A stretch of 58,040 nt of DNA, from positions 1-58,040 of the forward strand of contig CALXOW010000017.1 in assembly GCA_944390115.1 (NCBI GenBank). Reading direction: 5' to 3'. The notes beneath the pieces are model-generated. The model searched no databases and was not told where the DNA came from. It worked only from the letters and a program-made list of their open reading frames with translations. Of the stretch, positions 1 through 58,040 are shown one piece after another. Every line of letters begins with the position of its first letter. Position 1 is the stretch's first letter. The stretch comes from an uncultured Anaerobiospirillum sp. GTDB lineage: Bacteria > Pseudomonadota > Gammaproteobacteria > Enterobacterales > Succinivibrionaceae. The translations under genes and the position numbers were made by a program.

Positions 1-75
1 AAATTCAAGTACTGATTCCAAGCGAGCTGGCAAAATATGGGGATATATCACGCGTATAACATTACGGGAGTTTGA

Positions 76-381
76 GTGTTATCAAAAGAACAGTATATTA
101 AGCTTTATGATGCTTGGCTCTATCATTTCTGGGATACTCTATTTACCCAACACGATATGTTAGAACGCACCCCTGAGCTGCAACGTATGCTTTTAAGTAA
201 AGCCCGTGATTTTTGTGTCCAAAACCAAATTTCTATGGATCCGCTCAATCCTGCCAAAATTTGGCGGGCCAAGCTATATAAAGTGCTGCCTAAGGTGGAA
301 GCCTTGTTACCTCTGCGCACCAAGCTTAAAGAGCAGTACCGTGTCGCGCGCTTGATTAAGCGCTTTAACGAGCTGCTATGA
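76..381 (+). CDS. hypothetical protein, 101 aa
   Basis: I do not recognise this protein. It starts with GTG, preceded by a CGGGAG ribosome-binding-like sequence at about 65-70. It is basic and mostly helical in appearance, with no signal peptide, membrane segment or recognisable catalytic motif; the N-terminal third is aromatic-rich (several Tyr, Trp and Phe) and the C-terminal third is rich in Lys, Arg and Leu. It ends just upstream of the decayed ftsB copy at 434. It could be a real small cytoplasmic protein or part of the material brought in when this junction was rearranged. Confidence 0.55.
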   Translation: MLSKEQYIKLYDAWLYHFWDTLFTQHDMLERTPELQRMLLSKARDFCVQNQISMDPLNPAKIWRAKLYKVLPKVEALLPLRTKLKEQYRVARLIKRFNELL

Positions 382-433
382 TTTTTGCAAAGTAAGACTT
401 CATTAGACCAGAGCCGTCCGGCAAGGAGCCTCT

Positions 434-574
434 ATGTCTGATGCGATAAAAATCATAACGGCGATTTTGCTGCTGCTCTCGGGCTTTATGGCCTACAACC
501 TCTATTTTGGCTCTAAGGGCGTTGAGAAGGGGTATCGCGCCGCAGGGAGTAAAGCTGACTGGGCTTTGAGTTAA
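434..574 (+). pseudogene. truncated, decayed 5' copy of ftsB
   Basis: About 95 bases here, from the ribosome-binding site (CGGCAAGGAGCC, near 419-430) through codon 31, nearly match the start of the intact ftsB at 2957. The shared part encodes the membrane anchor (MSDAIKIITAILLLLSGF and following residues up to GSKGVE). The frame then loses similarity: six bases present in intact ftsB appear deleted, and it runs to a stop after 46 codons without the coiled coil that binds FtsL and FtsQ. It could still be translated as a short membrane peptide, but cannot replace FtsB. It and intact ftsB bracket the AAA-ATPase gene. Confidence 0.8.
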
Positions 575-691
575 GATTTTGGGCATGGCAATTGATTGCA
601 CTCACTAAACAAGCTCCCATCGTTATTAGCGCCTAATAGTGGACATCGGATCACCGCCAACACAGCCCCAAAAATTCGGTCTAACTCTACG

Positions 692-720
692 ATATTGGTC
701 AAACAACTCAGTGCTATACT
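692..720 (+). promoter_or_regulatory. possible promoter of the AAA-ATPase gene
   Basis: A good -10 match (TATACT, 715-720) lies 35 bases upstream of the ATG at 755. Seventeen bases upstream of it is only a weak -35 (ATATTG, 692-697). A strong AGGAGGT ribosome-binding site at 744-750 follows. The gene therefore probably carries its own promoter. Confidence 0.35.
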
Positions 721-754
721 GACATGAGGTCAGCTAATGCTCCAGGAGGTACCT

Positions 755-2797
755 ATGTCTGAAACCAATCAACAGCCAGAATCCCTGCCTCTCCAGCAAG
801 TACCAACGCCCCTGCAGCTGCCGCATATCGCAACGAATTTATCTCGATTTACCGACTTCGCCGCCAACCATGCATTGTTTGTGGACAAGACTGCTTTGCT
901 CCAAACGCTAGTGGACCAAAAGTTCGTCTTTTTATCTCGGCCGCGCCGTTTTGGTAAGAGCCTGCTTATTTCCATGCTCAAGGATTTATTTGAGCATGGC
1001 ACCACGAACTTCGCGGGTAAAGCCATTTATGACATCTGGCACGAAAAGACCTATCCTGTGCTCACTCTGTCCTTTTTGGACAAGACCAATCCCAAGACTT
1101 TTGAGGCTGACCTGTGCCGCGCCTTACGTGATGCCTTCTACGATGCTGGCTTTCATGAGGTCTATGACTTTATCCCAGATTGCAACGATTTCCGAACCTT
1201 GTCTGGACGCTTAGTACGTCAAGTGCTCAAAGGCCAGCAAGTCGTTTTGCTAATCGATGAATGGGATGATCCGCTTTCATCCAATCTTAACAACCGTGCT
1301 GATTACGAACAGCTCACGGCTATGATGCGCCACTTATATACCTGGATCCGTGAGTCTCATGCCTTTTGGTTTGTGCTGGTTACCGGTATTGTCCGCTACC
1401 AAAACACCTCCTTCTTTACCGGGGAATTTTTCACTGACATCAGCATGGAACCCTACTTTGCAGCTTTAGTAGGCTACACCCAAGAAGAGTTGCAACAGTA
1501 CTTTGCTCCCTACATTACTCGCAGCGCTTGGCTTAATCACATCAGCGAAGATGAGATGCTCGAGCAAATCAAGCTCTACTATGATGGCTTTTGCTTTGAC
1601 CAAGATGGTTTAGTCAAGGTCTACAGTCCATGGTCGATCAACTGCTTCTTTAGCCAAGTGGAAATATATCCCGATCGCATCCCAAGCTTTGATAGTTTTT
1701 GGATGGACAATGCTAATGCTCCCAGCGCTATCCTCTCTTATATTAAGCTTCATCGACCTAATCTCTCCTTCCTCGAACAAGTTAAGTCAAATGGTATCAA
1801 ACTGTCACAATCCTATATCAAGGCAACCAACACCATTGATGATATGCCGTTTCTACGCTTGATGCTTAATACCGGCTATATGACGATCAAGGAAAAGTTG
1901 CCTCCTAACCCCGACAAGCCTAATGCTCGTAGTTACCTGTGCAACTTCACTAATATTGAAGTGGAGGAGTTATATGCCGAAATCATTATCTCTTATTTAA
2001 CGGGCAATGAGGGGGCAACACTTAGTGAGGCGGTCAAAGATTACGCCGCAGTATTAGTAGCAGCCTTGAAGGCCCATGACATGCCTACTGCGGTTAATGC
2101 TATCAATACCATGCTTAGCATCATTCATTACGAATTGTGGCAAGGTAAGGATCGCGAAGCGTTATATCGCTTGCTGATTGCTTTTTTCTTGCAAATCGAA
2201 GTCACCCCTTGCTTGGTCCGCCAAGAGGTGCCCAATAATATCGGCCGCAGCGATATCGAGGCGGTCCTAGGCAACGAGCTATTTGTTTTTGAGCTCAAGT
2301 TAATCCACAACAAGCCCGGCAAAAAAGGCCAGGCTCAGGCTGAGGCCACCCCGACTCAAACTGAGACATCCTCGACTCAAGCTGAAAATACCCCAGCTCA
2401 AGCTGAGGACACCCCAGCTCTCTCCCCAAGCTCGCAAGACGCAAGCTCGGCAGCGAGCACTCCTAGCGCCAACAACATTCCAGGGGATGGGGATGATGCT
2501 CAAAACAATCTCCCTCAAGCCGAGGCCTATCCTATAAGCCTTGCCACCAAACTGAGAGTGGCCCAAAAGGCCTCAGATCAAGTGATTGACAAGCGCTATG
2601 GCTCGGGTATCTTTTCTCGCACCATTGAAAAACGGTATGGGGTGGTCTTGGTCATATCTGAGGCTGATCGCCAAGTTTGCTTCTGGCGCCATTTCACCAG
2701 CAATCAAGATCTGGGCAGTGGAGAGGTCACACCTATCAATATCAATAATCCACCCCAGGAAATTGCACCCGATCAAAGCGCGGATCCTATTTCCTAG
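755..2797 (+). CDS. AAA-ATPase-like protein with C-terminal PD-(D/E)XK nuclease-like domain
   Basis: This 680-residue protein has the architecture of the large AAA-ATPase-like plus PD-(D/E)XK (DUF1703-type) family that is common and often multi-copy in gut bacteria. Visible features are FVDKTALLQ followed by a Walker A-like SRPRRFGKS (about residues 61-69), a Walker B VVLLIDEWDD (about 163-172), and near residue 500 a nuclease-like core where SDIE is followed by FVFELK. A low-complexity linker of Ala/Thr/Gln/Glu/Pro repeats (about 530-580) interrupts the C-terminal domain; after it comes a conserved-looking ASDQVIDKRYG segment. The ATG at 755 is chosen over one 18 bases upstream because of the AGGAGGT at 744-750. 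The cellular role of this family is not established. Lying between two ftsB copies, the gene appears to have been acquired. Confidence 0.85.
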   Translation: MSETNQQPESLPLQQVPTPLQLPHIATNLSRFTDFAANHALFVDKTALLQTLVDQKFVFLSRPRRFGKSLLISMLKDLFEHGTTNFAGKAIYDIWHEKTYPVLTLSFLDKTNPKTFEADLCRALRDAFYDAGFHEVYDFIPDCNDFRTLSGRLVRQVLKGQQVVLLIDEWDDPLSSNLNNRADYEQLTAMMRHLYTWIRESHAFWFVLVTGIVRYQNTSFFTGEFFTDISMEPYFAALVGYTQEELQQYFAPYITRSAWLNHISEDEMLEQIKLYYDGFCFDQDGLVKVYSPWSINCFFSQVEIYPDRIPSFDSFWMDNANAPSAILSYIKLHRPNLSFLEQVKSNGIKLSQSYIKATNTIDDMPFLRLMLNTGYMTIKEKLPPNPDKPNARSYLCNFTNIEVEELYAEIIISYLTGNEGATLSEAVKDYAAVLVAALKAHDMPTAVNAINTMLSIIHYELWQGKDREALYRLLIAFFLQIEVTPCLVRQEVPNNIGRSDIEAVLGNELFVFELKLIHNKPGKKGQAQAEATPTQTETSSTQAENTPAQAEDTPALSPSSQDASSAASTPSANNIPGDGDDAQNNLPQAEAYPISLATKLRVAQKASDQVIDKRYGSGIFSRTIEKRYGVVLVISEADRQVCFWRHFTSNQDLGSGEVTPININNPPQEIAPDQSADPIS

Positions 2798-2956
2798 AGC
2801 CAGCACTCTGAGGTCAAAGCATGAGAACATGACATATCGATCAATTTAGGAATATGCCGTTCATCAATGGTGGGCCACGAAAAAACGTCCCACCTTAAAA
2901 CCGCGCACCGGCAATCCCATCCCAATTTAGCAAACGCCGCCCGGCAAGGAGCCACA

Positions 2957-3283
2957 ATGTCCGACGCAATGAAAATCATAACGGCGATTTTGCTGCTGCT
3001 CTCAGGCTTTATGGCCTACAACCTCTATTTTGGCTCTAAGGGCGTTGAGACCTATAAGGGCATCGCGCAGCAGTTAGAGCGCGAAGAGCACAAGGCCCTA
3101 GAGCTGCAAAAGCGCAATCAAGAAGTTACCGACCAAGTAACCGACTTTAGGCGCCAAGGCTCAGTGGCAATCGAAGAGCTAGCGCGTAGCGAGCTCGGCC
3201 TGATCAAGCCTAACGAGCGCTTTTACCGCGTCATCGCCACGGATGAGGAAATCATCAACATGCCCCTGCCTGACTACCGCTAA
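2957..3283 (+). CDS. ftsB: cell division protein FtsB
   Basis: FtsB is a small bitopic inner-membrane protein that forms the FtsQ-FtsB-FtsL divisome subcomplex through a periplasmic coiled coil. The 108-residue product (E. coli FtsB is about 103) has a transmembrane segment at about residues 5-20 and a heptad-rich region rich in Glu, Gln and Leu at about 30-65. The conserved end of the domain (ARSELGLIKPNERFYRV, about 75-92) follows. An upstream in-frame start at 2867 is possible, but the AAGGAG at 2946-2951 and the match to the usual FtsB N-terminus favour 2957. ispD follows as in many gammaproteobacteria, here separated by 421 bases. Confidence 0.93.
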   Translation: MSDAMKIITAILLLLSGFMAYNLYFGSKGVETYKGIAQQLEREEHKALELQKRNQEVTDQVTDFRRQGSVAIEELARSELGLIKPNERFYRVIATDEEIINMPLPDYR

Positions 3284-3704
3284 GAGGAAGTCAGCGGCAG
3301 CTTGCCCGATCCCACCACCACTCAATAAACACGGCTTGATAAACATGGCTTGGGGCAGCGCAACATTTTGCAACCGCCCAAAGGTAGACCAATTGCTGTG
3401 CTCCACAGGCGTGTTTGACTCATATTGGCGCAGTGTATACAGTTGGAACTAGGACACTGTGCCACATAAATGAGTTTATCGAGCACGCTCTAGTCTACCT
3501 TAATTCCAAAAACCGTGAACTAAGTCTCTACAAGCCCCTATTGAAGCCATTTTTACCCCCACTACGCCCACCCCTAGATATCACTCATTTTTCTGTCCAA
3601 GATTGGGCACATATCACCTAATTTAGGGCAATGACGTTAAAATTTAGCCCGTGTGCTAAAGTGGTATCAGTGCGTTATGCGCTGCAACCAAGGCTTATCA
3701 ATTT
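3284..3704. other. 421-bp spacer between ftsB and ispD, no gene seen
   Basis: In E. coli ftsB and ispD are adjacent. Here 421 bases intervene and I see no credible gene; a 68-codon frame at 3415-3621 has no recognisable content. Because the frame beginning at 3705 looks like a transposase N-terminus, the right-hand part of this spacer (about 3630-3704) may be the end of a lost insertion sequence. I found no inverted repeat to prove that. Confidence 0.5.
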
Positions 3705-4907
3705 ATGTATGTAGAGATCAAAACCCCTGCAAGCGGGCGCAAATATGTGTATCTAAAGCGCTCGGTGCGTGTTAACGGCCGCGTCAAGCACATCACGGTC
3801 GAGCGCTTCGGAGAGCTCAACGAGCTCTTAGCGCAAGATCCTGATTTCATCACCAAGCTTAACGAGAAGTGCCGTGCCGGAAGTCCTGATCTCTTTTCCG
3901 CCAAGCTCCACGCTTTTGAGCACAATTTGCAGGCGGCCCTAACCAATGCCGTCAGCACCAGCGCAGCGGTGGCCACCCCTGAGGGGACGATTCCCCCAAA
4001 GAGCCAAGTCATCGGTGAACCTAAGTGCGGCGTGCAAGATAGCGCGCACGGCACGGCTAGTGTCAGCTTGCTCTTGGCTACACCACCGTCTACCTTACAA
4101 GAGTCCGAGCTCCAAGAGCTCTTCACGGTCTACGCCCCGCACGACGCCCTAATGGACAGCTCGGGGGTATCAGGCTTTATTAAGGAGCATGGCCTCGTCG
4201 ACGTGGTGGTACCGGCGGCGGGCATTGGTTCCCGCATGGGCGCGGAAGTACCTAAACAGTACCTCAAGCTCGATGACAAATGCGTCCTTGAACACACCGT
4301 GCTCAAGCTCTTAACCAGCCCCTTTGTCCACAATGTGATTGTGGCGCTCTCGCCTGACGACCCTTACTATAAATACACCTGTCTGGTGGACTTAAAGCGG
4401 GTTGAGCGCGTCAACGGCGGCAACGAGCGCGTGGACAGTGTACTCACCGGTTTAAAAGCAGCGCGTACTCCCTGGGTTATGGTGCATGACGCGGCACGCC
4501 CTTTAATCAGCCTGGCTGACATCGAGCAACTCTTACTGCAAGTGGCCCGCACCCAGCAGGGTAGCCCAAGCCACTGCGGCGGTATCTTAGTAGCCCCAAT
4601 GGCCGATACGGTTAAGCAAGCCCAAAGCGTCACGGGCGGAGACCAAGCCACTATTGACTGCACCTTAGAGCGCAAGCATCTATTGCGCGCTCTCACCCCG
4701 CAGCTCTTTAAGCGCGAGGAACTTATCAGCGCCATTGAGCAAGGGCTCAAGCTCAAAGCCACGCTCACCGACGAGGCCTCAGCGATGGAGCGTTTAGGGC
4801 ACAAGGTGCTGATGGTGGAAGGATCGCCGTTAAACTTTAAGCTGACCCAGCCGAGCGACCTACTCTTAACCAAGGCGCTGTTAAGCTATCTCGCCCCACG
4901 CTGCTAA
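3705..4907 (+). CDS. ispD: IspD (MEP cytidylyltransferase) with a transposase-like N-terminal extension
   Basis: IspD makes CDP-methylerythritol from MEP and CTP in the non-mevalonate isoprenoid pathway. The catalytic domain is complete from about residue 163: the nucleotide-binding VVVPAAGIGSRM, PKQYL, a HDAARPL motif and TDEASAMERLG. The open frame has 400 codons, whereas E. coli IspD has 236 residues. The first 60 or so residues (YVYLKRSVRVNGRVKHITV, then FGELNELLAQDPDF) resemble the N-terminus of IS1634-type transposases, and residues 60-145 look unconstrained. An internal ATG at 4152 would give a normal 251-residue IspD. I infer that an insertion-sequence 5' end was fused in frame upstream of ispD; whether the long form is made is unknown. 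Confidence 0.88.
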   Translation: MYVEIKTPASGRKYVYLKRSVRVNGRVKHITVERFGELNELLAQDPDFITKLNEKCRAGSPDLFSAKLHAFEHNLQAALTNAVSTSAAVATPEGTIPPKSQVIGEPKCGVQDSAHGTASVSLLLATPPSTLQESELQELFTVYAPHDALMDSSGVSGFIKEHGLVDVVVPAAGIGSRMGAEVPKQYLKLDDKCVLEHTVLKLLTSPFVHNVIVALSPDDPYYKYTCLVDLKRVERVNGGNERVDSVLTGLKAARTPWVMVHDAARPLISLADIEQLLLQVARTQQGSPSHCGGILVAPMADTVKQAQSVTGGDQATIDCTLERKHLLRALTPQLFKREELISAIEQGLKLKATLTDEASAMERLGHKVLMVEGSPLNFKLTQPSDLLLTKALLSYLAPRC

Positions 4908-4956
4908 AGAGGCCGCCGCTGTGCGGTGTGCTTAGCCAAGCGCTAGAGTTCTCAGT

Positions 4957-4979
4957 GCGGGCCGCTTGAGGCGGCCCGT
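4957..4979. terminator. GC-rich hairpin between convergent ispD and relA
   Basis: CGGGCCGC (4958-4965), a five-base loop and GCGGCCCG (4971-4978) form a perfect 8-bp stem between the ends of the convergent ispD and relA. There is no clear T run on either strand, so this is a probable shared transcription-ending structure rather than a textbook intrinsic terminator. Confidence 0.45.
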
Positions 4980-5009
4980 GCAAGTAACTGACTAAACGCA
5001 GGCTGCGGT

Positions 5010-7364
5010 CTAAACGCGCGCGGCCGAGCGCACCTGCTTGAGCTCGTTGAGCTTGCCTAAGACGCGGGTCAAGGCAGGCAGGTTCACGATCATCATGTCG
5101 ATGTCGATAATCGAGAGATCCTTTTGACGATCGGTGTGCGAGCGCACGCCTAAGACATTGATCTTCTCATTGGCAATGACCGTAGTGACGTCACGCAGCA
5201 GACCAGGATAGTCCGAAGCTACCACCTTAATCGTGACGGTAAAGCCATTGGCGTTGGCGTCATCGCCCCATTGCGCTGTAACCACGCGCTCCGGATTCTT
5301 CTTCATCAGGCCCTTGAGCTGCGAGCAGCTGGCCTTATGAATCGAGATACCGCGCCCTTGGGTGATAAAGCCAATGATGTCATCACCAGGGATCGGTTGG
5401 CAGCACTTGGCGATATGGGTCATCATCGTGCCGATGCCGTCGACCACGATACGGCCCTTTTGGTTGGCGTGGCGCGTCAGCAATTGCTGATTGGTCTTCT
5501 CGGAGATGAGCGATTGCAGCTCTAGCTCCTTGGTATTGCTATCACGCTTGAAGACCCGCTCCTCAAGGAAGGAGATAATCTGGTTGACCTTGATATCACC
5601 GGCGCCAATACCGGCGTAGATATCGCTGACCGACTTCACATTAAAGCGCGACAGCTTCTCCTTTAAGAACGAGGCTACTTGGTCCTTATTAAGACCCAAG
5701 CCATGGCGGGCTACCTCGCGCTCTAAGATATCGTCACCGGCGGCGAGGTTCTTATCGTAGTCGACCTTGCGGAACCAATTGATAACCTTAGCGCGGGCAC
5801 GCGAGGTCTTAAGATAGCCATTATCAGCGTTGATCCAATCACGCGATGGGTTTGGTTCCTTTTGCGTGATGATCTCCACCTGCTCACCGGTCTTGAGCTT
5901 GTAGGTGTAAGGGACAATACGCCCATCGACCTTAGCGCCAATGCAGCGGTGACCCACCATAGTGTGCACTTGGTAGGCAAAATCAAGCGGGGTCGCGCCG
6001 GTTGGTAAGTCCACAACCTCACCGCGTGGGGTGAAGACGTAAACGCGATCCTCGAAGACCTGCTTTCTGAACTCATCGAGCAGGGCACCGGACTCGACCA
6101 TATCGTCGCGCCACGCTAAGAGCTTACGCAGCCAATTGATGCGCTGCTCCACACCCGAGCCTAAGCCGCCACCTTCCTTGTATTTCCAGTGCGCGGCCAC
6201 ACCGAGCTCGGCCATTTGGTGCATGTCCTTGGTACGAAATTGAATTTCGACCACCTTGTTGCCATCACCATAGACCACGGTGTGAATCGACTGATAGCCG
6301 TTAGGCTTTGGATTGGCGATGTAATCGTCAAACTCTTTTTCGATATGGGACCAGCGGCTGTGGACGATACTCAAGGCAGCGTAGCAGTCCTCGATCTTGT
6401 CCACGATCACGCGTACCGCACGCACATCGTAGAGCTCGCTAAACGGCAGATGCTTGCGCTGCATCTTGCGCCAAATCGAGTAGATATGCTTCGGACGGCC
6501 ATAGACTTCGGCGTTCTTAATCCCGTTTTGCTCGAGCAAGGAACGCAGTTCCGCCACAAAGTTCTCAATATAACGCTCACGCTCGACGCGCTTCTCACCC
6601 AAGTCGCGCGCAATCTCCTTATAGTAATCGTTATGGAGGAAGCGGAAGGCGAGATCTTCAAGCTCCCACTTGAGCTGACCGATACCCAAGCGGTTAGCCA
6701 GCGGGGCGTAGATATTGGCAATCTCGCGGGCGATCGCGAGCTTGGTCTCATCATCAGCGTGCTTGGCAGCACGGATCACCGCAATACGCTCGGCCAGCTT
6801 GATAACTACGGCGCGCACATCATCGACCATCGACAAGAGCATGCGACGGACGCGGTCGACCTGGGCCTCAGCGCCCTTACTCGAGTTGAGGTTTTGTAAG
6901 AAGCGAATGGCTTCCATATCCTTAACTTTGAGTAAGAGCTTTCTGATACTCAAGCCAAATTTGGCCTCGACCTCATCTAAATCGAGCGCCTTAGCCTCGA
7001 AGGCCGGGTACAAGAAGGCGACCATGAGTGACTCCAAATCCATATTCAGAGTCATCAAAATCGAGATAATCTCCGCCGAGAGATTGGTCATGCTCTTTTC
7101 ATCTAAGAGCTTAGCCCGCGCCAGTCCTAGGCCCTTTTCTGAGCCCTTATCGGCACTCTTTTCCGCGCTTTTGTCCGCCTTGGCCTCGCCTTCTTCGACT
7201 TTTTTAGCCTCGGCGGCCTGCTTTTCGGCCTGCTTGTGCATGCAGGAGACGACGTAAGTATGGCATTCTTGCAGCTTCTCTTTTTGCTCGGCAGGCAGAT
7301 TGAGCTTATCGGCCCACGCCTCAAAATCAAAAGACGCTTCGTGCGTGTCTCGTAACGCCACCAT
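5010..7364 (-). CDS. relA: GTP pyrophosphokinase RelA, (p)ppGpp synthetase I
   Basis: RelA makes (p)ppGpp from ATP and GTP/GDP on ribosomes stalled by uncharged tRNA. In order, the 784-residue protein has an N-terminal pseudo-hydrolase domain without the HD metal ligands, the synthetase (YGRPKHIYSIWRKMQ at about 288-302; EFDDYIANPKPNGYQSIH at about 344-361), a TGS domain (about 430-490), a Cys-containing zinc-finger-like segment (KCCQPIPGDD) and a C-terminal ACT domain. EFDD is the EXDD signature of RelA rather than the RXKD of SpoT-like bifunctional enzymes. Residues 45-78 are a Lys/Glu/Ala insertion. The ATG follows AAGGAG. rlmD lies just upstream, as in E. coli. Confidence 0.96.
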   Translation of the reverse strand: MVALRDTHEASFDFEAWADKLNLPAEQKEKLQECHTYVVSCMHKQAEKQAAEAKKVEEGEAKADKSAEKSADKGSEKGLGLARAKLLDEKSMTNLSAEIISILMTLNMDLESLMVAFLYPAFEAKALDLDEVEAKFGLSIRKLLLKVKDMEAIRFLQNLNSSKGAEAQVDRVRRMLLSMVDDVRAVVIKLAERIAVIRAAKHADDETKLAIAREIANIYAPLANRLGIGQLKWELEDLAFRFLHNDYYKEIARDLGEKRVERERYIENFVAELRSLLEQNGIKNAEVYGRPKHIYSIWRKMQRKHLPFSELYDVRAVRVIVDKIEDCYAALSIVHSRWSHIEKEFDDYIANPKPNGYQSIHTVVYGDGNKVVEIQFRTKDMHQMAELGVAAHWKYKEGGGLGSGVEQRINWLRKLLAWRDDMVESGALLDEFRKQVFEDRVYVFTPRGEVVDLPTGATPLDFAYQVHTMVGHRCIGAKVDGRIVPYTYKLKTGEQVEIITQKEPNPSRDWINADNGYLKTSRARAKVINWFRKVDYDKNLAAGDDILEREVARHGLGLNKDQVASFLKEKLSRFNVKSVSDIYAGIGAGDIKVNQIISFLEERVFKRDSNTKELELQSLISEKTNQQLLTRHANQKGRIVVDGIGTMMTHIAKCCQPIPGDDIIGFITQGRGISIHKASCSQLKGLMKKNPERVVTAQWGDDANANGFTVTIKVVASDYPGLLRDVTTVIANEKINVLGVRSHTDRQKDLSIIDIDMMIVNLPALTRVLGKLNELKQVRSAARV

Positions 7365-7406
7365 CGTTCAGTACTCCTTCATGCCAAAAAAATCCAGGCA
7401 CTTATT

Positions 7407-8942
7407 TTAGTCGCGGGTGAAGACCAGCATAATCTCCACATGACTGGTGTGCGGGAACATATCAAAAGCACCCCACGTCTCTATTTTATAGTGGGAGCTG
7501 AGCAATTGCGAACAATCGCGCGCCGCCGCTAAAGGATTGCACGAAATCATGACAATCTTGGCAGGTTGCAGCTTACCCATAAACTGTACCGCACGCTTGG
7601 CGCCCATCCGGCCAGGATCCATCACTACGACGTCGTACTTATCCTTAGCCCAGAGCTGATTTTCAAAAGGCTCCTCTAAGTCAGCGACATAGAACTTAGC
7701 ACGCTCAGCGACACCGTTGACCGCCGCATTGGCATTAGCGCGGCGCACCATATCAAAGACGATATCAACGCCCACCACCGAGCTGCCTGCCGCCGCTAAA
7801 GGCAAGGAGAAATTGCCAAGGCCCGAGAACAAGTCGAGTACCTTTTGCCCAGCATGAGGTGCCACCGCCTCGCTTACGCGGCGCAGCATGGCATTATTCA
7901 TAGCCGCATTGACCTGGACAAAGCAGCTTGGCGAGCAATAGATCTTGCTGCCTAAGCTTTGTACCATAATCTGCTGCTCGGCCTCAGCAAAGCCTGATTC
8001 AACTGGCTCTGACCCGAGCAAGCGCTCTCGCAGCACATCACTGTCATCAAGCTGCTTATACGGCTCCAAAACAAACATAGCGAGGTCATGCTCACGCCCA
8101 AAGGCAATCAGCGCAGCTTCATCGGCCGCAGTCAACTTTTGGGTCATACGCATCAGTACCGCCACCTTAAGGTCGCTATCTAACAGCTCGACATGGCCGA
8201 TGCTCTTCTTTTGCTCCAATGTGTTAACCAGGACGGTCAAAGGTCCTAAAAGCGCATTCAAACGCTCAGTGAGCACGGCGCACGATGAAATTGGCACGAG
8301 CTCTGAGCTCTTATCCTTACGAAAGCCCAAGTACAGCTTGCCGTGATCAGCGCGAATCGCGAGGCGGCAGGCGCGGCGATACCCCGTAGTAGAGCCCGTC
8401 TCAGTAAAGCTGGGGGCACCGACCTTAGCTGCAGCCTCACGGCTTAAGGCCGCCAGCTCCGAGGCGCGAGCTGCGTTCTTTGCAGCAGCATGCTTTTGCG
8501 CCAGCGCTTGCTTGATGGTGCTGTTGCGCCCTAAGCGCGATGAGCCAACCGCCGCGCTCGCCTTACCGGACTTGGCCTCCAAGGTACCTTGGAGCACGGT
8601 CTTAACTAAGAGCTTAGCCACGCCTTGGACCTTAGCATCAAAGGCCATTTGTGGCGGCACATGCATCAGGGGACAGCCGCCGCATGCATCTTGGTGATCA
8701 CAGCAAGGGGTAACACGCTCCGGCGCAGCGGCAATCAGCTTAGTGATCACGCCTGAGGCGGTCTTATCGGCGTCCACGGTAGGTAAAATGCGGGCACGCT
8801 CACCGGGCAACAGACCTGGAATGAAATAGACCTTGTCCTCATGCTTGCATACGCCGCGACCTAAGATATCGAGGCTCAAGCATTGCGTCTCAAAGGCCTT
8901 CGGTGCGGCCGTTTTCTTCTCTTGCTTGTAGATATTTACCAT
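7407..8942 (-). CDS. rlmD: 23S rRNA (uracil-1939-C5)-methyltransferase RlmD
   Basis: RlmD methylates C5 of U1939 in 23S rRNA using SAM and carries a 4Fe-4S cluster. Visible features: an N-terminal TRAM-like segment, cluster cysteines in CCDHQDACGGC (about residues 80-90) with a further Cys in PISSCAVL, the SAM-binding VLDLFSGLGNFSLPLA, a DPGRMGAK motif, and the catalytic Cys in MISCNPLAAARD. At 511 residues it is longer than E. coli RlmD (433). Most of the excess is an Ala/Lys-rich insertion at about residues 100-160, before the fourth cluster ligand. The 42-base gap to relA suggests co-transcription. Confidence 0.94.
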   Translation of the reverse strand: MVNIYKQEKKTAAPKAFETQCLSLDILGRGVCKHEDKVYFIPGLLPGERARILPTVDADKTASGVITKLIAAAPERVTPCCDHQDACGGCPLMHVPPQMAFDAKVQGVAKLLVKTVLQGTLEAKSGKASAAVGSSRLGRNSTIKQALAQKHAAAKNAARASELAALSREAAAKVGAPSFTETGSTTGYRRACRLAIRADHGKLYLGFRKDKSSELVPISSCAVLTERLNALLGPLTVLVNTLEQKKSIGHVELLDSDLKVAVLMRMTQKLTAADEAALIAFGREHDLAMFVLEPYKQLDDSDVLRERLLGSEPVESGFAEAEQQIMVQSLGSKIYCSPSCFVQVNAAMNNAMLRRVSEAVAPHAGQKVLDLFSGLGNFSLPLAAAGSSVVGVDIVFDMVRRANANAAVNGVAERAKFYVADLEEPFENQLWAKDKYDVVVMDPGRMGAKRAVQFMGKLQPAKIVMISCNPLAAARDCSQLLSSHYKIETWGAFDMFPHTSHVEIMLVFTRD

Positions 8943-8998
8943 TAAAATCCCTTTCCCTGACTGAGCCCCAGCTCAGTCTTAAAAAATCGTGCCCGGTC

Positions 8999-11443
8999 CT
9001 ACTGTTTTACTGCCGGCTTCTTACGCCGCCGCCGATTGAGGCTGGCATCAAGCGTCATAAGCATGCTCTCATCATAAGGCGAGGTCGCCATACGCTCTTG
9101 TTCGGCTGCAATCCGTGCCTCAGCCTCCGCTTTAGCCTTAGCTTTAAGCTGAGCCTTTGTTAGCTTTTTTAGCTTTTTGACTTTAACCGGCGCCTCCGGC
9201 TCTACTTCCTGGGGAGCCAAGATCAACAACTCATCATCCAAGGCTTCAAGCTCAGGGCCCTGAGTAATCACTACCGGTTCAGGCTCTTCCTGCTGTGAAG
9301 ACTCAACCGTGCCCGTAACCTCAGACGCGCGCTGACGCGCCGAGCGCTTTGAGCTGGCTTTAGCTTTAGTGCCTTTAGCTGAAGTGGACTTGCTCTTAGC
9401 ACCACTAGATGACTTAGCCTTGGTCGAACGTTTAGGTTTAGCCGGAGCTTCAGCGAGCTCAGAAGCAAGCGACTCCTCCGGCGCCATATTGGCCACATCT
9501 GAATCGGACTCTGCGACTAAAGCAGTTTTCTTGGACTTGCGTTTAACAGACTTAGTGCTCTTAGCTTTCTTTGAAACCTTGGCAGTAAGTTCAGCTGAAG
9601 CCTCAGAATCGGTTGATGCCTCAATAGTCTCATTCTGGCTAGCTTGAGTCGCCTCAGCGCCCGCAACATGCTCAACCTCAACTGCTAGTGCAGCAGTCTC
9701 TAAGGACGTTACAGGCACTGGATTAGTCTCAGGCTCAACAGACGCCTCGCTTTCACCCTCAGAGGTCGTTGCACTGGTCTCTAAGGACGCTTCAGGCACA
9801 TCCTGGCTAGCTTGAGCCGTATCAGCGCCCGCGCCTTGCTCGACCTCAACCGCAGAATCGTTCTCTAAGGACGCTACAGGCATTGGATTAGCCTCAGGCT
9901 CAACAGAAGCCTCGCTTTCACCCTCAGAGGTCGTTGCACTGGTCTTTAAGGAGGAAGTGGCCTCAGTCTCTAACTCTGGTGACGCAACAACAGTCTCATC
10001 CTGGCTAGATTGAGACTCATCAGCGCCCGCAACTTGCTCAGTTTCAACCGTAAGTTCAGCAGTCTCTAAGGACGTTACAGGCACTGGATTAGCCTCAGTC
10101 TCAACAGGCCCATCGCTTTCACCCTCAAAAGCAGTGGCACTGGTCTCTAAGGAGGAAGAGACCTCAGTCTCATCCTGGCCAGCTTGAGCCGCCTCGGCGC
10201 CCGCACCTTGCTCATCCTCAACAGTTGGTTCAGCAGTCTCTAAGGACGTTACAGGCACTGGATTAGTCTCAGGCCCAGCTGAAGCCACCGGAGCGGTCAC
10301 TTGAGGCTTCGTTGGTACAGTTGATGGGGCGGGCGCTGCAACGGCACTTGCCGCTGGCTGTGGCGCTGGCGCCATTGGAGCAACCACCTGAGTTGGAGCA
10401 GGCGTTGCGGCCGTAGCGACCGCTGGAGCCGGGGCGGGTGCTGCTTTAGGTGCTGTCGGAGCGGGCGCCTGAGCGGCAGCTTGCTTTTGCTTACACAGGT
10501 GCAAGTATTCACGGTAGAGCTTGCGGCTGTTGAGCTCAACGCCACCGGTGAGGCGGTTGATCACGCTTGCAGTTAAGAGCTTGGCGTTATGAGCGCTGTG
10601 CGGCAGCTTGCACTCTAAACTTACAATGTCTTGGATCTCAGCGCCGGTCAGGATTGGGCCTAAGAGATCAGCTCCGTACTCGTAATAGCGCTGGATGACA
10701 CTACTGGAAAAGCCTTGCTCTAAGGCGCGCTTAACCCAGGCCTCTTGGCCAGGGGCTTGGCTTGGTCTCGACTCGGCCATTTTAGGGCCGCGAATCTTGG
10801 ACTTAGCAAAGAGCATGGCGTTGTCCGCGCCCGTCTCGGGCTGCGGCACAGGTGCTGGCGCCGCTGTGGTCTTTTGACTTTGGGTGCGCATGACCTGAGC
10901 CATGAACTCCGGATCCACCTCGACGAAGCCTATACCAAAGCAAAATCTGTAGCTTTGGTCGGCCTTGACCGGCTCACCTTGCTCATCTAAGGGACTGATA
11001 GCGTAGCCTAGGCTTTTGAGCAAATGGAGCTCAAAGCTGCGCAGATGATGCTCAATGTTGTCCTTATGCTCAATCGCCTCTAGAGTGGCGATGTAATGGC
11101 CAAAGAGCAGCTTGTCTGATTCCTTGCCGTGGTAGAGCAAGTGCAAGAGCTCATTGAGATAGAAGGCGCAAAAGGACTCGGGGATCGCGAAATGATAGCC
11201 GCCGGGGCAGTACTCATAGTCCTTGAGATAGTACAGATCACCCTTTTGCCCCAGCTGCAGCGAGAGGAGCAATGGGGTAAAAGGCTGAAACAGACCTTGT
11301 AGGGGTGAATCCGGGCGCTTAGCGCCGCGCGCCAAGATCGCAATCGCGCCCAGATTGAGCGAGATCGCCTCCAAAATCAGGCTGTGCTCTTGGTACTCGC
11401 GCATGCTGTAGATATAGCACGGCTCACGCTCGATCAGCGCCAT
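8999..11443 (-). CDS. recO: DNA repair protein RecO with a very long low-complexity tail
   Basis: RecO acts with RecR and RecF in loading RecA onto SSB-coated single-stranded DNA. The first 240 or so residues are RecO-like: an N-terminal OB-fold-like part (CYIYSMREYQEHSLILEAI), then LYYLKDYEYCPGGYHF and LRSFELHLLKSLGYAI. The remaining 570 residues are not part of normal RecO. They hold an Ala/Pro region (about 325-385), about four imperfect repeats built around NPVPVTSLET (about 388-585), and Lys/Ser/Ala-rich basic segments (about 610-690 and the end). The ATG at 11443 follows GGAGGGGG; a GTG one codon upstream is also possible. It lies 18 bases after era, the order of E. coli era-recO. Confidence 0.9.
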   Translation of the reverse strand: MALIEREPCYIYSMREYQEHSLILEAISLNLGAIAILARGAKRPDSPLQGLFQPFTPLLLSLQLGQKGDLYYLKDYEYCPGGYHFAIPESFCAFYLNELLHLLYHGKESDKLLFGHYIATLEAIEHKDNIEHHLRSFELHLLKSLGYAISPLDEQGEPVKADQSYRFCFGIGFVEVDPEFMAQVMRTQSQKTTAAPAPVPQPETGADNAMLFAKSKIRGPKMAESRPSQAPGQEAWVKRALEQGFSSSVIQRYYEYGADLLGPILTGAEIQDIVSLECKLPHSAHNAKLLTASVINRLTGGVELNSRKLYREYLHLCKQKQAAAQAPAPTAPKAAPAPAPAVATAATPAPTQVVAPMAPAPQPAASAVAAPAPSTVPTKPQVTAPVASAGPETNPVPVTSLETAEPTVEDEQGAGAEAAQAGQDETEVSSSLETSATAFEGESDGPVETEANPVPVTSLETAELTVETEQVAGADESQSSQDETVVASPELETEATSSLKTSATTSEGESEASVEPEANPMPVASLENDSAVEVEQGAGADTAQASQDVPEASLETSATTSEGESEASVEPETNPVPVTSLETAALAVEVEHVAGAEATQASQNETIEASTDSEASAELTAKVSKKAKSTKSVKRKSKKTALVAESDSDVANMAPEESLASELAEAPAKPKRSTKAKSSSGAKSKSTSAKGTKAKASSKRSARQRASEVTGTVESSQQEEPEPVVITQGPELEALDDELLILAPQEVEPEAPVKVKKLKKLTKAQLKAKAKAEAEARIAAEQERMATSPYDESMLMTLDASLNRRRRKKPAVKQ
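9690..10282 (-). repeat. imperfect tandem coding repeats in the recO tail
   Basis: Four copies of a segment reading CTCTAAGGACG(T/C)(T/A)ACAGGCA on the plus strand occur near 9695, 9865, 10065 and 10241, spaced about 170-200 bases apart. They encode (E/T)NPxPVxSLE followed by an acidic Ser/Thr/Glu-rich stretch. The spacing is in frame, so the repeats can expand or contract without breaking the reading frame. Confidence 0.8.
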
Positions 11444-11461
11444 CACCCCCTCCTTGCGGCT

Positions 11462-12370
11462 TTAGAGATCCTCAAAATCTGCGTAGCCTAAGCTCTTTAA
11501 GGCGCGCTCATCGTCGGCCCAACCCGCCTTGACCTTCACAAAGAGCTCAAGATAGACCTTGGTCTCCAAGAGCTTTTCGATATCCTTACGGGCCTCGGAG
11601 CCAATGAGCTTGATGCGGGCGCCCTTAGCGCCAATCACCATCTTCTTTTGGCCACTGCGCTCCACCAGAATCGCGGCGTGAATCGTGGTCACGCCCTTGT
11701 CATTGGTGGCAAATTGCTCGATTTCGATGGTAGCGGAGTACGGCAGCTCCTCGCCCATCTGGCGCATCAGCTTCTCGCGGATGATTTCAGCCACCATAAA
11801 GCGCACTGGGCGATCAGTGATGCTATCGTCGCTGTACAGGTGTGGGCCCTCAGGCAACACGGCCTTAATCATGTCCTTTAACACCTGTAAGTTGCTGCCC
11901 TTTAAGGCCGAAACTGGAATAATGTCCTTGAACTTCAAGGTGTTCTGGAGGCGGTCGATTAAAGGTAAGAGCTTCTCTTTATTGGCGATCTTGTCGACCT
12001 TGTTGATCACAAGCACAATCGGAGCGTGGGCCTGCTCTAACTTGCCGCGCACCATGTCATCGTCATCAGTCCACGAGGTGGCGTCGACTACCCATAAGAT
12101 CAGCTCGACATCACCTAAGGACGACTCTGCGGCACGGTTCATCAAGCGGTTGATCGCGCGCTTTTCAACCTTGTGCAGACCTGGGGTATCGACATAGACG
12201 GTCTGATACGGGCCATCGGTATCGATACCTAAGACGCGGTTACGCGTCGTTTGCGGCTTACGCGAGGTAATCGAAATCTTTTGGCCAATTAAGTGATTCA
12301 TTAAGGTCGACTTGCCCACATTAGGACGGCCGACAATCGCGACAAAACCAAACTTCGTCTCTTCCAACAA
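11462..12370 (-). CDS. era: GTPase Era
   Basis: Era is an essential GTPase that binds 16S rRNA near its 3' end during 30S subunit maturation. The 302-residue protein has G1 GRPNVGKST (14-22), G3 DTPG (about 61-64) and G4 NKVD (about 122-125), followed by a C-terminal KH RNA-binding domain containing the [11 protein letters not shown] loop. The start appears to be TTG: TTGTTGGAA follows GAGGAATTTC and no in-frame ATG precedes the G1 motif. It lies downstream of rnc and upstream of recO, as in E. coli. The rnc-era spacer contains a nested palindrome. Confidence 0.96.
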
Positions 12371-12386
12371 GAAATTCCTCGATGAA

Positions 12387-12460
12387 CGCAGGACAAGGCT
12401 CTAGGCTGGGACTACCAAGATCTTGGTAGTTGCAAGCAAGCCCCGATGCCTTGTCCTGCG
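12387..12460. repeat. nested palindrome upstream of era
   Basis: A 13-bp perfect inverted repeat (CGCAGGACAAGGC at 12387-12399 and its complement at 12448-12460) encloses a 20-bp perfect palindrome (12411-12430, centred on AGATCT). In the transcript running from rnc to era this would fold into a long interrupted hairpin ending 17 bases before the era start codon. There is no T run, so it is not an ordinary terminator. A double-stranded RNA element next to the RNase III gene is a plausible RNase III target. Confidence 0.75.
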
Positions 12461-12559
12461 CAATAGGAAAATTATAGGAAGGGGCAGCTTGGGCTAGTGA
12501 AAACGCATTAAGCCGCGCACGGCGGCTGGAATCAAAAGGTTGAACTGATAACTATCAGC

Positions 12560-13270
12560 TTAACTTAAGGGATGAGTACGCAGGTAATCGAGCACAATGC
12601 TGGCGGCCTTTTGCTCGGCACGACGACGCGACGAGCCGCGCCCATGGAATACCTGCTTGATGTCTTGAACCACCACCGAGACCTCAAAGACTTGGTTATT
12701 GTCCGTGCCAATGATGTTCTCGATACGATAGACCGGCAGTTCCTTATGTTGCGACTGTAAGTACTCTTGCAGCGCCGACTTAGGATCCTTTTGCGAAACG
12801 CTTGGATTAATCGCCAAGAGGCGCTCATGGAACCAAGTTAAGACCAGCTGGCGCACAATCTCAAAGTGCTCATTGCTATCTAAGAAGATAGCGCCAATGA
12901 TGGACTCAACAGCGTCCGCTAAGAGCGAATCACGGCGCGAACCGCCTGATTTGAGCTCACCTGGGCCCAAGAGCAAGCAATCGCCGATCTTAAACTCGCG
13001 CGCCAGCTCAGCTAAGGTGGTTTCACGCACCAAGACCGAGCGCATGCGAGTTAAATCGCCCTCAGGGCTATCTGGGAACTGAGCAAAGAGCTCCTTGGCG
13101 ATAATCATGCCTAAGATCGAATCGCCCAAGAACTCCAAACGCTCGTTGTGGTGGGGACCAAAGGAGCGGTGCGTCAGCGCCTGCTCTAAGAGCGCGATAT
13201 TTTGAAAGGAGTAACCAATCGTTTGCTCTAAGTGTTGGATACGATGCAGAAAACTGGAATCGTTGATCAT
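12560..13270 (-). CDS. rnc: ribonuclease III
   Basis: RNase III cleaves double-stranded RNA, including rRNA precursors and structured mRNA leaders. The 236-residue protein carries the signature NERLEFLGD (42-50), the second acidic cluster in DAVESIIGAIFLD, and a C-terminal dsRNA-binding domain with GRGSSRRRAEQKAA. The ATG at 13270 is preferred to an upstream TTG at 13288 because an AAAGAG sequence precedes it and the length then matches the family (226 in E. coli). Its 393-base upstream region folds extensively (see the leader entry), which suggests the autoregulation known for E. coli rnc. Confidence 0.95.
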   Translation of the reverse strand: MINDSSFLHRIQHLEQTIGYSFQNIALLEQALTHRSFGPHHNERLEFLGDSILGMIIAKELFAQFPDSPEGDLTRMRSVLVRETTLAELAREFKIGDCLLLGPGELKSGGSRRDSLLADAVESIIGAIFLDSNEHFEIVRQLVLTWFHERLLAINPSVSQKDPKSALQEYLQSQHKELPVYRIENIIGTDNNQVFEVSVVVQDIKQVFHGRGSSRRRAEQKAASIVLDYLRTHPLS

Positions 13271-13290
13271 CTCTTTGCCTGTGTGCAAAA

Positions 13291-13423
13291 AGTGCTCACC
13301 CTATAACCCCCCATCGCAGCAGAGCAAGCCTCAAGCTTGCGCTGAGCACCGCCACCGCGCAAGAAGTAAGCTAAAACTTCCATCCTTGGTCGGTCTGGAC
13401 TGAAGGGCTATAGGGTGCACACT
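13291..13423 (-). promoter_or_regulatory. structured rnc 5' leader
   Basis: AGTGCTCACCCTATA (13291-13305) pairs with TATAGGGTGCACACT (13409-13423) in a 15-bp stem with two mismatches, enclosing about 100 bases that contain a smaller GCAAGC/GCTTGC hairpin. The base of the stem is 20 bases from the rnc ATG. E. coli rnc controls its own mRNA by cleaving a leader stem-loop, so the position suggests a similar device here; that function is inference. Confidence 0.5.
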
Positions 13424-13437
13424 AAGGTGCTTACACT

Positions 13438-13465
13438 AAGGCTCGCCCCAAAGGGCTTGAGCCTT
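13438..13465. repeat. hairpin in the lepB-rnc spacer
   Basis: AAGGCTC, GCCC, loop CAAA, GGGC, two unpaired bases, GAGCCTT: an 11-bp interrupted stem with no T run. Together with the 12-bp palindrome at 13588-13599 and the 16-bp palindrome at 13637-13652 it makes this 393-base spacer strongly palindromic. No gene is visible in the spacer. Confidence 0.6.
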
Positions 13466-13636
13466 GTTCGTCACGCAGCACTTGCTGGCGACACATAAGG
13501 CATAGTATAGCAAGCCTGATGTTTTTGCGCCTTATTTGCGGCACGAAAAGGCTAATCTACGCCATTTGTCGCACAAATTCGCCCCGTGCTGTGCACAGCA
13601 AGCACAGTAAGCACAAATCTCAGCACGGTGCACTTA

Positions 13637-13652
13637 GTGGGCCTAGGCCCAC
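13637..13652. repeat. 16-bp perfect palindrome after lepB
   Basis: GTGGGCCTAGGCCCAC lies 11 bases beyond the lepB stop codon. It could form a short hairpin at the 3' end of the lepB mRNA, but no T run follows. Confidence 0.6.
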
Positions 13653-13663
13653 CAAGCTTATGC

Positions 13664-14617
13664 TTACTCTAAGCCGCCCATGCGCTCAAAGCGAATGGCG
13701 CTTGGGATAAAGTCAGGCAGGAGGCGGTCAGGATCGTTGCTGAACTCTAACGAGAGCCAGACACCGACGGTGCGCCCGACCAGATTCTCCTCTGGGACAA
13801 AGCCCCAGAAACGGCTGTCCTTACTGTTGTCGCGGTTATCGCCCATGACAAAGTAATGGCCCTCTGGTACTACCCAAGAACCACGCATCGCCCCTTGCTG
13901 GCGGTAATAGTACTGCGAGAGATCAGGAACCCGTGGATTGATCTGAATGCGGTGCGGCTGGTTACCTAAGAGCTCCTTAAAGACTAAATAGTTCTCGGAG
14001 TACGTGCCGCCCTCATGCGTGATAGTACCCAGCTCTTCGAGCTTAACGGCCTCAGGCGAATCACAAGCGCTCTTGCTAGCCGTGCTCTCAATCGCAGTTG
14101 GGGTTGCGGTGACATTGCAAGCCTTGCGCAGATAGACGCGCTTGTTAGCAAAGATCACCTCATCGCCCGGCAGGCCCACCACGCGCTTGATATAGTCGAT
14201 ACTTGGGTCTTCAGGATATTTAAAGACCACGACATCACCGCGCTCTGGCTTACCCGTTTCGATCATGACACTGTTGGTTAGAGGATTGCGAATACCGTAG
14301 GACCACTTGGAGACCGCAATAAAGTCACCTGCGACTAAGGTCGGCTCCATCGATCCTGAAGGAATACGAAACGGCTCGTAGATAAAGGCGCGAAAGAGGA
14401 ACACGATGAGCAAGATCGGGAACAGACCTGCGATCTGAACCACCACGCCTGAGCCCTCACGCAGCTCGCGTTGCTCTCTTTTGCCTAAAGTCGGGCATTG
14501 CTCTAAGGCCCGCTTGAGATTGGCCTTACGCTGCGGGCGTTGCTTGATCACGTCATAGACGTAAAACAGGCCCGTCACCACGGTGGCTATAACTAAGATT
14601 AAGGAAAAGGTGTTCAT
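13664..14617 (-). CDS. lepB: signal peptidase I
   Basis: LepB is the inner-membrane serine protease that removes signal peptides from Sec- and Tat-exported proteins. The 317-residue protein (E. coli 324) has two N-terminal membrane segments (about 4-24 and 58-78), the catalytic Ser in IPSGSMEPTL (Ser89), the general-base Lys in DYIKRVVGLPGD (Lys144) and the conserved GDNRDNSKDSRFWG box near the C-terminus. The ATG at 14617 follows AAAGAG; an in-frame upstream extension to 14662 would place polar residues before the first membrane segment. It sits between lepA and rnc as in E. coli. Confidence 0.96.
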   Translation of the reverse strand: MNTFSLILVIATVVTGLFYVYDVIKQRPQRKANLKRALEQCPTLGKREQRELREGSGVVVQIAGLFPILLIVFLFRAFIYEPFRIPSGSMEPTLVAGDFIAVSKWSYGIRNPLTNSVMIETGKPERGDVVVFKYPEDPSIDYIKRVVGLPGDEVIFANKRVYLRKACNVTATPTAIESTASKSACDSPEAVKLEELGTITHEGGTYSENYLVFKELLGNQPHRIQINPRVPDLSQYYYRQQGAMRGSWVVPEGHYFVMGDNRDNSKDSRFWGFVPEENLVGRTVGVWLSLEFSNDPDRLLPDFIPSAIRFERMGGLE

Positions 14618-14660
14618 AACTCTTTTTCCCACCCCAATCAGGATGGGCCTGTATTGCCCC

Positions 14661-14795
14661 ACTCCTATCTGGAGTGAGCCTGAAATATCCTTATCCCAGC
14701 TGGGATAGGTTTAGATTGTACCAGCCAAGTCAGGATGAACTTAGCCAATCCTGCCCCAAAAGGGCGGGATTGGCTTATCCCAACCCAAGCTGGGT
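14661..14795. repeat. cluster of four hairpins between lepA and lepB
   Basis: In the spacer after the lepA stop are ACTCC/GGAGT (14661-14675), the 16-bp palindrome TATCCCAGCTGGGATA (14692-14707), a 14-bp stem AGCCAATCCTGCCC with loop CAAAA (14743-14775, one G-T pair) and ACCCA/TGGGT (14783-14795). None is followed by a clear T run on the minus strand. They may set the ratio of LepA to LepB by processing or mRNA protection; that role is inferred. Confidence 0.65.
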
Positions 14796-14800
14796 CAGGG

Positions 14801-16612
14801 TTAGTCCTTACCGACCTTGAGAATTGCCAGGAAGGCCTCTTGTGGTACTTCCACGCGGCCTAATTGCTTCATGCGCTTCTTACCGGCCTTTTGCTTCTCT
14901 AAGAGCTTGCGCTTACGAGTGATATCACCACCATAGCACTTAGCCAGCACGTCCTTGCGCAGCGCTTTGACCGTGCAGCGCGCAATAATCTGGCCGCCGA
15001 TCGCCGCTTGAATCGCGATATCGAACATCTGGCGCGGAATCAGCTCCTTCATCTTCTCGACTAAGGCACGACCACGGCTTTGGGCAATCGAACGGTGCAC
15101 GATGATCGCCAGAGCATCGACGCGCTCACCGGCAATCAAGATGTCCACACGCACTAAGTCGCCGCGCTCAAAGCGCTTGAAACTGTAATCAAGCGAAGCA
15201 TAGCCACGCGAGGTCGACTTTAAGCGATCGAAGAAGTCGAGCACGACTTCGCTCATCGGCAACTCATAAGTTAAGGCCACTTGGTCGGCGTGATAGACCA
15301 TCGAGGTCTGCACACCGCGCTTTTCTTGGCACAGGGTCATAACCGCGCCAACGTAGTCCGATGGCATTAACATGCGGCACTCCGCGATTGGCTCGCGGAT
15401 CTCAGCGATATTGCTGATTGGTGGCAGCGCGGCAGGGCTGTCGATGTGGGTCACCTCACCTGAGGTCAGCAAGATCTCATAGATTACGGTTGGAGCCGTA
15501 GTGATGAGGTTTAAGTTGTACTCACGCTCGAGGCGCTCTTGGATAATCTCCATATGGAGCATACCCAAGAAGCCGCAGCGGAAACCAAAGCCTAATGCGG
15601 TCGAGTTCTCAGGCTCAAAGAAGAGCGAGGCGTCGTTGAGCGAGAGCTTATCTAAGGCGTCACGGAAAGCGTTGTAATCATCGGTATCAACCGGGAACAT
15701 ACCGGCATAGACCTGAGGCTTGGCCTTCTTAAAGCCAGGCAGCGGGGCGGCTGCTTCATTGCGGGCATGGGTGATGGTATCGCCTACCGGAGCACCGTGA
15801 ATGGTCTTAATACCGCAGACCACCCAACCTACTTCACCGCAGTTTAATACCGGTACGTCAACGCGCTTTGGCGTGGAGATACCAAGACGCTCCACTTCCC
15901 AAGCCTGGCCCGTGCTCATAACCTTGATCTTATCGCCCTTGCGCAAGGTACCATTCTTAACCCGCACTAAGGACACTACGCCTAAATAATCATCAAAGTA
16001 CGAGTCGATAATTAAGGCTTGCAACGGAGCATTTGGATCACCATTAGGCGCAGGAATGGAGTGCACTAAACGCTCGAGTACGTCAATCACGCCCACACCG
16101 GTCTTAGCGCTGCAACGGCAGGCGTCATGGGCCTCCAGACCTACGATATCTTCGATCTCAAAGATAACCTTCTCAGGATCAGCGGCTGGTAAATCAATCT
16201 TGTTTAAGACCGGGATGACCTCGAGATCAAGCTCAATGGCCTGATAGCAGTTGGCCAAAGTCTGCGCTTCCACGCCTTGACCTGCGTCCACGACCAAGAG
16301 GGCACCTTCGCAAGCAAACAAGGAGCGCGAGACCTCATAGGAGAAGTCCACGTGACCTGGAGTGTCGATGAAGTTGAGCTCGTAGGTCTTACCATCTTGG
16401 GCCTTATATTTTAAGGTCACGGCCTGAGCCTTAATGGTAATACCACGTTCACGCTCGATATCCATCGAGTCGAGCACCTGAGCCTGCATTTCACGATCAG
16501 ACAGGCCGCCGCACTCTTGGATAAAGCGATCCGAGAGGGTCGACTTGCCATGATCGATATGGGCAATAATCGAGAAGTTACGTACTAAACTTTGGTCAAA
16601 AGTGTCTGCCAT
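14801..16612 (-). CDS. lepA: elongation factor 4 (LepA)
   Basis: LepA is a ribosome-dependent translational GTPase related to EF-G, implicated in ribosome biogenesis and translation under stress. The 603-residue protein has G1 AHIDHGKST (17-25), the switch segment [31 protein letters not shown], then the EF-G-like domains and the LepA-specific C-terminal domain ([19 protein letters not shown]-type sequence near the end). The length equals the family norm (599 in E. coli). A terminator at 16687-16709 separates it from the upstream glycosyltransferase, so lepA probably has its own promoter in the 130-base spacer. Confidence 0.97.
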
Positions 16613-16686
16613 ACCGTCCTAAACCTAAGCGAGGCACCCAGCCTCAAACAGCACAAACCCAAAAAACTGTGCTACAACCAAAACCC

Positions 16687-16709
16687 AAAAAGGACGCCTA
16701 CCGCGTCCT
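16687..16709 (-). terminator. intrinsic terminator of the GT25 gene
   Basis: Read on the minus strand, AGGACGC, a five-base loop and GCGTCCT are followed by TTTT. It lies 34 bases after the stop of the family-25 glycosyltransferase and upstream of lepA. Confidence 0.75.
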
Positions 16710-16742
16710 GTCACTAAAGCTTAAATCAGATAGAACCCGCTA

Positions 16743-17489
16743 TTATAAGCGCACAATGTGATGTTCTGGGCGATCACCAATAGTGGATCGGTCAAACTCA
16801 TCATTGGCATGCCAATAATGACCCATTGGATAGGCCACGAAGGTACGCAAATTATGGTAGCCAATCATACCTAACAGATAATCAGAGACCAGTCGCACTG
16901 GGTATCCCTTCTCCAATAAGACCTCACAAGCCCTCGGAGTTACCACATAAAATACGGCACCAAAGCAAATGCGACGGCGATTGAAGATCGCATCCAAGGT
17001 GGCGTTATGCATACCGGTACGTGAAAAGTACATATCGCGCTTTTTATCAAAATAGTACTTACGAGAGCAAGGTAAATTTTTAATACCTGACACAGCGGAG
17101 AAGTGCACCACATCCCAAGGTTCGGTAATTACATTGAGATTATTAAGCGCTAAGAATGAGTCATCGTTTAGCACTTCATCATCCTCTAAGATCACGGCTC
17201 GCTCTAAACCTTGATCCAAGATGTGTTGATAAAGACGCAGATGCGACAGAGCACAGCCAATCTCAGCAGGACTCATCTTATCTTTAACCATAAACTTACG
17301 ACCACCGGCCATCTCCAAGATCACCTGATCGGAAGTCCCAACCTTTTGCTCTTCCTCTGCGGTTAAAGCACGCCCGTCGGTAGCCTCAAAAATCTCATAA
17401 TCAACACCGTATTTATCAAGGTGCTCACACATGAGCTTACGGCGTTCCGTCGAACGCTTGAGATTAATGACGAAAAACTTTAGCTTCAT
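16743..17489 (-). CDS. glycosyltransferase family 25 (LPS-type)
   Basis: Family 25 enzymes include the Neisseria/Haemophilus lipooligosaccharide beta-galactosyltransferases that act at the cytoplasmic face of the inner membrane. The 248-residue protein begins with the typical FFVINLKRSTERRK, has GCALSHLRLYQ (about 78-88) and the acidic donor-site motif ILEDDE (about 100-105), and ends without a membrane segment. The sugar and acceptor cannot be told from sequence. It lies 44 bases after rseB, in the position where rseC stands in E. coli, and ends in an intrinsic terminator, so it may be co-transcribed with the sigmaE regulators. Confidence 0.85.
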   Translation of the reverse strand: MKLKFFVINLKRSTERRKLMCEHLDKYGVDYEIFEATDGRALTAEEEQKVGTSDQVILEMAGGRKFMVKDKMSPAEIGCALSHLRLYQHILDQGLERAVILEDDEVLNDDSFLALNNLNVITEPWDVVHFSAVSGIKNLPCSRKYYFDKKRDMYFSRTGMHNATLDAIFNRRRICFGAVFYVVTPRACEVLLEKGYPVRLVSDYLLGMIGYHNLRTFVAYPMGHYWHANDEFDRSTIGDRPEHHIVRL

Positions 17490-17533
17490 GGCATTGAGCT
17501 CTTAACAGCAAAAGAAAGGTAACAAGATCTCGT

Positions 17534-18880
17534 TTATTGCGCCCCAATACGGGCTAAGACAAACTCAGCAAGGTTGACGGGCACTTCACCTACTACCGAG
17601 TACTCGTAGCGGCTGTTTTGCTTGCGCACAATGCTGATCGTGCCATTGGTCAGAACCGGATAATAAATCGTAGTCACACGATTGCGATACACCCGAAACG
17701 AAGTCAGGCCATCCGAGTACTCCTGATAAATGCAGTCTTGACCGCCTTCATCAAAGCGACCTTCGGCCACGATATTATAGACGGTTGGGATATTAAGTTC
17801 AGGCCACCGCTTCAACGCCACCGCATTATTAAGATCATGACGGCTCTGCACCCCATCACTCAAACCACCTCCGTCCACGGTGGCACCTGCACTCTCAGTT
17901 GGTTCTGGTAAAACCAATTGAATTGAGTTATCACGACCTCCGGCCGCTGGGCCCTGTCTTGCCACCCGATCTTTGAAGTTTTGAGCTTGCCAGCTACCTT
18001 GCGGCGCTTCCTGGGTTGCAGTGGCAGCGCCCTCATGAATAGTCCCGGTTAAGCTTGAGTTTTGCCCCAAGGCACTTGGCATCGGCAGTTGAGTTTGCTC
18101 GAGCCGATCGAAGATATCATCGCTTACCGGGAAAGTTACACCCGTGATGATCCGGCTGTCCATCACGGTCAAGCGCGAGGCGACCTTACCCTCATGGTCA
18201 ATGATGGTAAGTTCAACCGGGAAGTCCGACTCATCTTCCTTGGCAATCATATAGGAATAGCGCAAGCCCTCTTGCGGGATCAAACGCAGTAAGCTCACCC
18301 GCTTGCCCATCACCCGAGTGCGCCCCGTGAGCACGCACGAATAGTTGCGCGGCTCCTTGTTGGAGTTAAAGAGATTATCCCAAATCAAGGTTGGATGCCA
18401 CGACAAAGGCAGTGGCGTACCGGCACTATTGGTGTAGTCAAAGCCTTTGCCATCGCGCAGGGCATAACCACGGATCTCGCCATTTAATGTTTGCCACAGG
18501 ATATAGCGCCGGTCATCATCACTCTTAGTCTGCAAAGTGATATATGGGGCCACGCCGTTAGTACTCGAGAGCATCAACACCGATTGGAGATTATTACCCA
18601 ATACCTTAGAGCGCGTTTCATGAAATGATTCAATGCACGATAGCCCCGAGCTAACCGGGGCCTCATCCTGCACTGAACCTTGCCCAGCGAGCACCGGAGC
18701 ATCATATGACGGCATGCTTCGTGTGCTCGCAGGCGCTTGCTCCACGATGCCATAAGAAGCATTTGCGTCATAAGTTTCCTCAGCCCCAACCGGCAAGGTC
18801 ACACTCAACAGCAGACCTAACACAGGCACACTGAAGTTACGACTTAAGCGCAAAAACTCAGGCTGGAGGAAAATTCGCAT
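17534..18880 (-). CDS. rseB: sigmaE regulatory protein RseB (MucB-like)
   Basis: RseB is a periplasmic protein that binds RseA, protects it from DegS cleavage, and senses mislocalised lipoproteins or LPS. The 448-residue protein begins with a signal peptide (about residues 1-35, ending PVGA-EE). A LolA-like N-terminal domain starts near CIESFHETRSKVLG, and a C-terminal domain includes the GLTSFRVYRNR segment. It is longer than E. coli RseB (318): extra Ser/Ala/Gln/Gly-rich sequence follows the signal peptide and separates the two domains (about 270-350). ATG 18880 is chosen over 18916 because it starts the signal peptide and follows AAAAGGTGG. Confidence 0.85.
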   Translation of the reverse strand: MRIFLQPEFLRLSRNFSVPVLGLLLSVTLPVGAEETYDANASYGIVEQAPASTRSMPSYDAPVLAGQGSVQDEAPVSSGLSCIESFHETRSKVLGNNLQSVLMLSSTNGVAPYITLQTKSDDDRRYILWQTLNGEIRGYALRDGKGFDYTNSAGTPLPLSWHPTLIWDNLFNSNKEPRNYSCVLTGRTRVMGKRVSLLRLIPQEGLRYSYMIAKEDESDFPVELTIIDHEGKVASRLTVMDSRIITGVTFPVSDDIFDRLEQTQLPMPSALGQNSSLTGTIHEGAATATQEAPQGSWQAQNFKDRVARQGPAAGGRDNSIQLVLPEPTESAGATVDGGGLSDGVQSRHDLNNAVALKRWPELNIPTVYNIVAEGRFDEGGQDCIYQEYSDGLTSFRVYRNRVTTIYYPVLTNGTISIVRKQNSRYEYSVVGEVPVNLAEFVLARIGAQ

Positions 18881-18999
18881 GATGCCACCTTTTACCGCAG
18901 GCGCTTGCCCCACCAAAAAGCGGCAAGCTCATGCTCCTATGATACCTAAGCTCACTTAGGGTTAACCAAGTTCAGCGTAATTTAGCCCTGGCACTAGGA

Positions 19000-19405
19000 T
19001 TACTGCTGACGCGCAGCAATGAGCTTGAGGGTGCGTTGCGCGATAAAATCACGGCACATCTGAGCAAATGTTTGGTAATGCTGCTCATAGCTCTCGTCGG
19101 TGGCTTTCCAGTTCTCAAGCAGAATTTGGTAGCGACATTGGTTGATACCGACACTCGGCTTATGCTGGCGTGAGGCCAGCTGCCCCATACCATTAGCTAC
19201 CCAGCGCGGGCAATCATAGTCGGGCATCATCTCGCAGACGTCCTGGAATGAGTTTGGCTAGGAGCATTGTGTTCTGGTTGCAGACGCAATGGATCTCAGC
19301 TTGTGGAAACATGGTCCGCAGCATTAAGAAGAATGGCTGGTACTCCATAGTGTCGCCTAAGGCCGAATGAGAATTAACGATGATACGCTCGGGATTGAGT
19401 TTCAC
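19000..19405 (-). pseudogene. glycosyltransferase (probably GT9) remnant between rseA and rseB
   Basis: Two overlapping frames look like the ends of one decayed gene. The upstream one (19405-19214, GTG start) begins with RIIVNSHSALGDTMEYQPFF and ends with AEIHCVCNQNTMLLAKLIPG, resembling the N-terminal domain of family-9 heptosyltransferases; compare AIMMLGTGIGDAIV and VHCICNQKTAQIL in the gene at 31164. The downstream one (about 19245-19000) carries MMPDYDCPRWVANGMGQLAS and a helical C-terminus. The middle of the enzyme is missing and the frame shifts at the join. I infer an internal deletion. Confidence 0.55.
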
Positions 19406-19532
19406 GGCAAGATTTCCTGATCTGACCCTATATCAGCACTTGAAGCAGACTGTTCACTGCGCCCAAATGCAATTCAGCTCCTGCATCTTACGACACAAGA
19501 GCTGAATCATGAACCTTATTTAAAGTTTGACT

Positions 19533-20387
19533 TTAATTAGCGGCGGTCTCGAGCATGTATCCTTGGACGTAGAGGTTAATGCGATCAAGCTCAGCCTTCT
19601 GCTCAGCGCGCACCTCAGCATCAGTCAAGTCTTTATTTTGATCTTCTGGCGTATTGACTTGAGGTTGTTGTGGCATGAGCTCAGGATTCATGATCAAGTC
19701 GTTATCAGAGTTCTGATAGCTTGCGAGGTTCAAGCCATTAACCGGGCCCACCTGAGTCACGGCACTGGTAGCTACCGGGTTATTGAGCTCAGGCTGCGAA
19801 GCGTTGTACAGCTGAACTCCCACGACCGCGACCACGGCCACCGAGGCTGCGATCGCCGCTTGTCCTAACCATGAGCCCACGCGCTTGAAGGTCAGCACTG
19901 GATGGCGCTGAGCTGGCTTGTGCGGGGCGGTGTTCAAAGTTGCTTGGTCAAACTCAACTGCGGCACGTTGAGCATTGAGGTTAGCAACCAAGGATGCGTA
20001 CTCGTGAGCAACCTTTTGCTCCGAGTTGGCGCTCAATGGGCCTGGATTACTCCACTTACCTTGCAACATCGAAGGCAGATCAGAGTCGCGCGTTGACTCA
20101 ATTGGTGGAACCCAAGCACTCTCGGCAGGTGGTACCCAAGCGCTCTCAGCATCAAGCTGAGCCATAACCTTGTCGGAGAAGTTAAGGTCAATGCGCTCTG
20201 GTAATTCATGGCGCAGAGCCGCACCAATTAAAGACCAGCGCTTTAAATGGCGATGCATCTCATCAGCACTTACCTCATCAGAGCCGCGCAAGGCCTCTAA
20301 GGCTTCAGGGTTCTGATAGTTTTGTCCATCAAAAACCTCCGAGGCGTGCATAAGATGCTCGTATTTTTTTGATGACAGGTGTTGCAT
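19533..20387 (-). CDS. rseA: anti-sigmaE factor RseA
   Basis: RseA is a single-pass inner-membrane protein whose cytoplasmic N-terminus holds sigmaE inactive and whose periplasmic part binds RseB and is cleaved by DegS, then RseP. The 284-residue protein has an anti-sigma helical domain (about 10-80, with HRHLKRWSLIGAALRHELPE), a membrane segment at about 176-194 and a polar periplasmic tail. It is longer than E. coli RseA (216). The linker repeats ESAWVPP twice in tandem (about 81-87 and 89-95). ATG 20387 follows GGAG. rpoE lies 234 bases upstream, an unusually large gap. Confidence 0.88.
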   Translation of the reverse strand: MQHLSSKKYEHLMHASEVFDGQNYQNPEALEALRGSDEVSADEMHRHLKRWSLIGAALRHELPERIDLNFSDKVMAQLDAESAWVPPAESAWVPPIESTRDSDLPSMLQGKWSNPGPLSANSEQKVAHEYASLVANLNAQRAAVEFDQATLNTAPHKPAQRHPVLTFKRVGSWLGQAAIAASVAVVAVVGVQLYNASQPELNNPVATSAVTQVGPVNGLNLASYQNSDNDLIMNPELMPQQPQVNTPEDQNKDLTDAEVRAEQKAELDRINLYVQGYMLETAAN

Positions 20388-20621
20388 AGTCTGCTCCAAA
20401 CAATGTCTAGGTGTCAGCTCTCAGCACAGTGAGCACTGTACTTAGAAGTCTCTGCTCAAGAGGCTTTACTGACCTCTTAAGGTTCAAGCTGGCACCAGAC
20501 CTTGCAGCTTGAAGCAGGACTTAAGTCCCCAGAGTATCTAACCTACAGCAAGCTGCAGCTTAGATCAAAAAACCTTGTGCTCTCCAAAAAGACTTACGCT
20601 TTCTTGCCCCAAGCCTTCTTG

Positions 20622-21221
20622 TTAGCACCCAAATTCCGCCATTTTCTCTTCGATAAACTGGCGTGCCCGAAAAATACGGGAACGCACCGTACCGATCGGT
20701 GTATCCATCTGTTGCGCGATTTCCTCATACGAGAGGCCTTCGACTTCACGCAAGTAGATGGCGCGGCGCAAATCAACGGGAAGCGCATTCATCGCGTCAG
20801 TGATCACTTTTTGCAGCTCTTCTGACTCAATCAAGGCATCAGGCGAGTCCAAAGTGGTCAGCTGACCGCGCACATCATGTTGGTTATCAAAATCTGGCGC
20901 ATCGATATCGACACTGTAGCGACGCTTCTGGTTTTGTTCCAGAAAGGACTTAGCTGCATTAGTGACGATGCGATAGAGCCAAGTGTAAAAGGAGCTCTCC
21001 CCCCTAAAGTTGCCAATCGCACGGTAAGCGCGAATAAACGCTTCCTGGGCAATATCATTGGCGTCAACGTAATTGTTGACGTACTTATAGGCGAGATCGC
21101 ACACCTTGTACTGATAACGCAACACTAAGATGTTGAAGGCTTCTTTGTCACCTTGCTGCACCCGCTTGACGATCGCAAGGTCGCTGAGGGCGCGCGTATC
21201 ATCTTGAGCGCTAGTAGTCAT
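20622..21221 (-). CDS. rpoE: RNA polymerase sigmaE factor
   Basis: RpoE is an ECF sigma factor that directs the envelope stress response. The 199-residue protein (E. coli 191) shows region 2 (KVCDLAYKYVNNYVDANDIA, then FIRAYRAIGNFRGESSFYTW) and region 4 (EGLSYEEIAQQMDTPIGTV, then RSRIFRARQFIEEK). The ATG at 21221 follows AGAAGGA; an upstream in-frame extension to 21281 is less likely. It heads rpoE-rseA-rseB and is divergent from nadB, as in E. coli. Two sigmaE-like -35 motifs lie upstream, suggesting autoregulation. Confidence 0.95.
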   Translation of the reverse strand: MTTSAQDDTRALSDLAIVKRVQQGDKEAFNILVLRYQYKVCDLAYKYVNNYVDANDIAQEAFIRAYRAIGNFRGESSFYTWLYRIVTNAAKSFLEQNQKRRYSVDIDAPDFDNQHDVRGQLTTLDSPDALIESEELQKVITDAMNALPVDLRRAIYLREVEGLSYEEIAQQMDTPIGTVRSRIFRARQFIEEKMAEFGC

Positions 21222-21758
21222 AATCCTTCTAACATCCCTTATAACCAATAGACCGAGCCTAAGTGCAGATAGTTCCCACAAGCCGCACGCTCAAGTTCCG
21301 CTCACAAAGCTCAAACTCCAGCAAAATGGCTTATTTATCAGCTTTTATTCTCAAATCAGAAGTTCTTACCCTAAAGCGCCCGCCCCTTAACCTACAGCGC
21401 AAAATGGCTTAAATATCACGTTTAAGCACAGTTTGATCGTTGTCGTACAAGTTACAACCACAGGCTAGGCACAAAATTCACAGTATAAGGCAAAAGCCAT
21501 AGCGTCTCCTTAGGGCCGAGTAAGTTCTCAACCCAGCATCAGACCTGATTCTGTCTTGCCAAACCAACAGCTTAGAGTACTATGGCCCTAGAGCCAACGC
21601 TCATTTTGGTGCAAAAGGCTCTGCTCTTAATATGCTGTTTACAATTCACAGGATTGGGTACCGTCCCCTGGCTGGGAGCGCGCCTCAATCACGACTGAGA
21701 CAATGCCCCCAAGCATGGTCTCTTTTTGGTGTCATTCGTCTTACTGGGTAGAATTACC
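21222..21758. promoter_or_regulatory. divergent rpoE/nadB control region
   Basis: These 537 bases hold no gene. On the minus strand GGAACTT (21293-21299) and GGAACTA (21270-21276) match the sigmaE -35 consensus; the second has TCTAT 17 bases downstream as a poor -10. A 20-base near-repeat, GCAAAATGGCTTATTTATCA at 21321-21340 and the same with two changes at 21399-21418, could be a pair of operator sites. Which gene it serves is unknown. Confidence 0.4.
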
Positions 21759-23384
21759 ATGGATTACACAACAGACTGCCTTATCATCGGCAGCGGCGCA
21801 GCAGGTCTGACTTTAGCCTTAGGTATCGCTAAAAAAGCCAAAGTAATCGTTTTATCTAAATCTGACGTCTGTGCCGGTTCCACCAACTATGCGCAAGGTG
21901 GTATCGCCGGTGTCTATAACCCTAAAGACGATCAAGACTCGATCGAGGCTCATATTAAAGACACTTGCATCGCAGGCTCCTTTATCTGCGATGAGAAGGT
22001 AGTACGTTACGTCGCTGAGCACGCCCACGACTCGATCCAATGGTTAATCGATGCTGGTGTTCCATTCGATCTCAAGGAGAGCGCTGCTGGGCAAGAGCAG
22101 TCGCCTTATCACCTGCACCGTGAGGGTGGCCACTCGCACCGCCGTATCTTCCACGCAGAGGATCACACCGGTAAGTCGATCCAAGAGACCTTGGTACAGC
22201 GCGCTAAAGAGAACCCTAATATCACCATTTTGGAAGATCGTTACGCCATCGATCTCATCACCACCAAGAAGCTCAATCTGCCAGGCAATCGCGTCTTAGG
22301 TGCCTACGTCTTAAATGAAAAGAGCGATCACATCGAAACCATTAAGGCCAGATTCGTCGCCCTATGCTCTGGTGGTGCCTCCAAGGTGTACCAATACACC
22401 TGCAACCCTGAGGTCAGCTCCGGCGATGGTATCGCTATGGCTTGGCGCGCCGGTTGCCGTGTTGCCAATATGGAGTTCAACCAGTTCCACCCAACCACGC
22501 TCTATAACGCTGCCGACCGCAACTTCCTCTTAACCGAAGCTCTGCGTGGCGAGGGCGCTACCTTAGAGCGCAAGGATGGCACCCGCTTCATGCCAGAGTA
22601 CGACGAGCGCTGTGAGTTAGCTCCGCGTGATATCGTGGCTCGCGCCATTGACCACGAGATGAAGAAGACTGGCGCCGACTGCATGTACTTAAACATCAGC
22701 CACAAGCCAGCTGACTTCATCAAGAAGCACTTCCCTACTATCTACGAGCGCTGCTTAAAGGTCGGCATCGATATCACCAAGCAACCAATCCCGATTGTCC
22801 CAGCCGCTCACTTTACCTGCGGTGGTGTCATGGTCGATAACAAGGCCCGCACCGATATTCAAGGCCTCTATGCCATCGGTGAGGTTGCCTACACCGGCCT
22901 GCACGGCGCAAATCGCTTAGCCTCGAACTCCTTGCTTGAGTGCGTGGTCTATGGCCAAGCCGCTGCCCGCAACATCCTTAAGCACTTAGACGATGACGAC
23001 GAAGAATTTTCGGCTCTGGCTATCCCAGCCTGGGATGAAAGCCGCGTTACCGACTCGGATGAAGAGGTCATCATTACCCACAACTGGCACGAGCTGCGCC
23101 TGATGATGTGGGACTACGTGGGCATTGTCCGCACCAACAAGCGCTTAGAGCGTGCCATGCACCGCATCAATCTGTTAAAGCGCGAGGTCAGCGAGTACTA
23201 CAGCAACTTCAAGGTCAGCAAGAATCTGTTAGAGCTGCGTAACCTGTTGCAAGTAGCTGAGCTCATCGTGCGCTCTGCTCAGCGTCGCCACGAGTCACGC
23301 GGCCTGCACTACTCACTTGATTACCCATTCCAGCTCGAGCACAGCGGCCCAACCATTTTGTCCAAGGACAATATTGACCAATAA
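21759..23384 (+). CDS. nadB: L-aspartate oxidase
   Basis: NadB is the FAD-dependent oxidase that converts L-aspartate to iminoaspartate, the first step of de novo NAD synthesis; under anaerobic conditions fumarate can be its electron acceptor. The 541-residue protein (E. coli 540) has the Rossmann motif [13 protein letters not shown] (about 9-21), the active-site segments [21 protein letters not shown] and [11 protein letters not shown], and the conserved [10 protein letters not shown] and [20 protein letters not shown] 33 bases upstream is in frame, but ATG 21759 matches the family start. No nadA or nadC is nearby. A terminator follows at 23474. Confidence 0.96.
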
Positions 23385-23473
23385 ACAAACTCAAGCATTG
23401 CTCAAAAACGATTAGCTGCCATAACCCCAGCTGATATGTGCCTAGCTTGAGCAGCGTATCTTGGTTCAAACTC

Positions 23474-23512
23474 AGCTCCAATCGCACCAAAGATTGGGGC
23501 TGTTTTTTTTTT
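23474..23512 (+). terminator. intrinsic terminator after nadB
   Basis: AGCTCCAATC (23474-23483) pairs with GATTGGGGCT (23492-23501), with one G-T pair and an 8-base loop, followed by about ten T. It separates nadB from the polysaccharide genes that follow. Confidence 0.88.
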
Positions 23513-23675
23513 ATGTGCATAAAAAAGCCTAAATCACAAACCGACAGGGAAGATCATGGCATAATGCCCCATAGACCATTGCTGTTTTTATGCTCCCAGC
23601 AAACGGTCGCAGATTCTAGTTCGAGTCTAGTTTCAGCATGTGAGCACCGCTCATTAAGCCATCCAGAGATGTCCT

Positions 23676-24533
23676 ATGCCTAAAGTATCAGTACTTATGC
23701 CCGTCTATAAGACACCTGAAAACTACCTAAGAGAGGCCATCGAAAGCATTCTCAATCAGACCTATACTGACTTTGAGTTTCTGATTTTAGATGACTGTCC
23801 GGAAGAGCGGCGGGAAGATGTGGTGAAGTCATACCAAGACCCACGAATCAAGTACTACCAAAATGAGGTTAATCTAGGTATTTCTGATGCACGTAACCGC
23901 TTACTCGAGCTAGCCCAAGGCGAGTATTTGGCTGTTTTTGATCATGATGACATATCTAAACCAGCCCGCTTAGAACAGCAAGTTGCATTTTTAGATCAGC
24001 ATCCTGACTATGGCGTAGTTAGCTGTCAAAGTTTTAATATAGTTAGCAATACTCCATATAACATTCCATGTACTGATAAAGAAATTAGAGTGGGTTTAAT
24101 GCATGGGTGTCCTATCCAGCACTCTGCCTGTATGATACGTAACTCAGTACTTAAAGAGCACAACATCCGATATGAAGCCCAGTACTCTCCTGCTGAAGAT
24201 TATGCATTATTTTGTCGTCTGATTCCTTACACTAAATTTTATAATTTAGATGAGGAGTTATTTCTTTACCGTGACCATGAAGGGAACACGTCTCATCGCC
24301 AACAAGATCGCATGAGAAATTCCTCTTTAGCGATTTATGCCATGGTACGCACTGCTCATCCAGAGCTATATCAGTTGTACCGTTTTCATTTAACCGAACG
24401 AACCAAATACAAACTCTTTGGCCGCATTAGATTATTCACTGTTTGTCGCACATATAACTGCACCAAAGTTTACTGCTTCAACGAAAAAGTTTTATTACTA
24501 AAACTAGAGCACCATCACGAGCTTAATCTTTAA
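23676..24533 (+). CDS. glycosyltransferase family 2
   Basis: This 285-residue GT-A fold enzyme opens with KVSVLMPVYKTPENYL and has the nucleotide-sugar motifs FLILDDCPE (about 36-43), NLGISDARN (about 66-74) and FDHDDISKPARLEQQ (88-102). HSACMIRNSVL and SPAEDYALFCRL form the acceptor side with its ED. No membrane segments are visible. It probably transfers a sugar during assembly of the rhamnose-containing surface glycan encoded next to it; donor and acceptor are unknown. Its GC content drops sharply along its length compared with nadB, marking the left edge of the acquired island. Confidence 0.88.
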   Translation: MPKVSVLMPVYKTPENYLREAIESILNQTYTDFEFLILDDCPEERREDVVKSYQDPRIKYYQNEVNLGISDARNRLLELAQGEYLAVFDHDDISKPARLEQQVAFLDQHPDYGVVSCQSFNIVSNTPYNIPCTDKEIRVGLMHGCPIQHSACMIRNSVLKEHNIRYEAQYSPAEDYALFCRLIPYTKFYNLDEELFLYRDHEGNTSHRQQDRMRNSSLAIYAMVRTAHPELYQLYRFHLTERTKYKLFGRIRLFTVCRTYNCTKVYCFNEKVLLLKLEHHHELNL

Positions 24534-24582
24534 TTAATTTTAAAGACACTAAGTATCAATACACGTTAAATCGTTTTTTTTT

Positions 24583-24606
24583 AATATTGTTTTTTTTTAC
24601 AATATT
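24583..24606. repeat. AT-rich hairpin before rfbA
   Basis: AATATTGT and ACAATATT flank a run of T in the AT-rich spacer between the GT2 gene and rfbA, next to a second T run at about 24574. It could be a weak terminator for the upstream gene. Confidence 0.4.
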
Positions 24607-24639
24607 TCAAATGATTACACAATAAGAAGCGAGTGTTCT

Positions 24640-25518
24640 ATGAAAGGAATCTTATTGGCTGGCGGTAAGGGAACAAGACTTTACCCTTTAACCCAAACCA
24701 TATCCAAGCAACTGTTGCCTGTTTATGACAAGCCGATGATTTACTATCCTTTATCAACTCTAATGCTTTTTGGCATTAAGGAGATCTTAGTAATTTCGAC
24801 TCCTCATGACTTGCCTCATATCAAGAAGCTGTTAGGCGATGGTTCCAGTTTTGGTCTACACCTAAGCTATGCAGAACAGCCTGAACCTAACGGTATTGCA
24901 GAAGCCTTTAAAATCGGGGCTGATTTCATCGGTCAGGACAATGTTTGCTTAATCTTAGGTGATAACATCTTCTACATGGGCGAACAAATACATCAGTTTG
25001 CAGATGAAGTTGCTGCATATGGTCAGAGCAAAGCTACCATCTTTGCCTACCATGTCTCCAACCCACGACGCTTTGGTGTAGTCGAGTTCGACCAAAATAA
25101 AAACGCTATATCGATCGAAGAAAAGCCGGAACACCCTAAGTCCAACTTTGTATCTGTCGGACTCTACTTCTACCCAAACGATGTAGTGACCAAGGTCAAA
25201 CAGCTGCGACCTTCAGCCCGAGGTGAATATGAGATTACTGATCTTAACAATCTCTATTTGCAAGAGGGTAGGCTGTCAGTCATTCCAATGCACCGAGGCA
25301 ACGCTTGGCTTGATGCCGGAACCCCTGACAGTCTGATGGACTCAAGCATCTTTGTCCAGATCATCGAGCAGCGCCAAGGATTAAAGATCGCTTGTCTGGA
25401 AGAAATTGCCTATCGTCACGGCTTTATCTCCAAAAACACCTTGGCGGAGCAAGTCAGCAAGCTACCTACTGGTGCCTACAAAGACTATCTACTCAATGTA
25501 CTGCAAGGAGATTGCTAA
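24640..25518 (+). CDS. rfbA: glucose-1-phosphate thymidylyltransferase
   Basis: RfbA (RmlA) makes dTDP-glucose from dTTP and glucose-1-phosphate, the first step of dTDP-L-rhamnose synthesis. The 292-residue protein is full length and shows GGKGTRLYPLT (about 8-18), SKQLLPVYDKPMIYYPLSTL, LGDNIFYMGE, EEKPEHPKSNF and NAWLDAGTPDSLMD. Feedback inhibition by dTDP-rhamnose is a property of the family. It leads the order rfbA-rfbC-rfbD-rfbB, which completes the pathway within 3.4 kb. Confidence 0.97.
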   Translation: MKGILLAGGKGTRLYPLTQTISKQLLPVYDKPMIYYPLSTLMLFGIKEILVISTPHDLPHIKKLLGDGSSFGLHLSYAEQPEPNGIAEAFKIGADFIGQDNVCLILGDNIFYMGEQIHQFADEVAAYGQSKATIFAYHVSNPRRFGVVEFDQNKNAISIEEKPEHPKSNFVSVGLYFYPNDVVTKVKQLRPSARGEYEITDLNNLYLQEGRLSVIPMHRGNAWLDAGTPDSLMDSSIFVQIIEQRQGLKIACLEEIAYRHGFISKNTLAEQVSKLPTGAYKDYLLNVLQGDC

Positions 25519-25599
25519 ACAGTCCGTTTTGCAGTAACACTGTTCATAAATATAGTCGCTTGGCCGAGCGGCCTATTCTTGCTCTAACTGGTTTTGTTT

Positions 25600-26154
25600 A
25601 TGAATTTCACACCTACTGAAATTTCTGATGTTATTTTAATTGAACCTAAGGTCTTTGGTGATAATCGCGGCTATTTCTTTGAAAGCTATAACGAGCGCGA
25701 ATTTCACGAACATGGCATCACCACTCATTTTGTTCAAGATAATCAATCACTTTCAAGTTATGGCGTAATCCGAGGCTTACACTGCCAGCTTGGCTCCCAC
25801 GCTCAAGCCAAGTTAGTGCGGGTTTTAGCTGGTGAAGTGCTTGATGTCGCCGTTGATACCCGTCCCAACTCTCCCACCTTTGGGCAACACGTAGCTGTAA
25901 AGCTCTCCTCAGACAACCAAAAGATGCTCTTCATTCCGCGCGGCTTTTTACATGGCTTTGCGGTCTTAAGCGCACAAGCTATTTTCTCTTACAAGTGTGA
26001 TAATTTCTGGTGTCCTGAGGCTGAGTTTGGCATTCGCTATGATGATCCCGAAATTGGAGTAAAGTGGCCAATTCCTGAAGATAAAATAATTACCTCCCCT
26101 AAAGACCGCCAGGCTCACAGCCTGCAAGACCTTCTAAACTTGGAACAAGCTTAA
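25600..26154 (+). CDS. rfbC: dTDP-4-dehydrorhamnose 3,5-epimerase
   Basis: RfbC (RmlC) epimerises C3 and C5 of dTDP-4-keto-6-deoxyglucose. The 184-residue cupin matches family length and has PKVFGDNRGYFFESYNE, FVQDNQSLSSYGVIRGLHCQ with the catalytic His, and RGFLHGFAVLS. Where most family members have a double Tyr before Asn/Ser-Pro (the NYYNP region, whose second Tyr is the proposed catalytic acid), this one reads NFWCPE, with Trp at that position. The ATG at 25600 is preferred to a TTG two codons upstream. It is followed two bases after its stop by rfbD. Confidence 0.95.
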   Translation: MNFTPTEISDVILIEPKVFGDNRGYFFESYNEREFHEHGITTHFVQDNQSLSSYGVIRGLHCQLGSHAQAKLVRVLAGEVLDVAVDTRPNSPTFGQHVAVKLSSDNQKMLFIPRGFLHGFAVLSAQAIFSYKCDNFWCPEAEFGIRYDDPEIGVKWPIPEDKIITSPKDRQAHSLQDLLNLEQA

Positions 26155-26156
26155 GT

Positions 26157-27035
26157 ATGGCTTCAACATTAGCAGATATCGCACAACAGGCACTGCGGCA
26201 CCTCAATCCTAAGCACATCTTAATTACCGGCGCTAAAGGACAATTAGGCACCTGCCTCCGCGCATTATTGCCTGAAGCTCAGGCTATGGGCCATACTGAG
26301 CTTGATATATGCGATCTTGGAGCAGTGCATGATTTTGTCAATGTACATGATATTAAGCTCATTATTAACTGTGCAGCGTACACAAATGTTGAGCAGGCTG
26401 AAGATGATAAGGATGCTTGCTCGCGGCTCAACTGTGAGGGACCACGAAATTTAGCCGCGACCGGCTGTCAACTCATCCATGTCTCCACCGACTACGTATT
26501 TTCAGGAACAAGCTGTAAGCCCTATACCACCGAGGATCATACTGATCCCATTAACGTCTATGGCTTGAGCAAGCTTGCAGGTGAACAAGCTATCCTGGCA
26601 GAAAATCCTTCAGCGATCATTGTGCGCACTTCGTGGCTGTACTCGGCTTTTGGTAAGAACTTTGTGAAGACCATTCATGCTTTAAGTGCTGAACGCAATG
26701 AGCTTAAGGTAGTATGCGATCAAGTGGGCAGCCCCACTTGGGCTCATGATTTAGCCCTTGCCTTAGTCGTAGCAGCTGCCAATTACGACGGCCACGGAGG
26801 CATCTACCACTTCAGCAACGAAGGTGTCTGTTCCTGGTACGACTTGGCCCATGCTGTAGTAAAGTTTAGTGCTCACAAAAATTGTGCTGTACTGCCAGTA
26901 CCATCGTCGGCCTACCCCACCAAGGCAGCACGCCCACATTATTCAGTACTTGATAAGAGCAAGTTTGCCTCTACCTTTAACGTCACTATTCCACATTGGC
27001 AAGAGAGTTTAGAACAGTGTCTCAAGCAATTTTAA
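26157..27035 (+). CDS. rfbD: dTDP-4-dehydrorhamnose reductase
   Basis: RfbD (RmlD) reduces dTDP-4-keto-L-rhamnose to dTDP-L-rhamnose with NAD(P)H. The 292-residue short-chain-dehydrogenase-like protein has the dinucleotide motif ILITGAKGQLG (about 21-31), INCAAYTNVEQAEDD, VSTDYVFSG and the catalytic YGLSKLAGE (Tyr and Lys). An N-terminal extension of some 20 residues precedes the usual start of the fold. It overlaps rfbB by 19 bases. Confidence 0.95.
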   Translation: MASTLADIAQQALRHLNPKHILITGAKGQLGTCLRALLPEAQAMGHTELDICDLGAVHDFVNVHDIKLIINCAAYTNVEQAEDDKDACSRLNCEGPRNLAATGCQLIHVSTDYVFSGTSCKPYTTEDHTDPINVYGLSKLAGEQAILAENPSAIIVRTSWLYSAFGKNFVKTIHALSAERNELKVVCDQVGSPTWAHDLALALVVAAANYDGHGGIYHFSNEGVCSWYDLAHAVVKFSAHKNCAVLPVPSSAYPTKAARPHYSVLDKSKFASTFNVTIPHWQESLEQCLKQF

Positions 27036-28027
27036 TCACTGGGGGCGCGGGCTTTATCGGCTCCAACTTTGTCCCCTACTTCTGCCGTAAGTATCCCCAG
27101 TACTACGTAGTCAACCTGGACAAGCTCACCTATGCAGGCAACCTCGACAATCTTAGAGACTGCATTGGCCTACCAAACTACGAATTTGTCCAAGGTGATA
27201 TCTGTGATGCCGACCTCTTAACCGAGCTCTTCTATCGCTATGACTTTAGAGGCGTAATTCACTTTGCCGCCGAAAGCCACGTTGACAATTCCATTACTGG
27301 CCCAAAAATCTTTGTAACCACCAATGTTGAAGGTACCTTTAACCTCCTGGCAGCAGCCTATGCGCATTGGATGAATGGCCCCCATCAAGTGAAACCTGGC
27401 TATGAGCAGTGCCGTTTTCACCACATTTCTACCGATGAGGTTTACGGCACCTTAGGATCTGAAGGCTTTTTCACCGAAACTACCCCCTACGCTCCTAACT
27501 CACCTTACTCTGCGAGCAAAGCCAGCTCGGACTTCATGGTGCGCGCCTACTACCACACCTACGGATTGAACGTCACGACCTCCAACTGCTCCAACAACTA
27601 TGGCCCAAAACAGCATCGTGAAAAGCTCATTCCTAAGACTATTGAGAATTGCCTAAATGAGCAGCCTATCCCAATTTATGGCAATGGCCTTAATGTGCGG
27701 GACTGGCTCTACGTAGGCGATCACTGCCGCGCTATCGACCAAATCTTTCACCAAGGCCGTGCCGGCGAAACCTACAATGTAGGCGGGCGCAACGAGCAAA
27801 ACAACTTACATTTAGTGCAAACCATCTGCACCATACTCGATAACAAATGCCCACGAGCCAACGGTCTTAGCTACAAAGAGCTCATCACCTACGTTACTGA
27901 TCGCCCCGGCCATGACCTACGTTACGCCATCGATCCAAGTAAGATTGAGCGTGAATTAGGCTGGCGCGCAGAAACACCATTTGAAGCGGGCTTACAGCAA
28001 ACCATAGAATGGTACTGGCAACGCTAA
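27017..28027 (+). CDS. rfbB: dTDP-glucose 4,6-dehydratase
   Basis: RfbB (RmlB) is the NAD-dependent enzyme converting dTDP-glucose to dTDP-4-keto-6-deoxyglucose. The 336-residue protein has AILITGGAGFIGSNF at its start, HFAAESHVDNSI, HHISTDEVYGTLG (with the TDE catalytic triplet), PYSASKASSD (Tyr and Lys) and NCSNNYGPKQ. The first convincing start is GTG at 27017, directly before the Rossmann strand and inside the end of rfbD, suggesting translational coupling. It is the last gene of the rhamnose set. Confidence 0.95.
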   Translation: MSQAILITGGAGFIGSNFVPYFCRKYPQYYVVNLDKLTYAGNLDNLRDCIGLPNYEFVQGDICDADLLTELFYRYDFRGVIHFAAESHVDNSITGPKIFVTTNVEGTFNLLAAAYAHWMNGPHQVKPGYEQCRFHHISTDEVYGTLGSEGFFTETTPYAPNSPYSASKASSDFMVRAYYHTYGLNVTTSNCSNNYGPKQHREKLIPKTIENCLNEQPIPIYGNGLNVRDWLYVGDHCRAIDQIFHQGRAGETYNVGGRNEQNNLHLVQTICTILDNKCPRANGLSYKELITYVTDRPGHDLRYAIDPSKIERELGWRAETPFEAGLQQTIEWYWQR

Positions 28028-28057
28028 CACTCACTCACTCACTAATTACAATTATAT

Positions 28058-28106
28058 GTTGACTATAATTTCATAAAATTATTTTAATTTACAGGTTATA
28101 GTCAAC
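28058..28106. repeat. 11-bp inverted repeat after rfbB
   Basis: GTTGACTATAA (28058-28068) and TTATAGTCAAC (28096-28106) form a perfect inverted repeat with a 27-base AT-rich loop, followed by a T-rich stretch. It may end the rfb transcript or be the footprint of a small element; a CACT tandem repeat lies just upstream at about 28028-28043. Confidence 0.5.
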
Positions 28107-28186
28107 GTATTTTTATATATATATCAAATACAATTAACAAAATTTTACTACAACAAACCTCAGTATAATTACCAAAATCAGTTATT

Positions 28187-29035
28187 ATGAAACCAATCTT
28201 AATTATTGCACATATTTATTACTTAGCACAATGGTCACAAATAAAAGCAACTATAGACAATATGCTAGATTTTGCTCATGACATCTATATCACGTCACCT
28301 CACGATAACGAAGAGTTCAAGCAGAGCGTTTATACATCTTTTCCACAAGCTAAACTCATTAAAGTTGGCAACATTGGTTACGACATATATCCCTTTATAA
28401 GGGTAATTAACCAAATCAATCTATCAAACTATAGCTATATAGTTAAACTTCATACAAAGCGAGATATTGATCACAATGTATTTGCTAGCAACGAATGGCG
28501 CTTAGCACTAATGCAATTTGCTCAATCAAAAAACATTTTTTCCAAGCATATATCGCATCTAGAAAGCCATCAGCAAGCAGGCATGTTATCATGCTACAAA
28601 ACAATCGTCACCTCTAACTACGATCCAGATAAGGCTGCCAGTATATTTTTAGAAAAATTTATAACTCAACATAATTGGCCTATTCTACCATACCGCTTTG
28701 TTGCAGGGACAATGTTTATTGTTCGTGCCAATATTTTACAATCTTTACAAAACTTAAAGTTAACATCAGAAAATTTCGACGAAGCTAACAATCATAAGTC
28801 CGGCTTCGCTCATATGGTCGAGCGATTGTTTGGCTATTTAGTTTACAAAGATGGCTATCAACTGCAAGATATAATAGCACCTAAAATATTACAAAGTTTC
28901 TTCTTCAATTTCCTTCTGCGTTACCCAAATTTTTATCGCAGACATACAGTCGGAAAAGGTCGTCTTGTTATAAAAATAATGGGATTACGTGTTTATATGT
29001 CAAGACGCGGTCGACTTCCTCCTGAGCAAAAATAG
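28187..29035 (+). CDS. RgpF-like rhamnan synthesis protein
   Basis: Proteins of the rhamnan synthesis F family take part in building rhamnose-containing polysaccharides. The 282-residue product has the family's ordered motifs: an opening ILIIAHIYYLAQWSQIK, a YDIYPFIRVI segment where relatives have a GRDxxP motif, YSYIVKLHTKRD, WRLALM, and FVAGTMFIVRANIL followed by GFAHMVERLFGYL. It is shorter than many RgpF proteins, which carry extra domains. Codons and spacers are very AT-rich. Its place right after the dTDP-rhamnose genes supports a role in transferring or modifying rhamnose. Confidence 0.8.
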   Translation: MKPILIIAHIYYLAQWSQIKATIDNMLDFAHDIYITSPHDNEEFKQSVYTSFPQAKLIKVGNIGYDIYPFIRVINQINLSNYSYIVKLHTKRDIDHNVFASNEWRLALMQFAQSKNIFSKHISHLESHQQAGMLSCYKTIVTSNYDPDKAASIFLEKFITQHNWPILPYRFVAGTMFIVRANILQSLQNLKLTSENFDEANNHKSGFAHMVERLFGYLVYKDGYQLQDIIAPKILQSFFFNFLLRYPNFYRRHTVGKGRLVIKIMGLRVYMSRRGRLPPEQK

Positions 29036-29047
29036 AAAAAGAAAATA

Positions 29048-29085
29048 ATAAAACCCGGCGCTCAGCTAGGAGATCCGGGTTTTAT
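29048..29085. terminator. bidirectional intrinsic terminator
   Basis: ATAAAACCCGG (29048-29058) and CCGGGTTTTAT (29075-29085) form a perfect 11-bp stem with flanking A and T runs, between the convergent RgpF-like gene and the periplasmic binding protein gene. It can serve both strands. Confidence 0.88.
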
Positions 29086-29133
29086 GAAGGAGGCAATCCA
29101 GAGAATGCCACCTAAAATACGTACTTAACGCAA

Positions 29134-30267
29134 TTACTTAGCAGCTTGAGCACGGGCAGCAGCATCGTCAATGGAGAGCTTAGCAGCAGCGGCCTTTAAC
29201 TCATCCAGCGACATAGCAGCTAAAGCCTTGATTTCCTCAGCATTGTAAGGAAGGGCCTGCTCGAAGTACTTGTCGTAATCGCCATAATCCTCTGGCGAGG
29301 ATACGAACAGATAAGGGAAGGTCAGGTCGATGAATTGACCCGAGTAATCACCTTCGGACTTAACTGCGTTGTAAACCAGCATTAAGGCATAGAGTGGATC
29401 GCAGTAGTGACCACCCGATTGACCAGCCATCGAGCCGTTCTTTAAACGCTCGCCTAAATCAGGTAAGAAGTCAGTCGAAACTACAGCGATGTCGTTGATC
29501 TTACCGGCACGCTCAACAGCAGCAACAGCACCTAATAATGGGTCACCACCACCACCAGCTGGGATTAAAGCGTCCAAGCTTGGATCAGCAGCCATTAAAG
29601 CCTCAGCAGCCTTGGAACCACCCTCAGAGGAAGTACCAGCATACTGTGGCTCAGATAACTTGGCTTGATCATCTGGGTGAGCCTTATTCCACTTCTCTAC
29701 ACCAGCACGATAGCCTTCCCAACGGCCCAGCCAAGTAGCATCACCTTGCTCCCAGCCAATCAGACCGATATTGCGGCATCCCTTCTCTAACAGGATGTTA
29801 ACTAAGGCTTCACCGTTAGCAGGCTCGTCTTCGTGAACAGCACCTACGAAGTATGGCGACGACTCAGCCATCTTGTAGATCTGAGGGTTAGCACTCTGGG
29901 AGATAATGCGATAGAACTGAGCTAAATAGACTTCGTTGTCGTTGCAGGTCTTAATGGCCGAAACCATTTCAGTATCAGCAGAGTTGCAAACGATGATGCC
30001 TTGGCAGCCAGCAGCAACTAACTGCTCAATCGAAGCAGTAACACGCTCCGAAACGTGGCCTTGGTCAACGTATTGGAGTTCGATGTCTAAGGCATCAGCG
30101 GCGGCATCAAGCATACGCTTACTGTCAGAGCCTAATACATCGGTCGAGGACCAAATCGAAACACCAATCTTGATGTCATCAGCAGCAAAGGCCGACGAGC
30201 TTACAGCGCCAACAGTAGTAGCAAGAGCGATAGCACTGACCGCTTGGCACAGCTTCTTTAACTTCAT
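29134..30267 (-). CDS. periplasmic sugar-binding protein (orphan ABC substrate-binding protein)
   Basis: The 377-residue protein has a signal peptide (KLKKLCQAVSAIALATTV through ASA-type cleavage near AFA-ADD) and the fold of ribose/galactose-type binding proteins. After the signal come IKIGVSIWSSTDV, VAAGCQGIIVCNSADTE, the hinge-side RNIGLIGWEQGDATW, LDALIPAGGGGDPLL and VVSTDFLPDLGERLKNGSM. The C-terminal 40 residues are Ala- and Lys-rich. No permease or ATPase gene is adjacent, so it must work with a transporter encoded elsewhere or in chemosensing. The ligand is unknown. ATG 30267 is chosen because it begins the signal peptide. Confidence 0.85.
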   Translation of the reverse strand: MKLKKLCQAVSAIALATTVGAVSSSAFAADDIKIGVSIWSSTDVLGSDSKRMLDAAADALDIELQYVDQGHVSERVTASIEQLVAAGCQGIIVCNSADTEMVSAIKTCNDNEVYLAQFYRIISQSANPQIYKMAESSPYFVGAVHEDEPANGEALVNILLEKGCRNIGLIGWEQGDATWLGRWEGYRAGVEKWNKAHPDDQAKLSEPQYAGTSSEGGSKAAEALMAADPSLDALIPAGGGGDPLLGAVAAVERAGKINDIAVVSTDFLPDLGERLKNGSMAGQSGGHYCDPLYALMLVYNAVKSEGDYSGQFIDLTFPYLFVSSPEDYGDYDKYFEQALPYNAEEIKALAAMSLDELKAAAAKLSIDDAAARAQAAK

Positions 30268-30648
30268 AGAGACCCCACTTAACAATCCTGTAAGCCCACA
30301 GAGCCAAGTGCGCCAGCACTTACGCTCCGTGATTAGTTTGGCTAATAGTAATGAAAAGAATGTCGCTAAAGGGCTTTGTAGATCTCATTTTTGGGAAAAG
30401 GTGCCGCCCCAAAAGTTCCTTTTGTCCAAAATTGTGAGCTAAATCGTAATTTGCAAACGTGTGCGTTATCACGACACCAAATAAAACTCCCAAAAGAGCC
30501 CACAAATGTGGCATTTATCGAAGGATAGAACGCTCAGCTAGCGCAACTTACGTAAACGCTTACAGAAAGAGCATCTCACAGCAAGCCCCACAGGCTAGTC
30601 AAAAATGCTAACATCGCGCCATGACAAGAATGAAAAGGAATGACCTCT
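30268..30648. other. 381-bp divergent spacer
   Basis: No gene is seen between the binding-protein gene and ispF. GTAAACGCTTAC (30552-30563) is a near-palindrome with a central CG, like operators of LacI/GalR-type regulators; which neighbour it would control is unclear. AAAAGGA at about 30633-30639 is the ribosome-binding site that decides the ispF start. Confidence 0.35.
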
Positions 30649-31140
30649 ATGGATTGCCTCTTTAAAGTAGGACATGGTTTTGATGTCCATCGTTTCGGCG
30701 GGGAAGGTCCCTGCACTTTAGGCGGCGTTAAGGTGCCTTATGAGCGTGGACTGATCGCCCACTCCGATGGCGATGTGGTGCTGCACGCTCTGTGCGATGC
30801 TCTGTTAGGCGCCGTAGCCCTAGGTGATATCGGAGAGCTCTATCCTGACAATGACGACGCATTCTTAGGCGTTGATAGCCGCAAGTTGCTGCGCGACACT
30901 TATCTCCGAGTCAAAGAGCATGGCTTTGTGATCGGCAACGTCGATATTACGGTTATGGCCCAAGAGCCCAAGCTCAAGCCATATAAGGAGCAGATGCGCG
31001 CCTGCATTGCCCAAGATCTTGAATGCGACATTGCTCAGGTGAGCGTCAAAGCCACCACCACTGAAAAGCTCGGATTTGTCGGACGCAAAGAAGGCATTGC
31101 CTGCGAAGCTGTGGCCTTGCTGCAACGCCTCCAAGGTTAA
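30649..31140 (+). CDS. ispF: 2-C-methyl-D-erythritol 2,4-cyclodiphosphate synthase
   Basis: IspF cyclises CDP-ME-2-phosphate to MEcPP in the isoprenoid pathway, two steps after IspD. The 163-residue protein shows the metal-binding [37 protein letters not shown] and [13 protein letters not shown]. An ATG at 30640 is directly abutted by the ribosome-binding site AAAAGGA, so 30649 is preferred. In E. coli ispF follows ispD directly; here it is 26 kb away. Its new neighbour 23 bases downstream is a heptosyltransferase-like gene. Confidence 0.95.
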
Positions 31141-31163
31141 GCGCACAGTAGAGGAGCTTACTC

Positions 31164-32276
31164 ATGAGTCATAAGCCAAACGCATTCAAACGACTCAATC
31201 ACTGGCGCATCCGCAAAACCAGGGAGCTACGCAACTTCATTCAACGTGCTTGGTATCGTGCTGCTTACGAACAAAAACGCGTACGTCTGCCACTAAGCGA
31301 GCTCCCCAAGTGTCACAGCATCGCAATTATGATGCTCGGCACAGGCATTGGCGATGCGATCGTAGTATCCGGCTTTATCAGCGCTATGCGCCAAGCTGGG
31401 CGCAGCGTTCATTGTATTTGCAATCAGAAAACAGCCCAAATTCTCGAAGGCATGATTGAGAATGATGGGCTTCATGTACTGCCCGATAAGCCTTCCCGTC
31501 AGGACGTGCTAAGCCTCCAGCTTAACTTTGATGCCGTGGTACTAATATCTGACCCCGATAAAAACATCGGGCGCGATATGCGCGTACTCACAGCTATCAC
31601 TCACCGCTATGCCATAGGTTTTAACCAGAAAGATCTGCGTTTCTTTGATCTCAGCATCACACGCGACGAGCTTGGTTGCCACTGGATGGAACGGCTTAAG
31701 GATGCTGCCAGCCACTTGGGAGTTACGATCGAAGATTACCGGTACAACATCCACTTTAGTCCTGAGTGTCTAAGTGCGGTCAATCATTTCACCCAAGAGC
31801 TCGGTGCACCAGGTTTTGTCCTGTTCAATCCGATTGCCTCAGATAAATTCCGTTGTTTAGCGCCCGAGGTAGTGCGCAGCACCATTGACTACCTCACACA
31901 CAACAGTTCGCACCGTGTCGTGGTCTTCAATGTCACAGATGCTGCGCTCCGCCATGACTATCCTCAAGTAATTTTCAGCCCGTTTGCTGAGCTTGATCGT
32001 TGCCTTGCGCTCGTAGGCCGCTGTGCATGTCTCATCACCGTCGATACTTCTTTTGTTCATGCCGCGCGCTTCTTTGAAGTTCCTTTGATCGCTATCTACA
32101 ACAACCGTCTATCCTTTGGTCGTTACGATAATAATGTGCAGTGGGGTCCAGGTTACGCTAAGGCGCTCCAAGTATTCTCCTTAGATCATGACCAGACTGA
32201 AACCGGCGACGATCTGCGGCGGCTGCCATTTGAAGTACTCAAACAAGCCTTGGAGCAATATCCGGCTGTACACTAA
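31164..32276 (+). CDS. glycosyltransferase family 9 (heptosyltransferase-like)
   Basis: Family 9 enzymes add heptoses to the LPS inner core at the cytoplasmic face of the membrane. The 370-residue protein has a basic N-terminal extension (about 1-45), then AIMMLGTGIGDAIVVSG (the N-terminal GT-B strand and acceptor loop), GFVLFNPIASDKFRCL at the start of the second domain, and LITVDTSFVHAARFFEVPL, equivalent to the donor-binding motif VDTGxxHxAxxxxxP. Which heptose or other sugar it transfers cannot be told. It overlaps no neighbour and is probably co-transcribed with ispF. The remnant at 19000-19405 resembles its N-terminal part. Confidence 0.85.
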   Translation: MSHKPNAFKRLNHWRIRKTRELRNFIQRAWYRAAYEQKRVRLPLSELPKCHSIAIMMLGTGIGDAIVVSGFISAMRQAGRSVHCICNQKTAQILEGMIENDGLHVLPDKPSRQDVLSLQLNFDAVVLISDPDKNIGRDMRVLTAITHRYAIGFNQKDLRFFDLSITRDELGCHWMERLKDAASHLGVTIEDYRYNIHFSPECLSAVNHFTQELGAPGFVLFNPIASDKFRCLAPEVVRSTIDYLTHNSSHRVVVFNVTDAALRHDYPQVIFSPFAELDRCLALVGRCACLITVDTSFVHAARFFEVPLIAIYNNRLSFGRYDNNVQWGPGYAKALQVFSLDHDQTETGDDLRRLPFEVLKQALEQYPAVH

Positions 32277-32411
32277 AAGCCCTTTCGCAAATTCCGAAAC
32301 TTATGCCCGCAGGCACCAACGCACTCGTTTTGCCCCCAACAAGCGCACACGCGGCGTCAGTACACTTGGTCAAAGTCATATCTACGCCAACAAGCTATAG
32401 TACAGGTAACT

Positions 32412-32463
32412 AAAAAGCCCCACGCTTAGAGCGTCAAATAAGGTTGCGCTCTCAGCGTGGGCC
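32412..32463 (-). terminator. intrinsic terminator of the acyltransferase gene
   Basis: On the minus strand GCCCACGCT...AGCGTGGGGC with inner complementary GAGAGCGC/GCGCTCT-like arms is followed by TTTTTAG. It directly follows the stop of the acyltransferase at 32468 and could also stop the GT9 transcript from the other side. Confidence 0.75.
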
Positions 32464-32467
32464 ATTA

Positions 32468-34381
32468 TTAGTCCTGAGTAACAGCAAGCTGCTCCAAAAG
32501 GTAGGATCCCACAATCGCAGCTCCTGCCAACGATAGGTGGGCCCCGTCGCTAAAGACCAATAACTCCTCATCAGTGATTACGCGGCACAAGCCATCACGG
32601 CACAAAGCTTCGTTGGGATCGATGAAGTGCAGATTGGAGCGCTGCTCACAGATTGAACGCAAGAACTGATTGATTAGGTTAGGTAAAGTAAAGTCAGCTG
32701 CGATTATATGAGGACAATCTAAGGAGCTGAAAATATCCCGTATCAATGGATGACGACTATTTTTGAGCAAGATACAATCTTCGCCTACGCGCGGATCGAC
32801 GATAGGCAAACCAATAAGATAAAAATCTTTACTCTGATAGTGATCTACTAAATCAAGCACTCCAGCTATCACCGCTTGCTTGCGCTGTTCTTGCTCCTGT
32901 GGTTGTGCACCATATTGAACACCTAAGTTGCAGTTCAACAAGTAGTTACGCCAATTGTGACCTATCACTACCTTAGACGCGCTAGTCTGAGCTAAAACCC
33001 GACTATAGTTCTCAAAGTAAATTTGGTACTCACTATCAGGCAATTTCTTAAAAACCGGCCATACATGCACATTATTAAACTGCATTTGGCCGTCAGAGAA
33101 AACACCTACAAACGGTATTTTCTGCTGATTTAAGTAATTAGCATACTGCCGAATATAAGAGTCTCCAATCAGCATTACTTTATCTGTACCAGGCGTCGTA
33201 CCATGATAGATGGAACCAAACTCAGGAATATCTCTGCCACCATAATAGGTCTCATGATAACTCTTGCCTCCCAAATAGTTATCATTAAAGTAGGTTGCGC
33301 CATCATAGCGTACTCCCACTTGCCCCAAAGCCCCTGTTGCCACATAAATGATCATAATTGCCCAATGCCAGCTGCGCTTTGTTTCGATCAAATGATAGGA
33401 CAAGACAGAATAGGCAAGGATGAAACCGCTCAACAAGACAAAATGGTGCAACAATCCTAATTTGCTACAAATACTGATCACCGGCCAATGAATAAGATAC
33501 ATCGAGTAAGAGATCTTACCGATGTACTGCATGACCACATTGGACAACAATGAACGTTCGACCTTAAGACACAGCAGCAGTGCACTAGCAACTACCCCAG
33601 GCAATACCTGCCAGGCTTCCCATCCCTGCATCGGCTCGGCCAATGCCATATTCAAGAAGATCACCAATAAAGCTGTAACTTCAAGAAACAGTGAAAGCGG
33701 AGGATTGAATTTGAGCGGAGGTAGAGTAAAGATGATGCCGCCAATCAAAAGTTCCCAAGCACGGGTGTAGAGCATGAAATAGGACTTATTGTCCGTCAGC
33801 ACGAAAGATGTGCCCAAACTCACGATAAAGAGCGCGGCTATGAAATGTGGCAGGGTTCGCAGCGAACAGAACTTAGCCCAAGCCCAGAGCAACAGTGGAT
33901 AAACTAGGTAAAACTGCCACTCCACAGAGAGCGACCAAGTATGAAGTAAAGACTTATTGACTGCAGCATCAGCAAAATAGCCTTGATCACGTGCAAACCA
34001 GAAGTTGCTGATAAAGAGCAAGGCCCGCATGACTTCGCGGCAGCTCTCTTCATATACATAGGGCGGTTGAATCACGAACCCAACCAGCAAGACCAAGACG
34101 CAGACAGCTAACAAAGCCGGACAGATACGTGAGGCACGCCTTTTCCAGAAGTCCCAAACGCTAAAAGTGCCTGCTTGAAGTCGTCTCACTATGATCGCAG
34201 TCATAAGGAAGCCTGAGATCACAAAGAAGATATCAACTCCTATATAGCCGCCACCAAAGTAGTCAAAACTGGAGGATGTCCCCTTAAGATACGAGAACAT
34301 ATGAAAGAGCAATACCGCTAAAACAGCGACAGCTCTCAGCCCATTAATATCTTGTCGAAAATTGTTAGTGTTCATAGGCAT
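32468..34381 (-). CDS. acyltransferase family 3 protein with C-terminal SGNH domain
   Basis: The 637-residue inner-membrane protein fits the OafA-like class that O-acetylates surface polysaccharides. The N-terminal 360 residues have about ten membrane segments and AT3 landmarks: FRQDINGLRAVAVLAVLLFH with the catalytic-type His, YIGVDIFFVISGFLM, RRASRICPALL and LLHTWSLSVEWQFY. After a linker, the periplasmic SGNH domain has LIGDSYIRQYANYL (nucleophile Ser) and SDGAHLSLAGA (Asp-x-x-His). The gene has no homopolymer tract. The start is either ATG 34381 or ATG 34375. Its paralog lies directly upstream. Confidence 0.9.
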   Translation of the reverse strand: MPMNTNNFRQDINGLRAVAVLAVLLFHMFSYLKGTSSSFDYFGGGYIGVDIFFVISGFLMTAIIVRRLQAGTFSVWDFWKRRASRICPALLAVCVLVLLVGFVIQPPYVYEESCREVMRALLFISNFWFARDQGYFADAAVNKSLLHTWSLSVEWQFYLVYPLLLWAWAKFCSLRTLPHFIAALFIVSLGTSFVLTDNKSYFMLYTRAWELLIGGIIFTLPPLKFNPPLSLFLEVTALLVIFLNMALAEPMQGWEAWQVLPGVVASALLLCLKVERSLLSNVVMQYIGKISYSMYLIHWPVISICSKLGLLHHFVLLSGFILAYSVLSYHLIETKRSWHWAIMIIYVATGALGQVGVRYDGATYFNDNYLGGKSYHETYYGGRDIPEFGSIYHGTTPGTDKVMLIGDSYIRQYANYLNQQKIPFVGVFSDGQMQFNNVHVWPVFKKLPDSEYQIYFENYSRVLAQTSASKVVIGHNWRNYLLNCNLGVQYGAQPQEQEQRKQAVIAGVLDLVDHYQSKDFYLIGLPIVDPRVGEDCILLKNSRHPLIRDIFSSLDCPHIIAADFTLPNLINQFLRSICEQRSNLHFIDPNEALCRDGLCRVITDEELLVFSDGAHLSLAGAAIVGSYLLEQLAVTQD

Positions 34382-34553
34382 GATGCAATATCATTACCGC
34401 AATACCATTAAATTGTTGGCTGATATGTTAAGGGCTAATTATGACAATATTCAATATTTAGAAAATGCTAAGTGATTTTAACCACAAAAGAGATATCATC
34501 TATAACGCCGCATTAATACTGCAGCACAGCTTAACCCAAATATTCAAACAATC

Positions 34554-34588
34554 AAAAAACCTTTCTGCATTAACACAGAAAGGTTTTT
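34554..34588 (-). terminator. intrinsic terminator of the second acyltransferase
   Basis: AAAAAACCTTTCTG (34554-34567) and CAGAAAGGTTTTT (34576-34588) form a 13-bp stem with an 8-base loop and T-rich end on the minus strand. It shows that the two acyltransferase genes are separate transcription units. Confidence 0.88.
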
Positions 34589-34609
34589 AGCTAAAATGAA
34601 AAGCAAAAG

Positions 34610-36547
34610 CTATTGCTTAATTTGATTTAAAATATAATCACCAACAATTTCAGCACCTGATAAAGACATATGGGTACCATCACTAAAAATCAGAAGATTA
34701 TCATCTGTCACTACTCGGCAGTTTTCACCCTGACACAATGGCGTGCTCGGATCGATAAAATACAAGTTAGTCCTCTGCGCGCAGACCGATTTTAAGAAAG
34801 CGTTATATTCATTTGGTTTAGTAAAATCAGGTTTAACAATGGCAGGACATTCTAAAAAGCTAAAAATCGAGCTAATGAACTTATGATTACTATTTTTAAG
34901 AATCAAACAATCTTCACCAGAACGAGGATCGGCAAATGGTTGACCAATTATATAAATATTTTTATCCTGATAATTATCAGCCAAATAAAGAATACCCTGG
35001 GCAATTGCCTTTCTGCGTTCATCCTGATCAGTTGGTTCTGCCGAGTATCCTTCTTTCATGTTTTCATTATCTAAATAGATACTCCAATTATGAGCAAAGA
35101 TCACCGACTGAGCCGCAGTTGTAGCTAAGATTTTTGTATAATTTTTAAAATAAACAGGATATACCTCTGAGGGAAGTTCTTTAAAAATTGGATAGACATG
35201 TATTCCCCTAAACTCCATATGTCCATCTGAAAAAACACCAACAAAAGGAATTCTCTTATTTAAGAAATTAGCATACTGTCTGGCATAAGAGTCACCAAAT
35301 ATTACTAATTGGGGCTCACCTGACATTTCACCTTGATAGATTTCACCTTCCTGAGGAATATTCTTACCGCCATAATACGCATCGTGATATCTCATTGTGC
35401 CGATAGGGTTGTCATTAAAAGGAGTTACGCCTTTTAATTTTGTCTCAACTTGAGCACATACAATTGCTAATATATAGAATAATAGAATTAGCCAATGCCA
35501 CCGACGTTTAGTTTCAATAAGATGATACGACACTGTTGAATAAACAACAATAAAACCAAGTATTGGAATAATGTTATTTAAGAGCCCTAATTTACTGCAA
35601 AATACAATAACTGGCCAATGAATAAGGTACATTGAATATGAAATTTTGCCAGTGTACTGTAATATCACGTTAGACAGTAAAGAGCGTTCAATATTAAGCC
35701 ACAAAAGAACGGCGCTTGCTAAAATACTAGGTAAGATCTGCCATGGTTCCCATCCTTGCATAGGCTTAGCAAGAGCGATATTAACGAAAATTACTACTAA
35801 CACAGTAACTTCAAGTATGCGGCTAAGCACTGGAGTTAACTTCAATGGCGGTAAAGTAAAGATAATACCGCCGATCAAAAGTTCCCAAGCACGGGTGTAG
35901 AGCATGAAATAGGACTTATTGTCCGTGAGTACAAAAGATGCGCCCAAACTCAGGATAAAGAGCGCGGCAATGAAATGCGGCAGTGTCCGCAGAGAACAGA
36001 ACTTAGCCCAAGCCCAAAGCAACAGTGGATAAATCAGGTAAAACTGCCATTCAACTGATAAAGACCACGTATGAAGCAAGCTCTTATTGACTACTGCTTC
36101 AGCAAAATATCCCTCATCACGAGCGAACCAGAAGTTGCTGATAAATAACAGGGAACGCAAGGCCTCGCGGCAACTTTCCAAATAGAGATAAGGTACTTGA
36201 GTAAAGAAGCCAACAAAAAGAACTAAAGCTACAACTACGAGCAGTGCGGGACAAATACGCGCAGCGCGCCGTTTCCAGAAGTCCCAGACACTAAAAGCGT
36301 CCGCCCTAAGACGTCTCATAATGATCGAGGTCATCAGATACCCCGATATCACGAAAAAGATATCAACTCCGATATAACCGCCGCCAAAATAATCGAAGCT
36401 GGAGGTGTTTCCTTTTAGATACGAGAACATATGAAAGAGCAATACCGCTAAAACAGCGACTGCTCTCAGTCCATTAATATCCTTACGGAAATTATGGGGG
36501 GGGGGTATTGTTTTTATACATATTTTCAAAAGACACTTTAGTACCAC
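34610..36547 (-). CDS. second AT3-SGNH acyltransferase with a poly-C tract at its 5' end
   Basis: This paralog has the same architecture: FRKDINGLRAVAVLAVLLFH, YIGVDIFFVISGYLM, LLHTWSLSVEWQFY, then an SGNH domain with VIFGDSYARQYANFL and SDGTHMSLSGA. Codons for its first residues contain ten consecutive C (36496-36505 read as G on the plus strand). With ten C the acyltransferase frame is open only from GTG 36547 or an internal TTG. The natural-looking ATG at 36521 (MYKNN, like MNTNN of the paralog) and an ATG at 36551 are in another frame and would hit TAA just after the tract. With nine or twelve C they would read through. A slippage-switched gene is likely. Confidence 0.88.
   Translation of the reverse strand: MVLKCLLKICIKTIPPPHNFRKDINGLRAVAVLAVLLFHMFSYLKGNTSSFDYFGGGYIGVDIFFVISGYLMTSIIMRRLRADAFSVWDFWKRRAARICPALLVVVALVLFVGFFTQVPYLYLESCREALRSLLFISNFWFARDEGYFAEAVVNKSLLHTWSLSVEWQFYLIYPLLLWAWAKFCSLRTLPHFIAALFILSLGASFVLTDNKSYFMLYTRAWELLIGGIIFTLPPLKLTPVLSRILEVTVLVVIFVNIALAKPMQGWEPWQILPSILASAVLLWLNIERSLLSNVILQYTGKISYSMYLIHWPVIVFCSKLGLLNNIIPILGFIVVYSTVSYHLIETKRRWHWLILLFYILAIVCAQVETKLKGVTPFNDNPIGTMRYHDAYYGGKNIPQEGEIYQGEMSGEPQLVIFGDSYARQYANFLNKRIPFVGVFSDGHMEFRGIHVYPIFKELPSEVYPVYFKNYTKILATTAAQSVIFAHNWSIYLDNENMKEGYSAEPTDQDERRKAIAQGILYLADNYQDKNIYIIGQPFADPRSGEDCLILKNSNHKFISSIFSFLECPAIVKPDFTKPNEYNAFLKSVCAQRTNLYFIDPSTPLCQGENCRVVTDDNLLIFSDGTHMSLSGAEIVGDYILNQIKQ
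36496..36505. repeat. ten-base G/C homopolymer tract
   Basis: A run of ten G on the plus strand (C on the coding strand) sits within the first codons of the acyltransferase. Homopolymeric G/C tracts of this size at the 5' ends of surface-modification genes are known contingency loci in host-associated bacteria. Confidence 0.9.
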
Positions 36548-36551
36548 TCAT

Positions 36552-36990
36552 GATAGCGAACAAGTTCTGACAAGCAGTACTCCAAAAATAATGCAGCAAA
36601 GAGCTGGTTGCACGCATTTTATCACGGTGGCTAGAAGCCAGACTCTTCGAGCTCCGCCATAAGCCCAAATTAGTTAGTTCCGAGCTATACGAGCAGTTAC
36701 CTTGCCTGCCCCTTGTGGACTCTTACTATCTGGGAGCAGATTAGCGTTCTAGTCAATCGATTTTCATCAGTAGCCAGCAAACTTCAAGGCTCTTGCCTAA
36801 CAAGGCACTCCAATCGCATCGGTGTACCGCCCCCACAGGGCGAATTTTTAGCGCGCTCACCACTCGGAAATTACCTCTTCAATGCCCGACAGCAATGCAG
36901 CACTAGCGATTAACTTCTTAGCTCCTAGTCATTAATAATCCATCTTGATGCCACATCACGTGAACTGCAGAGTGGTGCATATATCGCATA
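36552..36990. other. 440-bp spacer, no gene seen
   Basis: Between the start of the second acyltransferase and the left end of the insertion sequence I see no convincing gene, terminator or repeat. It should contain the acyltransferase promoter. Confidence 0.4.
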
Positions 36991-39093
36991 TTTGGCACCA
37001 GAGTTAGCGAATTAAGTTGCTATGTCTGCTGCTGATGCCTGGTTCCAACTGCTCAATGAGCTATAAGTCTCAGGCATCAAGAATTTGTCCCAGGCTGGGC
37101 CCAGCGCCACAAGCAAGTTCAAGTTCGTGTTGTTGATGCCTTCTAGCCTAATCTGGCCGGTGACTGAATCTTCTACAACGACCAAAGCATGGCGTTTCAT
37201 GAAATAGGTAATACGCGTGATGGTTGGCTTTTGCTCGTACCCTGTACCACGTTGGTCAGGCATCACAAATTTACCTTCCTCAACTGCCTTACGAACCTTG
37301 ATCTCAACGAGCTTGTTGGCAAGCAAGGTCATCGCAGTTAGGGTGAGCAGGCCTTCAATGCGATCCGGTCTGTGGATGTTAATGCTGTTGATGCTCATAC
37401 GGCGGTTCTTAAAGAGCGACCACATGGCCTCAATCATTTGATTGCCCTTGTACAGCCCAAGGATATCCGCTGCCGTAAGCTCAGGATCAAGGTTCGTGCA
37501 GACCAGCACATAGCAACGCTCACGCTCAATAGCTGATTGGATCTTGACCTCATCAATCTCAACAGAGCAGCTAACCCTGATCCACCTAATGTCCTTTTTC
37601 GCATCTTGTGATGGGCGCCCACGCCGCTTATACACCGACTTGCAGTCAAACAGCCACGAGCCATCGTTTGCTTCTTCATCGAGGTACGGAGTCACGCTGC
37701 AATACTTATTCTTGGCTTGGAGCTTGAGCACATGTTCTTTGGCGTCGGGACCACACTTAAACTTCTCCTTAAGGCTCTTAAGGAGCGCCTCTTTTTCCTT
37801 GCGCGCTCGGCGGCGAATGGTCGCCTCTTTAGGCTTAGAGAGGTTTGGATTGTCAACCAGTAAGAGCCTAACCTTGTACCCGTACATCACCCCATCGGTT
37901 AGGAATCCAAGGTAGCTATCACCATCGTGATCTTGATAGTCAATTGGCTGTAGCTTATCCCCAAGCTCATAACGGTTCTTGATAAGGTCAGATGCTTGCG
38001 TGTAGCCGTCTGGCACACGCGTTAGGCAGTACATCCCGTTCTTATGCAGCGCATCGAAGCTGGCCTTAGTGCATAGAGCTGAGTCACCCGTGATGTATTG
38101 GAGGGATGAAAAAGTCTCCTTCAAAGCTTTGACCATAGCCCCCGCTATGACTGCGAATGTAGTCTTGTCACTGGCATCTCCATCCTTAACGGTGAAGAGC
38201 AGCGGCAAGCCAAACATGCTGTCAACTACAGCGGCAATGATCAGTTGGCCAAGGTCAGTACGCCTATTCTTAGAGTGACCACGTTTGATAGTTGCCGGAG
38301 TATTGGCGGTAGCATTCTGTTCTTGCTCCGTTTGAGCTGAGGCGAGGTTCTCATCGGCTCCAATTTCATCGGCTACCCCCGCTGGCACAGCTGCGCTCTC
38401 AGTTTCACCAACATAATGGTAAGCGGGAATAGTGGAAGTGTCCAAGACTGCTGACTTGGGAGCGAAGTCATTCTCAAGCATTTTAGGGATGGCATAGGCA
38501 GCAAGCTCACGGAAGAGTTTCTCATGACCGTACTCAAAGATTGCTTCAAGCGCATCCGTGACAAGGTCATGGTTGAAGTCATCGGCGTTAATGTTTGGAG
38601 CCAATCCCAGCATGTCTCTAACGGGGATTTGCTTGATCTGCTCCAGCATGCCCAGAATGCTCTTGTATTGGCCTGATGCCATGCACAATAGAATTGTGCA
38701 GATGACCTCCCCACGATTGATAAAGTGCTCCTTGCTCTTCCCCAAACGCTCGTTAAAAAAGCTGACCAAGGCAGTTTGGCCGATAAATCCGGCCATGATC
38801 ACGGTGTGGTGAATGGACATGGCCACTCTGGACACACCATTGCGCTCAAGGATATGCCGCATCCGACTGAGAGTTTGATCTTGAGTTATCAGGGTGCCGA
38901 GCTGAAGTAAGTGCCGCTTACGCTGGCTTTTTTGGCGGGCCTGATCACGCTTGAAATGATTGCGGGCTTGTTCCTTATTAAGCTGAGTGTATCCCTTACG
39001 CACCATAGTCCATACTGTCCAAACTCCAAGAATGCCCTATGTTACCTGACCCGATCTGAGCTCCCAAGAAAATCGACAGCTCTGGTGCCAAAT
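36991..39093 (-). mobile_element. IS1634-type insertion sequence, complete
   Basis: ATTTGGCACCAGAG (36991-37004) and its exact complement CTCTGGTGCCAAAT (39080-39093) are 14-bp perfect terminal inverted repeats around one transposase gene. Similarity extends one to three bases outward with a mismatch. I could not identify a target-site duplication. The element ends directly against the 5'-truncated transposase at 39093, so it appears to have inserted into, or recombined with, another insertion sequence. Confidence 0.85.
37012..39006 (-). CDS. IS1634-family (IS4-like DDE) transposase
   Basis: The 664-residue protein has a basic N-terminus (about 1-45) and a DDE core. The first Asp is in SAVLDTSTIPAYHYVG, the second in YITGDSALCTKASFDAL, and the Glu in YKGNQMIEAMWSLFKNR, the Y-x-E-x-K-type signature. 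A long insertion between the first two acidic residues contains Ala/Glu/Asn-rich sequence, and a Lys/Arg-rich segment (EATIRRRARKEKEALLKSLK) lies between the second Asp and the Glu. The frame is intact from 39006 to a stop eight bases inside the left inverted repeat, so the element may be active. Confidence 0.9.
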   Translation of the reverse strand: MVRKGYTQLNKEQARNHFKRDQARQKSQRKRHLLQLGTLITQDQTLSRMRHILERNGVSRVAMSIHHTVIMAGFIGQTALVSFFNERLGKSKEHFINRGEVICTILLCMASGQYKSILGMLEQIKQIPVRDMLGLAPNINADDFNHDLVTDALEAIFEYGHEKLFRELAAYAIPKMLENDFAPKSAVLDTSTIPAYHYVGETESAAVPAGVADEIGADENLASAQTEQEQNATANTPATIKRGHSKNRRTDLGQLIIAAVVDSMFGLPLLFTVKDGDASDKTTFAVIAGAMVKALKETFSSLQYITGDSALCTKASFDALHKNGMYCLTRVPDGYTQASDLIKNRYELGDKLQPIDYQDHDGDSYLGFLTDGVMYGYKVRLLLVDNPNLSKPKEATIRRRARKEKEALLKSLKEKFKCGPDAKEHVLKLQAKNKYCSVTPYLDEEANDGSWLFDCKSVYKRRGRPSQDAKKDIRWIRVSCSVEIDEVKIQSAIERERCYVLVCTNLDPELTAADILGLYKGNQMIEAMWSLFKNRRMSINSINIHRPDRIEGLLTLTAMTLLANKLVEIKVRKAVEEGKFVMPDQRGTGYEQKPTITRITYFMKRHALVVVEDSVTGQIRLEGINNTNLNLLVALGPAWDKFLMPETYSSLSSWNQASAADIAT

Positions 39094-39985
39094 GTGCGTT
39101 TTAGTGTCACAAGAAGAGGCTACAGATGGTGCTGCCGTGAATCAAGCTGCGCAAACCATCCCTATCAGGGCATTGTTGGTCAAGAACCCTGGACTTGAGC
39201 CATCTAAAAAGCGATCGCTCACCAAGAAAGCCAAGCGGGAGCAGGAACAACTAAGCAAGGAGCTACAGCACAAGTTCTTGTGTGGTCCCGACGCCCAAGC
39301 AGCTGTGGAAGCAGCTCAAGCTAAAGCTAAGTACTGCACCATTAAGGAAATACGGTATGACATCAAGCTCAAACAGTCACGCCGAGGAAGGCCTTCTAAG
39401 GACAGCTCAAGTAACAAGATCAAGATCGCGTCTGTTGCTGCTGTCGTTGAGGTTAGCATCGATCAAGCTCGATTATCCCAGTTGATTGAGCGAGAGTGCT
39501 TGTACGTCATTATCACTACTGATGTTGAGCGTAACTGGACAATGCGTGAGTTGCTTGAGCTTTACCATGGCAACTCAGTCATTGAGCGCTACTGGCGCAG
39601 CTCAAAGAGCGACAAATTGCTGCCACGCATATCGTTGGAGAATGAGGATCGGATCGAGACCTTGGTTTGGCTAAAACACATCGCCGTCTTAGCGCGTTGT
39701 GTCATTGAGTACAAGTTACGCGAGGTCGCTAAGGAAGATCCGCTGGTCGTACCTCCTCCGCATGAGCCAAACATTCCTGAGACCGAGGTGACGATCGAGC
39801 GCGTTATGAACTACTTGGACAAAAGGCCTGTCTGCTTGCAGTTCAACCAAGAGACAGGAAAAGCTTACTTTACCAATTTAAGCACTTGGGCTAAATCCAT
39901 ATTCCGCGCTCTTGGCCCAACTTGGATAAGGCTACTGTCCCCTAATCTGTACAAAATGGAACACTTCAATATTGTTCATGGGTGA
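39093..39985 (+). pseudogene. 5'-truncated second IS1634-type transposase
   Basis: The frame matches the C-terminal half of the transposase next to it: LVKNPGLEPSKKRSLTKKAK, FLCGPDAQ, RRGRPSK, LIERECLYVIITTDVE, then YHGNSVIERYWRSSKSD with the catalytic Glu, and a C-terminus ending near ALGPTWIRLLSP. Both Asp residues and all N-terminal sequence are missing; the break falls at the right end of the complete element. It is divergent from that element, so it came from a different insertion sequence. An ATG overlaps the join (39092), but a functional product is unlikely. Confidence 0.85.
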
Positions 39986-40048
39986 CTCCGCAGTCCACGA
40001 CATCAAAGCATCTAAAGCGTTTATCACAGATACAACGTTTAACTAATT

Positions 40049-40082
40049 AAAAAGACACGGCAGTTACCTGTCGTGTCTTTTT
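40049..40082. terminator. intrinsic terminator at the end of the spc operon
   Basis: AAAAAGACACG (40049-40059) and CGTGTCTTTTT (40072-40082) form a perfect 11-bp stem with a 12-base loop. It lies 38 bases after the rpmJ stop on the minus strand and would also stop transcription coming from the transposase remnant. Confidence 0.9.
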
Positions 40083-40120
40083 AGGTGGCCCCTTGGGGCC
40101 TCTGCAACATTTGTTAGGGA

Positions 40121-40234
40121 TTAGCCCTGACGTTGCTTGTGCTTTGGATTGTCGCAAATGATGCGGACGACACCGTGGCGACGGACGACCTTGCAGTTGC
40201 GGCAGATCTTCTTAACAGATGCACCTACTTTCAT
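40121..40234 (-). CDS. rpmJ: 50S ribosomal protein L36 (bL36)
   Basis: This 37-residue protein reads [17 protein letters not shown] and ends PKHKQRQG. It has the zinc-ribbon Cys-Cys-Cys-His set (CRNC, then CDNPKH), so it is the zinc-binding form. It follows secY by 57 bases as the last gene of the spc operon. A terminator comes next, and the alpha operon that often continues here (rpsM onward) is absent. Confidence 0.95.
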
Positions 40235-40291
40235 GATTAAACTCCGTGTACTGCAGGCAAAGGCACTGCCTTAGCCTGCTGGCTGAGCCTA

Positions 40292-41638
40292 TTAACGCCC
40301 GTAATTCCTGAGATTGGCCTTGCGCATTAAGTCGCCATATTGCTGGTTCATGCGGTGGCTTTGCAGCTGAGCTACGAAGTCCATGATAACCACGACAATA
40401 ATGAGCAGCGAGGTACCGCCGAAGTAGAACTGAACGTTGAACCAGTTCATTAAAAGCTGTGGCACCAAGCACACTAAAACCATGTAAATCGAACCAGACA
40501 GGGTCAGACGAGTCATCACCTTGTCGATGAAACGAGCCGTCTGCTCGCCTGGACGAATACCAGGAATAAACGCACCACTCTTCTTTAAGTTATCGGCCAT
40601 ATCGCGTGGGCTGAAGACCAGCGCGGTATAGAAGAAGGTGAAGAAGACAATCGCAGCAGCGTACAAGAGCTCATAGAGCGGCTGACCTGGTTGCAAGAAG
40701 AGCGAAATCTCTTGCAGCACATTGGCCACTGGATTCTCGCCCTGACCAAACCAAGATACGATCGTACCTGGGAATAAGATGATCGAGGAAGCGAAAATCG
40801 CTGGAATAACGCCCGCCAGCGTGAGCTTGAGCGGGAGGCTGCTACGTGGTTGCGAATAAATACGGTTGCCCATCTGGCGCTTGGCGTAGTCGATTGGAAT
40901 ACGACGTTGACCACGCTCGACGAACACAACGAAGAATGTAACGAGAACCACTACCACGCCGATGATCAGCAGTGCAATGGTGGAGAGATCGCCTTGGCGC
41001 GCTTGCTCGAAAGTCGAAGCTAAAGCCGAAGGTAAACCTGCCACGATACCGGCGAAAATGATAAGAGAGATACCATTACCAATACCGCGCTCAGTGATCT
41101 GCTCACCTAACCACATCAGGAACATGGTGCCAGTAACCAAGGAGATGGTCGTTACAAAGTAAAAACCAAAGCCAGGGTTATCAACCAAACCAGGCATCAT
41201 ATTCGGGATGCCGGTGGCAATACCCACTGCCTGCAATGCTGCCAGGAAGAGGGTGGCAATACGTGTGTACTGACTGATCTTGCGTCTACCCGACTCACCT
41301 TCTTTGCGAAGCTCAGCTAAGGTAGGGTTAATCACTGCCAATAATTGAATGATAATCGACGCAGAGATGTACGGCATGATGCCCAGCGCCAGCACGGAGG
41401 CACGCTCCAATGCACCGCCACTGAACATGTTGAACATGCCGATGATGGTTCCGCTCTGATCATCAAAGAGACGCTGTAAGACATCAGCATTGACGCCTGG
41501 TACAGGAATGTATGATCCAAGTCTGAACATTACCAGACCGATCAAGACGAAGAGCAGGCGGGAGCGTAATTCGCTGCTGCCACCCTTGGCCTGAGCCTGT
41601 ACCTCGCGCCCCTTCTCTAGGAGCGATTTTCTAGCCAT
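40292..41638 (-). CDS. secY: protein translocase subunit SecY
   Basis: SecY forms the protein-conducting channel of the Sec translocon with SecE and SecG. The 448-residue protein has ten membrane segments, the plug region [20 protein letters not shown], the conserved [17 protein letters not shown] loop, [20 protein letters not shown] and [23 protein letters not shown] 41638 follows GGAGATTTGC and matches the usual MA(K/R) start; an upstream in-frame extension of four codons is less likely. It sits between rplO and rpmJ as in E. coli. Confidence 0.97.
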
Positions 41639-41746
41639 GCAAATCTCCAAAGAACGCGGCTAAGACCCCAAAGCTTTATGCCTTGGTTTCCTAGCGCGCT
41701 CCATCTTACGGCGACCTAACTAGATTGTAGTTGGGCCCGCGTGCGA

Positions 41747-42346
41747 TTACTTGTTCTTAGCAGCCTTCTCAGCCTTGTCAGCCTTATCCTTCTTGGCTGG
41801 CTTGACGATGCCGGTTGCAGCCAGCTTGTCCTGCAGCATCTGCTTCTTAGCAGCAGAACGCTTAGCGGACTTCTCGCGACGTGCAGCGGCGTCTAAGGTG
41901 TACTGAGCAACCTCAACGGTGCCACCAGCGGCCTCAATGGCAGCCTTAGCACCACGGGTGATACCCAGGCCCTTAACCTCGAGCTTGCGGGTTAAGTTAG
42001 GAACCTTAGATAAGACGATCTTGACGTACTTAATCTTCTTGGTGATTAAGCGGGCCTTTAACAGGCTTGCCATATCGACGACATCACCCTCGATGCGGTT
42101 GAGGTCGTTTAATAAAACCTCAGCGGTAACATCGGACTTAGGGCTGTAGAAGCCGAACTTAGGCAGGCGGATCTTTAAAGGCATCTGACCGCCTTCAAAG
42201 CCTGGACGAACGTTAGGGCTCTTACGAGCACCCGAACCCTTGATACCACGGCCGCAGGTCTTACCCAGGCCCGAGCCAATGCCGCGGCCTACGCGTACGT
42301 GACGACGACGGGAACCCTCAGCAGGCTTAAGAGTATAGAGATGCAT
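41747..42346 (-). CDS. rplO: 50S ribosomal protein L15 (uL15), extended
   Basis: The first 145 residues are standard L15: the Gly/Arg-rich [37 protein letters not shown] and [19 protein letters not shown]. The total of 199 residues exceeds E. coli L15 (144). The extra 50 C-terminal residues are almost entirely Lys, Ala, Asp and Glu. It lies five bases after rpmD and 108 before secY. Confidence 0.96.
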
Positions 42347-42351
42347 TAGTG

Positions 42352-42537
42352 TTACTCCTCAACCTTAACCATGTAGCTGACCTTGTTGATCATGCCGCGA
42401 ACCGATGGGGTATCCTCGAGCTCAACGGTGTGACGGATACGGCGTAAACCGAGGCCACGGATAGTAGCAACGTGATCTGGCTTGCGGCCAATAATGCTAC
42501 GTACTTGGGTAACTTTGATGGTCTTCTTCTCTGCCAT
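42352..42537 (-). CDS. rpmD: 50S ribosomal protein L30 (uL30)
   Basis: This 61-residue protein has the compact bacterial L30 fold: [20 protein letters not shown], then [11 protein letters not shown] and [16 protein letters not shown]. The length matches E. coli L30 (59). It lies three bases after rpsE. Confidence 0.96.
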
Positions 42538-42540
42538 TTT

Positions 42541-43047
42541 TTACTCCAAGATTTCCTGAACAGTGAGGCCGCGCTTAGCAGCGATCTGCTCTGGAGTGCG
42601 CTGCGAAGCTAAAGCAGCAACGGTGGCACGAACTACATTGATTGGGTTGGTCGAGCCGTAGGTCTTAGCTAAGACGTTACGAACACCTGCAACCTCTAAT
42701 ACGGCGCGCATAGCACCGCCGGCGATAATACCCGAACCTTCAGCAGCTGGCTGCATGTAAACCATGGAACCAGAGTGCTCGCCCTTAACGGCGTGGAAGA
42801 GGGTACCATCGTTTAAGGAGATATCCTTATTGATGTTACGACGAGCCTGCTCAATTGCCTTTTGAATAGCAGCAGGAACTTCGGAAGCCTTGCCGTAGCC
42901 GAAGCCAACGTGGCCATTGCCGTCACCAACTACAGTTAAAGCGGTGAACGAGAAAATACGACCACCCTTAACTACCTTGGCAACGCGGTTAACAGCGACT
43001 AACTTCTCCTGAAGCTCGCCTACTTGAGTCTCTTCTTTGTGTTGCAT
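42541..43047 (-). CDS. rpsE: 30S ribosomal protein S5 (uS5)
   Basis: S5 contributes to decoding accuracy. The 168-residue protein has [40 protein letters not shown], HGxxGS-type [20 protein letters not shown] and the conserved end [15 protein letters not shown] 43047 follows AGGAGTGG; a GTG nine bases upstream overlaps that site and is rejected. Confidence 0.97.
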
Positions 43048-43058
43048 TGAGTCCACTC

Positions 43059-43412
43059 CTAGAACTTGAGGCCAGCTTCACGAGCGGCGTCAGCTAAAGC
43101 GGCGACACGGCCGTGATACTTGTAACCAGAACGGTCGAAAGCAACGCTCTCAACCTTAGCAGCTAAAGCGCGCTCGGCAACAGTCTTGCCGATGACCTTA
43201 GCAGCCTCGATATTACCGGTGTACTTGAGATCCTTGATCAGATCCTTCTCTAAGGTGCTAGCGCAAGCTAAGACATGGCTGTCCTTGTCGATGATCTGAG
43301 CGTAGATGTGACGTGGAGTACGAGTAACGACGAGGCGAGTGACTCCCAACTCGTGCATCTTAGCGCGTGACTTGGTAGCACGGCGGATGCGAGACTGTTT
43401 CTTATCGAACAT
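43059..43412 (-). CDS. rplR: 50S ribosomal protein L18 (uL18)
   Basis: L18 binds 5S rRNA together with L5. The 117-residue protein (the same length as in E. coli) begins with the basic [16 protein letters not shown], then has [17 protein letters not shown] and the C-terminal [20 protein letters not shown], followed by AAREAGLKF. It lies between rplF and rpsE. Confidence 0.97.
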
Positions 43413-43429
43413 GGTAATTACCTCAATCC

Positions 43430-43963
43430 TTACTTCTTCTTAGCTTCCTTGATGCGGACGACTTCGTCAGCATAACGGACACCCTTGCCCTTGTAAGGCT
43501 CAGGCTCACGGTAAGCGCGAATATCGGCAGCGACCTGACCTAAGAGCGCCTTATCGAAGGCCTTCAGGACGATTTCGGTCTGAGATGGGGTTTCGCAGGT
43601 TACACCCTCTGGGAGCTCGTGCTCGATTGGGTGGGAGAAGCCTAAGTTCAGGTTTAAAACCTTGCCCTTAGCCTGAGCGCGGAAACCAACGCCAACTAAG
43701 GTTAACTTCTTCTCGTAGCCCTTATCTAAACCGACTACCATGTTGTGCAGCAAAGCACGGGTGGTGCCCGACTGCATATTGGCCTCAGCAGAGTCGTCCA
43801 CGACCTTGACGTGTAAAGCGTTGTCAGTGAAGTCAACCTTTACCTTATCGTGAACGCGGTGCTGCAGTTGGCCCTTCTTGGACTTAATAGTAATTAACTG
43901 GCCGTCGATGGAGACCTCGACGCCCTGAGGAACGATGACTGGTTCCTTAGCAATACGTGACAT
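43430..43963 (-). CDS. rplF: 50S ribosomal protein L6 (uL6)
   Basis: L6 lies near the factor-binding site. The 177-residue protein (the same length as in E. coli) opens with [20 protein letters not shown] and has the conserved [20 protein letters not shown] and the family end [20 protein letters not shown], then KKK. ATG 43963 follows AGGAGAGGGAC; the longer frame to 43990 overlaps the rpsH stop and is not preferred. Confidence 0.97.
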
Positions 43964-43974
43964 GTCCCTCTCCT

Positions 43975-44367
43975 TTATGCGACGTAGCAAACAACTTCGC
44001 CGCCTAAACCGTCCTTACGGGCGGCACGGTCGGTCATAAGGCCCTTGGAGGTCGAAATGACCGCAATGCCTAAGCCATTCATGATGCGTGGCAGGTCACG
44101 GCACTTCTTGTAAATGCGCAGACCAGGACGGGACACACGCTGGATCATCTCAACTACAGGCTTACCCTCGTAGTACTTGAGACCGATCTCTAAAACCTTC
44201 TTGGTATCGCCGGTTACGTTAACCGAAGCGATATAACCCTCTTTTAACAGGAGGTTGGCGATAGCCAGCTTCTGCTTAGAGGAAGGCATGGAGACCATGA
44301 CCTTGCCTGAAGCTTGGCCGTTACGGATACGGGTCAGCAAATCCGCGATAGGATCTTGCATGCTCAT
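43975..44367 (-). CDS. rpsH: 30S ribosomal protein S8 (uS8)
   Basis: S8 binds the central domain of 16S rRNA; in E. coli it also represses spc operon translation by binding its own mRNA near rplE. The 130-residue protein begins [20 protein letters not shown], has [20 protein letters not shown] and the signature [20 protein letters not shown]. The start matches E. coli S8 exactly in its first residues. Confidence 0.97.
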
Positions 44368-44381
44368 GTCTCTCTCTCCTC

Positions 44382-44687
44382 TTACCAGCTTGCCTTGTGG
44401 AGGCCAGGAATTTCACCGCGCATCATGTGCTCACGGAGCTTGATGCGGCATAAGCCGAACTTGCGCAGATAACCGTGTGGACGACCAGTCTCAGAGCAAC
44501 GGTTGCGCTGACGGCATGGGCTCGAGTCACGTGGCAGAGCAGCTAAAGCTTGCACTGCGGCAAAACGCTCTTCGTCAGACAAAGAGAGATTGGAAATCTT
44601 TTGCTTGAGCTCTTGGCGCTTGGCAAAGTACTTATTGGCAAGACGCTCGCGCTTGAGCTCGCGATTTTTCATGGAAGTTTTAGCCAT
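44382..44687 (-). CDS. rpsN: 30S ribosomal protein S14 (uS14)
   Basis: The 101-residue protein is the zinc-free long form of S14, with the basic start [15 protein letters not shown], then [20 protein letters not shown] and [20 protein letters not shown]. The length equals E. coli S14. It lies between rplE and rpsH. Confidence 0.97.
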
Positions 44688-44703
44688 TGAAGGTTCGTCC
44701 TAA

Positions 44704-45252
44704 TTACTTAGTCTGAGAGCGGAATGGGAACTTGAATGCCTCAAGCAGGGCACGGCCCTCTTCATCAGTCTTGGCAGTGGTGGTGATGGTGATATCAAGA
44801 CCACGGATAGCGTCGACCTTGTCGTAATCGATCTCAGGGAAGATGATCTGCTCACGAACACCCATCGAGTAATTGCCACGGCCGTCAAAGGACTTAGCCG
44901 ATAAACCACGGAAGTCGCGGATACGTGGGATCGAGATTACGATTAAACGCTCTAAGAACTCCCACATGCGCTCACCGCGCAGGGTTACCTTGCAACCAAT
45001 TGGGTAGCCCTCACGAATATGGAAGCCCGCTACAGACTTGCGAACCTTGGTGATCAATGGCTTCTGGCCGGAGATAGCAGCCATATCGCGTGCTGCGTTC
45101 TCTAAGACCTTCTTATCAGCAACTGCTTCACCAACACCCATGTTAAGGGTGATCTTCACAATTCGAGGGACTTGCATGACTGTTTTGTAACCAAACTTCT
45201 CCATTAAAGCTTTGATTACTTCCTGCTTGTATTGATCATGCAGTTTCGCCAT
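44704..45252 (-). CDS. rplE: 50S ribosomal protein L5 (uL5)
   Basis: L5 binds 5S rRNA in the central protuberance. The 182-residue protein shows [60 protein letters not shown] and [20 protein letters not shown]. Length and order (rplX-rplE-rpsN) are canonical. Confidence 0.97.
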
Positions 45253-45279
45253 CGTTATTACTCCTGATAAAAACTGCTA

Positions 45280-45606
45280 TTAAGCCTTAGTAGGAATGAT
45301 CTCGCCCGAGGACTTGAAGAAGCGAACCTTCTTGCCGTCTTCAAAGCGGAAGCCAACCTTGTCAGCCTTGTTGGTGGTTGGGTTGAGGATAGCTACATTA
45401 GAAATGTGTAATGGAGCTTCCTTCTTGGTGATACCACCTTCGATCTGAAGGTTTGGATTAGGCTTAACGTGCTTGGTAACCTGGTTTACGCCCTCAACTA
45501 AGACCTTTTGCTCCTTAGTGTAAACGGCGGTAACCTTGCCGGTTTGACCCTTGCACTTACCTGCGATTACGATTACTTCATCGTTGCGGCGGATTTTCGC
45601 TGCCAT
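45280..45606 (-). CDS. rplX: 50S ribosomal protein L24 (uL24)
   Basis: L24 is an early assembly protein of the large subunit. The 108-residue protein has the KOW motif region [20 protein letters not shown], then [20 protein letters not shown] and [20 protein letters not shown]. It is 25 bases downstream of rplN. Confidence 0.97.
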
Positions 45607-45631
45607 TATTTAATACCCCTACCTGAACTGA

Positions 45632-46000
45632 TTAGAGGACTTCTGGAGCTAACGACACGATCTTCATGAACTGCTCACCGCGCAGCTCACGGGTAACAGG
45701 TCCGAAGATACGAGTGCCGATTGGCTCGTGCTGATTGTTCAACAGAACAGCAGCGTTAGAATCAAAGCGAATGACGGAGCCGTCTGGACGACGTACACCC
45801 TTCTTGGTGCGTACGACAACAGCGTCGCATACATCACCCTTCTTGACCTTGCCGCGTGGGATAGCTTCCTTGACGGACACCTTGATGATGTCGCCAATTG
45901 CGGCGTAACGGCGATGAGATCCACCCAGGACCTTAATGCACATTACGCTGCGTGCACCCGAGTTGTCAGCAACGTCGAGCATGGATTGCATCTGGATCAT
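45632..46000 (-). CDS. rplN: 50S ribosomal protein L14 (uL14)
   Basis: L14 forms an intersubunit bridge and is the first gene of the spc operon. The 122-residue protein begins [20 protein letters not shown] and has [20 protein letters not shown] and the end [19 protein letters not shown]. Length equals the near-universal 122-123. A 382-base spacer with a terminator separates it from rpsQ, so it has its own promoter. Confidence 0.97.
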
Positions 46001-46298
46001 TTAATAATGCTCCAAAGGTTTAACAAAAATACCCACCCAAGACTTACGACCACAAACTCAGTGGAGCTGCCCCATCTTGGTGAGGGGCCCAATAAGTCAA
46101 AGGGCGCTGAATCTTACCATGAAAATCACGAAAGCACAAGTTTTTGCGGACTACATCTCATTTTTTCAAAACTTTGCTCCCCACTAACCTCCACCCCGGC
46201 ACCGTCAAGACTACGTAAAACCCAGGTAAAACGGGCGTTAGCGCCCCTGCGCTCGGTGATCCACGGTTAATTTAACATAAGTTATTGAGCTGAAGGTA
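46001..46298 (-). promoter_or_regulatory. spc operon promoter region
   Basis: This gene-free spacer should hold the spc promoter. A candidate on the minus strand is TAAGAT (46111-46116) with a weak -35 TTGTGC 17 bases upstream (46134-46139), giving a leader of about 100 bases before rplN. The match is only moderate. Confidence 0.35.
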
Positions 46299-46326
46299 AA
46301 AAAGGGATCCCAAGGGATCCCTTTTT
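46299..46326 (-). terminator. intrinsic terminator of the S10 operon
   Basis: AAAAAGGGATCCC, loop AA, GGGATCCCTTTTT: a perfect inverted repeat that ends in a T run on the minus strand, 57 bases after rpsQ. A second small hairpin (GGGCTGC/GCAGCCC, about 46334-46349) precedes it. Confidence 0.9.
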
Positions 46327-46382
46327 ATCAAGATGGGGCTGCACGCAGCCCCAGGCTAGATCTCTACCCTTGCGGGTCTAGA

Positions 46383-46646
46383 TTACTGAGCCTTCTCGAT
46401 AACCGATACTAAGGTCCAAGCAATGGTCTTAGCCACTGGACGGCACTCACGGATCTCAACGAAATCGCCCTTTTGAGCCTCGTTGTTGACATCCTGAACG
46501 TGGAACTTAGTGGTACGCTTTAAGATCTTGCCGTAGATTGGGTGCTTAACACGACGCTCAACGGCAACGACGCAGGCCTTCTGCATCTTATCGCTAACAA
46601 CGCGACCACGGAGGGTGCGTGCTACCTTAGGGGTGTTCTCAGACAT
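46383..46646 (-). CDS. rpsQ: 30S ribosomal protein S17 (uS17)
   Basis: S17 is a primary 16S rRNA binder. The 87-residue protein has [40 protein letters not shown] and [20 protein letters not shown]. It is the last gene of the S10 operon, directly before the terminator. Confidence 0.97.
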
Positions 46647-46658
46647 TTCGCACTACCT

Positions 46659-46862
46659 CTATTGAGCGCTTTGAGCGCGCAGCTTCTCGGACAGGACGGT
46701 GTTGATGCGAGCGATATCACGACGGACCTTGCGCACATCATCGGTGCTCTGAAGCTGGCCTAACTTGTGTTGGAAGCGCAGATTGAACTGCTCACGGAGC
46801 TTGCCAGCAAGCTCAGTCTTCAGCTCCTCTACGGACTTAGAACGTAACTCGTTTGCCTTCAT
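46659..46862 (-). CDS. rpmC: 50S ribosomal protein L29 (uL29)
   Basis: L29 sits at the peptide exit tunnel. The 67-residue helical protein begins [20 protein letters not shown], has [20 protein letters not shown] and [18 protein letters not shown]. Its start overlaps the rplP stop by one base, suggesting translational coupling. Confidence 0.97.
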
Positions 46863-47275
46863 TAGATCACCGCCTTACGAACGAAAGTAGTGGTAACCGA
46901 TAACTTGGCTGCAGCAAGACGGAAAGCCTCACGTGCAACTTCCTCAGAAATGCCACTGATTTCAAAGAGAACTTTGCCAGGCTGAATTGGGCAAACCCAG
47001 TACTCAACGGTACCCTTACCCTTACCCATACGAACACCCAGAGCCTTCTGAGTGATTGGCTTGTCTGGGAATACGCGGATCCAGACCTTACCAACACGCT
47101 TCATCTCACGGGTGAAAGCACGACGAGCAGCCTCAATCTCACGAGCGGTGAGTTCGCCACGGGAGGTAGCCTTTAAGCCGAAATCGCCGAAGGATACTTC
47201 GCTACCTGCGTAGGCTAAGCCCTCGTTACGACCCTTTTGGGTCTTGCGATACTTGGTACGCTTTGGTTGTAACAT
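46862..47275 (-). CDS. rplP: 50S ribosomal protein L16 (uL16)
   Basis: L16 organises the A-site and 5S contacts. The 137-residue protein has [20 protein letters not shown], the [20 protein letters not shown] signature, [20 protein letters not shown] and a C-terminal [20 protein letters not shown]. Length 136-137 is standard. Confidence 0.97.
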
Positions 47276-47291
47276 TTAACCTATCCTCCAG

Positions 47292-48107
47292 TTACTCAGC
47301 AGAAGCTGGGGCGGCAGGTGCGGCAGCAGCTGCGTCAGCCTGAGGCTTCTTTTGGCCCTGAGAACGATCGAAACGACCACCGCGACGGTTGGTGCGAGCA
47401 CCATTATCGTTGCGACGACGGCCCTTACGCTCTGGAGCGGCATTGCGCTCCTCAGTCTCCTCTTGATTAAGAGGTAACTGACCTAAAACCTCGCCCTTGA
47501 AGATCCAGACCTTAACACCAATTACGCCGTAAGTGGTGACGGCCTCGGATAAGGCGTAGTCGATGTCAGCACGTAAGGTGTGCAGAGGTACGCGACCTTC
47601 ACGTAACCACTCCGAGCGTGCGATTTCAGCACCACCTAAACGGCCCGAAACCTCGACCTTAATGCCCTTGGCACCAACACGCATAGCGTTTTGGATAGCC
47701 TTCTTCATAGCGCGGCGGAACATGACGCGGCGCTCTAACTGGGAGGCGATCGAGTCAGCAACTAACTTAGCGTCTAAGTCAGGCTTGCGGACTTCGCTGA
47801 TGTTGACTTGAGCTGGAACGCCAGCGATCTCAGTGATCTTCTTGCGCAGCTTCTCAACATCCTCACCCTTCTTGCCGATGACGATGCCTGGACGAGCAGT
47901 GTGGATAGTAACACGGATGCTCTTAGCAGGACGATCGATCACGATCTTGGAGACAGAGGCATTCTTAAGCTCAGTGGTTAAGTACTTACGAACCTCGGCA
48001 TCGCTCTTGATGTTATCTGCGAACTTGGCAGAAGAAGCGTACCAGGTCGAAACGTAAGGCTTAGTAATACCAAGTCTGATTCCGATTGGATTAACCTTTT
48101 GACCCAT
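47292..48107 (-). CDS. rpsC: 30S ribosomal protein S3 (uS3), extended
   Basis: S3 helps form the mRNA entry tunnel and has helicase-assisting residues. It opens [20 protein letters not shown]; the KH domain contains [20 protein letters not shown], and [20 protein letters not shown] and [16 protein letters not shown] follow. The 271 residues exceed E. coli S3 (233). The extra tail is first Arg/Asn/Gly-rich ([19 protein letters not shown]) and then Ala/Pro-rich. Confidence 0.97.
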
Positions 48108-48122
48108 CTTAAGTAGCTCCTG

Positions 48123-48458
48123 TTAGCGCTCGGCAACGTAAACGGTGATGTGAGAGGTTCTCTTCACGATACGATCGGCACGACCCTTAGCACGTGGCAT
48201 AACACGCTTTAAGGATGGGCCCTCATCGATCATGATGCGCGAAATAAACAGCTTGGAAGGCTCCATGCCGTTGTTATTCACTGCGTTGCTTACCGCCGAG
48301 TTAACGACCAGACGGATCAAGTTCGAGGCCTTGCGTGGGCTGAACTTTAACAGGTCCAGGGCCTTGTCAGTGCTCATACCACGAACCTGGTCGGCAACTA
48401 AACGGGCCTTTTGAGCGGAAGTACGAGCAAAACGATGTACAGCCTTTACTTCAGTCAT
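48123..48458 (-). CDS. rplV: 50S ribosomal protein L22 (uL22)
   Basis: L22 lines the nascent-chain tunnel. The 111-residue protein (E. coli 110) has [40 protein letters not shown] and [20 protein letters not shown], followed by TVYVAER. The loop is of normal length. Confidence 0.97.
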
Positions 48459-48468
48459 GTTTTAACTC

Positions 48469-48744
48469 CTACTTACCCTTCTTGTCCGTGGCAGCGTGAC
48501 CACGGAAAGTACGAGTTGGGGCAAACTCGCCCAACTTGTGGCCTACCATTTCGTCGGATACGTAAACAGGTACGTGCTGACGGCCATTGTGCACAGCAAT
48601 CGTCATACCGATCATGGCAGGAATAATCATTGAACGGCGCGACCAAGTCTTAATAGGCTTCTTGTCGGTGCTTGCCTGTGCCTGTTCAACCTTCTTCAAT
48701 AAGTGCGCGTCGATAAACGGGCCTTTCTTTAAAGAACGTGGCAT
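48469..48744 (-). CDS. rpsS: 30S ribosomal protein S19 (uS19)
   Basis: S19 binds 16S rRNA in the head with S13. The 91-residue protein begins [20 protein letters not shown], has [20 protein letters not shown] and the conserved [18 protein letters not shown]. Length matches E. coli (92). Confidence 0.97.
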
Positions 48745-48763
48745 CTTAATTCCTCACTAACGA

Positions 48764-49579
48764 TTAACGGTGACGAACAATGTACTTGTCAGTACGCTTG
48801 TTCTTGCGGGTCTTGAAGCCCTTGCATGGGGTACCCCATGGCGAACGAGGCTGAATACCCTTATTGCGGCCCTCACCACCACCGTGTGGGTGGTCGATTG
48901 GGTTCATGGACATACCACGTACAGTAGGACGAACACCACGCCAACGGTTGGCACCAGCCTTACCTAATTGACGGAGCATGTGCTCGCTGTTACCTACTTC
49001 ACCGATCGTGGCACGACCGTTAGCGAGAACGCGACGCATTTCACCAGAACGCATACGTAAGGTAACGTAGTCACCATCACGAGCTAAGATCTGGCAGAAA
49101 GCACCAGCGGAACGGGCAAATTGAGCACCCTGGCCTGGTACTAACTCAACGTTGTGCACGTTGGTACCAACCGGGATGTTGCGCAGAGGCAGAGCGTTAC
49201 CAACCTTGATTGGAGCGCTGTCGCCGCTCATAATCTTATCGCCAACCTGCAGGCCCTTAGGGGCTAAGATATAGCGACGCTCACCGTCCAGGTAAACCAC
49301 TAAAGCTAAGTGGGCCGAACGGTTTGGATCGTACTCCAGGCGCTCAACGCGACCCTCGATACCATCCTTTTGGCGCTTGAAATCGATTAAACGATAGCGC
49401 TGCTTGTGACCACCACCGATGTGACGGGTCGAGATGTGACCGTAGTTGTCACGACCGCCAGTCTTACGCTTCTCAACGACTAAGGAGCGGCAAGGGGCAC
49501 CCTTCCAGAGATCAGGGTTCTTGATCTGGATAACGTGACGGCGACCTGCGGAGGTTGGCTTAGTCTTAATGATTGCCAT
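48764..49579 (-). CDS. rplB: 50S ribosomal protein L2 (uL2)
   Basis: L2 is needed for subunit association and peptidyl transferase assembly. The 271-residue protein has [40 protein letters not shown], the signature [20 protein letters not shown] with the conserved His, and a basic C-terminus. Its ATG overlaps the rplW stop by one base. Confidence 0.97.
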
Positions 49580-49890
49580 TAGTTGCTCTCCTTGTCAGCA
49601 AGACCGTTAGTTACATCAATAGCGGAATCTTGAGCTAAAGTAACGTAAGCCTTCTTCCAGTCGGAACGAACACCGATGCCATGAGCAGAGCGACGCTTCT
49701 TGCCCTGAACATTGCAAGTGTGAACCTTCTCAACCTTGACGTTAAATAAGGTCTCGACGGCCTGCTTGATCTCAGCCTTGGTTGCGTCTGGTAATACCTT
49801 GAAGACAGTGGTGTTGCTCTTGCGAACTAACTCCGACTTCTCGGTAATAACAGGGGCGCGAAGGATGTTCATTAAACGAGCTTGCATCAT
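49579..49890 (-). CDS. rplW: 50S ribosomal protein L23 (uL23)
   Basis: L23 is the docking site for trigger factor and SRP at the tunnel exit. The 103-residue protein has [40 protein letters not shown] and [17 protein letters not shown]. The first Met is retained because the sequence before ILRAP aligns with the E. coli start; it overlaps the rplD stop by four bases (ATGA). Confidence 0.96.
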
Positions 49891-50501
49891 TTGGTGATAT
49901 CCTCCTCAACCTTCTTGAGAGCAGCAGCGGTAATTAATACCTTGTCGAAGCTAACAAGATTTACTGGGTTAAAGCCAGCGGTACCTGGTTGGCAAACCTC
50001 AACCTTGTACAGGTTGTTGGAAGCGTAACGCAGGTTGTCATCGTCCTCAGCGGTAACGATTAAAACGCGCTTTAACTCGAGCTCCTTGAGCTTAGCAACT
50101 AAAGTCTTGGTCTTGTGGTCAGCGATCTTGAAATCCTCAACGACCACTAAGCGGTCCTGACGGATTAACTCAGACATAATGCTGCTCATAGCAGCACGGT
50201 ACATCTTGCGGTTGACCTTCTGCGACCAATCTTGTGGCTTGGCTGCGAAGATGGTGCCACCAGCACGCCATAATGGCGAACGGGTCGAACCAGCGCGGGC
50301 ACGGCCGGTGCCCTTTTGGCGGAATGGCTTCTTGCCGCCGCCGGAGACTTCCGAACGAGTCTTCTGAGCCTTGGTACCAGCACGAGCGGTGCTCAGGTAA
50401 GCTACGACTACCTGATGTACCAGCGCCTCATTGAACTCACGACCAAAGGCGCTCTCGGAGACCTGTAGTGGCTGCTCGGCGCCAATCATCTTTAATTCCA
50501 T
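49887..50501 (-). CDS. rplD: 50S ribosomal protein L4 (uL4)
   Basis: L4 reaches into the exit tunnel and in E. coli represses the S10 operon by acting on its leader. The 204-residue protein (E. coli 201) has [20 protein letters not shown], the tunnel loop [40 protein letters not shown] and the C-terminal [16 protein letters not shown]. Confidence 0.97.
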
Positions 50502-50518
50502 GGTTCCTATACCTCAGG

Positions 50519-51157
50519 TTAAGCTTTAACACTTGGCCTTACGATCAGATCGCCGTTGTTAGCGCCTGGAACTGCACCCTTAACGAGGAGCAGATTACGC
50601 TCGGTGTCGATACGAACGAGCTCTAAGCACATAACGGTGACCTTCTCGCTGCCCATATGGCCGACCATCTTCTTGCCCTTGAACACGCGACCTGGGGTCT
50701 GGTTTTGACCAGTGGAACCAGGAACACGGTGCGAGCGCGAGTTACCGTGAGTAAAGTCCTGAGTACGGAAATTGTAGCGCTTAACGGTACCAGCAGTGCC
50801 CTTACCCTTGGACTGGCCAGTGACATCTACCTTCTTGACACCGTCAAAAGCATCTACCTTGATTTCAGAGCCAACTTGATAGGCTTCAAGCTCGGAAGGC
50901 TCTAAACGGAACTCCCATAAACCACGACCAGCGGCAACGCCGGACTTAGCAAAGTGACCTTGCTCAGCCTTGGTCATACGGGAAGCCTTACGCTCACCGG
51001 TGGTAACTTGGATAGCGCAGTAACCATCGTTATCCAGATTCTTGATCTGAGTAACACGGTTTGGCTCAACTTGGATTACAGTTACTGGAACTGACTTACC
51101 GTCCTCGTTAAAGATTCGGGTCATACCAAGCTTGCGGCCGATTAAACCGATTGACAT
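50519..51157 (-). CDS. rplC: 50S ribosomal protein L3 (uL3)
   Basis: L3 is an early assembly protein near the peptidyl transferase centre. The 212-residue protein (E. coli 209) begins [20 protein letters not shown] and has [58 protein letters not shown] and [18 protein letters not shown]. Confidence 0.97.
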
Positions 51158-51174
51158 TGTAATTCCCCCCCTCG

Positions 51175-51540
<366 letters not shown>

Positions 51541-51581
51541 TCACCAAGAAAATAAAGACAGGAGGAAGCGTTACAATCATT

Positions 51582-51702
51582 TCCCCCAAGTTTAGGGGGA
51601 GTATCTCAGCCACAGTCAATTGCTGGAGGGCTGGTCTGTGCGATGGGCTAAGCAAGCTTAGCGGTAACGTTTACCACATCCGTGACGTGGCGCACAGAAA
51701 AC
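51582..51702 (-). promoter_or_regulatory. structured leader of the S10 operon
   Basis: Between the promoter and rpsJ the transcript has a leader of roughly 215 bases with two clear hairpins: GCTAAG/CTTAGC around 51646-51661 and TCCCCC/GGGGGA around 51582-51600. In E. coli the S10 leader is the target of L4-mediated control; similar control here is inference. Confidence 0.4.
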
Positions 51703-51709
51703 GGGCCCC

Positions 51710-51737
51710 ATTATACGGATCAGAACCGCTATTTCAA
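51710..51737 (-). promoter_or_regulatory. sigma70 promoter of the S10 operon
   Basis: On the minus strand TTGAAA (51732-51737) and a perfect TATAAT (51710-51715) are separated by 16 bases. This is the best sigma70 match I noticed in the window. It lies 224 bases upstream of the rpsJ start and points toward it. Confidence 0.75.
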
Positions 51738-51946
51738 GCCCATTGCCACAAAATTCAAAAATTTTTTCGCGCCCCTCCCCAAAACCGCGTCCGCACCACC
51801 TGCAAACCCGCCGCCCACCGATATTTATGCCACTGCCACGCTCTACCAAGCAGGCCACAGCAACGGCTCTTAAACTCCACTCAATTGCGTCGCCCCCATT
51901 GCAGGGCCCGGTGGTTAAGGCGCACGGCTTTGTAACTGCCTCTTAT

Positions 51947-52244
51947 CGCCGCAGCGGCCCACTGCGACGGCTTATGTCTGCTGGCGCTCAATTTCAGCTG
52001 GGTCTAGGGCGCATGTGGTTAGTGCGCAGGGCTCTGCTCTCTGCATCACCTATTAGCCGCCGCAGCAACTTGGCCCGCCCACCCACCCTACGGGCCGCTG
52101 CGGCGGCTTAGGCCTGCTGGCGCTCACTACGCAGTTCTGGGTTCGCGGCCCCTGGGCTCGCGTGAGGATAGGAACCTTAGTTCTGGGCTCATAGCCGCCG
52201 CAGCGACTCACCCACCCGCCCACCCAATGAGCCGCTGCGGCGGC
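51947..52244. repeat. array of three GC-rich hairpins between rpsJ and trxA
   Basis: This part of an 842-base gene-free interval (51487-52328) has three related inverted repeats. Copy B (52056-52107) and copy C (52194-52244) share identical outer arms GCCGCCGCAGC and GCTGCGGCGGC but differ in the inner stem (GGCCCG/CGGGCC versus CTCA/TGAG), with a loop of CCCACCC repeats in both. Copy A (51947-51970) is a shorter GCCGCAG/CTGCGACGGC hairpin. A and B are followed by a shared CTGCTGGCGCTCA. The differing yet self-complementary inner stems suggest that structure is conserved. Function is unknown. Confidence 0.75.
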
Positions 52245-52250
52245 CAGAAA

Positions 52251-52302
52251 AAACTAAGCCCCCAGCCACCGCGTGTTAAGGCGGCAGCTGAGGGCTATAG
52301 GG
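52251..52302 (-). terminator. intrinsic terminator of trxA
   Basis: On the minus strand AGCCCTCAGCTGCCGCC pairs imperfectly with GCGGTGGCTGGGGGCT and is followed by TAGTTTTTT. It begins about 27 bases after the trxA stop. Confidence 0.75.
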
Positions 52303-52328
52303 CGCGTGATTGCGCTAAGACTTAAGTC

Positions 52329-52655
52329 TTACTTGCCTAAGGAGGCGTTGATAAAGCCGTTTAAGTCGGCCTTGGAGAGGGCGCCTACGTGCTGGCCGAC
52401 CTTCTCACCCTTGTCAAAAATCATTAAGGTTGGGATGCTCATAACCGCCTTTTGGGTGGCAACAACCTGGTACTCATCAATATTGAGCTTGCAGATCTTG
52501 ATGTCGTCACGCTCTTGAGCCAGCTCCTCTAAGATAGGAGTGATCATGCGGCATGGCCCACACCATGGAGCCCAGAAGTCAAGCAGTACTGGGACGTCAG
52601 ACTTTAAGACTTCGGTCTCAAACGAATCATCGGTTACGTGAACAATCTCGCTCAT
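52329..52655 (-). CDS. trxA: thioredoxin 1
   Basis: Thioredoxin is the general cytoplasmic disulfide reductase. The 108-residue protein (E. coli 109) has the active site WCGPC at residues 31-35 within LLDFWAPWCGPCRMITPILE, a conserved cis-Pro in MSIPTLMIFDKGEKV and the C-terminal GFINASL. It is a single-gene unit with its own terminator. Confidence 0.96.
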   Translation of the reverse strand: MSEIVHVTDDSFETEVLKSDVPVLLDFWAPWCGPCRMITPILEELAQERDDIKICKLNIDEYQVVATQKAVMSIPTLMIFDKGEKVGQHVGALSKADLNGFINASLGK

Positions 52656-52817
52656 AGGAAAATTTCCTCACTGAAAACGGTGCGCTTATCTTACCACACC
52701 CACGCAAGGGCCACTGAAGCCTGACAATTTTGCTCAGATTTGGGGGCACATCAGGGCTTAAAGGGCTCTCCAGGATGCAAAAACGCAACGAAAAACCAGG
52801 ACTACAGCAAGCCGAGA

Positions 52818-53537
52818 CTAGTGCCAGGACGCAAGCGGCTGCTCATACAAAGTCGCGCCCTGCTCGTCGAGCTTAAAGTAGCTGAGGTTCTGCCCCCAGG
52901 CCCCTAGGACATAGCGCGCCTTAAGGCCGGGTACCTCATTGTGGTAGGTGCCCAAGACGTGGATGTGACCGTGCACTAAGAGATCGACGTTATGGCAGTA
53001 CTGCGCTACGGTCTGGGTCACGACTCCGTAGATCTCACTTTGATAGCGGACACTGCTCGCGCTCTGCTGGCGAATCTTTGCCCCAATGGCGCGGCGCCGA
53101 CTTAAGGGCAGGCGCCGAAAGAGCCATTGCAGCAACTTGTTGTTGACCTTGCGCTGATAGGCTTGGTACTTGAGGTCGTTGCTGCAAAAGATATCGCCGT
53201 GGGTTAAGAGCAAACGCTGGCTAAAGCGCTCGAGGTAATAGAGCTTAGGCAATAAGGTGAGATTAAGTAGCTCCGCTTCACGCTTTGAGAGTAAAAAGTC
53301 GCGATTGCCGTGAATAAAGTAGCAGGCCACGCCATTCTCGTGCGCCTTACCCATCATCTCAGCGACCGCCTGCTGGGCGACGTCCTCGGGATCTAAGCCC
53401 ACAAAGAAGTTAAAGAGGTCACCTATGATATAGAGCTCATCTTGGGGCTTAAGGCTTGCCACAAAGGTGCGCAAGGCCTGCGTCAGCTCGGGACGAGTGA
53501 CATCTAAATGCAGGTCGGCAATAACGTAGCAGGCCAT
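52818..53537 (-). CDS. lpxH: UDP-2,3-diacylglucosamine diphosphatase
   Basis: LpxH hydrolyses UDP-2,3-diacylglucosamine to lipid X in lipid A synthesis; it is a peripheral membrane metallophosphoesterase. The 239-residue protein (E. coli 240) has YVIADLHLD (Asp8, His10), IIGDLFNFF (Asp40), IHGNRDFLL, LLTHGDIFCSND and LLVHGHIHVLGTY as successive metal-binding motifs. ATG 53537 follows AGAGGAC and begins directly before the first metal strand; the longer frame is rejected. It follows ppiB as in E. coli. Confidence 0.95.
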   Translation of the reverse strand: MACYVIADLHLDVTRPELTQALRTFVASLKPQDELYIIGDLFNFFVGLDPEDVAQQAVAEMMGKAHENGVACYFIHGNRDFLLSKREAELLNLTLLPKLYYLERFSQRLLLTHGDIFCSNDLKYQAYQRKVNNKLLQWLFRRLPLSRRRAIGAKIRQQSASSVRYQSEIYGVVTQTVAQYCHNVDLLVHGHIHVLGTYHNEVPGLKARYVLGAWGQNLSYFKLDEQGATLYEQPLASWH

Positions 53538-53576
53538 GATTTGTCCTCTTCTTCTTTTTTCTGCTGGGCCCAGAAT

Positions 53577-53625
53577 AAAAAAAAATAAGGTCTGTCTCAC
53601 ACCCCTTGGAGGCTAGGACCAGACC
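53577..53625 (-). terminator. probable terminator after ppiB
   Basis: On the minus strand GGTCTG (53620-53625) pairs with CAGACC (53589-53594), with a long loop, and is followed by TTATTTTTTTTT. It sits between ppiB and lpxH and would reduce read-through into lpxH. Confidence 0.55.
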
Positions 53626-53664
53626 CTATCTTTCTTTCAATTGCAGCTAAACAGGTGCACGCGT

Positions 53665-54174
53665 CTATTCTGGAATAGCGTCGATGATCTCAGCGCTCTC
53701 GATAATGACCGGCTCAACTGGAACATCGCGGTGTGGGAAGTAGGTGCGGTTGTCGGTCTTAACGCCCTCAATGGCTAAGACCACATCCTGCCCCTTGACC
53801 ACGCGACCAAAGACGCAGTAACCCCAGTCACCAGTTCTTGGCTTGTAGTTTAAGAAGTCATTATCAACCGTGTTGATAAAGAACTGGCTTGTAGCCGAGT
53901 GTGGCTCGGAGGTGCGGGCCATGGCAATGGTGAAGGCGTCGTTGCTCAGACCGTTGTTGGCCTCGTTGACGATTGGCTCGTTGGTTGGCTTTTGCTGCAT
54001 ATCAGGGGTCATGCCGCCGCCTTGAATCATAAAGCCTGGGATGACGCGATGGAAGATCGTGCCGTTGTAGTGGCCGCTCTTGACGTACTCAAGGAAATTC
54101 TTGCAGGTGACTGGAGCCTTTTCCTCGTTCAGCTCAATAACGATATCACCCTTGTTGGTCTTCAAAATTACCAT
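53665..54174 (-). CDS. ppiB: peptidyl-prolyl cis-trans isomerase B (cyclophilin)
   Basis: This cytoplasmic cyclophilin catalyses proline isomerisation. The 169-residue protein has the catalytic segment [17 protein letters not shown] with the conserved Arg, [29 protein letters not shown] and [15 protein letters not shown]. No signal peptide is present, which separates it from periplasmic PpiA. It is divergent from cysS, as in E. coli. Confidence 0.95.
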
Positions 54175-54348
54175 TTCAAAACCCCATTGCCTTGCTAAAA
54201 TATGCGCTCAACAGGCCTCAAGCTGACCTGACAGCACCTGACCTTAGTCCTAGTGCAAGCCAGGCACCAAGTCAGAGCTTGTTCGCTCCAAGCTTATCCT
54301 AAGGCTAACCTTTCACTTTAGCACAACGTCGCACCAGTGAGATCGCAA

Positions 54349-55731
54349 ATGCTACAAATTCACAATACCATTACGCGCAAAAAAGAGGACTTTGTACCAA
54401 TCACCCCAGGCGAAATTGGTATGTACGTGTGTGGTGTCACGGTCTATGACCTGTGCCATATCGGCCACGCCCGTACCTTTGTCAGCTTCGATATGATTGT
54501 GCGCTATCTGCGCTACTTAGGCTATAAGGTCAAGTACGTGCGCAACATCACCGATATCGACGATAAGATCATCAAGCGCGCCCAAGAAAAGGGGGTATCC
54601 GCCAAGGACCTGGCCGAGCACTTTATCGGCGAAATGTACGCCGACTTTGACGCGCTCAATATCGCCCGCCCAGACATTGAGCCCCGCGCTACCGAGAATA
54701 TCGACGCCATCATCGCCCTGGTCCAGCGCTTAATTGATAAGGGCCACGCCTATGTCGCCGACAACGGCGATGTCATGTTCGCCTTAGATAGCTTCAAGAA
54801 CTACGGCCGCTTATCGGGCCAAAAGCTCGACGAGCTCAACGCCGGTGCCCGTGTCGCGATCGAGAAGACCAAGCGCAATCCTTTTGACTTCGTGCTCTGG
54901 AAGATGTCCAAGGAAGGCGAACCGGCGTGGGACTCGCCTTGGGGTGCCGGCCGCCCAGGCTGGCATATCGAGTGCTCGGCGATGAACTCTAATATCTTAG
55001 GCACCACCTTTGATATCCACGGCGGTGGTTCTGACCTCATCTTCCCACACCACGAAAATGAGATTGCCCAAAGCTGCTGCGCCTTTGACACCAAGTACGT
55101 CAACTATTGGATGCACTCGGGCATGGTCATGATCAACAAGGAGAAGATGTCGAAGTCCTTAAACAACTTCTTCACGATTCGTGACGTATTAAAGGAGTAC
55201 GACGCCGAGACCGTGCGCTACTTCTTAATCTCGGCCCAATACCGCAGCGCCCTCAACTACTCGCAAGAGAACTTAGATAGCGCCCGCACCGCTCTGTCCC
55301 GTCTCTACACGGCCTTAAAGAATGTGAAGGTCGCCGCCCCTCAAGGCGGTGAGGAGTACGTAGAGCGCTTTAAGGCCGCGATGGACGATGACTTCAATAC
55401 CCCAGCCGCCCTAGCCGTACTCTTTGACCTAGCCAAGGCGATCAACACCGCTAAGGACGAAGCCGAGGCTTCAGGCCTGGCCGGTCGCTTAGTCGAGTTA
55501 GGCGGCATCTTAGGCATCCTCTATCAAGATCCAGTCAAGTTCTTACAAAGCGGTGCTGCCGTAAGTGGTGCTGACGACGAGGTCGCCAAGATCGAGGCTT
55601 TAATCGAGCAGCGCAAGCAGGCCCGCGCTAACAAGGACTACGCTGCCGCTGACGCCGCCCGCAACGAGCTCACCGCGATGGGCATTGTGCTCGAGGATGG
55701 CCCGAACGGTACGACCTGGCGCCGTGCCTAA
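54349..55731 (+). CDS. cysS: cysteinyl-tRNA synthetase
   Basis: CysS charges tRNA-Cys. The 460-residue class I synthetase (E. coli 461) has the zinc Cys in [10 protein letters not shown] (Cys28), HIGHART (37-43), [14 protein letters not shown] and [20 protein letters not shown] around further zinc ligands, [10 protein letters not shown], and an anticodon-binding C-terminal part. ATG 54349 is favoured over GTG 54337 because it matches the family start. pyrE follows after 42 bases, probably in the same transcript. Confidence 0.97.
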
Positions 55732-55773
55732 TAAAAAAGAACACTCCCCCTACTCTCTTTGTGGAGGCTTTTC

Positions 55774-56415
55774 ATGCAAGATTACCAGCGTAAATTCATT
55801 GAGTTAGCCCTCAAGCGCGGTGTGCTCAAGTTTGGCAGCTTCACCTTAAAGTCGGGCCGCCAAAGCCCATACTTCTTCAATGCCGGTGGCTTTTGCACTG
55901 GTGAAGACCTCTACACCTTAGGCTCGTGCTACGCCCATGCCCTGGTCGACAGCAAGATCAAGTTTGACGTGCTCTTTGGCCCAGCCTACAAGGGCATTCC
56001 TTTAGCCTGCGCTACCGCGATGGCCTTAAGCGCTGAGCACCACATCAACACCCCATGGTGCTTTAACCGCAAGGAAGCCAAGGACCACGGCGAGGGCGGC
56101 AATTTAGTTGGTGCCCCGCTCAAGGGCGACATCATGTTGATTGACGACGTGATCACCGCCGGTACTGCCATTCGTGAGTCTGACGCCATCATCAAGGCCA
56201 ATGGTGCTCACTTCAAGGCCGCCTTAATTGCCTTAAACCGCAAGGAAAAGGGCCAAGGCAACGAGAGCGCAATCGATGAGGCCAAGCGTACCTTAGGCAT
56301 CGAGATTGTCTCGATCGTATCCTTTGATGATTTAGTCACCTACATCAAGAACGACGCTGAGTTAAGCTCGCACTTAGACGCGATGCTCGCCTACCGTGAG
56401 CAATACGGCGCCTAA
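55774..56415 (+). CDS. pyrE: orotate phosphoribosyltransferase
   Basis: PyrE makes orotidine monophosphate from orotate and PRPP in pyrimidine synthesis. The 213-residue protein (the same length as in E. coli) has [57 protein letters not shown] and the PRPP-binding [19 protein letters not shown] 55774 follows GTGGAGG, so the in-frame codons upstream are not used. Confidence 0.97.
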
Positions 56416-56430
56416 GATCCCGACCTAACC

Positions 56431-56469
56431 CCCAACAAAAAACCGCCCTGAGGGCGGTTTTTTGTTGGG
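56431..56469 (+). terminator. intrinsic terminator after pyrE
   Basis: CCCAACAAAAAACCGCCCT and its complement form an 18-bp or longer stem with a tiny loop and built-in A and T runs, so it can serve both pyrE and the convergent lpxM-like gene. Confidence 0.92.
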
Positions 56470-56538
56470 TGCGGCTCAGCCTCAGGCGGGCTTTAGCTTG
56501 CAATTTGGCTTGAGCTGAGTGCTTGAGCGCACACCTAA

Positions 56539-57777
56539 TTACGACTTGGAATCACCAGCTGAAGCATTGGTGCGCTCAGAAGGATGCTGCGCATCTCCTG
56601 AGGACACATCAGCGGGCTGAGTTGCAACGGCCTCCCCCTCCGGCGCCGCAGCGCTCTTGGTCTCACCCTCTGGCGTCTCAGAGGCGGCTTTAGCGCTATA
56701 GTCCTCAAAGGGGACATAGCCTGCCCAAGTCGGCAGCGGCTCGGTAAACGGCTTTCTGCGGTGTTCGTAGTCAATCTTAATATCCGGGCGCTTAATGCCG
56801 TGGCAATTAGCGTAGATATCGACAAAGTAGCGCTGATCCGGTACGGTCTTGAACAGTCGCAAGAACCACATGTACTGCTCAGGGTATTGTCGCAGTTCTT
56901 GCTCAAAAGCCTGATTCATGGCGGCGACATCGGCCTTAGCATCGGAGCTGGGAAAGCCTGGCAGATCATGGAAACTCAGCTCAAAGTTGGCGCTCTTGAG
57001 ATTGTAGCTCGAGCATAAGACCACCACCTTGGCCTTGGCTACAGCCGCCAAGCGCGGCACCGAGCCTAAGGTAGCCTTAGGCACGCCAAAGTAATCGACG
57101 AAGTAGGCGCTCTCGCCACCTAAATCCTCATCGCAAGCAATGTAGAGGTGACGGCCTTGCTTTAAGGCCTTGAGCATCGAGCGAAAGCCCGAGCTGCGCA
57201 CATGAATCGAGCCGCCAAAGATAATGCGCTGGTAGTTCAAGAACCAGTCAAAAACCGGGTTTTGTTGGTCGTTGACCATGGCGAACATGGGCAAGCCCGC
57301 GTAAGACAGGTACAGGCCACCTCGGTCGAGGTAAAAGGAGTGCGGCACGCAAAAGATAATCGGCTGACCTGAGGCTACCGCTGCATCCAGGACCTCCTTG
57401 TGCTTTAAGACCCAGCGCCGCCCGAGCCATGACTTAGGCAGAAACACCGGCTCGCCATAGGAGAGCGCTGCAATGAGCGCATGACACAGCATCTTGCGGT
57501 AAAAGGAGCGGTACTCAGGCTCACTAAGGCCTGGGAGGGCCAGATGCAAATTGGCCAGAGTCACTTTTTTAAAGCGCGGATTAGGTAAGGACAGCGGCCA
57601 TGAGAGGAGCCAGGCCAAGGCGTCACGCACCCGGTTTGGGACATAGGAAATCACAGCTAAGAGGCCTAAGCACAGCCACGAGAGCCAATGCTTAGGACCT
57701 AAGAGCTTGCGCCAGGCTTGAGGATCGAAGCCTGCGTTTTCGTACAGCTTATGACCCTGCGCTTGCTTAGTCTCCAT
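56539..57777 (-). CDS. lpxM: lipid A late acyltransferase, LpxM-like
   Basis: This lysophospholipid acyltransferase-type enzyme probably adds a secondary acyl chain to Kdo-lipid A at the inner membrane. It has an N-terminal membrane helix (about 28-46), NLHLALPGLSEPEYRSFYRK, the catalytic HX4D in VPHSFYLDRGG, MVNDQQNPVFDWFLNYQR and GGSIHVRSSGFRSML. CDEDLGGESAYFVDYFGVPK follows, then the LpxM-like end QYMWFLRLFKT. MsbB/LpxM fits better than LpxL because of the NPVFD and DYFGVPKAT segments. At 412 residues it exceeds E. coli LpxM (323); the last 65 residues or so are a Ser/Ala/Glu-rich tail. Confidence 0.87.
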   Translation of the reverse strand: METKQAQGHKLYENAGFDPQAWRKLLGPKHWLSWLCLGLLAVISYVPNRVRDALAWLLSWPLSLPNPRFKKVTLANLHLALPGLSEPEYRSFYRKMLCHALIAALSYGEPVFLPKSWLGRRWVLKHKEVLDAAVASGQPIIFCVPHSFYLDRGGLYLSYAGLPMFAMVNDQQNPVFDWFLNYQRIIFGGSIHVRSSGFRSMLKALKQGRHLYIACDEDLGGESAYFVDYFGVPKATLGSVPRLAAVAKAKVVVLCSSYNLKSANFELSFHDLPGFPSSDAKADVAAMNQAFEQELRQYPEQYMWFLRLFKTVPDQRYFVDIYANCHGIKRPDIKIDYEHRRKPFTEPLPTWAGYVPFEDYSAKAASETPEGETKSAAAPEGEAVATQPADVSSGDAQHPSERTNASAGDSKS

Positions 57778-58040
57778 ATTTGCCTCGCCCCTCTTGATCC
57801 AACTACCTGAGCCTGGGTGCTCACTGCAAGCTTACGAGCTCTGTTGCGCCCACGCAACTGCCTGAGCGCGCCCGACATCTAGTGCTGAGAGCGCTTGCCC
57901 AGCGGCAGCGCGCCTTGAGTCTGGCTTTACCCGCACCGCAGGCACACCTACCGCTCCCGCCTACCATGAACTACCGACTGACTTACGTCAGCGGTTTCGC
58001 AGCGTCGCAACTGCTTTTAGTAATGCTCCGCAATCAGCTT
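57778..58040. other. upstream region of lpxM, no gene seen
   Basis: The last 263 bases hold no credible gene. They should include the lpxM promoter; GAGGGGCGAGG at about 57783-57793 (minus strand) is its ribosome-binding region. Confidence 0.4.

What the first reader, a model, noticed from the sequence alone, without database searches (positions are those of the whole stretch)
36490..36560. Poly-C tract placed to switch a surface acyltransferase on and off
Ten C lie in the first codons. At this length the acyltransferase frame is reachable only from GTG 36547 or a TTG. The natural-looking ATG at 36521, whose MYKNN start parallels MNTNN in the paralog, is out of frame and meets TAA just after the tract. 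Nine or twelve C would restore it. Homopolymer slippage at surface-modification genes is a known phase-variation mechanism; that this gene uses it is inference.
Basis: partly seen in the sequence, partly recalled or inferred. Interest (0 to 1): 0.8.

Follow-up and report, generated by a model that had tools for sequence, protein, structure and literature searches.

The report
Poly-C switch before surface-sugar acyltransferase
A run of ten Cs near the start of a surface-sugar-modifying enzyme gene in a gut bacterium puts the likely start codon out of frame with the rest of the gene; it is probably a random on/off switch of a well-known type, although switching itself was not observed.

Summary
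Ten C lie on the minus strand at 36505-36496, near the 5' end of an otherwise intact AT3-SGNH acyltransferase gene (34610-36547). ATG 36521 opens a frame that stops after nine codons, right behind the tract; upstream of the tract the body frame can be entered only from GTG 36547 or TTG 36529. A relative (G006, an Anaerobiospirillum assembly) has a similar leader and start region, in register from the matching ATG, with an in-frame stop four codons upstream, so ATG 36521 is very probably the real start. The tract is one of 14 C/G runs of 9 or more in this genome; run lengths dip at 8 and rise again at 9-12. Several of these tracts sit in restriction-modification or surface genes whose halves lie in different frames. 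Two paralogous restriction genes of this genome differ by tract length at a near-identical site, one in register and one not. Best reading: a simple-sequence phase-variable gene, assembled in an out-of-frame state, and one locus of a larger set. No reads or second isolate could be examined, so switching here is inferred. It is a new member of a known kind; the papers searched do not describe such a set in this genus.

The parts
36496..36505 (-). Tract of ten C on the coding strand
36519..36521 (-). Probable true start codon ATG; its frame is out of register with the body at this tract length
36492..36494 (-). TAA that ends the ATG 36521 frame directly behind the tract
36545..36547 (-). GTG, furthest upstream start of the body frame at this length; no counterpart in G006
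36527..36529 (-). TTG, the other common start of the body frame before the tract
34610..36495 (-). Body of AT3-SGNH acyltransferase copy a
   Evidence: PF01757, PF19040
32468..34381 (-). Tandem AT3-SGNH paralog b, no tract
36522..36720 (-). Leader; weakly but detectably similar to the G006 leader (104 of 189 aligned bases; local score above 300 of 300 shuffles)
36985..39098 (-). IS1634-family element upstream; left end supported by repeats elsewhere in the genome, right end only by a 19-base inverted repeat
23676..29035 (+). Glycosyltransferase, four rml-type dTDP-sugar genes and RgpF: a nearby polysaccharide cluster, possible source of the acceptor (inference)

Best explanation
The tract is a simple-sequence contingency switch. 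During replication the C run gains or loses bases by slipped-strand mispairing. When ATG 36521 and the body are in register the cell makes the AT3-SGNH enzyme, which would carry an acyl group (probably acetyl) across the inner membrane onto a surface sugar, possibly the polysaccharide encoded nearby. At other lengths translation from that ATG ends at once; the assembled sequence shows such an OFF length. Shown: tract, frames, uninterrupted body, conserved start, and a genome- and genus-wide class of long C/G tracts several of which split genes. Inferred: slippage at this locus, reversibility, substrate and benefit.
For: Frames and tract. Start region: G006's ATG aligns with ATG 36521, 52 of 59 aligned bases match from the ATG on, the only length difference there lies in the tract, and a stop four codons upstream in G006 rules out the GTG-type extension there. 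Own-genome run spectrum 7:17, 8:4, 9:5, 10:5, 11:2, 12:2; the fall from 7 to 8 predicts 1.2 runs of 9 or more, 14 seen. Same excess in 11 of 11 genus genomes: 147 runs of 9 or more among 419 of 7 or more, about 21 expected. Genes split at the tract: 6 of 8 classifiable long-tract genes against 1 of 8 classifiable 7-base controls, one-sided P 0.02. MmeI methylase and target-recognition domains of one gene lie in two frames either side of its tract. Paralogs L014 and L020 share 19 identical bases before the tract, have 10 and 9 G, and are split and in register respectively. Body dN/dS about 0.12 with no stop.
Against: No length variation was seen at this locus. Of the AT3 loci fetched from the genus (L030-L062) only this one has a long C/G tract. 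7 of 100 shuffles of the window match or exceed the 8-G count. A Markov model built on window composition expects 9.1 runs of 9 or more in the genome (14 seen), so the bare count is not remarkable; runs of 10 or more are 9 against 2.1 expected. The split test is small, leaves 6 of 14 own tracts and 9 of 17 controls unclassified, includes this locus itself, and gives P 0.06 if L001 is not reclassified by its domains. dS is saturated, so dN/dS is rough. The strongest Shine-Dalgarno-like pairing of the candidate starts is at TTG 36529 (-4.8), not ATG 36521 (-1.9).
Confidence: 0.78

Rival explanations
1. Sequencing or assembly error in the homopolymer: the gene is really in register and always expressed.
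For: Draft genome in 123 contigs; G005 and G006 are metagenome assemblies; long homopolymers are error-prone (recalled).
Against: The run-length dip at 8 and hump at 9-12, the gene classes at these tracts, and the well-separated 9 versus 10 at L014 and L020 are not what random read error predicts. Even a length miscalled here would leave a ten-base tract of the kind that slips.
Confidence: 0.1
2. Translation starts at GTG 36547 or TTG 36529, so the gene is on at this length and the tract only alters a dispensable N-terminus.
For: The body frame is open from GTG 36547; Shine-Dalgarno-like pairing is -4.8 at TTG 36529 against -1.9 at ATG 36521.
Against: In G006 that frame is closed four codons upstream of the ATG; the pairing segment before TTG 36529 (GAGUGG) lies about 15-20 bases upstream, far for a ribosome site (spacing rule recalled); GTG 36547 pairs at -0.3 only. 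All AT3 starts here are weak, so this test does not decide.
Confidence: 0.06
3. A decaying copy: the tract change is one frameshift on the way to a pseudogene, since an intact paralog stands beside it.
For: Intact paralog b is closer by body sequence to the single G006 gene of this slot (86% nucleotide identity) than copy a is (69%); an IS element lies upstream.
Against: No other lesion in 645 codons and dN/dS about 0.12 (dS saturated); the lesion falls in a tract of the kind found in other genes of the genome.
Confidence: 0.04
4. Transcriptional or ribosomal slippage on the C run gives a steady low level of enzyme from the out-of-register DNA, without DNA switching.
For: Long homopolymers are known slippage sites in transcription and translation (recalled).
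Against: Tracts occur in C and in G orientation on coding strands and at different lengths in paralogs, which suits DNA-level variation. Expression was not tested.
Confidence: 0.02

Closest known systems
Haemophilus influenzae oafA, phase-variable AT3 O-acetyltransferase of lipooligosaccharide (PMC9558356, passages seen)
   Same: AT3-type surface acyltransferase whose expression switches through a repeat
   Different: There the repeat is of tetranucleotides (title of a reference seen) and switching is shown; here a C run, switching inferred
Salmonella oafB, AT3-SGNH O-antigen acetyltransferase with phase variation (PMC9558356 and PMC9833829, passages seen)
   Same: AT3 plus SGNH fusion; Arg and His eleven residues apart as OafB Arg14/His25; SGNH Asp-x-x-His spacing; switchable expression
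   Different: Salmonella control is epigenetic, DNA-methylation dependent, upstream of the gene; here a coding tract
Homopolymer contingency loci of Neisseria meningitidis and Campylobacter jejuni (PMC5084427, PMC4889913, PMC5808241; abstract starts seen in listings)
   Same: Many repeat tracts per genome, in restriction-modification and surface genes, with frame switching
   Different: There validated by deep sequencing or phenotype; here seen only in assemblies of Anaerobiospirillum

Membership tests
AT3-SGNH surface acyltransferase | AT3 domain (PF01757) fused to SGNH domain (PF19040), both above curated cut-off | tested here: met
   93.1 against 31 bits and 73.3 against 27 bits
AT3-SGNH surface acyltransferase | Helix-1 Arg/His pair, RxxR motif, SGNH Ser and Asp-x-x-His | tested here: met
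   By eye in the protein: R28 and H39, RAAR, GDS, DGTH; compared with OafB residues named in passages of PMC9833829
AT3-SGNH surface acyltransferase | Acylates a surface sugar | not testable with these tools
   Needs glycan chemistry; only a nearby rml/glycosyltransferase cluster was seen
Simple-sequence contingency (phase-variable) locus | Long tract in the coding 5' part such that start frame and body frame agree only at some lengths | tested here: met
Simple-sequence contingency (phase-variable) locus | Tract length varies between cells or isolates | not testable with these tools
   No reads; one genome per species is held. Length differences were seen only between paralogs and species at another gene family
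Simple-sequence contingency (phase-variable) locus | Switching is reversible and changes a phenotype | not testable with these tools
   Needs culture or reporter
Simple-sequence contingency (phase-variable) locus | Tract shared by relatives of the gene (supporting feature, not strictly defining; recalled) | tested here: not met
   Among AT3 loci L030-L062 no other C/G run of 8 or more; G005 has G7 further in, G006 has A10 just before its ATG

The most novel reading that the evidence does not exclude
Anaerobiospirillum runs a C/G-tract phasome in which restriction-modification enzymes of several kinds (MmeI type, type III methylases, Mrr-ResIII enzymes, a type IIG) and surface-modifying enzymes such as this acyltransferase are switched independently, so that one gut population mixes phage-defence and surface-glycan states. 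The habit may extend through the family, and an insertion element that lands beside C runs may further edit these loci.
Probability: 0.6. Interest if true: 0.65.

Novelty: new member of a known kind. Interest (0 to 1): 0.52.

Why it matters
If true, a group of gut bacteria for which the searched library gave no report of phase variation has a contingency system like those of host-adapted pathogens. It would predict mixed surface and restriction states in one population, with effects on phage susceptibility, and it can be tested at once by counting tract lengths in existing metagenome reads.

Tried and rejected
IS involvement at the tract: the IS1634-type element begins at about 36985, some 480 bases from the tract, and part of the leader in between is similar to G006, so the element did not make the tract.

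Prophage-borne acyltransferase: a scan of viral contigs gave 13 relatives at 25-38% identity, so such genes do occur on phage-like contigs, but none is close, and this gene lies between secY/ribosomal genes and a region that are both syntenic in G006.

Shine-Dalgarno strength to choose the start: not decisive. The eight AT3 starts tested pair at -0.1 to -4.8 against -3.9 to -12.2 for 12 starts in the ribosomal operon; the best of the four candidates here is TTG 36529.

Promoter scan of 36450-37050: one hit, on the other strand, at the shuffle rate; two terminator-like sites (0.5 expected), one of them on the minus strand at 36471-36458 inside the gene, not followed up. Solved-structure search: 0 matches at E 0.001. 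NCBIfam: only a SucT model, 59 bits against a cut-off of 1275. No structure was predicted.

Bare count of long runs as evidence: dropped in favour of the shape of the distribution.

Rows set aside: by the rule, 6 of 14 own long tracts, 14 of 27 other-genus long tracts and 9 of 17 control runs fell in neither class and are not in the tests. L001 was moved by hand from 'in register' to 'split' because its MmeI domains lie in different frames. Of 147 genus tracts 41 were examined: 14 own and 27 others, two or three per genome, as the tool returned loci. Pfam was run on pieces of 24 of these 41 besides this locus; 18 of the 24 had a match.

Notebook correction: entry 5 says 18 and 14 identical bases flank the L014/L020 tracts; the alignment shows 19 before and 5 after.

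Full report
What is there. The window is contig C17 of a 3.64 Mb draft genome in 123 contigs. The closest named relatives of the gene are in uncultured Anaerobiospirillum assemblies, two of which coincide in contig coordinates with G006 and G005 of the genus search. On the minus strand a 645-codon open frame, 36547-34610, encodes an AT3 acyltransferase domain fused to an SGNH domain. Ten C, 36505-36496, lie among its first codons. A tandem paralog, 34381-32468, is 67% identical and carries no tract.

Frames. ATG 36521 opens nine codons and stops at TAA 36494, directly behind the tract. The body frame reaches no further upstream than GTG 36547, because TGA precedes it, and has one other ATG/GTG/TTG before the tract, TTG 36529. 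Behind the tract the next are TTG 36442 and ATG 36430, both past the conserved Arg of the helix-1 Arg/His pair.

Which start is real. The G006 gene (L034; the same sequence around the start in public contig L060) has an ATG that aligns with ATG 36521, and 52 of 59 aligned bases match from there on; the only length difference in that stretch lies in the tract. In G006 the frame is closed by a stop four codons upstream of the ATG. The leader is weakly similar: 104 of 189 aligned bases, with a local score that none of 300 shuffles reaches; the paralog's leader shows no such similarity. The GTG-frame extension thus has no counterpart in G006. Shine-Dalgarno strength does not decide: every AT3 start is weak, and of the candidates here TTG 36529 pairs best.

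Is the tract one of a class? This genome has 17 C/G runs of exactly 7, 35 of at least 7 and 14 of at least 9, hence 4 of exactly 8. The 14 have lengths 9 (five), 10 (five), 11 (two) and 12 (two). The fall from 7 to 8 would predict 1.2 runs of at least 9. Against a first-order Markov model built on window composition, runs of 7 or more are strongly depleted (35 seen, 180 expected), runs of 9 or more are not (14 seen, 9.1 expected) and runs of 10 or more are in excess (9 seen, 2.1 expected). All 11 genus genomes have more runs of 9 or more than their runs of 7 or more predict: 147 of 419 in total, about 21 expected, each genome at P below 0.001. In the family 48 of 57 genomes have at least one run of 9 or more; shorter runs were not counted there, so the shape of the distribution is untested outside the genus.

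What the tracts sit in. Of the 147 genus tracts 41 were examined, and pieces next to 24 of these, besides this locus, were scanned with Pfam; 18 of 24 matched. In this genome: an MmeI-type restriction enzyme (L001), an N6/N4 methylase (L003; PADLOC MTase_III), three Mrr-ResIII genes (L007, L014, L020; L020 matches PADLOC models of type IIG and type I enzymes) and a hexapeptide acetyltransferase (L013). In relatives: N6/N4 methylases (L132, L143), Mrr-ResIII genes (L136, L138), an Eco57I-type enzyme (L127), a polysaccharide pyruvyl transferase (L129), an FkbM methyltransferase (L134), an autotransporter (L135), a HAD-UbiA protein (L141), a methyltransferase with regulatory domain (L145), a chemotaxis receptor (L147) and an amine-oxidase-like gene (L123). 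No Pfam match: L006, L012, L024, L028, L125, L149. Ten of the 18 matched are restriction-modification genes. A number of tracts lie outside any clear gene (for example L011, L122, L124).

Frames at the other tracts. By a fixed rule: own long tracts split 5, in register 3, neither 6; other genus tracts split 7, in register 6, neither 14; control 7-base runs split 1, in register 7, neither 9. L001 counts as split once its MmeI domains are considered. With that change the own-genome contrast is 6 of 8 against 1 of 8 (one-sided P 0.02), without it 5 of 8 (P 0.06), and with the other genomes 13 of 21 against 1 of 8 (P 0.02). This locus is one of the split genes, so the test is partly circular for it.

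Nearest to a direct view of slippage. L014 and L020 are paralogous Mrr-ResIII genes of this genome. They share 19 identical bases before the tract and 5 after it, 89% mean identity over 141 columns, and have 10 and 9 G; the first is split at the tract, the second is in register. This shows a length difference at a shared tract between paralogs, not between cells.

Is the acyltransferase maintained? The body has no stop. dN/dS is about 0.12 against the paralog and against the G006 gene, with dS near 2 and so saturated. The slot is variable: flanking stretches are 97% and 91% identical to G006, paralog b 87% and copy a 70%, and the 7.9 kb G006 stretch shows one AT3 gene there. By body, paralog b is the closer relative of the G006 gene, yet copy a has the G006-like leader; a divergent body may have been exchanged in behind an old leader (inference). 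Polysaccharide genes, rml type among them, lie about 5.6 to 10.9 kb away. OafB acetylates O-antigen rhamnose (PMC9833829, passages); that this enzyme does so is inference.

Literature. Phase variation of AT3 genes is known in H. influenzae oafA and Salmonella oafB (PMC9558356, passages). Anaerobiospirillum with phase variation: 0 papers. Anaerobiospirillum with restriction-modification: 4 papers that mention the genus once each, not opened. Succinivibrionaceae with phase-variable: 1 review on fish pathogens, not opened. These searches cover an open-licence library only. The family name is recalled, not taken from a call.

Verdict. Observation confirmed; interpretation likely, not directly shown. 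New member of a known kind; the wider set of tract loci in the genus is the more interesting part.

Noticed in passing
L181-L186 (contigs C70, C51, C85, C81, C83, C109 of G000): A 76-77 base repeat at contig ends, probably the end of a mobile element, is followed 5 bases later by a C run in 4 of 6 copies (6, 12, 7 and 11 C). Three of the four were met through C-run searches, so there is ascertainment; in C81 the run is the tract of an Mrr-ResIII-like gene.
   Followed up: partly
L014:1501-1510 and L020:1501-1509: Two paralogous Mrr-ResIII restriction genes of one genome with 10 and 9 G at the same site, one split and one in register.
   Followed up: partly
L034:1484-1493: The G006 AT3 gene has ten A directly before its ATG, another homopolymer near the same place.
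   Followed up: no
window 29133-42803: AT3 slot between the ribosomal operon/secY and the ispF region: flanks 91-97% identical to G006 while the AT3 genes are 70-87% identical.
   Followed up: partly
L001:485-3009: MmeI-type restriction gene with methylase and target-recognition domains in different frames either side of ten G.
   Followed up: partly
G000: 11 of 14 long C runs are preceded by A (P 0.0007 against one third).
   Followed up: no
window 36471-36458, minus strand: A weak terminator-like stem just behind the tract inside the gene, which might act when the gene is not translated (about 0.5 such sites expected in the region).
   Followed up: no
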